64,000 nt of DNA from Lunularia cruciata (taxonomy: Eukaryota; Streptophyta; Marchantiopsida; Lunulariales; Lunulariaceae), in contig OX419757.1 of NCBI GenBank assembly GCA_948567375.1, positions 56,045,665 to 56,109,664 on the forward strand. Reading direction: 5' to 3'. Both the position numbers and the translations under genes were made by a program. Positions 1 through 64,000 of the stretch are shown here, in pieces. Below the pieces are notes generated by a model. It had not been told where the DNA came from and searched no databases. It saw only the letters and a list, made by a program, of their open reading frames with translations. Numbering within the stretch: position 1 is the stretch's first letter; each line of letters begins with the position of its first letter.

Positions 1-1360
1 GCGGAGCAGCACAGGTGGATGCATCTGCAGTAGTGACTAGGAGTGCAGTACGTGCTCTAGAGCCTAGAGGAGCATCAGTGGAGTTGGACCCACAAAGAGG
101 AGAGGTTGGGAGACAGGTTAGACTTCCCCAGTCTTTCACGCTATTTGAGGTATTGTAGACAACATCCATGGTTCCTAGACGTCCCAGTGCAAGTGTGGTA
201 GGTGGTGATGGAGTACATGATGGACTACATGCTAGTCAATCACCTACTACTACACAAACTGAGTCTAGCATGATGTTGGGGGCGGCTCAGCTGATTATGC
301 GGCGTCCTTTGTTTTCAGCCAGTGACATGTTTACATTGGGAGTTGCCCAGCCCTAGTGTTCCGGTTGGTTGCCACATTGTGTGAGTGTAGGGATGGTGCA
401 ATTCCTACTACTAGAGCAGAGGTGGTTGGTAGTGGAGCTGACTTGGTTGAGGAGCATGAGATCCGTTCAACGACCAATGGTTTATGGCAGGCAGCATCGG
501 CTAGACTGGAGGAGTTGCCAGCTAGACCGGCATTTGAGAGAGCACGGTTCACACCTGGTGTTGTCCTATTGGATAACTAGAGTGAGATTTTCCATTTGGT
601 GGGACCTTTAGGGAAGGTCTATACACCACAGAGAGTCTTGTTAGACTCTGGTGCATAGCCCCTTATGTTGGGGAAGGCTGTAGTTGTCGGTCTGGAGTTA
701 CGGAAGACCGATGTGGAGAAGTGTCCATTTCAGATCCAAACATCTCTTGGTGGTGGTTCGACACAGTACATCACACATGGAGAGCTTTTTGTCCAGGTTC
801 AGCCTGGTCATCCAACTGATAGCTCGGTAGTGAGAGCTCAGGCTATTGTGATGATAGCTGAGTCATATGATGTGCTAGTTGGGAGAGCAGTGTTATACCC
901 CATGGGTTTCAACATTGACTATTGGGAGGAGACAACCTCTTATAGACCTGGTTGGCAGTCTTGTGAGGGACGGGTATGTTGCATACCAATACGCTTTAGT
1001 AGTGGTAGTCTTGGCTCACTATAGTCCGGGACAATGGCAGTATCAGTTTTAGCTTTTAGTGGTGCAATTACTTGGCCTGGTGACTTGTTGGAGGGGAACG
1101 CCCATGCAGAGGATACTCCAGTCCTAGAAGAGATCACTTGGCTTTGGAGTACGAGTGGGATTGTTCCATCCACCTTGGATGTTCCATTGTGGAGTTCAGA
1201 GGAGGCATTGCAACATCATGCAGATCAGTTGGTGCAGCAGGCTTGGAGTGGAGCCTTTGTACCATCAGGAGATGAGTGTGAGGATGAGCCTCTAGAGGCA
1301 ATTGCTTTGATACCTCTGGATACCACACTCATTGCTTGGCAATATCCAGTAGAGGGGATA
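1..1360 (+). pseudogene. gag tail, aspartic protease and linker of copy A
   Basis: Broken coding sequence equivalent to E1 37927-39279. The retroviral-type protease active site Asp-Ser-Gly-Ala is at about 643-654, followed by a TAG where E1 has a Gln codon. The protease would process the Gag-Pol polyprotein in the virus-like particle. The stretch from about 1034 is a linker with no recognised fold that leads directly into the methyltransferase motif I. Several stops (for example CAG to TAG) break the frame. Confidence 0.75.
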
Positions 1361-2640
1361 TGCCTATTGGAGTTGTTTGGTGGGATCAGCACCGGACTAG
1401 CTGCGGTGTTACAGGCGGGTATACGAGTACAAAGGTACTTGTATGTAGAGAGAGATGAGACTGCTAGGTGAGTCTCTCTACATCATGTGGTACACTTGGC
1501 CTATCAGTATCTGGAGTTATTACTGATGTCAGCAGTCAGACGTTACCAAAAGGCCCTACTAGGAGACATTTCCTTACTGGGGGCGCATGACCTAGAGAGA
1601 CATGGGCCTATTCACTTGGTGATTTTTGGATGGCCATGTCAAGGACATACAGGTGCTAGTAGAGGATTGGGTCTTCACAATCCTCGTTTGGGTGTGTTTT
1701 GGGAGATGTTACGGATACTACGACATCTCCAGGTTCATCAGTCCGTTTCTCCAGCTTACCTTTTGGAGAACGTTCCTTTAATGGATGAGTCTCGCACCAG
1801 AGTGGTGGCGAGTACACATCAGTTCCATTCTTGGATGGGACCTACTGTATTGTTAGATGCAGCCAGAGTGGGATCACGGGCTCATCGTCTTTGTCTTTGG
1901 TGGACGAACCTCTTACCCAGAGAGGTTCTACAGCGTGCTTATGATGGGATTCACCGACTAGACCACATTCTTGTTGATGATATCTTGGATGTTGGGCGTT
2001 AGTCTCAGACAGTGGTAGTGGCTGATAGGTCACCTATGGCAGTGGTGAACCTAGTTGGACAGCCTAGAGCCGCATTTCCCATACTCATGAGTTTCCCAGG
2101 CTCTCATGCTTTTCGAGAGGGAGGACCTGGACTTGTTTGGGACTCACAATTATAGTAGTTGGTGGAGCCTAATGCTGATGAGAGAGAGTGGGCGATGGGT
2201 TTTTGCACTGGTATTACTACTGTTCCAACAGTGTCAGAGGTATCCAAGCGTTAGGTGTTAGGTCAGGCTATGGACCTGAATTGTTTGACCTGGATTGTGA
2301 GCCTTGGCTTGGCAGAGCAACGTAAGATGCGCTTGATAGGCATCACCACTCGGACACTTGTGAGCCCTGTGCCTATCGAGACAATTCAGGCACATGTTGG
2401 GGGCAATGGACCGATGGACATGGTATTCTTGGGACACATCCAGTAGCTACTAGGGAGAGTGGTCTACTTGGAGTCCATCTAGGTGAGCGTGGGCTACTTG
2501 AATTACACCCTTGGTCCACATGGGATGCAGCTAGAGGACGTGTGGAGCTTGCAGCCAGAGTGGAGGCAGTTTTTCACATAGAGGTTGGGACCTCTAGTGG
2601 TCGGGAGCATGATACTATTGCTCCCAAGGGCCCAGTGTAG
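1361..2640 (+). pseudogene. C5 cytosine DNA methyltransferase domain, copy A
   Basis: Methyltransferase motifs occur in the canonical order. Motif I (LELFGGISTGL) lies near 1366-1400 and motif II (YVERDE) near 1441-1460. The motif IV catalytic loop Gly-Trp-Pro-Cys-Gln-Gly-His is intact, with Pro-Cys-Gln at 1634-1642. Motif VI Glu-Asn-Val is at 1766-1774. A motif VIII-like Arg-Ala-His-Arg and Trp-Trp-Thr-Asn segment, a motif IX-like Met-Gly-Phe and a motif X-like Leu-Gly-Gln-Ala follow. C5 methyltransferases transfer a methyl group from S-adenosylmethionine to cytosine through the motif IV Cys. The frame has stops at about 2000 and beyond. The region ends in TAG TAG TTA, where E1 has TAG CAG CCA. 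Confidence 0.85.
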
Positions 2641-4047
2641 TAGTTAGTCAGTATGTCTTCCACTCCTACTACAGTTATAGAGGATACTTGGGAGCCAGAT
2701 CTTGGACCCAAGCTTACAAGAGAGGAAAGATGGAGGGTTTGGAGGTTCTTGAGGAGTCACACGAGTTGTTTTGCCTTCAGTATGAAGGATTTGGGTGCTC
2801 TAAAGGGACCTAGTATACAGATTGAGCTGACTAGCGACACACTAGTTTTCTGACGTCCTTATCAATATAGTGATATGGAGAGGACATTGATTCAGAGCCG
2901 GAGTAGTGACCTTTTTGAGGCTGGTTTGGTGGAGATTACCGTCCTATCAACCGATAGACCAGGGCTGATTGGTATGCCATGCCTACACCGGAGGAGATTT
3001 TTTATGCGATTGGGCATGCAAAGGTCTTCAGTACTTTGGATCTTCGAGCGGGATATCATCAGTTGCCGATCAAGGAGGAGGATAAGTCCAAGACAACATT
3101 TTGGGCTATTGATCCTCACGGCAAGGATGTGTTATATCAGTGGAGGTTCTTACCATTTGGGTTAAAGAACGCTCTTGCTGAGTTCCAAAGGGTCATGGAT
3201 AGGATCCTAGCTGGATTGGATTTTGCTCGGTGCTATATTGATGACATTTTGGTTTATAGCACTACTGTGGAGGAGCATGAGCGACAGTTGTTGGAGGTGT
3301 TTGAGAGGTTGAGATCTCATGGACTAAAATTACATCCTGGGAAGTGTAGGTTCTTTCACAAGCAGGTTGAGTATTTGGGTCACACTATCTACCTTGGAGG
3401 ACTTGGTGTTCAGCAGACCAAGGTGGAGGCTATTGCACGTATTCCTTGGCCTACGGATGTGAGCAGAGTGCAAGCATTCCTTGGGTTGGCAAACTTCTAT
3501 CGCTGCTATGTTAGAGGATTTAGTGCCATTGCCAAAGGCCTTGACGAAGCTGACCAAGCTTACACAGGAGTGGTGTTGGGGAGATGAGCAAGAGAGAGCT
3601 TTTGTAGAGCTCAAGGAGAGGTTGACATCTGCTCCTATTTTGAGGAGACCGATCAGGGGACGACCATTTGAGGTTCATACTGATTGGAGTATGTTGGGGC
3701 TTGGAGCAGTGCTCACCCAACATGATGATGAGGGGAAGGAGTTTGTGGTGGCCTATGCTTGTCGCTCCAACAATTCAGCGGAGGAGAAGTATAGTTTGTA
3801 AAAGGAGAGTGCTTGGCAGCAATTTGGGCAGTAGCACATTTCCGATGTTACCTATTTGGTAACCCCTTCACTCTTATCACTGATCATCAGCCGTTGAAGT
3901 GGTTGATGGAGTCCAACAAGCTTTCAAGGAAGCTTGCACGATGGGCTCTGATTTTACAGGAGTATGATTTCACGGTTGTTCACAGACTTGGAGTGGTGAA
4001 TCGTGATGCAGATGGATTGAGTAGAAACCCATGTCCCAGCCAGTAGG
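2641..4047 (+). pseudogene. Reverse transcriptase and RNase H, copy A
   Basis: The RT catalytic Tyr-Ile-Asp-Asp is readable near 3234-3245. RNase H residues are also visible: the HTDWS segment, TDHQPLKWL, and NRDADGLSR near the end. About 90 bp of the RT N-terminal part is missing at about 2938 compared with E1 40861-40944, where two copies of TGGAGATT flank the lost piece. The region ends at a TAG (4045-4047) that E1 shares at 42055. Confidence 0.85.
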
Positions 4048-5435
4048 ATCAGACCGGAGCACGTTAGCATGGTGAGATAGATGAGGAGATGGTGCCAGGT
4101 TGGCATGCATTGGCCTTTCTGTGTATATTTGCACAGGCTTTAGTGATATCTCTCTCAGTGCATACAAGAGGAGTTATTGAGGTTACAGATCCAGAGAGTG
4201 AAGATATTGGTCCAGTTCAGCAAGACATTCATGATGATGTCTTAGTGATGGACTATCTTTGCACAGGTGTTGTGGGTGGCACAATTGGGGCCAAGGAGAG
4301 AGACCATGTTCTTCAGCGAGCCAGACGGTTCAGATTGGAGGGTAGACATCTTTTGCATGTATGGGAGGATGGTAGAGTGCAAGTAGTACCACTTCCATCA
4401 CAAAGACCACAGTTGGTCCGTCATGCTCATGAGGAGCTAGGACATTTTGGAGTAAAGCATACATATAGCTTACTCCAGAGTCATTATTGGTGGCGCGGTA
4501 TGCAGACCAAGATACAATAGTTTGTTGCCAGATGTGTGGTTTGTGACCGAGTTAGAGCATCATTCAATGCTCTTACGCCACAATTACACCCCTTACCTAT
4601 CATGGAGATTGGGTTACCATTGGAGTTTGGACTTTGCCGGACCTTTACTGCTGACTGTGAGACATCATCGGTATGTTTTGGTGATGGTGGAGCACTTCTC
4701 CAAGTGGATTGAGTTGATGGCACTTCCTGACAAGTCTAGTGAAGGGACAACTTACTTGTTTTTGGATCCAGGTCTTGTAAGACAAGGCTTTGATTGATCA
4801 TTGTACTACATCCCGAGATCACCGTAAGGTAGATGGCTTAGCAGACAGTGGTTCAGACAGTGAAGAGAGGATTGCAAAAGTATGCTTTGCAGAGAGGCCA
4901 CTTGGGAGATTGGGATCTCCAATTACCTTGGTTGGCCATGGGCTATCGGTTCAGCCGGCAAGCCTCCTTAGCATCCTTCTCTCCATACTTTCTACTCTAT
5001 GGACAAGATCCAGATTTACCTGTAGCCATTCGTCGAGATGCTACTGTAGTTTTGGATTTGGATGACCCCGATGTATGGATGAGCGCATGTTCTCAGCGGG
5101 TAGAGAGTGATGCCAATGGCCTTTGAGAACTTGGCGATTGCTCAGCATAGAGATACTTTAAGCTATGCTACCATTCGAGGAGGTGGTTATAGACCCTCCA
5201 TCCGTTGATTTCATCTAGGTGACTATATATATCTATAGTAGACAACACCGACAAGACTTGATGTTTCTACAAGCTACACTATCTTGAGAGTGCGCGAGGT
5301 TTTGCCATCTGGAGTCCTTGTGTTAGAAGGACGTGATGGTGTTGTTTGGAAGGATCATGTGCGCAATTGTGCGCCATGCCACCTCCCAAACATTGATGGT
5401 ACTATGTACCCAAGCTTGGCACTTGTACGTGCAGG
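4048..5435 (+). pseudogene. Integrase, copy A, without its PHD tail
   Basis: An HHCC zinc-binding segment (HAHEELGHFG, then a CVVC pair) is followed by the catalytic core with its first Asp. About 75 bp around the second catalytic Asp is missing at about 4770 relative to E1 42777-42850, so the core is inactive. The frame is cut at 5435 by insertion of the B1 chromovirus; the next codons, the PHD finger, are at 12037. Confidence 0.8.
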
Positions 5436-6170
5436 TGTAATACTACAAGGACAAGAGAAGAGAGAAAACACAGATTGCACACTCAAACAATCGATGCCCC
5501 AAGGGAGCACCTTCTCTTTATTTTATAAACAAAGAGGATCTCCGCCAAGGAAGCTCCACCATAGGATTAGGGACACAGATAGGTGACATGTCAGCAAGCT
5601 CCACCCTTGGATTACTTACTTGGATGGGTGACATGTCTGGTCTAGGTCCTATCTGGTTGGTCAAACAAGCTTTGACCAGAGGGAATCTTTTAGAGAATCT
5701 TCCTATAGGAATCTTAGAATCACGTAAGGTACCGTTGGAAACCTCTCGACGAGACAAAGTAAGGGGGAGGGAAGGCCAGTCTTTCCTCCATTGGGAAAGG
5801 AATCTACACATTTTCAAGGCCTAATTCATCCATTTAGGCCTCCAAAATTGCCTTCAAAGATTTCAAGCATATTTTGGTTCCTACTCTATTAGTAGAAGTC
5901 CCCTTTTGGTGATACCTCTTTCTGATCTGTTTAGTCCATCATGTGTAACATCCTTCCAGATGTTACCAAACCAATTCTCACCTTTAAATAATATGTCCAG
6001 CCATTGGTTCTAAGGTTCTCAAGTCTATTTCGGTTTCTACCCTATTAGTAGAAGTACTCTTTTGGTGATACTTCTATCTTATCTATTTTGACCATCATGT
6101 ATAACATCATTTTAGATGTTACCAAACCAAATTTCACATCTAGATCATATGGCTAGCTCTTGGTATTATA
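5436..6170 (-). repeat. 3' LTR of B1
   Basis: 735 bp, matching 11293-12031 over its whole length. On the minus strand the first bases read TATAATACC, with the terminal TG changed to TA, and it ends in ACA. Two diverged tandem units of about 150 bp lie inside (about 5868-6010 and 6017-6165), each with a TATTAGTAGAAGT segment and a GATGTTACCAAACC segment. Confidence 0.92.
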
Positions 6171-6186
6171 GACCTCCCTCCTTTTA
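6171..6186 (-). other. Polypurine tract of B1
   Basis: On the minus strand a purine run (AAAAGGAGGGAGGTC) lies directly before the 3' LTR. This is the plus-strand primer position expected of an LTR retrotransposon. Confidence 0.8.
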
Positions 6187-6395
6187 AGACGCAACGTCCT
6201 CGTTGTGCAATTGTTTGCTCAAATGCTTGCACCAACACCGGTGCATGTGCCAAATTGGCAGCGGGCTCCCAAGTTGCTTCATAGAGGGGGTAACCTTTCC
6301 ATTGTACTAGATAGTCCACCCGTGGGTGACGAGTACCACGTATGCGTTTTTGGAGAATCCGCTCAACTTCATATTCCTCTGTGCCATCAATGATT
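6187..6395 (-). pseudogene. Chromodomain at the integrase C-terminus of B1
   Basis: Minus-strand translation gives a chromodomain of about 60 residues: EYEVERIL, then a basic loop, YLVQWKGYP, ATWEP, and a C-terminal helix. The aromatic cage positions (Tyr in the first strand, Trp of QWKGY, Trp/Glu of TWEP) are present. In chromoviruses this module binds histone marks and steers integration. It sits just before the polypurine tract, as usual. Its position is the counterpart of the PHD finger in E1. Confidence 0.85.
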
Positions 6396-7690
6396 GTCAG
6401 ACAAGGTCAAATGTTTGGTGTAGAATGACCCTGGCCTGATCGGGGAGCATATCTGTGTAGTAGGGAGACATGGAACACTGGATGGATCTTCATGTGTGGT
6501 GGTAGCTCAAGGTGATAGGCCACAACGCCGATGCGACAAAGAATCAAGAAAGGCCCAATAAAATGAGGTCTGAGCTTACGAGGTCCAACTAATGTGAGGT
6601 TGGTTGTTGATAGCCACACTTGATCCCCAACATTGAACTCCATGTGCCGACGGTGTGCATCAGCATATTGCTTCTATCGATTTTGTGCAATCTATAATCT
6701 GTGCTTGGCGCTCTCCACACCTTGTTGGATTCTAGAAACAAATGTGTTGACTACATCAACCTTGGTAGCCACTGGATGGATCTTCATCAAGTTAGAAGGT
6801 GTGAAGGGATGCTCGCCATACATGAGGAAGAATAGAGTGACCTATGTGAATGCATTCACTGAATTGTTGTAAGTGAATATCTCCAACGGGAGTAGGGTGT
6901 CCCACCTCTCTTGCTCTTCTACAGTGAAGTCGCGTAACATGTCTTCAATTGTGCGATTAGCCCGCTCTGTTTGGCCATCTGTTTGTGAGTGGTAAGCTGT
7001 GGACATGGCCAACTTGGTTTTGAAGAAACCAAAGAGTGTTTGCCAAAACAAATTGGTGAATTGGGTGCCTTTATCGATGATGAGTACTCTAGACAAGCCA
7101 TGGTGAGCAAAGACTGCATCTAAGTATAATTGAGCTAGTTGTGGAGCGGTCACCTCCTTGGTGGTAGGGCGTACATGAATCATTTTGCTAAGCCGGTCCA
7201 CAAAGACCACAATGGAGTCAAACCCTGAGGTGGTCTTGGGTAATTCACAGACAAGATCCATACTCACTTGTTCCCAACGTTGGGTAGGAGTGGGGAGAGG
7301 TTGAAGGAGCCCTACAGGAGCTTGATTAGAAGCTTTGTTCTATTGACAAAGTAGGCAGCTACGCACATAGTCCATCACATTGTTGCTCATCTTGGGCCAA
7401 TAGTAATGGCGCTTGACTGCATCCTAAGTCTTGTCCACTCCGACATGAGCTGCAATGACCGAATCATGACATTCCATTAGAATGGTGGTGCGTAATTCTG
7501 GGACATTTGGGATCCATAATCTGCCATCCTGAAAGGTGAGTCCTTGGGTACTGGTGACACCTTTGGATGATTGTGCTTCTATAATCTATGGATCAGTTTT
7601 TGTAGCAGCCAAAATCTCTTGCCATAATTCAAGGTTAATCTTAACCTCTGCCACCAAGTTGTTGGCCATTGGCATGCGGGTGAATGCATT
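6396..7690 (-). pseudogene. Integrase of B1
   Basis: The best open part is 6842-7267. It has the core Asp in SMDLV, the second Asp in IIDKGTQF and the Glu in TERANR, so the DDE triad is readable. A C-terminal SH3-like segment (FNVGDQVWL ... LRPHFIGPF) is at 6407-6643. Stops and shifts separate the parts; a zinc-binding Cys pair is visible near 7345. The enzyme would join cDNA ends to target DNA. The chromodomain follows directly. Confidence 0.85.
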
Positions 7691-9513
7691 TGCAAGTTGC
7701 TTCTTACCTTCCACGTAGATGATTGTCATTTTGAAGCGTTGTCGCCACTCTGCTCACCGAATTTGGCGACGAGATAGATCCTTCTGCGTCTCGAGGTACA
7801 CTAGAGGTTTGTGGTCTGTCTCTACTACAAACGCCTTCTCGCCCAGGTAGTGCTTCCAATGCTTGGTTGCTAAAACAATAGCCAGCTCTTTTTGTTCTGT
7901 GGTGTGGTAGTTGTGTTCTGCCGGTAACAACTTGCAAGAGAAATATGCAATTGGATGCCATCCATCATGCCACTCTTGTTGTAGGACTGCTCCTATTGCT
8001 ACACCTGATGCATCTATAGCCAACTTGATGGGACGTTTTAGGTCATACCACTTCAAGATTGGTGCATGTAGCAAGGCGGCCATCAATTCTTGAAAGGCCA
8101 ACTCTTGTGCAGTTCTCCATGTCCACTTCTTCCCCTTGCCAAGTAGTGCCGTTAAAGGCTATGCAACCTTGGAAAAGTCCTTGACAAATCTACAATAGAA
8201 TCCCGTCAACCCCAAGAAGCTCTTAAGTTGAGTCTGATCTTTTGTGGCACTCCATTTTTGAATGACCTCTATTTTATCTATCAATACTTGAATGCCCTCT
8301 GCACTTACTCTATGCCCCAAGTAGTCTACTTCAGACTTGCCAAATCACACTTTGAGATTTTGGTGTACAATTGATTCTGTCTTAGAATCTGGAGGACCTC
8401 TCATAGATATTGTTTGTGTTCTGTCATCGTGCTACTGTATACTAAGATATCATCTAGGAAGACGATAATAGACTTATCTAAGTATGGACAAAATATGTGA
8501 TTCATTAGACTCATGAAAGTGGCAGGTGCATTGGTGAGGCCAAAAGGCATCCCAAGATACTCAAAGTGGCCATACCTGGATCAAAAGGCAGTTTTGTACA
8601 CATCCTCCTTTGAAATTTGGATTTGATTGTACCCGCTCTGCAAGTCCAGTTTGGTGAAGTATCTCACTCTATGTAGTTGATCAAACAGGTCATCCATGCG
8701 AGGTAAGGGGTATTTGTTCTTCACTGTTTGTTGATTGAGACCCCGATAGTCAATGCACATGCGCATTGTACCATCCTTCTTCTTCACAAACAAGACATGA
8801 GCTCCATATGGTGATATGCTAGGTTGGATGAACCCTTTCTGTAGCATCTCCTCAATTTGAGTCTTACACTCCTCCAACTCATGAGGTGATAGGCGATATG
8901 GGGCCTTACAAGGAGGCGTCTTCCTCGGGAGTGTCTCAATTTTGTGATCTACTCGCCTTTTTGGTGGTAATCCTAAGGGTAGATCATTGGGAAAGACCTC
9001 TTGAAACTCATCCACCACATCCTTCAATTTCTCAGGAATTTTTCCATCGAGTTGTGCACTCTACACTTCTCTTATTAGACCCATAAAACATCTATCAGTC
9101 TTATAGACAGTTGCCGTCCCTACGACATATAGAGGCAGTTTCTGCTTGTGTGATTTTTCTTTAACCCCAATGATTGACCATTGGTGGGTTCTCACTACTT
9201 TCTTTCTCCAATCCACCATAGGGTTGTACTGCTCCATCCATGGCATGCCTAAAATTGCATCATAACAAGCTAATTGTATCACTCGCCACTTAATTGCTTC
9301 ATGATATTCTCCTACATAGAGGTTTACCCGTCTAAGTAATGATTCAATCCTCTCTATTTGCCCATTTGGTAACTCTACTTCTTCACTTCCATCTCTCTCT
9401 AGATCCATTCCCAATCTTATTGCAACAGAGCAAGACAAGAAATTCTCTGTTGCTCCCGGATCTATTAATACTCTCACTTGATTACCTTCTAGGATTCCAT
9501 TCACGACAATCAA
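7691..9513 (-). pseudogene. Protease, reverse transcriptase and RNase H of B1
   Basis: Reading on the minus strand, the protease is at 9061-9513, with active site Asp-Pro-Gly-Ala in place of the usual Asp-Ser/Thr-Gly-Ala, and ILGMPWM. RT starts at about 9027, with [18 protein letters not shown] and [10 protein letters not shown]. It reaches a Phe-Leu-Asp-Asp catalytic box near 8455-8475, where Tyr-x-Asp-Asp is typical. RNase H is at 7754-8101 (AIDASG, TDHKPL). Frameshifts and stops break it into pieces. Confidence 0.85.
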
Positions 9514-9559
9514 TTGTGAGGTTGCCTTTCGGGATCTTTGTGCATTATTCTTCTTCCTT

Positions 9560-10715
9560 CCCTCTCTTCTCTACTTCCTTATTGAGCCAATAAGGCCGCG
9601 AGGTACATTTACTGGTGATCTTCGTTTCACAAAGTGATTTCTTCCTCCTCCTCTTCAATGTGCCTCTCCATGTTGTTCAAAGATCGCTTGAACGAAGGCC
9701 GAGGGCCTCTAGGGAAACAAGTGCAACAGTTGGTAGATATGTCCCCAATACAGCCACAATTGTAACAATGGCGTTGTTCTCCTTGAGTCCCATCTCCTCG
9801 TGGGACTCCATCTCTTTGTTCTTCTACCCGTCCCCGCTCTCCTTGAAGCGGTTGTGCTCCTTGATCCCGGAATCAAAGGTTGCCTAATTCCATCGGTACT
9901 AGTCCACCCATGTGTGGCATTTCTGCCCGATAATGTTGAGGTGGAGCTACTCCTTCACCTCCACCTAATGCTCTTGATATTCTCTACGCACAAGCAATGG
10001 CTTCAAATACCGTGCAAGGATGTTGCACCATGACTTCTTGGCGAATCCGCTCTTTCAACCCTCGTTTGAAATTGTCAAGAGCCTCTACTGGACTCATGTC
10101 AATAATTGCAACTTGTAGATCCAGAAATGCCTCCACATACTCTTGTACGCTATTCTTTTGTCTCAATCTCCATAGTCGGGTTCGAGCCATTTGCACAAAA
10201 TCCACCGATTGGAAATTCTTTGATAGTCCTTCTTGCATTGCTGTCCATGTGACCTCCCTTCTCTCTGCCAGCATGGATCATTCCCAAGCATCATACCATG
10301 TGAGGGCTTTATTGGTCAAGTATCTACATGCAAACATGCCTGCAGCATGCTCTATGATCTCTGTTGAGAACAATCAGAAATATCGATTCATTCTTGAGAT
10401 CCAATCTTCCACTACTCCCATTGAATGCTACCCCTTGTAAGGCTTGATGTTGCAGGTCTTCTTCATCCGGAGTAGCAATGTGGCTTCATTGTTGATAGGG
10501 TTTGTAGGCACAGATGCCTCTCCAAGTACTTCAGTCGCAAGTATTGGGTTTTGAGACGGCTCTTCTTCTTGCATGGCTTGATCGTTCCTGAGGATCTGCA
10601 CTTGACTTTGTAATGTCTCTATGGTCATCTTAATCTCTTGAAATTCATTCCACATCCCTTGCATTCCTTGCACCAACTCTTGCAATTGCGGATCAATGGT
10701 TCCTGCAACACTCAT
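9560..10715 (-). pseudogene. gag of B1
   Basis: The start at 10715 (Met-Ser-Val-Ala) opens a short coiled-coil-like segment. A retrotransposon gag domain follows, clearest at 9984-10274 (ARTRLWRLRQ, VQEYVEAF, FKRGL). A CCHC-type knuckle is readable near 9740-9765 as CYNCGCIGDISTNC. Its zinc-binding His is an Asp here, so the knuckle is damaged. Stops break the frame near 10430 and 10300. Confidence 0.75.
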
Positions 10716-10729
10716 TGCTAATGTCTACT

Positions 10730-10927
10730 TCAATACAGAGTCAATATAATCACTCTGGAAGGTGCACAAACTATTGAAACTACCATTGGGACCTCAGAAG
10801 CTATCACTCGTTGATAATACTCCTCACCAAAATTCCTAACCACAAAGTCTCTAAACATCACTTTTGGCCTCACTACATAATGGATTTCTACTTGAGTGTT
10901 GAGAGGATTTGAGACATTCATATCCAT
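10730..10927 (-). CDS. Mini-ORF 2 of B1 (novel 50-residue domain)
   Basis: An ATG-started ORF of 65 residues lies between the PBS and gag. Its core (VEIHYVVRP ... NFGEEYYQRVIAS ... LTLY) aligns without gaps to mini-ORF 1 of B1 and to both mini-ORFs of family D. Shared features are a beta-like hydrophobic start, an Arg around residue 30, a Phe/Leu-Gly pair, a Pro about 14 residues later, and an aliphatic end. I do not recognise the fold and infer no function. It is intact although gag and pol are broken. Confidence 0.6.
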   Translation of the reverse strand: MDMNVSNPLNTQVEIHYVVRPKVMFRDFVVRNFGEEYYQRVIASEVPMVVSIVCAPSRVIILTLY

Positions 10928-10931
10928 ATTA

Positions 10932-11153
10932 TCATAATAGAATGTAGATTGTCAAATCCCACTCTCTATCATATATCACCACAGGTAGAATCACCGGGTT
11001 TGGTGAGTTCATCACTCTGTCCATGAATTCTGCGCCAAAATGGTAAACTAGCGATACCCTCATCTGCTCACGTTGGATATACATAACCTTGATATGGAAT
11101 GGGTTTGAGAATGGAAAGCTAGGTGCGGGAAATTGGCCTCCCGGCGCATCCAT
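10932..11153 (-). CDS. Mini-ORF 1 of B1 (novel 50-residue domain)
   Basis: An ATG-started ORF of 73 residues begins about 140 nt inside the 5' LTR edge. The core runs VMYIQREQMRVSL, YHFGAEFMDRVM, then NPVILPVVIYDRE and IYIL. This matches D1 mini-ORF 1 (MRAHL, LGEERAELML, DPFVYPIVHYD, LYIL) position by position. The Pro-rich N-terminal extension is not shared. Function unknown; its location just after the PBS is the same as in family D. Confidence 0.62.
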   Translation of the reverse strand: MDAPGGQFPAPSFPFSNPFHIKVMYIQREQMRVSLVYHFGAEFMDRVMNSPNPVILPVVIYDREWDLTIYILL

Positions 11154-11276
11154 CCCATCTGCTCTCTAAAGTCCTTCCTAAGTCTAGCAACTACTCTATG
11201 TTCTCCACCTCAATTACTCAATTTCAGTAGTTCGTGCTATTCCAAGAGGGGTGATCCACTCTCTTGGACTAAAAAA

Positions 11277-11292
11277 CTTGCTCTGATATCAT
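11277..11292 (-). other. Primer binding site of B1 (tRNA-iMet type)
   Basis: Directly inside the 5' LTR the minus strand reads TGATATCAGAGCAAG. This is one mismatch from the common plant initiator-Met PBS TGGTATCAGAGC. Confidence 0.85.
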
Positions 11293-12031
11293 TGTAATAC
11301 TCCAAGGACAAGAGAAGAGAGAAAACACAGATTGCACACTCAAACAATCGATGCCCCAAGGGAGCACCTTCTCTTTATTATATAGACAAAGAGGATCTCC
11401 GCCAAGGAAGCTCCACCATAGGATTAGGAACACAGATAGGTGACATGTCAGCAAGCTCCACCCTTGGATTACTTACTTGGATCGGTGACATGTTTGGTCT
11501 AGGTCCTATCTGGTTGGTCAAACAAGCTTTGACCAGAGGGAATCTTTTAGAGAATCTTCCTATAGGAATCTTAGAATCACGTGAGTAAGGTACCGTTGGA
11601 AATCTCTTGATGAGACAAAGCAAGGGGGAGGGAAGGCCAAACTTTTCTCCATTGGGAGGATAACCAACACATTTTCAAGGCCTAATTCATCTGTTTAGGC
11701 CTCCAAAATTGCCTTCAAAGATTTCAAGCATATTTCGGTTCATACTCTATTCGTAGAAGTCCTCTTTTGGTGATACCTCTTTCTGATCTGTTTAGTCCAT
11801 CATGTGTAACATCCTTCCAGATGTTACCAAACCAATTCTCACCTTTAAATAATATGTCTAGCTATTGGTTCTAAGGTTCTCAAGTCTATTTCGGTTTCTG
11901 CCCTATTAGTAGAAGTACTCTTTTGGTGACACTTCTATCTTATCTATTTTAACCATCATGTATAACATCATTTTAGATGTTACCAAACCAAATTTCACAT
12001 CTAGACCATATGGCTAGCTCTTGGTATTACA
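11293..12031 (-). repeat. 5' LTR of B1
   Basis: 739 bp, TG...CA on the minus strand (TGTAATACC ... TATTACA read from the two edges). It is nearly identical to 5436-6170, with a few substitutions and small indels, so the insertion is fairly young. The internal tandem of two diverged units of about 150 bp is preserved. Confidence 0.92.
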
Positions 12032-12036
12032 GCAGG

Positions 12037-12145
12037 CTTGAGGTGTATGTTATGTGGCTCTTCTGATGGAGCTGCTACTATGTTAGTGTGTGATAGCTGT
12101 TTGAGAGGATGACATATGGCATGTATGACTCCTCTCCTCATGGTG
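12037..12145 (+). pseudogene. PHD finger of copy A, truncated
   Basis: The integrase frame of copy A continues here after the B1 insertion. The first six zinc ligands are readable: CMLC, CDSC, and the His and Cys of HMAC. The Trp before the His is a TGA (TGG to TGA). The last Cys pair is lost because element D1 is inserted at 12146. This shows the PHD module is a family trait and not peculiar to E1. Confidence 0.85.
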
Positions 12146-12837
12146 TGTAACACCCATTTGTGCATGTGTGTGGTATTGTGATGTTTAGCTTGGTATTACA
12201 AGTACTTAAGAGATATTATTTATATAGAGATAAAGGATAGTTCTATATTAGTCATGGTTAGCTAAAGTTAGTCATAGCTTAGATAGAGGGGACTTTACTT
12301 TAGAGGAAGTAGAAAAGATGAGCACCACTATTTTGGATTTTAGTGTGTTGACTTGGTATTATTCCTAGGTGTTTGGCTTTGAGGAAAGAGTTGAGAACTC
12401 TTGGGCCCGCAAGCCTTTTTGTTTTGGATTCTTCTATAGTCAAAGGATAGCCCATGTGAAGGAATCCTTGACTTAGTGGTTGGGTCAAGATAAGACCACA
12501 TGCTTAGGGGAAATGCCCATGTGAATGGATATTCCTTTCTACTTTTTGACTTTACTTGACTTTTAGTCTAGTAACTTGAGTTACTGCAGTAATTAGTAAC
12601 TTTGGTACGTAACTATTTCACAAGTATATAACCCAAGGGGTGAGGAGGTATTCATCATCCTTTCATTTGCAACTATCTCTCTCTCATTGAGTTCTCTAGT
12701 GAGCGATGTCTTGAGTCTTGGAGTGATAGCCTTGGAGGAGTATGATGGAGTTGGGGTTCCTTGCCTTCTTAGTCCATGGTGCGCTACCATAATAGCCATC
12801 AGAGGTTCATCTTGAGTGAGAGACAGGCCGGCTCATA
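12146..12837 (+). repeat. 5' LTR of D1
   Basis: 692 bp, starting TGTAACACCC and ending GGCTCATA (consensus end CTCACA). A near-copy is at 19275-19958; related copies are at 22365, 51881, 52218, 53316 and 59719. A TATATAA-like segment (AAGTATATAA) lies about 200 bp before the end, a plausible core promoter. Confidence 0.9.
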
Positions 12838-12841
12838 TTTT

Positions 12842-12859
12842 TGGTTCCATTGCCGGGAC
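12842..12859 (+). other. Primer binding site of D1 (tRNA-Asp-like)
   Basis: TGGTTCCATTGCCGGGAC, four bases inside the LTR. It resembles the tRNA-Asp-type site (TGGCGCCGTTGCCGGGGA) of Athila/Tat elements with a few mismatches; copy D2 has TGGTTCCGTTGCCGGGAC. Confidence 0.7.
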
Positions 12860-12878
12860 CTCTCTAGAAGGCAAGATA

Positions 12879-13049
12879 ATGTTCCGCGTTCAATTCTACA
12901 TTAGGCAGAAGGAGGCTATGAGAGCTCACTTGGAGAGAACATTAGGAGAGGAGAGGGCTGAACTTATGTTAGAGAACCAAGATCCATTTGTATACCCTAT
13001 AGTTCATTATGATGTCTTTGAGGTGATTTTGTACATCTTGTACACATGA
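12879..13049 (+). CDS. Mini-ORF 1 of D1 (novel 50-residue domain)
   Basis: 56 residues from the ATG at 12879; a longer open frame upstream has no ATG. Core: VQFYIRQKEAMRAHL, LGEERAELML, DPFVYPIVHYD, LYILY. It aligns without gaps to mini-ORF 2 of the same element and to both mini-ORFs of B1. The equivalent in D2 (54043-54195) is nearly identical but stops early. No known domain recognised. Confidence 0.62.
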   Translation: MFRVQFYIRQKEAMRAHLERTLGEERAELMLENQDPFVYPIVHYDVFEVILYILYT

Positions 13050-13694
13050 GAGGAATTGGAGAGATTGTGTGAGGTGGAATGCAGATTTTGGGGATTAAGG
13101 TGATTTTGGACAAAATCTCAAGTTTGAGATCTGGACTTGAAATTTCTACACATGATAGCTTGGGTTATATTTCAGTTAGCACCCTTGAAATTATTGTGAG
13201 AGCTACTATGCGCACTGGGCTAAAATGTTTGAAAGTTGATAGGGTAAAGTGCTCCCGCAACTGCATGCTCTGTGGAAAATTGTATAGAGTCTCCCATTTC
13301 TTCAATTTTCAATGAATTGTCGTGAAAATTTCCAAGAAAATTCAGTGCATTGTATCCTAGCTGCTGCCTCAAAACTTAGAGAGAGATCGTTCTTGCACAG
13401 GGAGTTATGAGTTTTTGAAGTGAGGGGGGTGGTTTTCAAACCAAATCTGAAATTTGTGTGCTGGATAAAGGTGTCTAGGCCAAATGGCTCAATGAAAAGA
13501 TCTGAAATTTTTCAGGGAGAGATATTCTAGAGTTGTGATTAAGTGGAAAAAATTTCAAAGGACTGTGACATACTGGTGGGGAGATTTGAGTGACATTGTG
13601 AGGAAGGGTCAATTCTACAGAGTGGAGATCTCATGCATGAGGAGTTTGAGATCAACAAAAAGCATGTTTGAGTGTTTAGATTCATCTTGGGAAC
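13050..13694 (+). other. Leader spacer of D1 with a fragmentary conserved frame
   Basis: No complete gene. A frame at 13535-13750 (FQRTVTY, FYRVEISCMRSLRS, MFECLDSSW) is also preserved in D2 at 54703-54918. It overlaps the following ORF in another frame, so it may be its original N-terminal part, separated by a shift shared by both copies. Confidence 0.4.
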
Positions 13695-14168
13695 ATGGAG
13701 GGTCATCAAGATGGGAAATTGAGATTATGCAAGGTTACCCAAGGTTTTGAAGTGATTGTAGGGGTGGATTTGAGAAAAAGAGAGTTTACAATAGAATTTG
13801 AAGAGAGTGTTGAGAGGATCCAAAAACCTACACCACTTGGAGTAAAGAGTGAGTCTAAGTGCTTTTTGTGTGGAGAGAAGGGACATAAGGCAAGTTCATG
13901 TCCATTGACCTTTGAGAGCAAGAGATTGAGGGAAAGGAGAGGCTTACTTGACTCGGGTTTGCATGTTGGACCTTCTTCACCAAGATTGGGAGGGAGAAGA
14001 TCTAAGACCAAGGAGTTGTGTGAGGTTTGTGGAGTTGAAGGACTTCCAAAAGGACATGAGTGTAGTGGAGTAAAAGCACTTTTGGAAACTTTGGTGAAGG
14101 ATCTTGGAGCGAGTCTTAGTACAGCTACAGAAATACTACCACCTTCATCAGCTAGTTCTCAAGATTAG
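13695..14168 (+). CDS. Zinc-knuckle protein upstream of gag in D1
   Basis: 157 residues from ATG. The N-terminal third (GFEVIVGVDLRKREFTIEF) looks like beta strands. A CCHC knuckle follows at residues about 55-68 (CFLCGEKGHKASSCP). Then comes a basic stretch and a second Cys-x2-Cys ... His-x-Cys cluster near residue 110 (CEVCGVEGLPKGHEC). The same ORF, also 157 residues and unbroken, is in D2 at 54863-55336, although the D2 gag is damaged. It is additional to the gag zinc knuckle of the element. A nucleic-acid-binding role is inferred from the knuckle only. Confidence 0.65.
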   Translation: MEGHQDGKLRLCKVTQGFEVIVGVDLRKREFTIEFEESVERIQKPTPLGVKSESKCFLCGEKGHKASSCPLTFESKRLRERRGLLDSGLHVGPSSPRLGGRRSKTKELCEVCGVEGLPKGHECSGVKALLETLVKDLGASLSTATEILPPSSASSQD

Positions 14169-14170
14169 TG

Positions 14171-14335
14171 ATGGAGATAATCTTTCAACTTATGGATAAA
14201 CTATCCATGAGAGTTAGATTAATATGCACTCTAGGATTTGATGTTGCTATAGAAATCTTGGAGCAACCTGAACCTTTTGTGTTCCCTAGAGTGGATTATT
14301 CTCAGATGATGTTAGTCATGTTTATACTCTATTAG
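14171..14335 (+). CDS. Mini-ORF 2 of D1 (novel 50-residue domain)
   Basis: 54 residues, ATG two bases after the stop of the zinc-knuckle ORF. The core (IIFQLMDKLSMRVRL, TLGFDVAIEIL, EPFVFPRVDYS, FILY) is a clear paralogue of mini-ORF 1. The tight spacing suggests the leader ORFs are expressed as a unit. In D2 a TTA-to-TAA change stops the copy at codon 17. Confidence 0.6.
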   Translation: MEIIFQLMDKLSMRVRLICTLGFDVAIEILEQPEPFVFPRVDYSQMMLVMFILY

Positions 14336-14399
14336 TAATAGAGTGAGAGAAAAGAAAAGAGAAAAAAATTGAGAGAAAGAAAGATAGTGAGAGGTTAAG

Positions 14400-16016
14400 A
14401 TGGGGAAACTTCCAGTTTTCTTTGGCAAGGATGGAGAAGATGTGGAGGACTTTGTGAGAGACTTCAAGAGAGCTTGCATAGGAGACAATGAGAGGAGGAA
14501 GAATGAGTGGGCCTCATTATTACCAGATTTCTTTGAGGATGCAGCACTTACATGGTATGAGTCAGAATACCAAAAGAGAGAGAGGAGAGATGGGGAAGAG
14601 GAGTCTTGGGAGACTTTGACTTCAGCACTCATTGAGAACTTTCTTCCTGATGAGAGTTATGAGAGATTGATGAGTGAGGTTACATTTCTCAAGCAAGGAG
14701 AAGGAGAGAAAGTGAGAGTCTATGTGGAAAGAGTGGAAAAGTTAGAGTCCAGATTTCGCATAGTGTTGAGGAAGGGTGGAGATGATGTGGAGACTACAAT
14801 GATTGGCATTGCGGCCATGCTCACCAAGAATTTTGTGGGAGGGTTGAGACCACAAATTAGAAGCAAGGTGAGATATGAGAAACCTTCTTCCAAGGTTGAA
14901 GCTATCAAGATTGCAATTTGTATGGAGGAGAGTTTGGAAGGGGATGAGAGTGATTTGGTGGTGAAGGAGGTTGTGCATCCTCCTCAAGGCTACAAGTATG
15001 GTGAAACTTCTGATACTTTGGTGACAAGGGTTGCACCACAAGTAGTAGTTGCTCCAGTTCTTGCACCTCCTCCAAAAGATCCGCTCCAAACCATCACAGA
15101 ACAACTTGTGGATCTCAAGATCAATGTGGTGCAACTATGGGAGAAGAGAGAGGTGGATCAGAATGTAGGGAGAGGGCCTAGGAGTTATGGAAACTATCCA
15201 TATAGAGGAGGCCAACCAGCCAACAATTTCAATGATAGAAATTGTTTTGGTTGTGGAGGAAGAGGCCATATCCAAAGGAATTGCCCAAATTCCACTTACC
15301 ATGGAGGAAGGAGTTATGAGGGAGCCAATAGAGGGAAAGAGGGAGGTAGTGAAACCCAAGTGGCTCCTTATCCCAACAAAGGTAAAGGGATAGCATCCAT
15401 AGATGTGGTTGAGAGCAAGTATGAGAAGGGAGAGTGCTCAAACTCCAAGGGTCTTAATTTGGAGCTTTTGGCACAAGAGAAGAAGAGAGCTCGTTTTGCA
15501 GAGGATGTTCACTCTTCTCAAGGATTCACTCCAAGCAAGGATACTCCTATGTCTACTAAGAGCACTCGCACCTCAACACCATCAACAACAAAGACTCCAA
15601 GGAAGAAATTGGGGATGGAAGACTTCTTGATCTCAAAGCAACAAGGGAACTACAATGTGTTGGAGGATGTTGGTAGTCACAAGGCTAACATCACAGTGGG
15701 CAAATTAATTGCTTTGAACCCTACCTTGAGAAAGAAGCTTAGAGGTGGTTTGAGTTCTACAAGGAGCAAGAGGAAGAAGAAGGCAAAATCTCCAGTATCA
15801 ATGCGGGTGGTGGATGCCAAACCAACACCATGGGAGGCTTGTGAATATGCCTCCAAGATTGATGTGAGAGTGAATGGTCACAACATCAAGGATGCATTGG
15901 TTGATGGAGGATCATCAGTAAATGCCATGTCAGAAAGGTTGATGAAGAAGTTGGGTATGATACCCTCAAGACCTTCAACATTTGTGGTGAGCATGGCAAA
16001 CAAGCAACAAGTTTGA
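14400..16016 (+). CDS. Gag-protease of D1
   Basis: 538 residues from ATG. Residues 1-200 form a retrotransposon gag (capsid) domain (FVRDFKRACIGDN, TWYESEYQ, YVERVEKLE). A CCHC knuckle is at about residues 281-294 (CFGCGGRGHIQRNCP), followed by a low-complexity Ser/Thr/Lys linker. A protease-like start is at about residue 500 (LVDGGSSVNAM, an Asp-Gly-Gly active site as in Athila-type elements). It ends at TGA. The following codons stay in the same frame and continue the protease (MTFQVL, YDLLLGRPWL). D2 has the same TGA; D4 has a Gln codon (CAA) there. Confidence 0.85.
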   Translation: MGKLPVFFGKDGEDVEDFVRDFKRACIGDNERRKNEWASLLPDFFEDAALTWYESEYQKRERRDGEEESWETLTSALIENFLPDESYERLMSEVTFLKQGEGEKVRVYVERVEKLESRFRIVLRKGGDDVETTMIGIAAMLTKNFVGGLRPQIRSKVRYEKPSSKVEAIKIAICMEESLEGDESDLVVKEVVHPPQGYKYGETSDTLVTRVAPQVVVAPVLAPPPKDPLQTITEQLVDLKINVVQLWEKREVDQNVGRGPRSYGNYPYRGGQPANNFNDRNCFGCGGRGHIQRNCPNSTYHGGRSYEGANRGKEGGSETQVAPYPNKGKGIASIDVVESKYEKGECSNSKGLNLELLAQEKKRARFAEDVHSSQGFTPSKDTPMSTKSTRTSTPSTTKTPRKKLGMEDFLISKQQGNYNVLEDVGSHKANITVGKLIALNPTLRKKLRGGLSSTRSKRKKKAKSPVSMRVVDAKPTPWEACEYASKIDVRVNGHNIKDALVDGGSSVNAMSERLMKKLGMIPSRPSTFVVSMANKQQV

Positions 16017-19000
16017 CCAGTAGGGGTGATGGATAAAGTGGTAGTTTCAGTTATGGGAGTTCAAAATCTCATGACTTTCCAAGTCTTGAAGGATTCAAGC
16101 TATGACTTACTTCTTGGGAGGCCATGGTTGAGAGCAGTACGCACAACTGATCAATGATACAAAGGGTAATTGAGGATTGGGTCATCAAACCATAGAATCA
16201 CAATTCCTGTGACTAACACCACCAACACTTCACATTCAGATACACCATCTTCTGATTATTGGGAATCAGATTCTAAAGAAGGAGCTTCAGGTGTGGACAC
16301 AAGCATGGAAGAGGAGACTTCCACGGACGAGGATGAATCTGAATCTGATTCAGATGTGTATCCTTTGTGTGCTATGGATTTTGCACCTAAGCTAGAGGTT
16401 TTGAAGGACCCAGACAAATCACCATTGACACTTGAGGAGGTAAAGAGAAGGTTAGCTACCCTCAAGTATGGCCCTAATGTTACCAAGGAGGAGAGGGTGA
16501 GATTAGAGGAGATTTTCCGCAAGTTCATCCATGTGTTTGCTTTTAGTTACAAGGATTTGAAGGAAGTCACCTTGGAGGAGCACAAGATAGAGGTGGAGTC
16601 ACATGCAAGACCAACCCGCCAAAAGCAACGTTGCATTAGCCCACCAATATCTTTGGTTGTGAAGGAGGAGATTGATAAGCTCAAGGAGGCTGGATTTATC
16701 TTTGAGGTGGAGAATTCAGAATGGGTGTCTCCAATTGTCATTGTGAAGAAAAAGAATGGCAAGCTTTGGGTATGTGTGGATTACAAGAAGCTCAATGCTG
16801 TTACCAAGAAGAACTACTACCCATTGCCATTCATTGATGAGATCTTGGAGGAGGTTGCAGGTCATGAGAGGTACAGTTTTGGAGATGGTTATAGTGGATA
16901 CAACCAAATCAAGATTGCACCAGAGCATCAACAACTCACCACGTTCACCACACCTTGGGGAACTTACGCTTTCAAGGTCATGCCTTTTGGGCTTTGCAAT
17001 GCTCCAGCCACATTCCAACAGTTCATGAACAAGGTATTTGAACCTTTCATTGGGAAATTTGTGAGAGACTTCATTGATGACTTTTGTGTCTATGGGAGCA
17101 AGGAGGAGCACTTTGAGCACCTAATCAAAGTCTTGCAACGCTTGGATGAGGCAAATGCATCACTCAACCCAGAGAAGTGCACTTTTGGATGTGAAGAAGG
17201 TCTACTTTTGGGGCACATCATCTCCAAGGATGGAATAGCAATTGATCCTAAGAAGGTGAGGAAAATCTCAGACCTTCCATTCCCTTCAAGCTTGACAAAG
17301 TTACGCCAATTCTTGGGGATGGTTGGATACTATAGGAGGTTTATCTTCTCATTTTCCAACAAGGCTTATGCATTGAATATCTACATGAAGAAGGGTGTAG
17401 ATTACATGGTGATTTTGGAGGACAAGGAAGCTCTCAAAGCTTTTGAGGAGCTCAAGCAATCCCTTGTTGTAGCTCCAATTCTTGCTAAACCTGATTGGAG
17501 TAAGCCTTTCCTCCTCTACACTGATGCTTCCAATGTAGCTATAGGATGCACTCTTAGTCAATTAGTCCAAGATGGGCATGATCATCCAATAGCTTATGCT
17601 AGTAGGCAGATGGTTTCAGCAGAGAAGAACTACTCTGTCACAGAGAGAGAAGGGTTGGCACTGATCTTTGGTCTCAAGAAGTTTAGATGCTACTTGATTG
17701 GAGGGAAAGCCACCATTGTCACGGATCACAAGGCTTTGAAGTACATCTTCAACAAGCCTAATGTTGAAGGGAGACTAGCAAGGTGGATGATATTCTTGTC
17801 TGAGTATGACTACACCATTGAGGATAGGCCAGGAAAGAAACATGCAAATGCTGATTTGTTATCTAGAGCCTATGATCATGATGGAGATGAGCCAATGGAT
17901 GATTCCTTCCCGGATGAGGAGCTCATGAAAATCTCAGTCACTCAAAAGGTTCCAATGGAGTACAAGGAGATTGTGGATTTTGTGACAAGAGGTAACTATC
18001 CAGAAGGGATGCATGCTAGGGAGAGGAAGGCCCTTGCAGCAAGATCTAGACCTTACACAATGGTGGAGGATATTCTTTTTCACCAAGGAGCCGATGGTCT
18101 ACTTCAAAGAGCAGTGGGTAAGGAAGAGTCTATCCTACTCATAAAGGAGTTTCATGAAGGTTTAGTATGTGGAGGACACTTTGCAGGAAAGGTGACTGCT
18201 TTCAAGATTCTAGATGCAGGTTACCATTGGAGAGGGATTTTCAAGGATTGTCTTGATTATTGCAAAACTTGTCATGTTTGTCAAGCTTTTGCTAGAAAGG
18301 CTACATCCACTCCACCACTTAGATCAATTCCATTGCTAGGACCTTTTGAGAAGTGGGGAATTGATTTTGTAGGTCCTCTCAATAGAACCCCAAGGAACAA
18401 TCGGTACATTGTGGTAGTTACTGATTACCTTACCAAGTGGGTTGAGGCTAGACCATTGAGGGACAAGAATGAAGATGAAGTGGGTAGATTTCTTTATGAA
18501 CACATTATCACTAGGTTTGGATGCTCTTTGGAGTTAGTTTCTGATAGAGGAGGAGAGTTTACAGGAAGCATTACTACAGCCATGCTACGACATTTCTCTA
18601 TCACACATAGAGTAACTACATCCTATAAGCCAAATTCCAATGGCTTGGCAGAGAGAACCAATCAGACCTTGTGCATGATGTTGGCCAAAGATGCAAAAAT
18701 GGAGGGGGCTAAACATCATTGGGACAAGAGGATTCATGCAATTTTGTGGGAGTATAGGACAACCATGAAGACTTCCACCGGATTTTCTCCATTTCAATCG
18801 GTGTATTGTATTGAGTCTACCTTACCTATTCACTTTGATCTTCCTACCTTACAAAGCATTCATAGGAAATTGAAGAAAGCACAAGGAGGTGATGTAGAGA
18901 AGTCAAGGAAGGATTAACTCATGGATTTGGAAGAGGCAAGAGCAGTTGCTATGGTTCGAGTGGAGCAAGCCCAAAGGAAACAAAAGGAGAGCTATGACAA

Positions 19001-19226
19001 GAGACAAGGCAAGAAGAAGGTGGAACCTTTCAAAGAAGGTGATTGGGTAATGTTGTTTGATTCCATTCGATTCAAGAGAGTGCAAAAGAAGTTTTTGCCT
19101 AAGTACTTTGGACCTTTCATAGTAGAGAAGGTGTGGGGCAATTACAGCTATGATCTCAAGGAGTTGGGAGGAAGACACTTTGATAGGATTAACCATGATA
19201 AGTTGAAGATGTACCATAGAAGGTAG
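16017..19226 (+). pseudogene. RT, RNase H and integrase of D1
   Basis: The frame of gag continues, open for 915 codons at 16170-18917. RT has the catalytic Phe-Ile-Asp-Asp at 17070-17081, then RNase H (LYTDASN, TDHKAL, ADLLSR). Integrase has an HHCC region and the triad Asp 18363, Asp 18543 and Glu 18651, with 35 residues between the last two. Two stops lie near 16155-16169, where D2 has Trp and Tyr codons. One TAA (18915-18917) replaces a Gln codon (CAA in D4). The integrase C-terminal domain runs to 19226 (GDWVMLFDS, FGPFIVEKV). No chromodomain follows. Confidence 0.88.
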
Positions 19227-19261
19227 AGAGGCCTTCACCTTGAGGACAAAGTGAAAACTTA

Positions 19262-19274
19262 GTCCGGGGGTAAA
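19262..19274 (+). other. Polypurine tract of D1
   Basis: GTCCGGGGGTAAA immediately before the 3' LTR; the same tract is seen inverted in D3 (52920) and D4 (60411). Confidence 0.75.
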
Positions 19275-19958
19275 TGTAACACCCATTTGTGCATGTGTGT
19301 GGTATTGTGATATTTAGCTTGGTATTACAAGTACTTAAGAGATATTGTTTATAGAGATAAAGGATGGTTCTATATTAGTCATGGTTAGCTAAAGTTAGCC
19401 ATAGCTTAGATAGAGGGGACTTTACTTTAGAGGAAGTAGAAAAGATGAGCACCACTATTTTGGATTTTAGTGTGTTGACTTGGTATTATTCCTAGGTGTT
19501 TGGCTTTGAGGAAAGAGTTGAGAACTCTTGGGCCTGCAAGCCTTTTTGTTTTGGATTCTTCTTTAGTCCAAGGATAGCCCATGTGAAGGAATCCTTGACT
19601 TAGTGGTTGGGTCAAGATAAGACCACATGCTTAGGGGAATATGCTCATGTGAATGGATATTCCTTTCTACTTTTTGAATTTACTTGACTTTTAGTCTAGT
19701 AACTTGAGTTACTACGGTAATTAGTAACTTTGGTACATAACTATTTCACAAGTATATAAACAAGGGGTGAGGAGGTACTCATCATCCTTTCATTTGCAAC
19801 TATCTCTCTCTCATTGAGTTCTCTAATGAGCAATGTCTTGAGTCTTGGAGTGTTAGCCTTGGAGGAGTATGATGGAGTTCCTTGCCTTCTTAGTCCATGG
19901 TGCGCTACCATAATAGCCATCAGAGGTTCATCCTGAGTGAGAGACAGGCCGGCTCACA
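19275..19958 (+). repeat. 3' LTR of D1
   Basis: 684 bp, TGTAACACCC ... GGCTCACA. It differs from the 5' LTR by a few per cent, with small deletions (TATATAGAGA versus TATAGAGA; loss of TGGGGT near 19875). Confidence 0.9.
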
Positions 19959-20260
19959 ACTCACTTCTCTAATGTTGAGCCTTTGAGTTTCTAGCTATGG
20001 TGAACAGAGGCCGGCGAGTGTCACCTGGATTCTCTATGCTTAAGTGGTTGTGGCTTGATTGTAATTAGTGCCCAATTGTTGGCAGTTTATAGAGTGACAG
20101 ATCAAGTACTGATCTGAGTTGAGTTGAGTTGAGAGTGGTAAGCAATCTGATTAATTGTGGCACTTTAGAGTCTATGTATGACTTATGTGTGAGTTGTGCT
20201 TCTATAGTGTATGATGTTGACAGCAATGTATGTTGTGTAGCAATGTATGTACGCACGACA
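19959..20260 (+). repeat. Partial LTR of copy A (DNMT element family)
   Basis: Matches E1 44208-44507: the right part of the LTR body (HB), the TTGAG pentamer array, then the 105-bp T segment (20156-20260) ending ACGCACGACA. Its left part is missing, replaced by D1. Its right edge abuts an old B-like LTR, so copy A had inserted there. Confidence 0.85.
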
Positions 20261-20563
20261 AGCTCAAAATCACATAGGTGAGGTATCATTAGAAAGCTCT
20301 CAATGAGACAAATAGTGGGGGAGAAGGTATGCTTAGTGAATCCAAAGGAAGAAAGTATTTGTATTTTTTAGGCCTAATTCCTTAGTTTAGGCATCCCAAA
20401 TTAGCTTTGAAGTTTTTAGGGTGTTTGGCTCTTGTATTATTAGTGGAAGTACTCTTTTGGTGATACCTCTATCTTATTACTTGGTCCATCACATATAACA
20501 TCCTCTAAATGTTACCATGCTAAATTTTATCTTTAGATTATGTTTCTAGCGAATGATATTACA
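20261..20563 (-). repeat. Old B-like LTR relic
   Basis: Diverged match to the distal part of the B LTR (AGGCCTAATTC, TATTAGTGGAAGT, TTTTGGTGATACC, ending GATATTACA). It holds only one of the two internal units seen in the B1 LTRs. Confidence 0.65.
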
Positions 20564-20565
20564 TA

Positions 20566-22360
20566 GCTCTAGCCCAATGCACTTTAGTATAATGACTAAA
20601 GATCCTATTTTTGTCCTCATCTTCTATCAATATGAGCTTTTGATTGTTGCAACATTGAGTCACTTCTATAATCATAGTATCAAAAGCATTTGATAAAGTA
20701 GTTTCTTTTAATAGTTGCCACATTTGTTAGATGGTTTAGATAATAACCTCAAAAAATTCCTTCTTAGCAATCCCATAGATCTCCCAAAGAGTAAACTTCA
20801 TCTTGGCAAAATCCACCTTGTACTTCTTTTAGACTGACAGCTATATTAATATCATATTGAAACTTGTAAGCAGGTGGTTTACCCCTCTCCTTGTCCTTCC
20901 CCTTTCCCTTCATTGATTTTTTAGAATCAGAAGGCAAAGCCTCCTCCCATGAAGGTACCACTCCTTGCCTTTGGAAAGCACACTCTTAATTTAATCTATC
21001 TCCTCTCAAGTGTCTCTTTTGAGTTATTCTCTCTTCTCAAGCTCTATGTCATCTCTCCTTTAATTGTCTTTGATGAGAGCTTCATGTTGGCTTCTTTCCA
21101 AAGAGGCATAAACTGAAATAGAATCTATTGACATAATATCATTGAGTGGCATGCTTGATTCCCAAAGCAACCCATAATAGTTCTCCTCTTACAATTTTCC
21201 TCTTCTCCATTGTATGTAGAACATTTCTCCACATGTTTCCTATATCTACATGCTTCACAAATGCTTCCTCTCCATCTCCTACTACCTCCATTCCATAGGT
21301 AGTGGCCTCTAGTAATGTTGTAGCTTATTGTGATATGAAATCCCCCAACACCTTCCACATTCATCCTTTCTTAAAATTGGTTTTCCAGATTTCTCCCATG
21401 TCTTTCAAAGTATTATTATCAGCAAAGTTTCCACACTTCTTTTTGTTGTGTTCAATACCATCATACCAAATTCATCTTTGCACATAGCCTTGCATTGTCA
21501 TAGTTTTGGTTTTGGAACAACTTCCTTTCCTCCAACCTTGCCAATTTGATTTGCAAGTCTCTCATCCCTTTCACCAAATAATTGATGGTGGTCTTTTGTA
21601 ATGGAGTTCTAAGAACAAGATTAATGATACTTGGCATTTTGGAAAGAGGTATTATTAGTTGTGTTGGAGCCCTTGTGACCATTGGTGGTGTTACTTCCGG
21701 TCTTACCACCACTTTCTCTCTATAGCATTCTTGCTTAGCTAGAATACTCACTGCTTTAGAGATGCCAATGCTCCAGCAAGACCTCCAACTCCCTTTGTAG
21801 CCTATCATCTGTTAATTGTACGAACAACTCCACCTTGTCACTCTCAAGTGTGAGCTTCTTTATTTGAAACAATTGTGAAAATTGTCTCTCAAACTCCCAA
21901 AATGCTTAGTCACACTCAGCTCCATGACAATTTTGTTTGTCCACTCCATAAATGACTTCTTAGTCACCCTATCTGCATACTTCAAACAATACTCCTCCTT
22001 AAGATGAAGAAGGAACTTCTCACAACTTTTCTCATGAGCTTGAATAACCTCCTTTACTTGTACACAGAGCTCCAAAATGACCACATGCTCAAATGTGTGT
22101 ATCATCTACCATTCAAGAACCTTGTTGAACTCCATCTCCCTTGAGTAATAATTCAAGTATTTTGAGATGTTCCTCTTATCAAATTGGTCCAACATTCCCA
22201 CAATTGATTGCAAGCTTTAGTAGTTGATGCCTCCTTACTCTCTACAACTTGTTGTATATAAAGTGCAAAGTGTTTGCAACATCTGCAATGTCGCTAGATC
22301 AAGCTGCAATGTAGGTGCCTTTGAAGAGCTACTGGCCCTTGATCCCCTTCACACTTGTCT
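20566..22360 (-). pseudogene. Decayed gag-like region of an unclassified retroelement
   Basis: Minus-strand fragments read as charged, helical gag-like sequence: 21860-22105 (KFLLHLKEEYCLKYADRV, FMEWTNKI), 21461-21808 (a Thr/Pro linker, then LVKGMRDLQIKLARLEE), and 20764-20961 with a Lys/Gly-rich start. No zinc knuckle or pol motif could be read with confidence. A gag identity is inferred from style and neighbours only. Confidence 0.35.
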
Positions 22361-22364
22361 GATC

Positions 22365-23448
22365 TATAGCACCCATTGGTGCATGTATGCTCTTAAGGGA
22401 TATTAAGTTTGGTATTGTAAGTAATGGAGATTTTGCATAAGATCCTGTAGTGCTTTAGATCGCAGTACTGATTCCATTTCCTTAAAAAGAAGGTCATGAT
22501 GAATCTTGTCAAACTCTTTCTTAATATCAATTATTACAAGCCAAGTCAGTGCCGTCCATGAGTAACGGAGGTCTCGGAGGGCTTTATGTCAACTTCTCCC
22601 AAGGCGGAACCCATGGCTTCAATCTCTAAAAAGCGACTCAAAGTGCGGTTCCACCAGTTCTTTTAAAGTGGATTGCACAACTTTGTCAACCATTGAAGCA
22701 ATAGAAAGGGGCCTACTTGCTGTTGTGGAGGCGCACAACTCCAAAGCTAAAGCAATCATAAGTAAAACCAAAAAAAGGAAGGCAGATATATTGTAAAAAG
22801 TGAGCGTAATTTGCACCAAAATATTATCTATATGGAATTTAGCTAAGCTTCTACATAAGTCATGATTAGCTAGAGTTAGTCCTAGATAAGATAAGGTGAG
22901 CCTATTCTAAAGGAAGGGAAAAGAGTGAGCATCAATATTTTATCTTCTAGTATATTGACTTGGTGTTATTCCTTCTAGTTATTTGACTTTAAGAAAAGAG
23001 TTGATAACTATTGGGCTCACAAGCCTTGTTGGTGCAAATTTTTCTATAGTCCAAGGATAGCCTATGTGAAGGAATCCTTGCTTTAGTTGGTAGGTGAGGA
23101 TAAGATCACCTATTCATGGGATTACTTTCATGTGCTTGGATATTGTTTTAATTTGTTTGACTTTTTTTGACTTTTAGCCTAATAAATTGAGTTACTCCAA
23201 TAACTTTGGTGTGTAAATTTTTCACAAGTATATAATCTAGGAGTGAAGTTTAGTTATCATCTTTTGATTTGCAACTATCTCTATCATTGAGTTGTCTAGT
23301 GAGCTATGTCTTGAGTCTTGGACATGCCTTGGAGTTTTAGCTTTGCTAGAGTGTGATGGAGTTGGAGCTCCTTGACTTCTTAGTCTATGGTGTAGTACCT
23401 TAATAGTAGTTAGAGGTTCATCTTAAGTGAGAGATAGGCTAGCTCATA
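22365..23448 (+). repeat. Old D-like solo LTR, split by an insertion
   Basis: The left edge (TATAGCACCCATTGGTGCATG) and the body (22820-23448, ending TAGGCTAGCTCATA) match the family D LTR at clearly lower identity than D1-D4. GATCT flanks both sides (22361-22365 and 23449-23453), a likely 5-bp TSD overlapping the decayed first base. Bases 22425-22819 are foreign to the LTR. Confidence 0.72.
22425..22819 (-). pseudogene. Group II intron reverse transcriptase fragment (probable organellar insertion)
   Basis: Minus-strand translation from about 22720 to 22470 reads RPLSIASMVDKVVQ, a VEPHFESLF segment, SHGFRLGRS, HKALRDLR, IIDIKKEFDKIHHDLL. This is the RT-0 to RT-3 block style of group II intron maturases (RPLxI, DKxVQ, SxGFRxGRS, DIKxxFDxIxHxLL), not of LTR or L1 RTs. 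Two TGA stops interrupt it. The segment sits inside a D-like LTR, which argues for nuclear insertion of organellar (most likely mitochondrial) DNA. A bacterial-type intron is an alternative. Confidence 0.65.
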
Positions 23449-26021
23449 GATCTCTTTTCCATCTCCAACAACAACCCCAATTCAAACACTCCATCCCAAT
23501 AGTTTCATGTCAAGTTTACCAATTGTTGTACTTTTCCTTTCTCCCTCTAAGAACACACTAGGTGCCTAGCTATGGATCTTATGGATCAGAGGTTGTGTGT
23601 TGACCTAGGTCTTATATTTTAAGCTTGGTTTTTTCCATAATCACAAGAACATTTTGATCTTATTCTTAGCATTTCTATTGGGTAATGAGCATTCTAACCT
23701 ATCATCACAACACGCACTCTCAGTCTGTTGGTTGTCACTTCTAGCCTCACCAAGGAAAAATAAATCTCACTCCTAGAAATGAAGAAGCTAAGCATACTGT
23801 TTGCAGACCAATCCAAGCCAATTGGGCATACAATCAAGCATGCAAGCATGGCGAGGATCCAAATGCAAGGATTTTAGCATAACTCTCCAAGCTTTTGGTG
23901 GAAATGAAGTTTAGCACATCCTTGCTCTATCCACAAGCTAACTTCAATGTGTATTCCAAGTTGCATCCAATCTGTATTCCAAATTTCCATTTCTACAACT
24001 CTCACTCTCAATATCATTCTCTTGCTCAAGACTCCTAAAACTAAAACACAACCCATCCATCAAATCTCCACCACATGTATAAATTAAAGCACTCAAAGAG
24101 AACATGATTGTAAACTACGTGGCCACTCACTTGAATGTACATAGATTGCTCACATGGCAATAACTCAACCATGGAATCCATGGTACAATCTACTTTGATA
24201 ATATGGAGATAAATTGCATTAAACTACTCTTTAATTAGCTACACAAACCACAACACAACAATGGTATCAAAGAATTTAATTCTGGATAATAGAAGAGCAT
24301 CATCTCCTATCATTTCCTCTTTGTCCTTGTAGATTACTCTCATTTCATTCTCTTGCTCCAACACAAAATAAATTTTCCCAACCTAACTAATGCATTGGAA
24401 GAGATTTTGAATATTTATGAACATCATGTCTTTCCTCTCAAAATGTGTACACTTGTCATGCAATTTATCTCTAATTGTTCTTTAACCTTGCTTGACTTGT
24501 TTTTGTCAAGCCTTCTTTTGTGGACTTATCTCTCCATTTGGGAGTTGTCTCGTGAGCTTTTACATATCTAAACCACTTCTTGTATAATTTCTTGTGTTCA
24601 TAGACTCAAGAAATCCTCTCCAAATTCACTTGATAAGTGGCCATGTGGCTGAATGTAGTGCTCTTTTGTATACGTTTCTTTGTAGTACCTCCATGGATCT
24701 ATTTGAAATGTTTTGTGTTATCTAAATAACCAAAAATCTAAGCATAATAATCATTCTAAACCTCTCATCCTCCCCTTCCCTTTGCTCCACATTGACTCTC
24801 CTTTTTGTGGTCCTTGTGGAAGCTCCTATCAATTCCATTTCTAGAAGGTTTTGGAATTTAAAAAGATTTAACAAGGAATTGGAACAAGTGCAATCTGATT
24901 CAATAAATGATACCTTAGAGTAAATCAAAGGCATCATCACTGTGTTATCTGAAATATATGCATAGCCTTGTGGTATGTCTAGTAGTAATCCAATCCTCAA
25001 CTGCATCTGTTGTAGTTCTAGTATACATGATAGCAATTTTCTATTGTAATGGTTACAAAGCAAATGAATATACAAGTCATAGTTGCAATAAAATTGTAAT
25101 TAATGCAAATTGCAACTAATTGAGAGTTAGTTATGAGTTGTGTTATTTTGCTTGGCTAGATGATTCTTAGTGAATTCTAAAATAGATTTTGTACCTAAAA
25201 GAAGTTATTAAAATTTATTTTGGGGGTTTGCTTGCTTCAAGTTAGGTTTGCAAGGTTTATCATGTGAGGTTAGCTTGCTTGGGATGGGGATTTGCTCCCC
25301 TCTTGTGGGATTTGCTTGGCCTTTTTACTCAACTAGCATCTTTTGCTTGCCATATAGTGTGAGCTCACCAATCTAGGATGGTTTACATTTTTTTTGGTTT
25401 GTTTGGCTTTGGTTGGCATCCTTGATATGATTTATATTTGACTAAAGGGAACTTAATTTTTGATACCACTAGATAATGGATCTCATTGCTATTCAAGTTT
25501 TAATGACTATGAACTGCATTGTTAGCCAAGTCTTAGAAGTAATATGATATCATAAAAGACAGCTTATCTATTGGAAAAACAAAACACTACCCCCTGCAAA
25601 TGCTTTTGTTTGCAAAAATCTAAGATCTTTCTATTGAAGTATAGGTACAAGGATCCACTAAATCAAACCAAAATTCTCTTCTCCAAGGATTGTGATCATG
25701 ATATTACCATAAAAAAGTCTTGAATAGAATTCTCAATTCTCTTGGACATCTAAATGGGCATGCCTAAGAGCATATCTCAAACTATTGCCTAATGCTAAAG
25801 GTTTCAATATGTAAGAGGAAACCATTCCAGAAACAAAACCAATGTATTAAAATCTATTCCAACCAAAAACAAAAGGTGAAAGGCAAAGATGTCAAAAATT
25901 ATTGAAGAGTGAGACACTTTATGTTGGTAGATGCAACAATCTATTCCAAAAAGTCTTGTACATTTTGAATGGTGACATTAAGGCATTGAGGCTAAAAAAT
26001 CATTTCCATCACAATCTAAGG
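23449..26021. other. No gene recognised
   Basis: AT-rich sequence without a long frame on either strand and without readable gag or pol motifs. The right edge is the GATAA target duplication of the element at 26027. It probably consists of older repeat relics. Confidence 0.5.
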
Positions 26022-26026
26022 GATAA

Positions 26027-29000
26027 TGTGCCACCCGGTAAATATCACTTTTGCGGTAATTGGGTAAGTAAAGTTCGTTCCCGCAGAGATACGATCAGAA
26101 TTGGTCAAATATGAAGCAAAGTAACAATTTAGTTCTTCTTGGTTGTGTCTTTAATCTCTCAGGTAGAAACCACACCCAGAAGAGAGTAACAAGCACTAAT
26201 TCACAGTCTCGTCACAAATTAACACTCCATAATCACAACTCCATCAAATCTTTCCAAACAATCTTGATTGTGATGATTCAGGCTCTCCAGAAAACGGCAC
26301 ATCACTGCAAAACGACTTCACCTCAGAATTGTGTTCCATCCCTCCACTGAAGGCATAACTTCCTCGATTGAAATTGCTTCACATCAACCTCGCACTGCAC
26401 TCACAAATGCAGAATACTACCAACACTACAATTCCTCTCAGATCTGTCAAGGCATTGCTTCGATTGCACTTCACTTAGGATCAAACACACAAAATGAAGA
26501 TCAAGGTTGTGGAATCCAACATCCAACAAGCACACTGACTTGCACTTCAAATTTCTCCAAACACTCACAACTACAAAACAAAGTTGATACTCGGAATCAA
26601 GCTCAAGCAACGAGCACTACTTCATAGCACTTCGCTTTATCTATTCTCAGAATTATGAGCACTGAACAACATGATATTGCAAATGCCACTCTTAAATAGT
26701 GAACAAATTGACACTTCTAACAACTATACCATTCTATAACAACTCTTCTAACCTGCAGATCCGAAATGACAATGCACCTCTTCATATTTGCCTCTTCAAA
26801 TCTCAAAATTGTTACTAATCCGATCCGATGTCTACTTCTTCCTTGGCTTTGGAACCTGAACCCGAAGTAATTTTACTTCCTACTACTTTTTCCTCGGGTT
26901 TCATATCTTCTACCTCTTCTACCAGATCCAGCAATTCTCTTTCTTGATCTGAAATTTCACTAGTGGGTAATCTATCTAACTCCTTATCTCCCGACCCACT
27001 CTTCCCTAATGTCTGTGATGGTAACTCCGAAGACATTTGGACTCCTATGTTGTCTACTTTGGGTTTTGCTCTAACATCCCTCCGAAGTTTTTCTAGCTCT
27101 ATTTTCACTAAGTCTAATCTAATTGAAATATTATCCTCTACCTCTAAAATCTTTCTGTCTACACAAGTTCTGAGACTAATCAACAAGGTATTTATATCTG
27201 TATCCTTTGCTTGTCTTCGCCTCGTCTCCTGTACCAACAACTTCAACTCGTGCAGTCTCGCTTCTTCAATTCAAATGCTGGCTTCTGCACTCAACATTGC
27301 GTTCATCCTGAGGACAATCTCCTTCAATGGCTCCAACCTTGTCTTCCTTTCTCGTTCTCGATCTGCAAGCCAGTCCTCTCGGTACATTGCCAACTCCACT
27401 TCGAACTTGGCTTTCACCGTCTCCTTCTCCTTCTCCTTTTGTACAACCTTCTCCTCCTGATTACAAAGTAACTCTCATAATCTCTCTTCTTCCCTATACC
27501 GTGTAGCCAACTCTCTTTGCCAGAGTTGCTTCTTCTCTTCCATACTCTCCATCACTCTATTGAGCTCTTGTTCCTTCGATGCTACCCTTGCCATTGCATG
27601 GATAAGTTCTAATCTTGAATCAGCAAACTTTTGCTTCAAGATTTTGTATTTTGCTACTTGTCTCTCTCTTGCTATGTCACTCTTCCTTGCAAGATCCTCT
27701 CGATAACTCACTTCCCTCTTCAGGTCTTCAATTACCTGACTTCTCTCTACTACCTCCGCTCGTAGTACTTTCCTTTCCTCCTCACCTCGGGTTACACTCT
27801 TCTTCAACTCCAAGTTCTCTTCTTCTAATTGCGCTAATACTTGCAACACAGTCGTCACCTTCGGATATGTCGACTGCATTTCCCTCTTCTTGTACTCTAA
27901 CCTTACCAACAATAGGCAAACAATTTCCTGCAGGTACTCCACTCCATTTCTCGCACCTATTTCTTCCTGCATAGAAATCTCCTTCCTTACCTCTTCTTCA
28001 CCCAATATTCACCTTCTCCTCTGCAATCTTTGTACTGGGTTTGATGCCTCACTCCCCAAGCTTTCTTCTACCTCTTCCTTTGCTTTACTTGGCCCCACTT
28101 CACACTTTGCCTTACGTCGCAAGCAAACTCCTCGTTGTACTGGGATCTTCTTTTCCTTGGGCACTGTTACTTCATCTTCCAACGGTGTGTTGTCTTCGGC
28201 TTCCAACTCGGCTTGCACTTCTTCTTTGTATTTGTCCACCGCCGGCACCGATGTCATCTCTCCCCGTTCATCACTATCGCTGCTCGTATCTCCACTCTGC
28301 AACATTAGCTCCGGCTCCTCCTCGTGTACTGAGTCTTCCGTTTTGAGCTCGGCGTCTCCTTCTGAGTCTTCATCCTCTGACTCAATCACCACCATACCTC
28401 GCCTTGGATTACTTCTCTACATCTTTCAAGGTTTCTTGCTTTCTTCGGCTTCACCTTGCCGACCTCTCTTCTTCGATTTTGGAGTGCTCGCTTCTATCTC
28501 CACGCTCTTACCCTTCTTCATGTAGTATTCATCAGTGCTTCAGATTTGGAGAATGTACTGCTATTCCTCCATGTCGACGTCTCTTCTCAAGTCGGGATGG
28601 AAATGAACACCATTCTGCTTTGCTCCGCCGAATTGAGCAAATTCAACCCGAGGTAGAAATGTGCAGCAAACGGCACGATGTAGTGTGGAGGCAACTTATC
28701 CCGCAAATTCCACACCATCTATCTCGTCCTCCCATGGAAGCACCTCGCCCAATTAATAGGCTCTCCTGCAAACAATTTATAGAAGAACACCACTTGGTGT
28801 TTCATCACATAAGTTGTTCTCTCTGGCTTCAAGGTTGCCATGAGAGCACTCATGATCCCTCTCTTCACTGGATCCTTGTAACTCTCAACCTTATACCCAT
28901 TCTTCGTTCTCTTCAAAGAGAAAGCGTCTCTCACTTCTTGAGTCTCCTGAGCTATCTCTCCCTTCCCCAGGAACGTGGCTCCTGCTCCAAGCCTGCCTCC

Positions 29001-29803
29001 TTCTTGAGTACAAGTCTCCAATCCGACTCTGTCCAGCGAGCCGGATTTCCTCTCTTCCCCTCTTCCTTGGGTCCATCAAGACACTTACTCTCAATGATTT
29101 CTGTCATGAATCCTGGAAAGCTTACATTCCAGTTCCATGCCAGAAAGGTGATCCAAAGTCGGCTCAAGACCTCGATCCTTGCTATCACGTCTAACCTCTA
29201 AATCGCATGATTTCTCACTGCAAATTTGGGGTTCTTCTTTCCTCTTCCCATCTCTTCTACCTTCTCACTCTCTCTCAATTTCACTCTCGCAACTTCTCCC
29301 TTGCGCACTAACACAATTCCAACTCTATTTCCCTTTCCCCAATCACCTGCAAGATGACTTCTCAACGGCAAAGGAAAATTACTTGACATTTCGTCGTTGC
29401 AAGTTTAATTTTTATAGAGTTGCGCTTCTTCGTCTTCCGTCACTTCGAGTTTCTACCGAGAAATCACACCTCCAGCATGCACCTATCATTGTCAATAAAC
29501 CTTTGTGTGTATGAGCCGCCAGTTTTAAATGGCCTCTTCTTGAATTTCTCGCCCTGACGAAAGGTTGTTAGACTGTCTTTGCCTCGGGTTGAGCTCCCCC
29601 CGATATGAAGACAATTTACTTCGGGTTGTATGCTGACAGGGCATTTCCGAGTACTTTGCTTTATGACCCAAAGTCACTTTACTTTGGGTTTCATCCAGAA
29701 GACTCTTTTCTTTGCCTTCTTTGGCCATACAGGCACCATTCGACTTCTCTATACCTTTCTTCTCCTTTATTTTGAAAAAAAAATAAAAAATGTGGGCACC
29801 ACA
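26027..29803 (-). mobile_element. Long TG...CA element with internal coding relic (giant solo LTR?), copy 1
   Basis: On the minus strand it starts TGTGGTGCCCACA and ends GGGTGGCACA. A perfect 5-bp duplication GATAA flanks it (26022-26026 and 29804-29808). Its two ends are not direct repeats of each other, and no PBS, RT or integrase is seen inside. It is therefore best read as a solo LTR of unusual length (3,777 bp), or a non-autonomous LTR-type element. Most of its length is occupied by a coding relic on the same strand. A shorter relative with the same ends is at 47376-49246. Confidence 0.75.
26815..29389 (-). pseudogene. Acidic/coiled-coil protein relic inside the long LTR-like element
   Basis: About 850 codons. 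The start Met at 29389 opens a basic leader, then a globular part at 28719-29188 (WITFLAWNWNVSFPGF, SDWRLVLKK, KRTKNGYKVESYKDP, YVMKHQVVFFYKLFAGEPINWA). A very acidic stretch follows (28009-28395), then a long coiled coil (27475-28005 and 27250-27470) and a charged C-terminal part (26815-27246). The segments from 28395 down share one frame with a few stops; one shift lies near 28980. I do not recognise the family. The C-terminal part is repeated in copy 2 (KSGSGDKELD motif). Confidence 0.6.
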
Positions 29804-29808
29804 GATAA

Positions 29809-31686
29809 CAAATCATTTCAATCACAAACAAAAACTTGGAACCTTATCTTTCAAGGTGATCATGTTACTCTAAGCATGTTTTGCATCAAAGAGTTCTCTA
29901 TATTTACACAAACAAAACATATTTTAAAGTTTTCACAATAACATATTCATAAAAACAGAATAGTGGATTTCACTTTAATAATGGGTGGTAAAAAGGCCAT
30001 ATGAGTGAAAAATGTATGTTTAAATATAAAGATTTGTACAAAGATGGTGCAACAAGATTCAGAGTATCATAATCTAATATGAAAAACTCCCAATTGCACT
30101 CTACTCTAATGTCCTCTAATGCATCATCAAGGCATCCACACTAAACTATATCTCCATATCCATTTCCACTCTTCTGAGCACATAGGAGGATCCTGAAAGA
30201 GTGCTAAAAAACTCTTATACAGATCAGCACTATAATCCCTAAGATGACATAAAGTCCACTCTTTGGTGATGAAGTCATAATTGAGCTTATGTATGCTCAA
30301 AATCTGTCTAGGAGAACTCTCCAGAAATCCCATGACAAGATATGTGATCTCCTACTCTAATCAAAAAAGAAGTAAATATTGGAGAATGTACTATGGGCAT
30401 GATTTCTAAAATATGGATGGAATGCATTATTAACTATCAATATATTTCAAAGTGATAAACCTAAGGCCATAAATGCACTATAAGGTCTATGTGTGAAACT
30501 TCTCTAGCTATCCTTGTGCCCATTTTCTGCATCAAGCAAGGCCATGAAGCCCTTGTTTGTACTCACTCAAGTAGGATACCTCCATCCCACATAGACATAA
30601 GGAGATGCTATATTTAATCCTTGTCATATTGGTCCAAAGGATAACCTCAAGATGCATCACACAATACTCCACAAACTCTCTAACTCCAAGCTTTGTTATA
30701 CATAAATGAACACTTGCCTCTATAATGTGACCATCCTAGCCACTCTAAGGAGTCTCTCTACTTGATGTAGCAATTACTGTGTATCACATAATACCTATAG
30801 TACAACCAACATCCAAAGTAAAATCTTCCTCTACGTTTCTTGAGCATAAATGATACAAGGAATGAACTCTTTAGGTCTTCTCATCCTCTCTCTCAACATC
30901 CTTAGTTTAGAAAGCTTGCATGTGAGTATCATACACCTCTTTTCAAGCCACTTGATCTTCTCATGTGGATGTCCAAAAGGGGTCAAGGATGCAACATTAT
31001 CTAAAACTCTTCATCTCCAAGCAACATTAGCCATATTTGGTGTTGTCAACACTTGGCTCTCTCTTAGGCCTTCCATGTAGATAAGGCCCAGTCTATGTTT
31101 CATGAGATTTTCTCTCTATACATATAGGTAGAGCCTTACTAGTCTGAGTCCTATGAATGACACTCTCTATATTGTTTGTTTGAATCCAATGAGTGCAACT
31201 CTTTATATAGTATGTCTAAGTCTACATAGATATTGTTATCTACATACCCTCTAACTCCTCATAATCTCTCTAGGACTCATCTAAATCACCCTAGTATTAG
31301 TCAATTCTCAATAATACAACTCCTTAATAAGCCTCAACTCCTCAACCAAAGCTCCTCATTGGACACAATACTATCTTACTATTGCATCTCTTAGCTCTAG
31401 TCCTTTGCAGTAATGAAGATCCTCCCTACTCAACTAGAGTATGCTTCTTCTCAAGAAGAAGGGCCTCTCTTCCCTAAGTTGACCTCATTAATTTATGCCA
31501 CACTCTCTCTAAGCTCAAGGCCTCCTAACTCTCTCTCTCTCTCTACTTCCAAGTAGTGATGGCTCTCATATAATAGTAGTGTAAAGATCTTACATCCTTT
31601 CACTACTCTATCATCTAAGATGGGCCCTCCAATGGAACAATTAATCAGTGTAGAGTCTGATTAATTATGGGAATGCTCTACAAGAA
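29809..31686. other. No gene recognised
   Basis: AT-rich, without a convincing frame. A minus-strand ORF at 30127-30333 (LNYDFITKEWTLCHLRDYS) is short and isolated. A CT microsatellite lies near 31528-31546. Confidence 0.5.
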
Positions 31687-32391
31687 TGTTAGAGAGTTGG
31701 CATGGGACAAATCTTCTTTGGGAGTGTACAAGTATAAGTATGAGACAGATCTTCAACTACAAGATTCTATTTATGGAAGTGCATAGAAAGGTAGTTCATA
31801 TTTAGACTGATTTCTTTGGGAATACACATGAAAATGAGGTGTACCTTATCTTATTGGAAGCATATTCTCAAGAGATTTCTATAGACATTAAGATTATGGT
31901 TAATGAAGCTCTACCTAAAGTTCAAGAAAAATGTATCTTGCAAGACCAACGGGATTCTATTGAGGGAAGGACTGCAGGAATGGCTCCTATGAGAAAGGCT
32001 ATAGGACTATATCCTACAGATAGATGAATGGATCCCCCTATGCATGAATGGCTCCTTGTGGAAGTTTGTGATGTGACATGTATTAATTGGTACTAGAAAA
32101 TCTAGGGTTAGATAGAGGATAGATTGGCACCACACATTCTAGAACTAGATAAATGCAAGTGTACATATATTTTTAGTGTTGGTGCTCACTTGTGACTTTT
32201 TGATAGTTCTTAAATATACAAAATCCTACGCAGTTGTGGATATAGGCAAAAGTTGGCCAAATCACATGAAATTTGTGTAGTTTTTATGCATAATTTTCTT
32301 GACCAGATTGACGAATAAATTTGCCCCATAGGATAGATAGGTTTGCATTCATATTGCTCTATCAAATCCAAGTGTGATTTCTCCCAACAAG

Positions 32392-32403
32392 TGGTATCAG
32401 AGC
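32392..32403 (+). other. Primer binding site of the copia relic
   Basis: TGGTATCAGAGC, an exact match to the plant initiator tRNA-Met primer site, three bases after CCCAACA. Confidence 0.9.
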
Positions 32404-32439
32404 ATTGGTTTTAAAGAGAGAGTGGAGAAGAATGATCAA

Positions 32440-34287
32440 ATATAGAAGATGTGGAATTCAACATAAACAAGTTCAATGGTAAGGATTTTTTATTTTGGAA
32501 GATGCAAATTGAGGAGTATTTGTATCAGAGAAGTTGCACCTACCGTTTGAGGCAGAAAAGCTAGAAAAGATAGACGAAGCTAAGTGGGAGCTTCTAGATT
32601 GACAAGCCTTGGGTGTGGATAGATTGACATTGGCAAGAAATGTTCCATACAACATTGTCCACAAGAAGACCACTCATAGGTGGATCAAGGTGTTATTGAA
32701 TATGTATGAGAAACCTTCAACCTTGAACAAGATATTCTTTATTTGCCAAGTAGTGAACACAAGGATGAAAGAAAGTGCAGTAGTTCAAAATCAAGTGAAT
32801 GATTCAATTCTATCATTTCAAGATTAGAATCTATGAAGATCAAACTTTGATGATGAATTCTAAGCATTGTTGGTATTATCATCATCACCTAATAGTTGAG
32901 GAGCAATAGTCACAACAATATGTAGTTCATCAAGATCAAGTGATTTGAAGTTTGAGAGTATACAAGACTTGATTCTTAATAAAGACATTTGTAGATGTAA
33001 TTCTTTGGAATCATCATCTATGGTGCTATATGCAAAGAGAAGAGGCAAAAGGCCTCAATGAAAAAGCCAAAGAAATGGTAGATCAAAGTCAAGGAAGAGA
33101 AGTGATTCAACAAGCTGCAAGGAAGTATGTAAAGAAATTGTGTGCTAGAATTGCAATAAGCTTGGTCACTTCAAGAGTCAATGTAAAAGTCCAAAGAAGG
33201 AGGAGAGCTCCATAAACATAGCAAAATAACAAGTGAATTCACTTCTTTGCTATGTAGAGTATCCCATACAATCTTATATTATGTCTGGTGCCCATTCCAC
33301 TCTACCCCATGTAAAGAGTTGATGCACAACTTTTTCTAGGAAATCTTAGAAAGGTTTATCTCCTTGACAATAAATCCTTATTTATCAAAGGAAAAGGAAA
33401 TGTGAATATAAAGACCACTCAAGGGTCAATATGATCTTTGATAGATGTTACATATATCCTTTGACTGAAGAAGTATTTGATGTCCATAGGTCAGCTAGAT
33501 GAGAAAGGATATCAAACATCCTTTGAAAGTAGGCAATGGAAGGTTACTTTAGGAAATCTAATTTTGGCATGAGGACAAATGGATGGAACTTTGTATGTTA
33601 GGAGAAAATCAGACTATTTGATGATTGTTGTTGATGCAATTTGGCCTTCAATCTTATTGCACCAAAGACTTGGTCACATCAGTGAGAATTTTATGAAGTA
33701 GTTAGTTGCTAATGGCCAAATCCTAGAGTTGAAGATTGTTTACCTTGGCTTTTGTGAATGCAAAAGTGAGTTATGTTCACAAAGGCTACAAGAGCACCAA
33801 AATTGGGAAAGCTATAGTTAATACATATAGATGTGTATAGCCTGACTTTAGTTGAGTCACTTGAATGATCTTAATACTAAGTCACCTTCACAAATAATGC
33901 TACAAAGAAGGTATGGGTTTTATTTTTGAGAAATAAATCTGATATCTTCAATGTTTTCAAGTGATGGAATCCAAGGTTGAAAACCAATCAAGTTTGAAAA
34001 TCAAGTGCATGAAATCTGATAATGGTGGAGAATATAGTAGTAATGATTAAGAGAGTGTTGTGTAGAGAATAGGACAAAAATGATCAACACTATCCTTGAG
34101 ATACCACAACAAAATGGTGTGGCTAAATGCTTGAATAGAATTCTTAATGAGAGAGCTTGATGCATGAGACTACAAGCAAGCTTGCCAAATTTTTTTGGAA
34201 AGATGCAATCAATACAATTGTATATCTCATAAATCAAGGACCCTCAATACCTTTTGGATTTAAGATCCCTAAGGAGGAATGGTGTTG
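32440..34287 (+). pseudogene. Copia gag, protease and integrase relic
   Basis: Readable in shifting frames. Gag starts with KFNGKDFLFWKMQIEEYL and continues with LNMYEKPSTLNKIFF (UBN2-type gag). The zinc knuckle at 33143-33184 (C-x-NCNKLGHFKSQC) has a TAG in it. A protease scar (MSGAHST) lies near 33281. The integrase zinc region (LHQRLGHISENFMK) is near 33655-33700, and the catalytic core has KSDNGGEYS near 34012 and QQNGVAKCLNR near 34110. Multiple stops and shifts make it non-functional. Confidence 0.8.
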
Positions 34288-34563
34288 GCAGTTTAGTCAA
34301 ATCCCGTAGATCAAGGTACATGATGCTCCAAGATGGAAGAAGTACTATACAATCCTAACACACACTTTGAGCAAGAGTTCCCAAAACCGTCTGCAAGCAA
34401 GAAATCCCATAGTGATTTGTGGGCAAAGGTCCCATAATGGCACGTAGAGATGTAGTAATCCCATAGTGATCCTAGCTTGATTGTGAGATAGAATTAGACA
34501 GTAAAACCAAGAATTGACTCGCAAGTTTGTCTCCTTGTTTATCATCCTCCAAGTAAGAATGTG
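34288..34563. other. No gene recognised
   Basis: Short unclassified stretch between the end of copia similarity and the left LTR of E1. Its last five bases, ATGTG (34559-34563), recur at the right edge of E1. Confidence 0.5.
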
Positions 34564-35011
34564 TGTCACGCCATTTGTAGTTCCGCATCTAGATGCTCGG
34601 ACACTGGAGTTCCAGTGATGGTAGTTAGAGTTATTCTAGCTGTTTCTCAGGGACTACTTTCCGACGGTTAGATTTCGTGTTCGGGGTACTGACTTCACGG
34701 TGGGGCCCACCGTCACTTTGCACCGTTTGCACCGTCGAGTGTGCCATCAGCGGGACCGTTAGGGTTTCAGGGCTAGCTCGAGTCCAGGGGGTATAGTTTC
34801 GAAGTGAGCTCCAGAGAGCTCACTTCTCTGATGTTGAGCCTTCGAGTTCCTGGCTATGGTGGACAGAGGCCGGCGAGCGTCACCTGGATTCTCTATGCTT
34901 GAGTGGGTGTGGCTTGACTGTAATCAGTGCCCAGTTGTTGGCAGTTTATAGAGTGACAGATCAAGTACTGATCTGAGTTGAGTTGAGTTGAATTGTTAAG
35001 CAATTTGATTA
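34564..35011 (+). repeat. 5' LTR body (HB) of E1
   Basis: 448 bp, TGTCACGCC ... CAATTTGATTA, equal in length to 43954-44401. It lacks the 105-bp T segment that follows HB at the 3' end. The next bases (CATCAGAGAAG) weakly resemble an initiator-Met PBS. Inside are a perfect 10-bp hairpin (34801-34810 with 34817-34826) and a TTGAG pentamer array near 34975. Confidence 0.85.
34674..34769 (+). promoter_or_regulatory. Cluster of six ACCGT/ACGGT motifs in the LTR of E1
   Basis: ACGGT at 34674 and 34707; ACCGT at 34719, 34732, 34741 and 34765. The 34707-34723 pair forms a perfect palindrome around a single G (ACGGTGGG-G-CCCACCGT). The cluster is repeated in the 3' LTR at about 44064-44159. Two sites contain AACGG on the minus strand, the core recognised by plant three-repeat MYB proteins. 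A regulatory role is inference. Confidence 0.35.
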
Positions 35012-36380
35012 CATCAGAGAAGTGAAGTCAGGGGGAAATCGGGTGCAGGAACGTTGAGTGTTGGTGGTATCTCCAAGCTCGGTGGATCGTGGTAGCTCGA
35101 TTCAGGTTCTGTGTTTCCCTAGTGTGCAGAAGCTCGTGTAGTTGGTGCAAATTTGGCAGTTAGGCGGACGGTGTGCGGAAGCGCTGGCCAAATTTCGAGC
35201 AAAGAAGGAGCAATTTTCGAGCAGTGTTGTGATTTTGAGCTCAGGAGGTGAAGGCAGGACCAATTTGCTGCGAGTTGGGCTCGGAAAGTGAAATTGAAGG
35301 TGGAGTTGGAAAGCTCTTCTCATGAAATTGTGATTTGGAAAAACCCGTTTTGTCAATTTGGCTCGAGTGGAAAGTTAGCGGGGGATTTGGCGGACATCCA
35401 TCTTTAGGGTTTACGTCAGATTTTACGTCAGATTTTTGGGCCAGAATTGGAGGAGTTTCGCTGTTTGGCCAGATTTGGAGAAGTTTCGCTAGTTTGGAGG
35501 AGTTTCATAGATTTGGAGAAGTTTCGCCAATTTTGGAGGAGGTTCGAAGTGGCAACAAGAAAGGCCTCATTTGGCTGAATTTCGGCGTTTCGAGGCTTCG
35601 AGGCATAGGGCTGTGGGCTATGAGAGGCTACGAAGGCCTAGAAGGGCCAGAAGGGCCAGCAAGCCAGCTTGCTGGCGTGAGGCTAGCTAGTTTAGTGTAG
35701 ATCTTGGTCATTGGTTGGCAAAATCTGCCTTTCTTGCTAGATTGTGCGCAACAGGGTTTGACCCCTAGATCTCTTGTTCCTAGACTGGTGCCCTAGCCAA
35801 CTGGTCCACCCTCACTTGTTGTCATAGTGACTGTGCCACTGTTATCTATACACATGTAGCTTTGGCTAGGAGAGGCAGTTTGATCCCATTCTTGGTGATC
35901 CTGGTAGCTTAGGACTTAGATACGAACTACTCTTATGTCAAATGCCAAATGGTGGCAGAGTCAGTCCCGTGTTGTGTTATGAGATGGAGGGTTTTCGTTT
36001 AGATTTCTTGTGATTGGATCCCCTCCATTCTCTGCTTCCTGTTTGTGCACCACGTTTGTGTAAGGTGCCTTGACTTTTGAGCGTTGGTGCTCTGGTGTGC
36101 TCTCGGTGGTGAGGCTGGAGTGATGACCAGTCAGACTACCTTTGTTTCTCTCCGGTGAGGCAGGAAGTGATGACCTGCAGACCGTGAGAGTGCGTGTTAT
36201 GATGGCAAGTTACAGGTTGCCCTTCCCCTAGTGTAGTTATCTCGGTTAGAGTTACATTAGTTGGTGGTGTTTTAGTTGGTGTTGGCACGCGGTGGTGTTG
36301 GCACTTGGTGGGGCACTTGCGGTTGCGACTTGCTGTTGCAGTTGGTGGTTCGGGTTTGTTGGTGTGGTTACTTTGTCACG
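35012..36380 (+). other. Untranslated leader of E1
   Basis: No convincing gene; the frame at 35335-35700 has low-complexity repeats (GGAGAAGTTTCG) and no homologue here. On the minus strand, 35741-35813 resembles a tRNA-derived SINE head, with an A-box-like TGGCTAGGGCACC and a B-box-like GGGTCAAACCC about 30 nt apart. The mini-ORFs found in families B and D are absent. Confidence 0.5.
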
Positions 36381-37283
36381 ATGGAGTTCTTTGGAGATTC
36401 CAGAGGAGTTAGCCCTGCAGTACGCAGTGGGTTTACTCGGAGTGGTGCTCGGTATCAGCCTGTATCTCAGGTCCCAGTGAGGGAGGAGATTGACTCTGAG
36501 TTGGAGTTCGACACAGGAGCTGATTCAGTTGAGAGTGCACTTGGTGTGTCCGCACCGTTGTTGTGGGACATGGACGAGATTTATGGGGCCTCCAAAGGCC
36601 CTAGGCGTTACTCTGGTACAAAGGGTACCATTGAGTTGGATGACTTCATCCAGGAGTTCGATAGTTGGTGTGATCTGCAGCAGATGCGGAACCCGACTTT
36701 GTTTACACCCTTCATGGCATGGAAGGGGTTGTTTCAGCACTTGGAGGGTCCACCGATGGACGACTACCATGAGTTCAGGAGAGCTCATTTGGAGGAGATT
36801 GAGTTATGGAGACAGTATTGGTCTCCACACTATGTCTCCATCACTTCAAGTTTGGTGGCCAGGAGTAGGTCGGCTGTACCTACGAGTTCTAGCTCGAGTA
36901 GTGTTGGTGGAGCTAGTGGAGGTGCACTAGCTGGAGATAGTGCTACTACGAGTGGAGGTACCGCTGCAGGAGGTGGTGTGGTACCGGGGTTTAACCCCAT
37001 GGTTGAGTTCTTCCTATGTTTGAGGCAGAACTACCAGGGAGTGCGGACTGACAAGCTGAGGAGCTTGCAGGAGTTCCAGCGGAAGGCTGGAGAGAGCCTA
37101 CGCGAGGCATACACTTGCATGAGGCGGCTGATCAGTTTCACTCAGGGAGTTACTGAGGCCCAGGCAGTCCAGTTTTGGTTTGGGATACTGGACATGGAGT
37201 TGCGACGTAGAGTTCGTGATGCTACGTTGTTGCATCACGAACTCTACTTCGCCCACTTTGGCAGTAGTCTTTGGTTTGGCTGA
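36381..37283 (+). CDS. Gag of E1 (capsid part)
   Basis: From the ATG at 36381: a disordered N-terminus, then a retrotransposon gag domain (RYSGTKGTIELDDFIQEFD, FMAWKGLFQHLEG). A Ser/Gly-rich linker separates it from a helical second half (FNPMVEFFLCLRQNY, LQEFQRKAGESLREAYTCMRRL). It builds the virus-like particle. The frame ends at 37283; the expected continuation (TLAVVFGLAEHIELN, then the zinc knuckles) is in the next frame from about 37250. An inverted repeat sits exactly at this junction. Either a mutation or a programmed shift is possible; copy A does not cover the site. Confidence 0.8.
   Translation: MEFFGDSRGVSPAVRSGFTRSGARYQPVSQVPVREEIDSELEFDTGADSVESALGVSAPLLWDMDEIYGASKGPRRYSGTKGTIELDDFIQEFDSWCDLQQMRNPTLFTPFMAWKGLFQHLEGPPMDDYHEFRRAHLEEIELWRQYWSPHYVSITSSLVARSRSAVPTSSSSSSVGGASGGALAGDSATTSGGTAAGGGVVPGFNPMVEFFLCLRQNYQGVRTDKLRSLQEFQRKAGESLREAYTCMRRLISFTQGVTEAQAVQFWFGILDMELRRRVRDATLLHHELYFAHFGSSLWFG
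37202..37252. repeat. Perfect inverted repeat at the gag frame junction
   Basis: Arms 37207-37222 and 37232-37247 are perfect 16-mers around a 9-nt loop. After one mismatch they extend by four further pairs (37202-37205 with 37249-37252). This would form a very stable RNA hairpin exactly where the reading frame must change. Confidence 0.85.
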
Positions 37284-39279
37284 GCATATTGAGCTCAACA
37301 TGGTGGAGGAGAGAGTGGTGACATCTGGATTTGGTAGAGAGACCTCATCCACGGTTGTGACTTCTTCTAGAGTGCAGCAGAGTGCACCACGCCCAGTTGG
37401 TTTTCAAGGACAGGGTGGACAGCCTAGATCCTATGGAGCGAGTGGAGGGCCTAGTGGAGTTAGACCCTTACCCTCATTTTCGGGTCAGCATCAGCCAGTG
37501 AGTGGTGGTGTTGCTTGTTGGACTTGTGGTGGACCTCACCATAGGAGAGAGTGTACTCAGGGCAGCGGACCTGATACCTCTGGTGCATCACAGCCAGCAC
37601 AGAGGCAGTGTGAGCACTGCCATAGATTTGGTCATACTAGTGACCGGTGTTTTGACCTACACCCGGAGTTACGGAGTGGTAGGGCTGCTATGGCAGGTAG
37701 TAGAGGAGCTCCAGTTCATGGAGGACGAGGTGGTAGAGGTGGTGGTAGAGGATCTACACCTAGTAGGGGTGCAGTACCTGCCCTTACTTCTGACACAGCT
37801 ATGGCTACTCGGATTGAGAAGTTGGAGCAGAGATTGGCTAGTATGGCTATTGCTCATAGGAGATCAGATTCGGGTGCTGAGGCTTCCACCTCATATGCTG
37901 GTGATAGAGATGCTTTGGACTTCATGTGCGGAGCAGCACAGGTGGATGCATTTGTAGCAGTGACTAGGAGTGCAGTACGTGCTCCAGAGCCTAGAGGAGC
38001 ATCAGTGGAGTTGGACCCACAGAGAGGAGAGGTTGGGAGACAGGTCAGACTTCCCCAGTCTTTCACGCTATCTGAGGCATTGCAGACGACATCCATGGTT
38101 CCTAGACGTCCCAGTGTAGGTGTGGTAGGTGGTGATGGAGTACCTGATGGAATACCTGCTAGTCAGCCACCTGCTACTACACAGACTGAGTCTAGCATGA
38201 TGTTGGGGGCGGCTCAGCTGATTATGCGGCATCCTTTATTTTCAGCCAGTGACATGTTTACATTGGGAGTGGACCCAGCCCCAGTGTTCCGGTTGGCTGC
38301 CACGTTGTGTGAGATTAGGGATGGTGCAGTTCCTACTACTAGAGCAGAGGTGGTTGGTAGTGGAGCTGACTTGTTTGAGGAGCATGGGATCCGTTCAGCG
38401 ACCAGTTGTTTATGGCAGGCAGCAGCGGCTAGACTGGAGGAGTTGCCAGCTAGACCGGCCTTTGAGAGAGCGCGGTTTACACCTGGTGTTGTCCTATTGG
38501 ATAACCAGAGGGGGATTTTTTGTTTGGTGGGACCTTCAGGGAAGGTCTATACACCACAGAGAGTCTTGTTAGACTCTGGTGCGCAGCCCCTTATGTTGGG
38601 GAAGGCTGCAGTTGTTGGTCTGGAGTTACGGAAGACCGATGTGGAGAGGTGTCAGATCCAGACATCTCTTGGTGGTGGTTCGACACAGTACATCACACGT
38701 GGAGAGCTTGTTGTCCAGGTTCAGCCTGGTCATCCGACTGATAGCTCGGTGGTGAGAGCTCAGGCTATTGCGACGATAGCTGAGTCCTATGATGTGCTAG
38801 TTGGGGGAGCAGTGTTATACCCTATGGGTTTCAGTATTGACTATTGGGAGGAGACAGCCTCTTATAGACCTGGTTGGCAGTCTGGTGAGGGACGGGTATG
38901 TCGCCTACCAGTACGCTTCAGTAGTGGCAGTCTTGGCTCACTACAGTCCGGGACCATGGCAGCATCAGTTTTGGCTTTCAGCGGTGCAGTTACTTGGCCT
39001 GGTGACTTGTTGGAGGGGAACGCCCATGCAGAGGATACTCCAGTACCAAAGGAGATCACTCGGCTATGGAGTACGAGTGGGATTGTTCCATCCACCTTGG
39101 ATGTTCCATTGTGGAGTTCAGAGGAGGCATTGCAGCAACATGCAGATCAGTTGGTGCAGCAGGCTTGGAGTGGAGCCTTCGTACCATCAGGGGATGAGTG
39201 TGAGGATGAGCCTCCAGAGGCGATTGCTTTGACACCTCTGGATAACACACTCATTGCTTGGCAGTATCCAATAGAGGGG
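37250..39279 (+). CDS. Zinc knuckles, protease and linker of E1
   Basis: Open in one frame. The first knuckle CWTCGGPHHRREC begins at 37516 and the second, CEHCHRFGHTSDRC, near 37609; both are C-x2-C ... H-x4-C. A Gly/Arg-rich stretch follows. The aspartic protease has its Asp-Ser-Gly-Ala at 38572-38583 and a YDVLVGGAVLYPMGF segment near 38788, in the position of the usual I-L-G-x-D/P-W box. A linker of about 100 residues (ALTPLDNTLIAWQY) leads directly into DNMT motif I without a stop. The methyltransferase would thus be made as part of the Gag-Pol polyprotein. Confidence 0.85.
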
Positions 39280-40563
39280 ATATGTCTATTAGAGTTGTTT
39301 GGTGGGATCAGCACCGGACTAGCTGCGGTGTTACAGGCGGGTATCCGAGTACAGAGGTACTTGTATGTAGAGAGAGATGAGACTGCTAGGCGAGTCTCTC
39401 TACATCATGTGGCACACTTGGCCTATCGGTATCCGGAGTTATTACCGATGTCAGCAGTCAGAGGTTACCAGAAGGCCTTACCAGGAGACATTTCCTTATT
39501 GGGGGCGCATGACCTAGAGAGACATGGGCCCATTCACTTGGTGATTTCTGGATGGCCATGTTAGGGACATACACGTGCGGGCCGCGGTTTGGGTCTTCAG
39601 GATCCTCGTTCTGGTGTGTTTTAGGAGATGTTACGGATACTACGACATCTCCAGGTTCATCAGTCTGTTTCTCCAGCTTACCTTTTGGAGAACGTTCCAT
39701 TGATGGGTGATTCTCACACTAGAGTGGTGGCAAGTACACATCAGGTCCATTCTTGGATGGGACCTGCTGTATTGTTAGATGCAGCCAGAGTGGGATCACG
39801 GGCTCATCGTCTTTGTCTTTGGTGGACGAACCTTTTACCCAGAGAGGTTCTACAGCGTAGTTATGATGGGATTCAGCGACTAGACCACATTCTTGTTGAT
39901 GATATCTTGGATGCTGGACGTCAGTCTCAGACAGTGGTAGTGGCTGATAGGTCACCCATGGCAGTGGTGAACCTAGTTGGACAGCCTAGAGCTGCATTTC
40001 CCACACTCATGAGTTTCCCAGGCTCTCATGCTTTTCGAGAGGGAGGACCTGGACTTGTTTGGGACTCACAGTTACAGCAGTTGGTGGAACCCAATGCTGA
40101 TGAGAGAGAGCGGGCGATGGGTTTTCGCACCGGTATTACCGCTATTCCAGCAGTGTCAGAGGCATCCAGGCATCAGGTGTTAGGTCAGGCTATGGACCTG
40201 AACTGTTTGACCTGGATTGTGAGCCTTGGTTTGGCAGAGCAGCGTAGGATGCGCTTGATAGGCATCACCACTCGGACACTTGTGAGCCCTGTGCCTATCG
40301 AGACGATTCAGGCACATGCTGGGGGCGATGGACCGAGTGGACATGGTATTCTTGGGACACATCCAGTAGCTACTAGGGAGAGTGGTCTACTTGGAGTCCA
40401 TCCAGGTGAGTGTGGGCTACTTGGATTACACCCTTGGTCCACATGGGATGCAGCCAGAGGACGTATGGAGCTTGCAGCCAGAGTGGAGGGAGTTTTTCAC
40501 ACAGAGGTTGGGACCTCTAGTGGTCGGGAGCATGACACCATTGCTCCCAAGGGCCCAGTGTAG
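39280..40563 (+). pseudogene. C5 cytosine DNA methyltransferase domain of E1
   Basis: About 312 residues of catalytic domain (39283-40218), canonical motif order, so not DRM-type. Motif I (CLLELFGGISTGLAAVL) binds S-adenosylmethionine; motif II Glu is at 39370. In motif IV, Trp-Pro-Cys has the nucleophile Cys at 39559-39561, and the following Gln codon is TAG here (CAA in copy A). Motif VI Glu-Asn-Val is at 39688-39696. Motif VIII (RVGSRAHRLCLWWTN, 39787-39831) recalls the AHRxRxxWxN of DNMT3/DRM enzymes. Motif IX Met-Gly-Phe is at 40117-40125 and motif X (VLGQAMDLN) at 40177-40203. A second stop at 39622 is a TGG-to-TAG change. The target-recognition part between VIII and IX is short. Confidence 0.9.
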
Positions 40564-40569
40564 CAGCCA
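40561..40569 (+). promoter_or_regulatory. Candidate stop-codon readthrough signal UAG-CAG-CCA
   Basis: The DNMT frame stops at TAG and RT follows in the same frame. The six bases after the stop, CAGCCA, fit the CAR-YYA consensus of tobamovirus-type leaky UAG codons. Copy A has TAG TAG TTA here, which a single C-to-T change would produce from TAG CAG TTA, also a CAR-YYA match. Translation control is inference from the motif. Confidence 0.5.
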
Positions 40570-42057
40570 GTCAGTACGTCTTCCACTCCTACTACAGTTA
40601 CAGAGGATACTTGGGAGCCAGATCTTGGACCCAAGCTTACTGGAGAGGAAAGACGGAGGGTTTGGAGGTTCTTGAGGAGTCACACAAGTTGTTTTGCCTT
40701 CAGTATGAAGGATTTGGGTGCTCTGAAGGGACCTGGTATACGGATTGAGCTGACTAGCGACACACCTATTTTCCGACGTCCTTATCGATATAGTGAGATG
40801 GAGAGGACATTGATTCAGAGCCGGAGTAGTGACCTTTTTGAGGCTGGTTTGGTGGAGATTTCACATGGAGAGTATGCATCAGCGATAGTGATGCCAGCCA
40901 AGAAGGATATGCATGGCAACTATACAGATAGGCGGATGTGTGGAGATTACCGTCCTATCAACCGACAGACCAGGGCTGATCGGTATGCCATGCCTACACC
41001 GGAGGAGATTTTTGATGCGATTGGGCATGCAAAGGTCTTCAGTACTTTGGATCTTCGAGCGGGATATCATCAGTTGCCGATCAGGGAGGAGGATAAGTCC
41101 AAGACAGCATTTTGGGCTATTGATCCTCACGGCAAGGATGTGTTATATCAGTGGAGGTTCTTACCATTTGGGTTGAAGAATGCTCCTGCTGAGTTCCAGA
41201 GGGTCATGGATAGGATCCTAGCTGGACTGGATTTTGCTCGGTGCTATATTGATGACATTTTGGTGTATAGCACTACTGTGGAGGAGCATGAGTGACAGTT
41301 GTTGGAGGTGTTTGAGAGGTTGAGATCTCATGGACTCAAATTACATCCTGGGAAGTGTAGGTTCTTCCATGAGCAGGTTGAGTATTTGGGTCACACTATC
41401 TACCCCGGAGGACTTGGTGTTCAGCAGACCAAGGTGGAGGCTATTGCACGTATTCCTCGACCTACGAATGTGAGCAGAGTGCGAGCATTCCTTGGGTTGG
41501 CGAACTTCTATCGCCGCTATGTTAGAGGATTTAGTGCCATTGCCAAGGCCTTGACGAAGCTGACCAAGCTTACACAAGAGTGGTGTTGGGGAGATGAGCA
41601 GGAGAGAGCTTTTGTAGAGCTCAAGGAGAGGTTGACATCTGCTCCTATTTTGAGGAGACCGATCAGGGGACGACCATTTCAGGTTCACACTGATTGGAGT
41701 ATGTTGGGGCTTGGAGCGGTGCTCACCCAACATGATGATGAGGAGAAGGAGTTTGTGGTGGCCTATGCTAGTTGCTCCAACAATTCAGCGGAGGCGAAGT
41801 ATAGTTCATATGAGGGAGAGTGCTTGGCAGCAGTTTGGGCAGTAGCACATTTCCGATGTTACCTATTTGGTTACCCCTTCACTCTCATCACTGATCATCA
41901 GCCGCTGAAGTGGTTGATGGAGTCCGACAAGCTTTCAGGGAAGCTTGCACGATGGGCTCTGATTTTACAGGAGTATGATTTCACGGTTGTTCACAGACCT
42001 GGAGTGGTGAACCGTGATGCAGATGGGTTGAGTAGAAACCCATGTCCCAGCCAGTAG
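40564..42057 (+). pseudogene. Reverse transcriptase and RNase H of E1
   Basis: In frame with the DNMT. The RT fingers (IVMPAKKD, CGDYRPINRQT) are followed by the palm (LDLRAGYHQLPI) with Tyr-Ile-Asp-Asp at 41245-41256. RNase H has HTDWSMLGLG, a GECLAAVWA Glu, TDHQPLKWL and NRDADGLSR, so all four acidic residues are present. A single TGA at 41293-41295 replaces a CGA (present in copy A). It ends at TAG 42055-42057, also present in copy A. RT copies the genomic RNA into cDNA. Confidence 0.92.
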
Positions 42058-43530
42058 GATCAGACCGGAGCACGTTGGCATGGTGAGACAGATGAGGAGA
42101 TGGTGCCAAGTTGGCATGCATCAGCCTTTCTGTGTATATTTGCAGAGACATTGGTGGTATCTCTCTCAGCGCATACAGGAGGAGTTATTGAGGTCACAGA
42201 TCCAGAGAGTGAAGATATTGGTACAGTTCAGCGAGACATTCATGATGATGTCTTAGTGATGGACTATCTTCACACTGGTGTTGTGGGTGGCACAGTTGGG
42301 GCCAAGGAGAGAGACCGTGTTCTTCAGCGAGCCAGACGGTTCAGATTGGAGGGTAGACACCTTTTGCGTGTATGGGAGGATGGTAGAGTGCGAGTAGTAC
42401 CACTTCCATCACAGAGACCACAGTTGGTCCGTCATGCTCATGAGGAGCTAGGACATTTTGGAGTAAAGCGTACATATAGCTTACTCCAGAGTCATTATTG
42501 GTGGCGCGGTATGCAGACCGAGGTACAGCAATTTGTTGCCAGATGTGTGGTTTGTGACCGAGTTAGAGCATCATTCAATGCTCCTACGCCACAGTTACAC
42601 CCATTACCTATCATGGGATTGGGTTACCGTTGGAGTTTGGACTTCACCGGACCTTTACCGCTGACTGTGAGACATCATCGGTATGTTTTGGTGATGGTGG
42701 AGCACTTCTCCAAGTGGATTGAGTTGGTGGCACTTCCTGACAAGTCTAGTGAAGGGACAGCTTACTCGTTCCTGGATCGAGTTCTTAGTCATTTTGGTGC
42801 ACCAGCTGAGGTTTTGACTGATCAGGGTATAGAGTTCTTGGGAGAGTTTCAGGTCTTGTGTGACAAGGCTTTGATTGATCATCGTACTACATCCCGAGAT
42901 CACCCTGAGGCAGATGGCTTAGCAGAGAGAGTGGTTCAGACGGTGAAGAGAGGATTGCGAAAGTATGGTTTGCAGAGAGGCCACTTGGGAGATTGGGATC
43001 TCCAGTTACCTTGGTTGGCCATGGGCTATCGGTTCAGCCGGCAAGCCTCCTTAGCATCCTTCTCTCCATACTTTCTACTCTATGGACGAGATCCAGATTT
43101 ACCTGCAGCCATTCGTCGAGATGCTACTGTAGTTTTGGACTTGGATGACCCTGATGTATGGATGAGCGCATGTTCTCAACGGGCAGAGATCTTTCGGAGA
43201 GTGATGCCGATGGCCTTCGAGAACTTGGCGATTGCTCAGCATAGAGATACTTTACGCTATGCTACCATTCGAGGAGGAGGTTATAGACCCTCGATCCGTC
43301 GATTTCATCCAGGCGACTATGTATATCTACAGCAGACAGCACCGACGACACTTGATGTTTCTACAGGCCGCACTATCTTGAGAGTGCACGAGGTTTTGCC
43401 ATCTGGAGTCCTTGTGTTAGAAGGACGTGATGGTGTTGTTTGGAAGGATCATGTGCGCAATTGTGCGCCATGCCACCTCCCAAACATTGATGGTACTATG
43501 GACCCAAGCTTGGCACTTGTACGTGCAGGC
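42058..43530 (+). CDS. Integrase of E1
   Basis: Same frame as RT after the TAG at 42055; the first ATG is 42100. The zinc-binding domain has HAHEELGHFG and CVVC near 42430-42560. The catalytic triad is Asp 42640 (SLDFTGPL), Asp 42820 (LTDQG) and Glu 42925 (AERVV), with 34 residues between the last two. The C-terminal domain (FHPGDYVYL, VLEGRDGVVWKDHVRN) continues without a stop into the PHD finger. Open throughout, so this part is intact in E1. Confidence 0.92.
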
Positions 43531-43677
43531 TTGAGGTGTATGTTATGTGGCTCTTCTGGTGGAGCTGCTACTATGTTAGTGTGTGATAGCTGTTCGAGAG
43601 GATGGCATATGGCATGTATGACTCCTCCCCTCACGGTGGTTCCTCAGGGACAGTGGTTATGTCCTAGATGTACTTGA
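43531..43677 (+). CDS. C-terminal PHD finger fused to integrase of E1
   Basis: All eight zinc ligands of a Cys4-His-Cys3 PHD finger are present: Cys 43537, 43546, 43582, 43591; His 43606; Cys 43615, 43660, 43669. Spacing is C-x2-C-x11-C-x2-C-x4-H-x2-C-x14-C-x2-C. The segments LVCDSCSRGWHMAC, TPPL and QWLCPRC are textbook PHD, including the Trp two residues before the seventh ligand. PHD fingers commonly read the histone H3 tail. Here it takes the place of the chromodomain, so targeting of integration to chromatin is a reasonable inference. Stop TGA at 43675. Confidence 0.93.
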   Translation: MRCMLCGSSGGAATMLVCDSCSRGWHMACMTPPLTVVPQGQWLCPRCT

Positions 43678-43846
43678 CCTATAGCTAGTTCATTCTTTAT
43701 ATGGTATAGATTGCAGACATGCGACTAACGATGGGGCTCCATAGCACCTGGCCTCCTGATCTTTGCCCATTAGAGGGTATACCATATACTTAGAGTAGAT
43801 GGCTATCTGGAGTTAGAGGGACCTAACCACCAGCTAGGGGGGCGAT
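43678..43846 (+). other. 3' untranslated region and polypurine tract of E1
   Basis: Non-coding. The last bases before the T segment, GCTAGGGGGGCGA (43833-43845), form the only polypurine-like tract before the 3' LTR. It abuts T (TGTGGCAC at 43847), not the TGTCACG start of HB. Confidence 0.65.
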
Positions 43847-43953
43847 TGTGGCACTTTAGAGTCTATGTATGACTTATGTGTGAGTTGTGCTTTTATAGTG
43901 TATGATGTTGACAACGATGTATGTTGTGTAGCGATGTATATACGCACGACAGC
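43847..43953 (+). repeat. T segment, first copy
   Basis: 105 bp, TGTGGCACTTTAG ... CGCACGACA, plus GC. It is repeated with about one difference at 44403-44507 and, in copy A, at 20156-20260. It lies between the polypurine tract and the HB body, so by replication logic it should be the start of U3. Confidence 0.8.
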
Positions 43954-44507
43954 TGTCACGCCATTTGTAGTTCCGCATCTAGATGCTCGGACACTGGAGT
44001 TCCAGTGATGGTAGTTAGAGTTATTCTAGCTATTTCTCAGGGACTACTTTCCGACGGTTAGATTTCGTGTTCGGGGTACTGACTTCACGGTGGGGCCCAC
44101 CGTCACTTTGCACCGTTTGCACCGTCGAGTGTGCCGTCAGCGGGACCGTTAGGGTTTTAGGGCTAGCTCGAGTCCAGGGGGTATAGTTTCGAAGTGAGCT
44201 CCAGAGAGCTCACTTCTCTGATGTTGAGCCTTCGAGTTCCTGGCTATGGTGGACAGAGGCCGGCGAGCGTCACCTGGATTCTCTATGCTTGAGTGGGTGT
44301 GGCTTGACTGTAATCAGTGCCCAGTTGTTGGCAGTTTATAGAGTGACAGATCAAGTACTGATCTGAGTTGAGTTGAGTTGAATTGTTAAGCAATCTGATT
44401 ATTGTGGCACTTTAGAGTCTATGTATGACTTATGTGTGAGTTGTGCTTTTATAGTGTATGATGTTGACAGCGATGTATGTTGTGTAGCGATGTATATACG
44501 CACGACA
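43954..44507 (+). repeat. 3' LTR of E1 (HB body plus second T segment)
   Basis: HB 43954-44401 and T 44403-44507. Read as one unit it runs TGTCACG ... CGACA (554 bp). A TTGAG pentamer array lies near 44365-44385 and the 10-bp hairpin at 44191-44216. The right edge is followed by TGTG/ATGTG, matching the left flank. Confidence 0.82.
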
Positions 44508-44511
44508 TGTG

Positions 44512-45463
44512 CTACAAGTAGTACTTATGAACACTTTATTATCTAGACAATAATGCAATTAGTGTAGCAAGGAGGATCACCTACACATAATACACATTCA
44601 AGAATTATAAACATGACTCAACACTTAGACCATCAATAGATAGAATGGGTTTTTTTTAAAAACATTTTCTACTCAACTAAGCTAATAGTGAGTTACAACT
44701 AAAACTTCTTATACCACAATTGGTATTCACTTTAGTTGGTGGACTCAACAATTATGTTAGTCACTTGACAGCTTATTAACGCTCAACTCAAACCCAAAAA
44801 GGTTCCCCTTCAAAGATAAAAGATGAACCACAATTTGCCACTCTTGGATTATAGAGAATGATGGTTACAACATAAGATGGACAAGCTTCCTTATATACTA
44901 AGAATCCTACCCTAAAAATAATTTTCTATCTCCTATTATTGCTTCTATTGTGAGCACCATCTCCTCCTTGCGTTACTACCATTAATGACAATTGGCTCCT
45001 AATCCTTGATCTGTAATAGATCACAACTCTAACATTGTTTGAGCATCAACTTGACTTTAACTACCTACCAAATTAATTCCTTAGTGTATCTCTCTATAGA
45101 AGGCTCATCCCATACTAGTGTTCATCCCTCAAAGGATTTCTTCTACACCTTCACTTACTAGGCCCATAGATTGTTCTACTTGCATGTCCCATATAATGAA
45201 ATCTTGCAATAGTCCTCTTCTTGCATATGGTACCATCCCACGGAGAACAATTCCCAATTGAGACCTGGCTTATTTTTTAACATTAACACAACCTCTTCTA
45301 AGTCCTTGCATTTCAAGCAAGCCTTCCAATACTACCTCCTCTTCTTCCCCTTGATTACATAGGAAAAGAATTTGTTTTGCATCATATAGAAGGTTCTTGG
45401 CCAATCTCTTGCCTAGTGGTCCTTAAATATAAACTTGGATCTTGATGAAACCATCCATATGGG
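44512..45463. other. No gene recognised
   Basis: AT-rich, no long frame on either strand and no motif I can name. Confidence 0.5.
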
Positions 45464-46215
45464 TGTACTACTCCAAGGACAAGAGAAGAGAGAAACATAG
45501 ATTTCACACTCAATCATCCGATGCCCCAAAGGAGCACCTTCTCTTTATTATATAGACAAAGAGGATCTCCTCCAAGGAAGCTCCACCATAGGATTAGGTA
45601 CACAGATAGGTGACATGTCAGCAAGCTCCACCATTGGATTACTTACTTGGATGTGTGACATGTTGGTCCTGGTCCTATCTGGTTGGTCAAACAAGCTTTG
45701 ACTGGAGGGAATCTTTTAGGGAATATTTTAGGGAATCTTCCTGTAGGAATCTCAAAATCACGTGGGTGAGGTACCGTTGGAAATCTCTCAACAAGACAAA
45801 GCAAGGGGGAGGGAAGGCCGGCCTTTCCCATGTTGGGTGGAGGAGAATCTGTACATTTTCAAGGCCTTATTCATCCATTTAGGCCTTTGAAATTGCCTTC
45901 AAAGATTTCAAGCATATTTAGGTTCCTACTCTATTAGTAGGAGTCCCCTTTTGATGATACATCTTTCTGATCTGTTTAGTCCATCATGTATAAAATCCAT
46001 CCAGATATTAACAAACCAATTCTCACCTTTAAATCATATGTCTAGCTATTGGTTTTGAGGTTTTCAAGTCTATTTTGGTTTCTGCACTATTAGTAGAAGT
46101 ACTCTTTTGGTGATACTTCTATCTGATCTATTTTGACCATCATGTATAACATCATTCCAGATGTTACCAAACCAAATTTCACATCTAGATCATATGGCTA
46201 GCTCTTGGTATTACA
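45464..46215 (-). repeat. Solo LTR of family B
   Basis: 752 bp matching the B1 LTRs end to end, including both internal tandem units. It has a flanking duplication with one mismatch (ATGGG at 45459-45463, ATGTG at 46216-46220). No internal element sequence is attached, so it arose by LTR-LTR recombination. Confidence 0.9.
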
Positions 46216-47375
46216 ATGTGCAAACTCCAAAGCTCTCCATAAAAGACATCCGCACATACTTGCTTGTTGTAAGAGGTAAATGAAGCGTGTGCATTTGATT
46301 TCTCTTATGAAAAGGATTGAAATTGCTCTCCTCCTTGAAATCACCTTGAGCTATGTGATGATATACCTATGCAAGGACCTTGTAGAAGACAGTCACTTGG
46401 AACACTATGGGATCTTGAGTCATACACCATCTCTACCATCAATCCTCTAGCATTTCAGCTCTCCTTTAGTCCTCTAGGAGTGGAGTCTAAAGGTGCAAGA
46501 AGACCTATTCTCTCCATTCTCCCCTAGAAATGGACACCTATAGGAGGAACTTTATCATATCTAAGCATATAATGAAAATCATCATATATGGCTACAAGAA
46601 TTTGAGGATCCTTTACCTAGATTTCCCAATTGATATGATATGGGGAGTGCTTTCACTATGGGCTTCTTTCCCTTTGGGATATATGCATTGGCCACATCTA
46701 AGTCTTTGGACTCATCATTATCTTAATTGATCCAAGTGTTGCACTTTGTCATAGCATTTAATCATGGATGCACCTTGGGCCACGATTGTCAAGGAGTACT
46801 TGAAGGTGCTACTATAGAGTGACCAGACATGTTTCTCTAAATTTTCCAACAATGCATCCACAACATGGTTGAAGATTTTTCTTGTCTTTTCCCCCAAATT
46901 TTCTAAGGCTACCTTGAGCTCCTGCATGATGTGGGTGATATGTACTATATGGCCACATCCACATCTTTTGGACTCATCATTATCTTGATTGATCCAAGTG
47001 GTGCCCTTTGTCATAGCATTTAATCATGGATGCACCTTGGGCCACAAATGTCAAGGAGTACTTGAAGGTGCTACTATAGAGTGACCAGACATGTTTCTCT
47101 AAATTTTCCAACAATGCATCCACTACATGGTTGAAGATTGTTCTTGTCTTTTCCCCCAAATTTTCTAAGGCTACCTTGAGCTCCTGCATGATGTGGGTGA
47201 TATGCATCCAACTTGGTGTTGATCATAGCACTACAAGCACCTTGTAACATCATGTCCTTGTGGATTTGGCAATTTGCTTGTTGGATACTTGGAGCACCTT
47301 GATGTATACCTTTGTAAAGAACATTTAGTGCTTGATTGCCAATCCTTGATTGATCAACTTCAAGTTTTTCACTAG
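46216..47375. other. Unclassified stretch holding a 261-bp tandem duplication
   Basis: No gene recognised. Minus-strand frames in the duplicated part (MQELKVALENLGEKTR, LLENLEKHVWSLYSS) look gag-like, but no motif supports this. Confidence 0.45.
46690..47204 (-). repeat. Direct tandem duplication, period 261 bp
   Basis: Units 46690-46950 and 46951-47204 are nearly identical (GGCCACATC ... GATGTGGGTGATATG), with only a handful of substitutions and one small length difference near the seam. Each unit is open on the minus strand. Confidence 0.9.
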
Positions 47376-49246
47376 TGTGGTACCCACATTTTTTGGTTTT
47401 GATGTGTTTTGAAGAAGAAATGTACTGTCAAGGCAGAATTGAACCCGAATGGAGACAAAAGAAGAAGAATTGAGTCTTCGGGTCAAACCTGAGGAAGTCT
47501 ACTTCATGTTAATAAATGAAGAAGGACTTGGATAAGATCAGACCCAAAGAAGCTTACTTCTTGTCAGGGGAAGAGGAAGAAGGAGGGCAGATGCCGAAAG
47601 ATGGTACTTTGCATCAAAATGAAGATTGCAGGTTAAGATTAATGTGGAGACCATATCTCAATGACTACATGTCTAAATCATGTGCACTATATTTAGTTGG
47701 AATTGTCTTGTTTAGGGCTTTCTATTGCTACCAAAATGGTTGAGTTTGGAGGTCTATAGCAGAAGTAACAAGTATTTGAAATTTCTATAATATATGGATA
47801 GAATAGTTGAGTGACTTTGGATTGGTGTCTTTGGGTCTAAAGACTTTGCCTCAAGACAAATGTGACTCAATTCAAAGACATCATACACCAGATGCATGCG
47901 ACTTTGGGAGTCTTGCTTGAGTCATATACTGAACTTAGAGTAGAGAAATAAGATAATGTTAGGATACCCATGACTTTAATTTCAATCCTTGTTGAAGATA
48001 TGATAGAATTAGAAAAGAAAATAGTTGTAGTGTATTGACACAAAGTGCAAGAAATGTGAAGGAAGACCAGTAAAAGACATTGAGTTGAACAATCCTTTGA
48101 TTTGTTTGAGGAAACAAGTAGATAGGAATATAATTGAGGTAGGAGACAATGTAAGTCTCAAATTAGACTTAGTAAATTTAGAGTTAGAGAGACTTTGGAG
48201 TAGTGTGAAGGAAGATAAGAAGTCCAAAGTTGCAAAAGTAGGAGTATAAGTGTCTTCATATCATTCACCTGAGACATTAGAGAAAAGTGGGTCGGGAGAT
48301 AAAGAGTTAGATAAGTTACCCACCAATGCAATTGTAGATGGCAGTGAGGAAGTAGTAGAAATAGCAAAGGAATTAGTAGAATTAAATAGACCCAAAGAAG
48401 TGATAGGACAATCATTAGGTTTGGAAGCCAAAGTCAAGGTTGACATCAGATCAGATTAGAAACAAATTTGAGATTTGAAGAGGAAGATATGAAGAGGTGC
48501 ATTGTCATTTTGGATCCAAAGGTTTATAGAGTTGTTGTAGGAGCAGTATTTTTGTTAGTAACTATCAATTGCTCTGTGTATTTAAAGGAGGCATCTGTAG
48601 TCTTATGTTGTTTAGTATTTGTAATTTCTAAAGATAGATAAAGCAAAGTGTTGATTTCAATGCTCATCGCTTGAGCTTAATTCTGAGTATCAATCCTTTG
48701 ATTGTATTTGTGAGTGTGTGAAGAATTTTGAAGTGCAAGTCAGTGTGATGGTTGGATATATTCCACAACCGTGATCTTCATTCTATGTGTTTGATCTTGA
48801 GTGAAGTGCAACCAAAGCAATGCCTTGACAAATCCAAGAGGAATTGTAGTGTCGGTAGTATTTTGCATTTGTGTGTACAACATTGAGATGATGTGAAACA
48901 ATTTCAAACAAGAAAGTTGTGCCTTTAGTGGAAGGGTGGAACACAATTCTGAGGTAGAGTGTTTTGCAGTGAAGTAGACATCATTGGAGGAATTTGAATC
49001 ATCACAATCAAGATTTGCTTGGACAGGATTTGATGGAGTTGTGATTAAGGAGTGTTAATTTGTGACAAGATTGTGATCTAGTGCTTGTTACTCTCTTCTA
49101 AGTGTAGTTTCTACCTAAGAGATTAAAGATGCAACCAAGAAGAATTGCTTGTTACCTTTTGCTTTGTAATTACCATTTCTGATTTCTATGGGAACAAACT
49201 TTACTTACCTGATAATTGCAAAAGTGATATTTATTGGGTTGTCACA
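47376..49246 (+). mobile_element. Long TG...CA element, copy 2 (shorter)
   Basis: Starts TGTGGTACCCACATT and ends GGGTTGTCACA, matching both ends of the minus-strand element at 26027-29803. A perfect 5-bp duplication ACTAG flanks it (47371-47375 and 49247-49251). At 1,871 bp it is about half as long; most of the coding middle is missing. The last 800 bp align well with copy 1. Confidence 0.75.
48010..48459 (+). pseudogene. C-terminal remnant of the acidic/coiled-coil protein
   Basis: With shifts, it aligns to the C-terminal 140 residues of the copy 1 protein. Readable parts are CLRKQVDRN, an EVGDNVSLKLDLVNLELERL segment in another frame, and an open tail at 48250-48459 (KSGSGDKELDKLPT ... 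KVDIRSD). The upstream parts (globular domain, acidic stretch, most of the coiled coil) are gone. Confidence 0.55.
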
Positions 49247-49251
49247 ACTAG

Positions 49252-51880
49252 GTACCTCAAGGTAAAGTATGGGAGATAAATTGTTAGTTATTTTATTTTA
49301 TGTGGGTGTTCTAATTGGATATCACCTTGAAGTATAACATGATATCACATTGATACACCTTGAAGAATAACCTTTGCTAGTATAAACCTAGTCTTCTTGA
49401 GGGTCCTTAGTTCAATTCCATGTGACCACCGTATGGAAAAAAAGTTTGTGCCTACTTTTATGCTTAAATTTACATGCCAATTTACTACCATTCCATGATG
49501 AGTAGACTAGATCAAATTGGTGGATCTATTCTACCAACGTAAAAGTCAGGACTTCCCTTTGCAACTTGGGAAAAGCTACAAATACTTCCCTCTACATATC
49601 CCGCATCAAAATTGGTCATGGGAGGAATGAAAACCAAGATGACCATTCCTTGTCTTCTTGGAAGAAGGCTTCTTCTCTTTTGTCCTTGTTAACCACTTTG
49701 GGGGCCTAGAAGGTCATCAATAATAGGAGAGTTATTATTGCAATCAAAGGAATTGCCAACTTCAACCATTCTTGGAAGTCTTAAGTCTTGTGCAAGAATT
49801 GGTTTAGTTATTCTGGTTGAAGGAGAGGTTGCTTGCATAGTGATTGTAAGGTAGTCACCTCCTAGGCACAAGTCTCCAATCCTTGGATCCTTTTCTTTTG
49901 AGGAGGAATCATCACCTTTCTAAAGGGCTCTCTGAACTCCAAGGCGTATGTGGCACATATGAAGTATGGGAATTCAGGTGCTATTGGACTTATTCCTCTT
50001 GCCAATTGCTTAACAAGTTTTTCTACATTGGGAGCTAGCTAATACTCCCCTTCCCTTGTAGAAGATCATGCAAGATCCATCAACCTAGATCATTGTAGTA
50101 TCAGTCCCGTAGAAGCTTCATCCCCATCTACATGCGGGCTTAACTTGCTCTTCCCTTGACTAAGATATCCAGAATGGTTTCTTCCCTACAGGAACTTTGA
50201 GGTTCTTATTCCATGATTGGCTCCAACAGATCTACCATACTGGTTGTCTCTATGGTGCTTCCCATATTCTAGTATTTGATAATTACCAATTCTTCTATTG
50301 CTAGTTCCTCTTGTCCAATAGTCCTTTTGTATATGTGACTATTATTGCATGTAATTTTGGGTGATCTCCTCCCTAGGAAACCTATCTCCTATAGCTCTTG
50401 TCCTTATAGAACTACCCTTAGTTTTTCTCTTTGTGCTCCTCAATGACTTTAGGGTCCCCAATTGGGTGAGCTAAGACTCAACCCTTCTTACCCCCAATAA
50501 TATATCCGTGAGTAGGAGGTCTTGAAGAGTTTGAGGAGGGTGAACTCCCACTTGTAGGACAACCTCCAAATTGTGTCTTGGAGTGACTTCCTCCGCTCTC
50601 CTTGTGTGCCTTCTTGGTGATCCGCCCCTTGTGAGTCCTTATGGCTTGTCTCCTCCTTGTTATTGTTGAGCTTATCTTCTACTTTGGATTCCTCTTCCCC
50701 TAAGGAAGCTTTTAAATTATGATGACTAATGAACTAGAGTAATTGGCTAACTCTCAAATCTAATTTTTGATTCTATATCATGAGGTCATCCTTGAGCTTT
50801 TGTTGTACTTTGATCTTTGCTTGCTCCTCTCTCCTTTTCTCCTTGTAATAGAAAAGGTCCTTTTGGTAACTTACCTTCTCTTTTTCTCATTTATAAAATG
50901 CTAGTTCTTCTTTTAGAACTTCCCTTTTTGTCTCTCAATTGATTTTCTCCTTTTCCAAAGTTGTAACCTTTGCTTCTAATAAAGACTATGACAATTTTGA
51001 TTCCTCTACCTCCTTGAAAGAAGTGTCATTATTGTGGAAAATTCCCATATCTTCTTTATAGGTAACTTGAAGTCTTCCTTTACATGGGATGACTGGTCCT
51101 ATAATATGCAAAGATTTCCCTCTACCTGTTGAGCCTTTAACTTTTTGGCTTCTAGCTATTGATTGATAGTTGCCTTGTGGGTCCAAAGAGTTTGAAGTTA
51201 AGTTAGTGTGTCTCCTAACTATTTTCTAGTAGTGATTTACTACTTTTTCCACTCAATTTCCTTCTCTACCTAAGCAAGCTCTTCATCTTGGGATTTTTGG
51301 GAATTCTTTCATACTATATGCTCATGTTCTTTCCTTAGTGACTGCACTCCATTATGGGCAACATGGAACCTTAGCTCCATTAACATAAAAAATAACACAA
51401 GCCTCCATCTTATGTTAGGTTTGTCTAGCCATTGGTTGTAGTATTCCCTGCTTACCAAGTTATTAGCAAGGATGTCTATTACTTGGGTAGACAATTCCAA
51501 TTGGTTCTATTCTATGGGATTTGTTTCCAGTAGCATTTGGGTCATTGCATTGGCGTTTGGCAAACTTGTCTAGCAAGAAACACCCTCCTTGGGCATAAGG
51601 TGCAAATAGGAGCAGCCTCCATGATAAGAAACAACATTTGCCTTGGGAATACTGGTGGTAGGGAAGCTCCCATGCCAAAAAGTCCGTGTGCTCATTTAAC
51701 AAAAAAATTAGGTTGGTGGCACTACCCTCCTCCTTTTGGGCAGATTTTCTTGCTTCCTTCCTTTGCCCAAGTGGAGTGGTCATGTTTCTACAAGGTTCAT
51801 GTGCATCATCCTCTAGGTTGAGGATATCCAACTTCTCCTATTGCTTGTGCTTCACAAAGCTTCTTGGAGGTTCCTTGATC
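49252..51880. other. No gene recognised
   Basis: Decayed sequence with short minus-strand frames (51463-51831, 50986-51186), one with a Lys/Gln/Glu-rich segment (LEKEKIN, EVLKEELAFY near 50950). It resembles the style of an old gag region but gives no nameable motif. Confidence 0.45.
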
Positions 51881-52217
51881 TATAACACACATTTGTGCAT
51901 GTGTGTGCTATTGTGATATTTAGCTTGGTATTGCAAATACTTGAGAGATATTATTTATAAAGAGATAAAGGATAGTTCTACATTAGTCATGATTAGCTAA
52001 ATTTAGTCATAGCTAAGATAGTGGAGACCTTACTTTAGAGGTAGAAAAGATGAGCACCCCTACTTTGGATTCTTGTGTGTTGACTTGATATTATTCCTAG
52101 GTGTTTAGCTCTGAGGAAAGAGTTGAGAACTCTTGCGCCCGCAAACCTTTTTGTTTGGATTCTTCTATAGTCCAAAGATAGCCCATGTGAAGGAATCCTT
52201 GACTTAGTTGTTGGGTT
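51881..52217 (+). repeat. Left part of a family D LTR
   Basis: Starts TATAACACACATTTGTGC (first TG changed) and follows the D LTR to CTTAGTTGTTGGGTT. There it is cut by the oppositely oriented D3 LTR. Confidence 0.85.
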
Positions 52218-53315
52218 TGTAAGCTTTTGTCTCTCACTCAAGATGAACCTCTGATGGCTACTATGGTGGCACACCATGGACTAAGAAGGCAAAGAACCCC
52301 AACTCCATCATACTCTTCCAAGGCTAACACTCTAAGACTCAAGACATTGCTCACTAGCAAACTCAATGAGAGAGAGATAATTGCAAGTGAAAAGATGATG
52401 AGTACCTCCTCACCTCTTGTTTATATACTTGTGAAATAGTTACGCACTAAAGTTATTATTTACCATAGTAACTCAAGTTACTAAGCTAAAATTCAAGTAA
52501 AATCAACAAGTATAAAGGAATATCTCTCCACATGGGTGTATTCCACTAAGCATGTGATCTTATTTTGACCCAACCACTAATTCAAAGATTCATTCACATG
52601 GCTATCCTTGGACGATAGAAGAATCCAAAACAAAAAGGATTGCATGCCCAAGAGTTCTCAACTCTTTCCTCAAGGCAAAACACCTAAGAAATATAACCAA
52701 GTCAATACACTAGATTTCAAAATAGTGGTGCTCATCTTTTTTACTTCCTCTAAAGTAAGGTCCCCACTATCTTAGCTATGACTAACTCAAGTTAAAAAGA
52801 TGGTTCTACATGACTGATGTAGAAGCATCCTTTATCTCTATATGAATAATATCTCTCAAGTATTTCTAATATTAAGCTAAATATCACAATATCACACACA
52901 TGCACAAATGGGTGTTATGTTTACCCCCAGACTAAGTTTCCACTTTGTCCTCAAAGTGAAGGTTTTTCTACCTTCTATGATACATCTTCAACTTATCATT
53001 GTTAATCCTATCAAAGTGTCTTCCTCCCAACTCCTTGAGATCATAGGTGTGATTGCTCCACACCTTTTCCACTATGAAATGTCTAAAGTACTTAAGCACA
53101 AACTTTGTTTTTACTCTCTTGAATCAAATGGAATCAAACAACATAACCCAATCACCTCCTTTGAAAGGCTCCACCTTCCTCTTGCCTTGCCTCTTGTCAT
53201 AGCTCTCCTTTTGTTTCCTTAGGGTTTGCTCCAATTGAACCATAGCAACTGCTCTTGCCTCTTCCAACTCCATGAGTTTATCCTTCCTTGACTTCTTTGC
53301 ATCACCTCCTTGTGT
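52218..53315 (-). mobile_element. D3: family D element, 3' end only
   Basis: Minus strand. LTR 52218-52919, a polypurine tract at 52920-52930 (TTTACCCCCAG on the plus strand), then the integrase C-terminal region up to 53315, readable in pieces (KQKESYDKRQGKRKVEPF at 53124-53327). It is cut by the 5' LTR of D2, which runs in the other direction. The rest of D3 is not found beyond D2. Confidence 0.85.
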
Positions 53316-54001
53316 TGTAGCACCCATTTGTGCATGTGTGTGGTATTGTGATATTTAGCTTGGTATTACAAGTACTTGAGAGATATTATTTATATAGAGA
53401 TAAAGGATGGTTCTACATTAGTCATGATGAGCTAGAGTTAGTCATAGCTAAGATAGAGAGGACCTTACTTTAGAGGAGATGGAAAAGATGAGCACTACTA
53501 TTTTGGATTCTAGTGTGTTGACTTGGTATTACTCCTAGGTGTTTGGCTTTGAGGAAAGAGTTGAGAACTCTTGGGCCCACAAGCCTTTTTTTTTGGATTC
53601 TTCTATAGTCCAAGGATAGCCCATGTGAAGGAATCCTTGACTTAGTGGTTGGGTCAAGCTAAGATCACATGCTAGTGGAATATGCCCATGTGAATGGATA
53701 TTCCTTTCTACTTTTTCACTTTACTTGACTTTTAGCTTAGTAACTTGAGTTACTCCAATAATTAGTAACTTTGGTGTGTCACTATTTCACAAGTATATAA
53801 ACAAGTGATGAGGAAGTACTCATCATCCTTTCATTGCAACTATCTCTCTCTCATTGAGTTCTCTAGTGAGCAATGTCTTGAGTCTTGGAGTGTTAGCCTT
53901 GGAGTATGATGGAGTTGGGGTTCCTTGCCTTCTTAGTCCATATTGCGCAACCATAATAGCCATCAAGGGTTCATCTTGAGTGAGAGACAGGCCAGCTCAC
54001 A
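53316..54001 (+). repeat. 5' LTR of D2
   Basis: 686 bp, TGTAGCACCC ... CAGCTCACA. The tRNA-Asp-like PBS follows at 54006 (TGGTTCCGTTGCCGGG). Confidence 0.9.
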
Positions 54002-54042
54002 TTTTTGGTTCCGTTGCCGGGACCTCTCTAGAAGGCAAGATA

Positions 54043-54195
54043 ATGTTCCGTGTTCAATTCTACATTAGACAGAAGGAGGCTATGAGAGCTCACTTGGAGA
54101 GAACATTAGGAGAGGAGAGGGCTGAACTTAAGATAGAGAACCAAGATCCATTTTTATACCCTTTAGTTCATTATGATGTATTTGAAGTGATTTAA
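54043..54195 (+). CDS. Mini-ORF 1 of D2
   Basis: 50 residues from ATG, nearly identical to D1 mini-ORF 1 up to YDVFEVI. A TTG-to-TAA-type change then ends it six residues early. It supports the ATG at 12879 as the real start in D1, since only the sequence from there on is coding-like in both. Confidence 0.55.
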   Translation: MFRVQFYIRQKEAMRAHLERTLGEERAELKIENQDPFLYPLVHYDVFEVI

Positions 54196-54862
54196 TACAT
54201 GTTGTACACATGAGAGGATTTGGAGAGATTGTGTGAGGTGGATTGCAGATTTTGGGGATTAAGGTGATTTTGGGCAAAATATCAAGTTTGAGATCTGGAC
54301 TTGAAATTTCTACACATAATAGCTTGGGTTATCTTTCAGTAAGCACACTTGAAACTATTATGAAAGCTACTATGCGCACTGGGTAAGAATTTTTGAAAGT
54401 TGATAGGGTAAATTGCTTCCGCAACTGCATGCTCTCTGAAAACTTGTACAGAGTCTACCATTTCTTCAATCTTCAATGAATTTTTTTGAAAATTTCCCAG
54501 AAACTTCAGTGCATTGTATACTACTTTCTGCCACAAAAATTAGAGAGAGATCATTCTTGCATAGGGAGTAATGAGTTTTTGAAGTGAAGGGGGTGGTTTT
54601 TTAAGACCAAATCTGAAATATGTGTGTTGAATAGAAAGGTGTCTAGGCCAAATGGCTTGATGAAAAGATCTGAAATTTTTCAGGGAAAGCAATCCTAGAG
54701 TTGTGATCAAGTGTAAAACATTTCAGAGGACTGTCACATACGAGTTTAGAGAATTGAGTGAAATTGTGAAGAAGGGTCAATTCTACGGAGTTGAGATCTC
54801 ATGCATGAGGAGTTTGAGAGCAACAAAAAGCATGTTTGAGTGTTTAGATTCATCTTGGGAAC

Positions 54863-55336
54863 ATGGAGGGTCACCAAGAGTGGAAATTGAGACAATGCAA
54901 GGTTCCCCAAGGGTTTGAGGTGATTGTAGGGGTGGATTTGAGGAAAAGAGAATTTAGAATAGAATTTGAAGAGAGTGTTGAGAGGATCCAAAAACCTACA
55001 TCAGTTGGAGGAAAGAGTGAGTCTAAGTGCTTTCTATGTAGAGAGAAGGGACATAAGGCAATTTCATGTCCATTGACCTTTGAGAGCAAGAGATTGAGGG
55101 AAAGGAGAGGCTTACTTGACTTGGGTTTGCATGTTGGACCTTCTTCACCAAGATTAGGAGGTAGAAGATCTAAGACCAAGGAGTTATGTGAGGTTTGTGG
55201 AGTGGAAGGACTTCCAAAAGGACATGAGTGTAGTAGAGTAAAAACACTTTTGGAAACTTTGGTGAAGGATCTTGGAGAGAGTCTTAGTACAACTACAGAA
55301 ATACTACCACCTTCATCAGCTAGTTCTCAAGATTAA
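54863..55336 (+). CDS. Zinc-knuckle protein upstream of gag in D2
   Basis: 157 residues, same length and start as in D1, with about twenty replacements by eye. The CCHC knuckle is intact (CFLCREKGHKAISCP), as is the second Cys/His cluster (CEVCGVEGLPKGHEC). It has stayed open in a copy whose gag and pol carry stops, deletions and a truncation. Confidence 0.62.
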   Translation: MEGHQEWKLRQCKVPQGFEVIVGVDLRKREFRIEFEESVERIQKPTSVGGKSESKCFLCREKGHKAISCPLTFESKRLRERRGLLDLGLHVGPSSPRLGGRRSKTKELCEVCGVEGLPKGHECSRVKTLLETLVKDLGESLSTTTEILPPSSASSQD

Positions 55337-55338
55337 TG

Positions 55339-55503
55339 ATGGAGATAATCTTTCAACTTATGGATAAACTATCCATGAGAGTTAGATAAATATGCACTCT
55401 AGGATTTGATGTTGCTATAGAAATCTTGGAGCAACCTGAACCTTTTGTGTTCCCTAGAGTGTATTATTCTCAGATGGTGTTAGTCATGTATATACTCTAT
55501 TAG
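55339..55503 (+). pseudogene. Mini-ORF 2 of D2, stopped
   Basis: Aligns codon for codon with D1 14171-14335 but has TAA at codon 17 (TTA in D1). The rest (TLGFDVAIEIL, EPFVFPRV) is preserved. Confidence 0.6.
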
Positions 55504-55576
55504 TAATAGAGTGAGAGAAAAGTAAAGAAAAAAAGAAAAAAAAATTGAGAGAAAAGAAAGATAGTGAGGGGTTAAG

Positions 55577-57176
55577 ATGGGGAAACTTCTGGTTTTCTTT
55601 GGCAAGGATGGAGAAGATGTGGAGGCCTTTGTGAGAGACTTCAAGAGAGCTTGCATAGGAGACAATGAGAGGAGGAAGAATGAGTGGGCCTCATTATTAC
55701 AAGATTTCTTTGAGGATGCAGCATTTACATGGCATGAGTCAGAATACCAAAAGAGAGAGAGGAGAGATGGGGAAGAGGAGTCTTGGGAGACTTTCACTTC
55801 AACACTCATTGAGAAATTTCTTTCTAATGAGAGTTATGAGAGATTGATGAGTGAGACTACCTTTCTCAAGCAAGGAGAAGGAGAGAAAGTGAGAGTTTAT
55901 GTGGAAAGAGTGGAAAAGTTAGAGCCCAGATTTTGCATAGTGTTGAGGAAGGGTGGGGATGATGTGGAGACTACTATGATTTGCATAGGAGCCATGCTCA
56001 CCAAGAATTTTTTGGGAGGGTTTAGACCACAAATTAGAAGCAAGGTGAGATATGAGAAACCTTCTTCCAAGGTTGAAGCTATCAAAATTGCAATTCATAT
56101 GGAGGAGAGTTTGGATAGGGATGAGAGTGATTTGGTGGTGAAGGAGGTTGTGCATCCTCCTCAAGGCTAAAAGTATGGTGGAACTTCTGATACTTTGGTG
56201 GCAAGGTTTGCACCACAAGTAGTAGTTGCTCCAATTCTTGCACATCCACCAAAGGATCCACTTCAAACCATCACAAAACAACTTGCGGATCTCAAGATCA
56301 ATGTGGTGCAACTATGGGAGAAGAGAGAGGTGGATCATAATGTAGGGAGAGGGCCTAGGAGTTAAAGAAACTATCCATATAGAGGAGGCCAACCAACCAA
56401 AAATTTTAATGATAGAAATTGTTTTGGTTGTGGAGGAAGAGGCCATTTCCAAAGGAATTACCCAAATTCCACTTACCATGGAGGAAGGGGTTATGAAGGA
56501 GCCAATAGAGAGAAAGAGGGAGGTAGTGAAACCCAAGTGGCTCCTTATCCCAACAAAGGTAAGAAGATAGCATCCATAGATGTGGTTGTGAGCAAGTATG
56601 AGAAGAGAGAGTGCTCAAACTCCAAGGGTCTTAATTTGGAGCTTTTGGCACAAGAGAAGAAGAGAGCTCATTTTGCAAAGGATGTTCATTCTTCTCAAGG
56701 ATACTCCTATGTCTACTATGAGCACTCGCACCTCAACACCATCAACAACAAAGACTCCAAAGCAGAAGTTGGGGATGGAGGATTTCTTGATTTCAAAGCA
56801 ACAATGGAACTACAATGTGTTGGAGGATGTTGATAGTCACAAGGCTAACATCACAGTGGGCCAATTGATTGTTTTGAACCCTACCTTGAGAAAGGAGCTT
56901 AGAGGGGGTTTGAGTTCTACAAGGAGCAAGAGGAAGAAGAAGGCAAAAGCTCCAATATCAATAGGGGTGGTGGATGCCAAGCCAGCACCATGGGAGGCTT
57001 CTGAATATGCCTCCAAAATTGATGTGAGAGGGAATGGTCACAACATCAAAGATGCACTTGTTGATGGAGGATCAGCAGTGAATGCCATGTCAGAAAGGTT
57101 GATGAAGAAGTTGGGTATGATACCCTCAAGACCTTCAACATTTGTGGTGAGCATGGCAAACAAGCAACAAGTTTGA
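55577..57176 (+). pseudogene. Gag-protease of D2
   Basis: Gag is open from ATG 55577 to a TAA at 56168 (TAC in D1). The zinc knuckle is readable as CFGCGGRGHFQRNY, the last Cys changed to Tyr. A 17-bp deletion near 56700 between two CAAGGAT repeats shifts the frame. The protease start (LVDGGSAVNAM) and the terminal TGA at 57174-57176 match D1. Confidence 0.85.
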
Positions 57177-58650
57177 CCAGTAGGGGTGATGGATAAAGTG
57201 GTAGTTTCATTTATGGGAGTTCAAAATCTCATGACTTTCCAAGTCTTGAAGGATTCAAGCTATGACTTACTTCTTGGGAGGCCATGGTTGAGAGCAGCAC
57301 GTACAACTGATCAATGGCACAAAAGGTACTTGAGGATTGGGTCATCAAACCATAGAGTCACAGTTCCTGTGACTAACACCACCAACACTTCACATTCAGA
57401 TACATCATCTTCTGATTATTGGGAATCAGATTATGAAGAAGGAGTTTCAGTTGTGGACACAAGCATGGAAGATGAGACTTCCACGGAGGAGGATGAATCT
57501 AAATTTGATTCAGATGTGTATCCTTTGTGTGCTATGGATTTTGCATCTAAGCCAGAGGTTTTGAAGGACCTAGATAAATCACCATTGACACTTGAGGAGG
57601 TAGAGAGAAGGTTAACTACCCTCAAGTATGGCCCAAATGTTACCAAGGAGGAGAAGGTGAGATTTGAGGAGATTTTCTACAAGTTCATCCATGTTTATGC
57701 TTTCAATTACAAGGATTTGAAGGAAGTCACCTTGGAGGAGCACAAGATAGAGGTGGAGTCACATGCAAGACCAATCCACCAAAAACAACATTGCATTAGC
57801 CCACTAATATCTTTGGTTGTGAAGGAGGAGACTGATAAGCTCAAGGAGGCTGGATTTATTGTTGCGGTAGAGAATTCAGAATGGGTGTCTCCAATTGTCA
57901 TTGTGAAGAAAAAGAATGGCAAGCTTTGGGTATGTATGGGTTACAAGAAGCTCAATGCTGTTACCAAGAAGGACTACTACCCATTGCCATTCATTGATGA
58001 GATCTTGGAGGAGGTTGCAGGCCATGAGAGGTATAGTTTTGGAGATGGTTATAGTGGATATAACAAAATCAAGATTGCACCAGAGCATCAACAACTCACC
58101 ACATTCTTCACACCTTGGGGAACTTACGCTTTCAAGGTCATGCCTTTTGGGCTTTGCAATGCTCCAACCACATTCCAATGGTTCATGAACAAGGTATTTG
58201 AACCTTTCATTGGGAAATTTGTGAGAGACTTCATTGATGACTTTTGTGTTTATGGGAGCAGGGAAGAGCACTTTGAGCACCTAATCAAGGTCTTGCAATG
58301 CTTGGATGAGGCAAATGCATCACTCAACCCAGAGAAGTGCATTTTTGGATGTGAAGAAAGTCTATTTTTGGGGCACATCATCTCCAAGGATGGAATAGCA
58401 GTTGATCCTGAGAAGGTGAAGAAAATCTCAGACCTTCCATTCCTTTCAAGCTTGACAAAGTTATGCCAATTCTTGGGGATGGTTGGATACTATAGGAGGT
58501 TCATCTTCTCATTTTTCAACAAGCTTATGCATTGACTATCTACATGAAGAAGGGTGTAGATTACATGGTGATTTTGGAAGACAAGAAGGCTCTCAAAGCT
58601 TTTGAGGAGCTCAAGCAATCCCTTGTTGTAGCTCCAATTCTTGCTTAGCC
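57177..58650 (+). pseudogene. Protease end and RT of D2
   Basis: Open at 57186-58535 in the frame that continues gag-protease past the TGA. It contains the protease end (YDLLLGRPWL) and RT with FIDDFCVY near 58235. A one-base loss near 58525 shifts the frame and the sequence ends soon after in RNase H. The Asp of the CVDYKKL box is Gly here, so RT would be impaired. Confidence 0.85.
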
Positions 58651-58708
58651 TGATAGTAAGTCAATCAGCAACACGAGAAATGATTTGAGTAACATCAAAT
58701 GGACCTAT

Positions 58709-59453
58709 TGTAATACCAAGAGCTAACCATATGATCTAGATGTGAAATTCGGTTTGGTAACATCTAGAATGATGTTATACATGATGGTCAAAATAGATAA
58801 GATAGAAGTATCACCAAAAGAGTACTTCTACTAATAGGGCAGAAATTGAAATAGACTTGAGAACCTTAGAACCAATAGCTAGACATATGATTTAAAGGTG
58901 AGAATTGGTTTGGTAACATTTGGAAGGATGTTACACATAATGGACTAAACAGATCAAAAAGAGGTATCACCAAAAAGGGACTTCTACTAATAGAGTAGGA
59001 ACCGAAATATGCCTGAAATCTTTGAAGGCAATTTTGGAGGCCTAAACGGATGAATTAGACCTTGAAAATGTGCAGATTCCCCCCTCCCCTCCAACAAAGT
59101 AAAGGCTGGCATTCCCTCCCCCTTGCTTTGTCTTGTCGAGAGCTTTCCAATGGTACCTTACTCACGTGATTCTGAGATTCCTACATGAAGATTCCCTTAA
59201 AGATTCCCTCTGGTCAAAGCTTGTTTGACCAACCAGATAGGACCTAGACCAGACATGTCACCCATCCAAGTAAGTTATCCAAGGGTGGAGCTTGCTGACA
59301 TGTCACCTATCTGTGTCCCTAATCCTATGGTAGAGCTTCCTTGGAGGAGATCCCCTTTGTCTATATAATAAAGAGAAAGTGCTCCTTTGGGGCATCGATT
59401 GTTTGAGTGTGCAATCTGTGTTTTCTCTCTTCTCTTGTCCTCGGAGTATTACA
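58709..59453 (+). repeat. Solo LTR of family B in a gypsy integrase relic
   Basis: 745 bp, TGTAATACC ... TATTACA in the orientation opposite to the solo LTR at 45464. It has a perfect 5-bp duplication CCTAT (58704-58708 and 59454-59458). Removing it rejoins the interrupted integrase frame. Confidence 0.93.
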
Positions 59454-59667
59454 CCTATCCAATTAGGATCAAGTTTACAAACTTGGGTATCAAGTGGGAG
59501 GGGTAGGTTACTAGAATAAAGCATGACCTTATCACCTAGTTGAAAGGTAAGATCATGATAATGTTGATCCGCATATTGCTTTTGCTAATTTTGAGCAACA
59601 AGGAGATGAGATTTGGCTTGTTGTAAGGAGTGAGATTTTGTAAAAAGTATGAGGAACATGAAATGGT

Positions 59668-59683
59668 GGGGGGGGGGGGGGGG
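59668..59683 (+). repeat. Poly-G tract of 16
   Basis: An uninterrupted run of 16 G after AAATGGT, in the gypsy relic just left of D4. Possible sequencing or assembly weak spot. Confidence 0.9.
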
Positions 59684-59718
59684 CCAAGAAAGGAATCAAA
59701 AAGTAGTGGATCTTGACC

Positions 59719-60410
59719 TGTGAGCCGGCCTATCTCTCACTCAAGATGAACCTCTGATGGCTATTATGGTAGTGCACCATGGATTGAGAAGGCAAGGAAC
59801 CCCAACTCCATCATACTCCTCCAAGGCTAACACTCTAAGACACAAGACATTGCTCACTAAAGAACTCAATGAGAGAGAGATAGTTGCAAATGAAAGGATG
59901 ATGAGTACCTCCTCACCCCTTGTTTATATACTTGTGAAATAATTACGTACAAAAGTTACTAATTACCGCAATAACTCAAGTTACTAGACTAAAAGTCAAG
60001 TCAAGTCAAAAAGTAGAAAGGAATATCCATTCACATGGGCATATTCCACTAGCATGTAATCTTATCTTGACCCAACCCCTAAGTCAAGGATTACTTCACA
60101 TTGGGCTATCCTTGGACTATAGAAGAATCCAAAACAAAAAGGCTTGTGGGCCCAAGAATTCTCAACTATTTTTTGAAAGCCAAACACCTAAGAATAATAC
60201 CAATTCAACACACTAGAATCCAAAATAGTGGTGCTCATCTTTTCCACTTCCTCTAAAGTAAGGTCCCCTCTATCTTAGCTATGACTAACTTTAGCTAATC
60301 ATGACTAATGTAGAACCATCCTTTATCTCTATATAAATAATATTTGTCAAGTACTTGTAATACCAAGCTAAATATCATAATACCACACACATGCACAAAT
60401 GGGTGTTACA
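59719..60410 (-). repeat. 3' LTR of D4
   Basis: 692 bp. On the plus strand it reads TGTGAGCCGGCC ... GGGTGTTACA, followed by the inverted polypurine tract TTTACCCCCGG. Confidence 0.9.
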
Positions 60411-63284
60411 TTTACCCCCGGACTAAGTTTTCACTTTGTCCTCAAAGTGAAGGTCTCTCTACCTTCTATGATATATCTTCAACTTATCATGGTTAATCCT
60501 ATCAAAGTGTCTTTCTCCCAACTCCTTGAGATCATAGGTGTAATTGCCCCACACCTTCTCCACTTTGAAAGGTCCAAAGTACTTAGGCAAAAACTTCTTT
60601 TGCACTCTCTTGAATCAAATAGAATCAAATAACATTACCTAATCACCTTCTTTGAAAGGCTCCACCTTCTTCTTGACTTGCCTCTTGTCATAGCTCTCCT
60701 TTTGTTTCCTTTGGGCTTGCTCCACTCGAACCATAGCAACTGCTCTTGCCTCTTCCAACTCCATGAGTTGTTCCTTCCTTGACTTCTCTACATCACCTCC
60801 TTGTGCTTTCTTCAATGTCCTATGAATGTTTTGGAAGGAAGGAAGATCAAACTTAATAGGTAGGATAGACTCAATACCATATACCAATTGAAATGGAGAA
60901 TATTCTATTGAAGTCTTCATGGTTGTCCTATACTCCCACAATATTGCATGAATCCTCTTGTCCCAATGATGTTTAGCCCCCTCCATTTCTGCATCTTTGG
61001 CCAACATCATGCACAAGGTCTGATTGGTTCTCTCTGCCAAGCCATTGGAATTTGGCTTATAGGATGTAGTTACTCTATGTGTGATAGAGAAATGCCGTAG
61101 CATGGCTATAGTAATGCTTCTTGGAAACTCTCCTCCTCTATTAAAAACCAACTCCAAATGGCATCCAAATCTAGTGAAAATGCGTTCATAAAGAAATCTA
61201 CAAACTTCATCTTCATTCTTGTCCCTCAATGGTCTAGCCTCAACCCACTTGGTAAGGTAATCAGTAGCTACAACAATGTACTGATTTTTCCTCAGGGTTC
61301 TATTGAGAGGACCCACAAAATCAATTCCCCACTTCTCAAAAGGTCCTAGCAATGGAATTGATCTAAGTGGTAAAGTGGATGTAACCTTTCTAGCAAAAGC
61401 TTGACAAACATGACAAGTTTTGCGATAATCAAGACAATCCTTGAAAATCCCTCTCCAATGGTAACTTGCATCTAGAATCTTGAAAACAGTCATCTTTCCT
61501 GCAAAGTGTCCTCCACACACTAAACCTTCATGAAACTCCTTTATAAGTAGGATAGACTCTTCCTTACCCATTGCTCTTTGAAGTAGACCATCTGCTCCTT
61601 GGTGAAAAAGAATATCCTCCACCATTGTGTAAGGTCTAGATCTTGCTGCAAGGGCCTTCCTCTCCCTAACATGCATCCCTTCTGGATAGTTACTTCTTGT
61701 CACAAAATCCACAATCTCCTTGTACTCCATTTGAACCTCTTGAGTGACTGAGATTGTCATGAGCTCCTCACCCGGGAAGGAATCATCCACTGTCTCATCT
61801 GCATTATGATCATAGGCTCTAGATAACAAATCAACATTTGCATGTTTCTTTCTTGGTCTATCCTCAATGGTGTAGTCATACTGAAACGAGAGTATCATCC
61901 ACCTTGCTAGTCTCCCTTCAACATAAGGCTTGTTGAAGATGTACTTCAAATCATTGTGATCTATGAAAATGGTGGCTTTCTCTCCAATCAAGTAGTGTCT
62001 AAACTTCTTGAGACCAAAGATCACTGCCAACCCTTCTCTCTCCATGAAAAAGTAGTTCTTTTCTGTTGAAACCATCTACTTACTAGCATAATCTATTGGA
62101 TGATCATGCCCATCTTGGTCTAATTGACTAAGAGTGCATCCTATAGCTACATTAGAAGCATCATTGTACAGGATGAAAGGCTTACTCCAATCAGGTTTAG
62201 CAAGAATTGGAGCTACAACAAGGGATTGTTTGAGCTCCTCAAAAGCTTTGAGAGCCTCCTTGTCCTCCAAACTCACCATGTAATCTACACCCTTCTTCAT
62301 GTAGATGTTCAATGCATAAGCCTTGTTGGAAAATGAGAAGATGAACCTCCTATAGTATCCAACCATCCCCAAGAATTGGCATAACTTTGTCAAGCTTGAA
62401 GGGAATGGAAGGTTTGAGATTTTCCTCACCTTCTCAGGATCAATTTCTATTCCATCCTTGGAGGTGATGTGCCCCAAAATTAGATCTTCTTCACATCCAA
62501 AAATGCACTTCTCTAGGTTGAGTGATGCATTTGCCTCATCCAAGCGTTGCAAGACCTTGATTAGGTGCTCAAAGTGCTCCTCCTTGCTCCCATAGACACA
62601 AAAGTCATCAATGAAGTCTCTTACAAATTTCCCAATGAAAGGTTCAAATACCTTGTTGATGAACCATTGAAATGTGGCTAGAGCATTGCAAAGCCCAAAA
62701 GGCATGACCTTGAAAGTGTAAGTTCCCCAAGGTGTGGTGAACATGGTGGTTTGTTGATGCTCTGGTGCAATCTTGATTTGGTTATGTCCACTATAACCAT
62801 CTCCAAAACTATACCTCTCATGCCCTGCAAACTCCTCTAAGATCTCATCAATGAATGGCAATGGGTAGTACTCCTTCTTGGTAACAACATTGAGCTTCTT
62901 GTAATCCATATATACCCAAAGCTTGCCATTCTTTTTCTTCACAATGACAATTGGAGACACCCATTCTGAATTCTCTACCTCATAGGTAAATCTAGCCTCC
63001 TTGAGCTTATCAATCTCCTCCTTCATAACCAAAGATATTGGTGGGCTAATGTGACATTGCTTTAGGTGGATTGGTCTTGCATGTGACTCCACCTCTATCT
63101 TGTGCTCCTCCAAGATGACTTCCTTCAAATCCTTGTAGCTAAAAGCAAACACATGGATGAACTTGCGGAAAATCTCCTCAAATCTCACCTTCTCTTCCTT
63201 GGTAACATTCAGACCATACTTGAGGGTAGATAACCTTCTCTCTACCTCCTCAAGTGTCAATGGTGATTTATCTAGGTCCTTCAA
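60411..63284 (-). pseudogene. RT, RNase H and integrase of D4
   Basis: Two open blocks in one frame (62076-63284 and 60639-62075) separated by a TAG where D1 has a Gln codon. RT has FIDDFCVY; RNase H has YNDASN, with Asn for the usual Thr, and IDHNDL in place of TDHKAL. Integrase has GIDFVGPL, but Asn replaces the second catalytic Asp (VFNRGGEF versus VSDRGGEF in D1), so it is probably dead. The Glu of AERTN is present. The C-terminal tail breaks near 60640. Confidence 0.85.
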
Positions 63285-63987
63285 AACCTAGCTTAGGTGC
63301 AAAATTCATAGCACACAAACTATACACATCTAAATCAGATTCAGATTCATCCTCCTCCATAGAAGTCTCCTCTTCTATGCTTGTGTCCACACTTGAAGCT
63401 CCTTCTTCAGAATTTGATTCCCAATAATGAGAAGATGGTGTATCTAAATGTGAAGTGTTGGTGGTGTTAGTCACATGAATTGTGACTCTATGGTTTGACG
63501 GCCCAACCCTCAAGTATCCTTTGTGTCATTGAACAGTTGTGCGTGCTGCTCTCAACCATGGACTCCCAAGAAGTAAGTCATAGCTTGAATCCTTCAAGAC
63601 TTGGAAAGTCATGAGATTTTGAACTCCCATAACTGAAACTACCACCTTATCCATCACCCCTACTGGTTGAACTTGTTGCTTGTTTGCCATGCTCACCATA
63701 AACGTTAAAGGTCTTGAGGGTATCATACCCAACTTCTTCATCAACCTTGCTAACATGGCATTTATTGCTGATCCTCCATCAACCAATACATCCTTGATAT
63801 TATGACCATTCACTCTCACATCAATCTTGGAGGCATATTCACAGGCCTCCCATGGTGTTGGCTTGGCATCCACCACTGCCATTGATACTAGAGCTTTTTC
63901 CTTCTTCTTCCTCTTGCTCCTTGTAGAACTCAAACCACCTCTAAGCTCTTTTCTCAAGGTAAGGTTCAAAGCAATCAATTGGCCCAC
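63268..63987 (-). pseudogene. Protease region of D4
   Basis: Reads KDVLVDGGSAINAM (Asp-Gly-Gly active site) and YDLLLGSPWL with one stop near 63525. A frameshift near 63285 separates it from RT. The gag-protease frame passes the site of the D1/D2 TGA as QQVQPVGVMDK. Confidence 0.8.
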
Positions 63988-64000
63988 TGTGATGTTAGCC

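What the first reader, a model, noticed from the sequence alone, without database searches (positions are those of the whole stretch)
39280..40563. Cytosine DNA methyltransferase built into the pol frame of a Ty3/gypsy retrotransposon
Seen: all key C5-methyltransferase motifs (I, II, IV Pro-Cys, VI Glu-Asn-Val, VIII, IX, X) lie in canonical order, in frame between protease and RT of E1. The same arrangement exists in the independent copy A. Known: as far as I recall, retrotransposon-borne DNMTs were reported from a charophyte alga and dinoflagellates; I know of none described in this context. Inferred: the element may methylate its own cDNA or new insertions, or interfere with host silencing. 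The motif VIII wording recalls DNMT3/DRM, whereas the PCQ loop and motif order recall DNMT1/bacterial enzymes, so its origin is an open question.
Basis: partly seen in the sequence, partly recalled or inferred. Interest (0 to 1): 0.95.

Follow-up and report, generated by a model that had tools for sequence, protein, structure and literature searches.

The report
DNA methyltransferase inside a plant retrotransposon
A jumping gene in what looks like a land-plant genome carries its own DNA-methylating enzyme, a relative of the animal enzyme DNMT3, and the same kind of element turns up in liverworts, mosses and green algae, so such elements seem to have kept a tool of the host's silencing system for a very long time.

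Summary
Between protease and reverse transcriptase of a Ty3/gypsy element (34564-44507) lies a C5-cytosine methyltransferase (DNMT). By sequence and model it is DNMT3-type, not DNMT1 or bacterial. The window's copy is dead: two TAG stops and a lost motif VIII Arg. The family is not: 94 of 94 scored places in this genome are near-full-length at 96-98% identity, 56 of 94 without a stop in the DNMT. Relatives occur in Marchantia, Calypogeia, Riccia, Sphagnum and chlorophytes; the element DNMTs tested form one clade apart from the few cellular DNMT3/DRM included. Two features were missed: the DNMT ends the Gag-protease ORF and is followed by a conserved UAG-CAG-CCA, the plant leaky-stop motif, so DNMT may be made at Gag level; and the terminal repeats are split (A-ORF-B-A-B), with perfect 4-bp target duplications in 9 of 9 copies checked. 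Closest known: KnitGypsy-Dnmt3 of Klebsormidium (2018). New here: land-plant members, two DNMT placements, the leaky stop, an integrase-PHD. Self-methylation of new cDNA is the likeliest role, untested; CpG composition does not support it.

The parts
34564..44507 (+). Ty3/gypsy element E1 with split direct repeats A-ORF-B-A-B, flanked by 4-bp target duplication TGTG (34560-34563 and 44508-44511)
   Evidence: blastn self comparison, flanks
34564..35011 (+). Repeat A1 (448 bp, 4 differences to A2); element starts TGTCACG
36276..37283 (+). Gag-side ORF; E1's reading frame changes between this ORF and the next, while the corresponding stretch is continuous in Marchantia P0171 (compared by eye)
   Evidence: no Pfam family
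37180..39564 (+). Frame 1 ORF: zinc-knuckle motifs (by eye), protease-like region about 38470-38900 with DSG, start of DNMT
   Evidence: protease region found by a profile grown from E1 in relatives; PF13650/PF13975 in 3 of 46 relatives, none in E1 itself
39280..40230 (+). DNMT3-type cytosine-5 methyltransferase domain, motifs I-X unpermuted, broken in this copy by two stops and a lost motif VIII Arg
   Evidence: model of the relative P0004
39562..39564 (+). In-frame TAG inside the DNMT of this copy (a second at 39622-39624)
40231..40560 (+). Tail of the DNMT ORF (110 codons)
   Evidence: no stop in 30 of 30 copies, pN/pS 0.27 (copies chosen by similarity to the DNMT region including this tail)
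40561..40569 (+). Conserved TAG CAG CCA: UAG-CARYYA type I leaky-stop motif between Gag-protease-DNMT and RT
   Evidence: TAG in 30 of 30, CAGCCA in 29 of 30 copies; motif in PMC5382211
40672..42057 (+). Reverse transcriptase and RNase H (this copy has TGA at 41293 and TAG at 42055)
42310..43240 (+). DDE integrase with H2C2 zinc-binding domain
   Evidence: PF17921 4.3e-19, PF00665 1.3e-13
43525..43674 (+). PHD finger at the C-terminus of the integrase
   Evidence: PF00628 9.5e-11; PDB best CHD4 1.9e-17
43837..43845 (+). Purine-rich GGGGGGCGA next to B1, polypurine-tract-like
   Evidence: seen in the 8 copies printed of 30 (one of the 8 differs by one base)
43845..43951 (+). Repeat B1, followed by GC and then A2; the junction holds the palindrome GACAGCTGTC
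43954..44401 (+). Repeat A2
44402..44507 (+). Repeat B2, ends CACGACA at the target duplication
1..5430 (+). Copy A: truncated, decayed second copy with DNMT at about 1316-2290 (5 stops in the domain)
19960..20260 (+). Third, partial copy: 3' part of A then B, ends CACGACA like E1

Best explanation
A lineage of Ty3/gypsy elements captured a cellular DNMT3-type methyltransferase, probably once and long ago, and kept it. In this host the enzyme forms the C-terminal part of the first ORF (Gag-protease-DNMT). A leaky UAG-CAG-CCA stop then lets a minority of ribosomes continue into RT-RNase H-integrase-PHD. So the enzyme is probably made in Gag-like amounts, packaged in the virus-like particle, cut free by the protease, and brought to the new cDNA before or during integration, where it most likely methylates the element's own DNA and so disguises or chromatin-marks the new copy. 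Shown: presence, family, conserved catalytic residues, conserved stop motif, a signal of purifying selection, split repeats with 4-bp target duplications, one clade in the sampled set. Inferred: readthrough, packaging, catalysis, target. My confidence is about 0.95 for identity and architecture, 0.7 for readthrough, 0.4 for methylating its own cDNA; the figure below is for the whole chain.
Against: No activity test here, and in the 2018 paper the related KnitGypsy DNMT gave no methylation in yeast, called inconclusive there. If new copies were methylated at CG for generations, CG depletion would be expected; E1 has CpG o/e 0.50 against 0.11 and 0.07 in two DNMT-less gypsy stretches and 0.26 and 0.10 in background of this window, though E1 is young. 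Readthrough rests on a sequence motif. Many copies carry stops in the DNMT: 38 of the 94 best, 6 of the 12.
Confidence: 0.5

Rival explanations
1. The enzyme acts on host chromatin rather than on the element's cDNA: with the integrase PHD finger it marks the integration site or overloads host silencing.
For: PHD finger on the integrase in members of both architectures, closest in sequence to CHD4, KMT2D, KMT2C (MLL3), PHF12, DPF3, KDM5B and PHF21A PHDs, several of which read unmethylated H3K4 (recalled); DNMT3 itself pairs a PHD-like ADD domain with the same catalytic fold (recalled).
Against: DNMT and PHD are on opposite sides of the leaky stop in this family; no insertion-site or methylome data were available.
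Confidence: 0.2
2. The domain is kept for a role other than DNA methylation, for example RNA binding or RNA m5C as part of Gag.
For: It sits in the Gag-protease ORF; the 2018 paper raised RNA methylation for SymbioLINE DNMTs.
Against: The model is closest to DNA methyltransferases of the DNMT3 class and catalytic residues are conserved; DNMT2, the tRNA enzyme, is only a weak hit (1.9e-5 and 3.1e-5).
Confidence: 0.2
3. A passenger domain without function.
For: E1, copy A and many copies carry stops.
Against: Conserved catalytic residues over 99 homologues, pN/pS 0.42 in copies not chosen by DNMT, same split in DNMT and RT trees, domain retained in two different places of the polyprotein.
Confidence: 0.05
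4. Two or more independent captures of DNMT3 by related gypsy elements rather than one capture and one move.
For: Two positions of the DNMT in the polyprotein; only 2-3 short cellular sequences were in the trees; relatives were found by similarity to this DNMT, so other captures could be missed; in the 42-row tree the two types are sister clades, so no direction of a move is shown there.
Against: The 39 and 52 element DNMTs form one side of a branch at 100/99 against cellular DNMT3/DRM; members of both types share the integrase-PHD; in two rooted trees the RT-RNaseH-DNMT type lies inside a paraphyletic protease-DNMT type, with modest support for the nesting (94/73, 89/81).
Confidence: 0.2

Closest known systems
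KnitGypsy-Dnmt3 of Klebsormidium nitens (de Mendoza et al. 2018, PMC5890265)
   Same: Gypsy-type pol domains, unpermuted Dnmt3 domain, purifying selection, repeats arranged like DIRS although the domains are gypsy (legend of Fig. 4c)
   Different: Host here is very likely a land plant; the DNMT ends the Gag-protease ORF before a conserved leaky stop, whereas the paper puts it in the Pol polyprotein ORF; the words PHD, protease and readthrough do not occur in its main text. Klebsormidium sequences were not recovered, so common descent is not tested.
SymbioDIRS-Dnmt3 and SymbioLINE-Dnmt of Symbiodinium (PMC5890265)
   Same: DNMT inside retrotransposon coding regions; DIRS versions are Dnmt3-type and methylate CG in yeast
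   Different: Other retrotransposon classes (tyrosine recombinase or LINE), dinoflagellate hosts
DIRS/Ngaro-type elements with split direct repeats (recalled)
   Same: A-ORF-B-A-B repeat layout
   Different: DDE integrase and 4-bp target duplications here instead of a tyrosine recombinase (recalled for DIRS/Ngaro)
Cellular DNMT3A/3B
   Same: Catalytic fold and motif order
   Different: No ADD- or PWWP-like Pfam match in the same ORF; separate clade

Membership tests
Ty3/gypsy retrotransposon | RT-RNase H-DDE integrase order with H2C2 | tested here: met
   Pfam RT, RNaseH, H2C2, rve in this order
Ty3/gypsy retrotransposon | Two identical full LTRs at the ends | tested here: not met
   A1 at the 5' end (E1 and 8 further copies read there), B1-A2-B2 at the 3' end in 30 of 30 loci: split repeats
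Ty3/gypsy retrotransposon | Short target duplications left by a DDE integrase | tested here: met
   4 bp in 9 of 9 copies with both ends read
DIRS/Ngaro (tyrosine recombinase) retrotransposon | Tyrosine recombinase and no target duplication (recalled) | tested here: not met
   rve integrase and 4-bp duplications
DNMT3-type cytosine methyltransferase | Unpermuted C5-MTase motifs with DNMT3 as best match | tested here: met
DNMT3-type cytosine methyltransferase | De novo DNA methylation activity | not testable with these tools
   needs an assay
DRM (permuted plant DNMT3) | Permuted motif order VI-X then I-V | tested here: not met
   motif I at the N-terminus and X at the C-terminus; DRM2 aligns only in its C-terminal part
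KnitGypsy-Dnmt3 | Gypsy domains plus Dnmt3 plus A-ORF-B-A-B repeats | tested here: met
   against the text of PMC5890265
KnitGypsy-Dnmt3 | DNMT in the same ORF as RT (Pol polyprotein) | tested here: not met
   conserved TAG between DNMT and RT in 30 of 30 copies; leaky readthrough would still join them
KnitGypsy-Dnmt3 | Same clade as the Klebsormidium element | not tested
   no listed row of the three protein searches names Klebsormidium (120 of 134 rows were listed)

The most novel reading that the evidence does not exclude
A single capture of DNMT3 by a PHD-integrase Ty3 element, older than the split of chlorophytes and streptophytes or spread between them, gave a retrotransposon lineage that has carried its own de novo DNA methyltransferase ever since. 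The lineage moved the gene once from between protease and RT to between RNase H and integrase, and in land plants delivers it at Gag stoichiometry through a leaky stop, from split-repeat elements that integrate with the ends of a repeat-circle-like form.
Probability: 0.4. Interest if true: 0.87.

Novelty: new variant of a known kind. Interest (0 to 1): 0.76.

Why it matters
Retrotransposons are the main targets of plant DNA methylation (recalled), yet this family carries a writer of that mark in at least 94 closely similar copies of one genome. A 2019 opinion paper states that methylase-encoding transposons are not present in land plants such as tracheophytes (PMC6338049, passages); the liverwort and moss members listed limit that statement to vascular plants at most. 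Marchantia carries the same family, so what a retrotransposon gains from a DNMT can be tested in a genetic model. The conserved leaky stop gives a concrete prediction about dose.

Tried and rejected
DNMT1/CMT/bacterial origin: rejected by profile ranking. DRM origin: rejected by motif order. Stop codons in the DNMT as a reassigned code: rejected, because 56 of the 94 best copies have no stop there. Viral carriers: one scan of viral contigs found nothing (only 6 peptide patterns of this copy). The other architecture (RT-RNaseH-DNMT-integrase) in this host: the search with P0086 scored 60 DNMT places of 25724 first-look candidates, at 37-44% identity to P0086; only two had an integrase match close by, and both are E1-family copies with the RT deleted; the other 58 were not read, so absence is not shown. 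CpG depletion as a sign of self-methylation: not seen. Standard LTR pair: rejected. The way the split repeats replicate stayed open: the purine tract before B1 and A1/A2 sharing a copy-specific variant (one copy of the 8 compared is informative, and in E1 itself A1 and A2 differ at one base near this end) fit an LTR of order B-A made by reverse transcription and integrated from a circle cut at the B-A palindrome, but I recognised no tRNA-like primer site after A1 by eye. Ascertainment: pN/pS 0.27 of the DNMT is biased low because these 30 copies were picked by DNMT similarity, so one search is the figure to use. The 94 and 40 scored places are the best of 15435 and 2997 first-look candidates, so they are not copy numbers.

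Direction of the domain move: two rooted trees nest the RT-first type inside the protease-first type with modest support; the third makes them sister clades.

Novelty searches (held library only). No title, abstract or passage I saw there describes DNMT-bearing gypsy elements in bryophytes; most listed papers were seen as listing only, the library lacks most subscription papers, and no supplementary file was read.

Full report

THE COPY IN THE WINDOW IS DEAD, THE FAMILY IS NOT. E1 has TAG at 39562 and 39622 inside the DNMT and Cys for the motif VIII Arg; copy A has five stops in the domain and the same Cys. The window lies in a 565.8-Mb assembly of 74 contigs. A protein search there scored 94 of 15435 first-look candidates: 94 of 94 span residues 1-447 at 96-98% identity (E1 itself 100%), and 56 of 94 have no stop inside (my count from the table). 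These are the best-scoring places, so intact ones are favoured. E1's own repeats differ at 5 of 555 positions, so it inserted recently.

SELECTION. Thirty copies picked by DNMT similarity (E1 among them) give pN/pS 0.27 for the DNMT, 0.375 for RT, 0.354 for RT/RNase H and 0.69 for the protease-linker stretch; the DNMT value is biased low by the choice. Twelve copies picked by their terminal repeats, three of them also among the thirty, give 0.42 (jackknife SE 0.09), no indel in 325 codons in any of 12, and 6 of 12 without a stop. The domain thus shows purifying selection of about the strength seen in RT.

EXPRESSION LAYOUT. From 37180 to the PHD the domains are in one frame. A TAG at 40561 between DNMT and RT is present in 30 of 30 copies, followed by CAGCCA in 29 and CAGCCT in 1; the next in-frame Met in E1 is the 48th codon after it. 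UAG followed by CARYYA is the type I readthrough signal of tobamoviruses, benyviruses and pomoviruses (PMC5382211, passages; PMC3542737, passages). So the first ORF is Gag-protease-DNMT (open frames of 1424-1448 codons at several places), and RT-RNase H-integrase-PHD is probably a readthrough extension. Marchantia protein P0171 also ends 84 residues after its DNMT. Readthrough is inferred, not shown.

ENDS. The element is A1-ORF-B1-A2-B2. Of 2997 first-look candidates 40 were scored, and 40 of 40 match the B-A-B block over at least 661 of 663 bases at 99-100%. In 30 of 30 loci read (E1 among them), B1 joins A2 through two extra bases (GC in 29, AC in 1) and B2 is followed by different flanking DNA. 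In the 8 copies whose two ends I paired, and in E1, the flanks are perfect 4-bp direct duplications. This is a true integrated form with split direct repeats but a DDE integrase. The 2018 paper says of KnitGypsy-Dnmt3, in one figure legend, that its repeats are arranged as in DIRS.

RELATIVES. Three protein searches gave 134, 48 and 63 hits (120 of the 134 were listed; each scored only about 8000 candidates sharing most words). Two layouts exist: PR-DNMT-RT-RNaseH-IN-PHD (E1 type) and RT-RNaseH-DNMT-IN-PHD; 19 of 231 proteins show the latter complete. In the 39 rows with long enough DNMT and RT parts (6 protease-first including E1, 33 RT-first), both trees separate the layouts by one branch (99 for DNMT, 100 for RT). 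With three cellular outgroups, all 39 element DNMTs are one side of a branch at 100/99, and the two layouts are sister clades (97/92 and 92/85). In a 54-row tree with two cellular outgroups the RT-first type, with the three named chlorophytes, is one clade (100/99) inside a paraphyletic protease-first type (89/81), and all 10 named bryophyte rows used and E1 fall among the protease-first type. The RT tree rooted on two DNMT-less gypsy sequences of this window also has the RT-first type as one clade (100/100), nested with modest support (94/73). Caveats: short and few outgroups, and all rows were found by similarity to this DNMT. The simplest reading is one capture and one later move of the domain; the direction of the move is not settled.

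HOST. A LEAFY-family match (single, E 1.9e-35; LEAFY as a streptophyte gene is recalled) and host exons that I read as two DNMT3-like genes, a permuted DRM and a CMT-like gene (my reading) point to a land plant; the closest relatives suggest a liverwort, which is inference. The host thus keeps its own DNMT3 beside the element's, and E1's DNMT does not group with the one host DNMT3 exon tested.

FUNCTION. Best guess: packaged DNMT methylates the element's cDNA or its fresh insertion. Against: CpG o/e is 0.50 in E1 and 0.37 in copy A but 0.11 and 0.07 in DNMT-less gypsy stretches and 0.26 and 0.10 in background of this window, and the KnitGypsy enzyme was inactive in yeast in a test its authors call inconclusive. 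Among the 30 copies there are 64 C-to-T singletons over 153 CG sites, 112 over 340 CHG sites and 151 over 1250 CHH sites, both strands counted, as expected if the host methylates them in plant contexts; this says nothing on who methylates. The PHD finger is closest to those of CHD4, KMT2D, MLL3, PHF12 and DPF3; a link of an H3-tail reader with a DNMT3-type writer would echo the ADD domain of DNMT3 (recalled).

KNOWN AND NEW. Known: DNMT-bearing retrotransposons in Symbiodinium and Klebsormidium (PMC5890265: abstract, the first two of seven parts of the text, sections 9-11 and passages seen). A 2025 paper repeats streptophytes and dinoflagellates (PMC12344493, passages); PMC11244446 was checked by passages. 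A 2019 opinion mentions methylase-encoding gypsy and DIRS elements in green algae and charophytes, among others, and says they are absent from land plants such as tracheophytes (PMC6338049, passages); so green-algal members as such are not new. New here, as far as the searches show: bryophyte members, one clade joining them with chlorophyte ones, two placements of the domain, the Gag-side position with a leaky stop, the integrase-PHD, and target duplications on a split-repeat gypsy element.

Noticed in passing
about 12141-19879, 51876-58535, 59721-64000: A second Ty3/gypsy family without DNMT (gag 14400-16016, RT-IN 16170-18917; copies on both strands); the two stretches measured are strongly CpG-depleted (o/e 0.11 and 0.07).
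   Followed up: partly
5847-6164, 11708-12025, 45892-46209: A tandem pair of about 156-nt units occurs three times on + and once inverted (58711-59080), apparently part of another repeat.
   Followed up: no
43948-43957: Perfect palindrome GACAGCTGTC at the B1-A2 junction, made of the element's two ends and two extra bases, like a joined-ends junction.
   Followed up: partly
L098 and L099 (G000 C7:67156800-67158750, C6:56514050-56515950): Copies of the family in which the RT part is deleted in frame so that the DNMT runs into RNase H and integrase.
   Followed up: yes
P0119, P0228 and relatives: 33 of 99 element DNMTs have Glu instead of Pro before the catalytic Cys (GWEC), which I recall as unusual for C5 methyltransferases.
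   Followed up: no
L001, L004, L002, L003: Host exons that look like two cellular DNMT3 genes, a permuted DRM and a CMT-like gene (my reading).
   Followed up: partly
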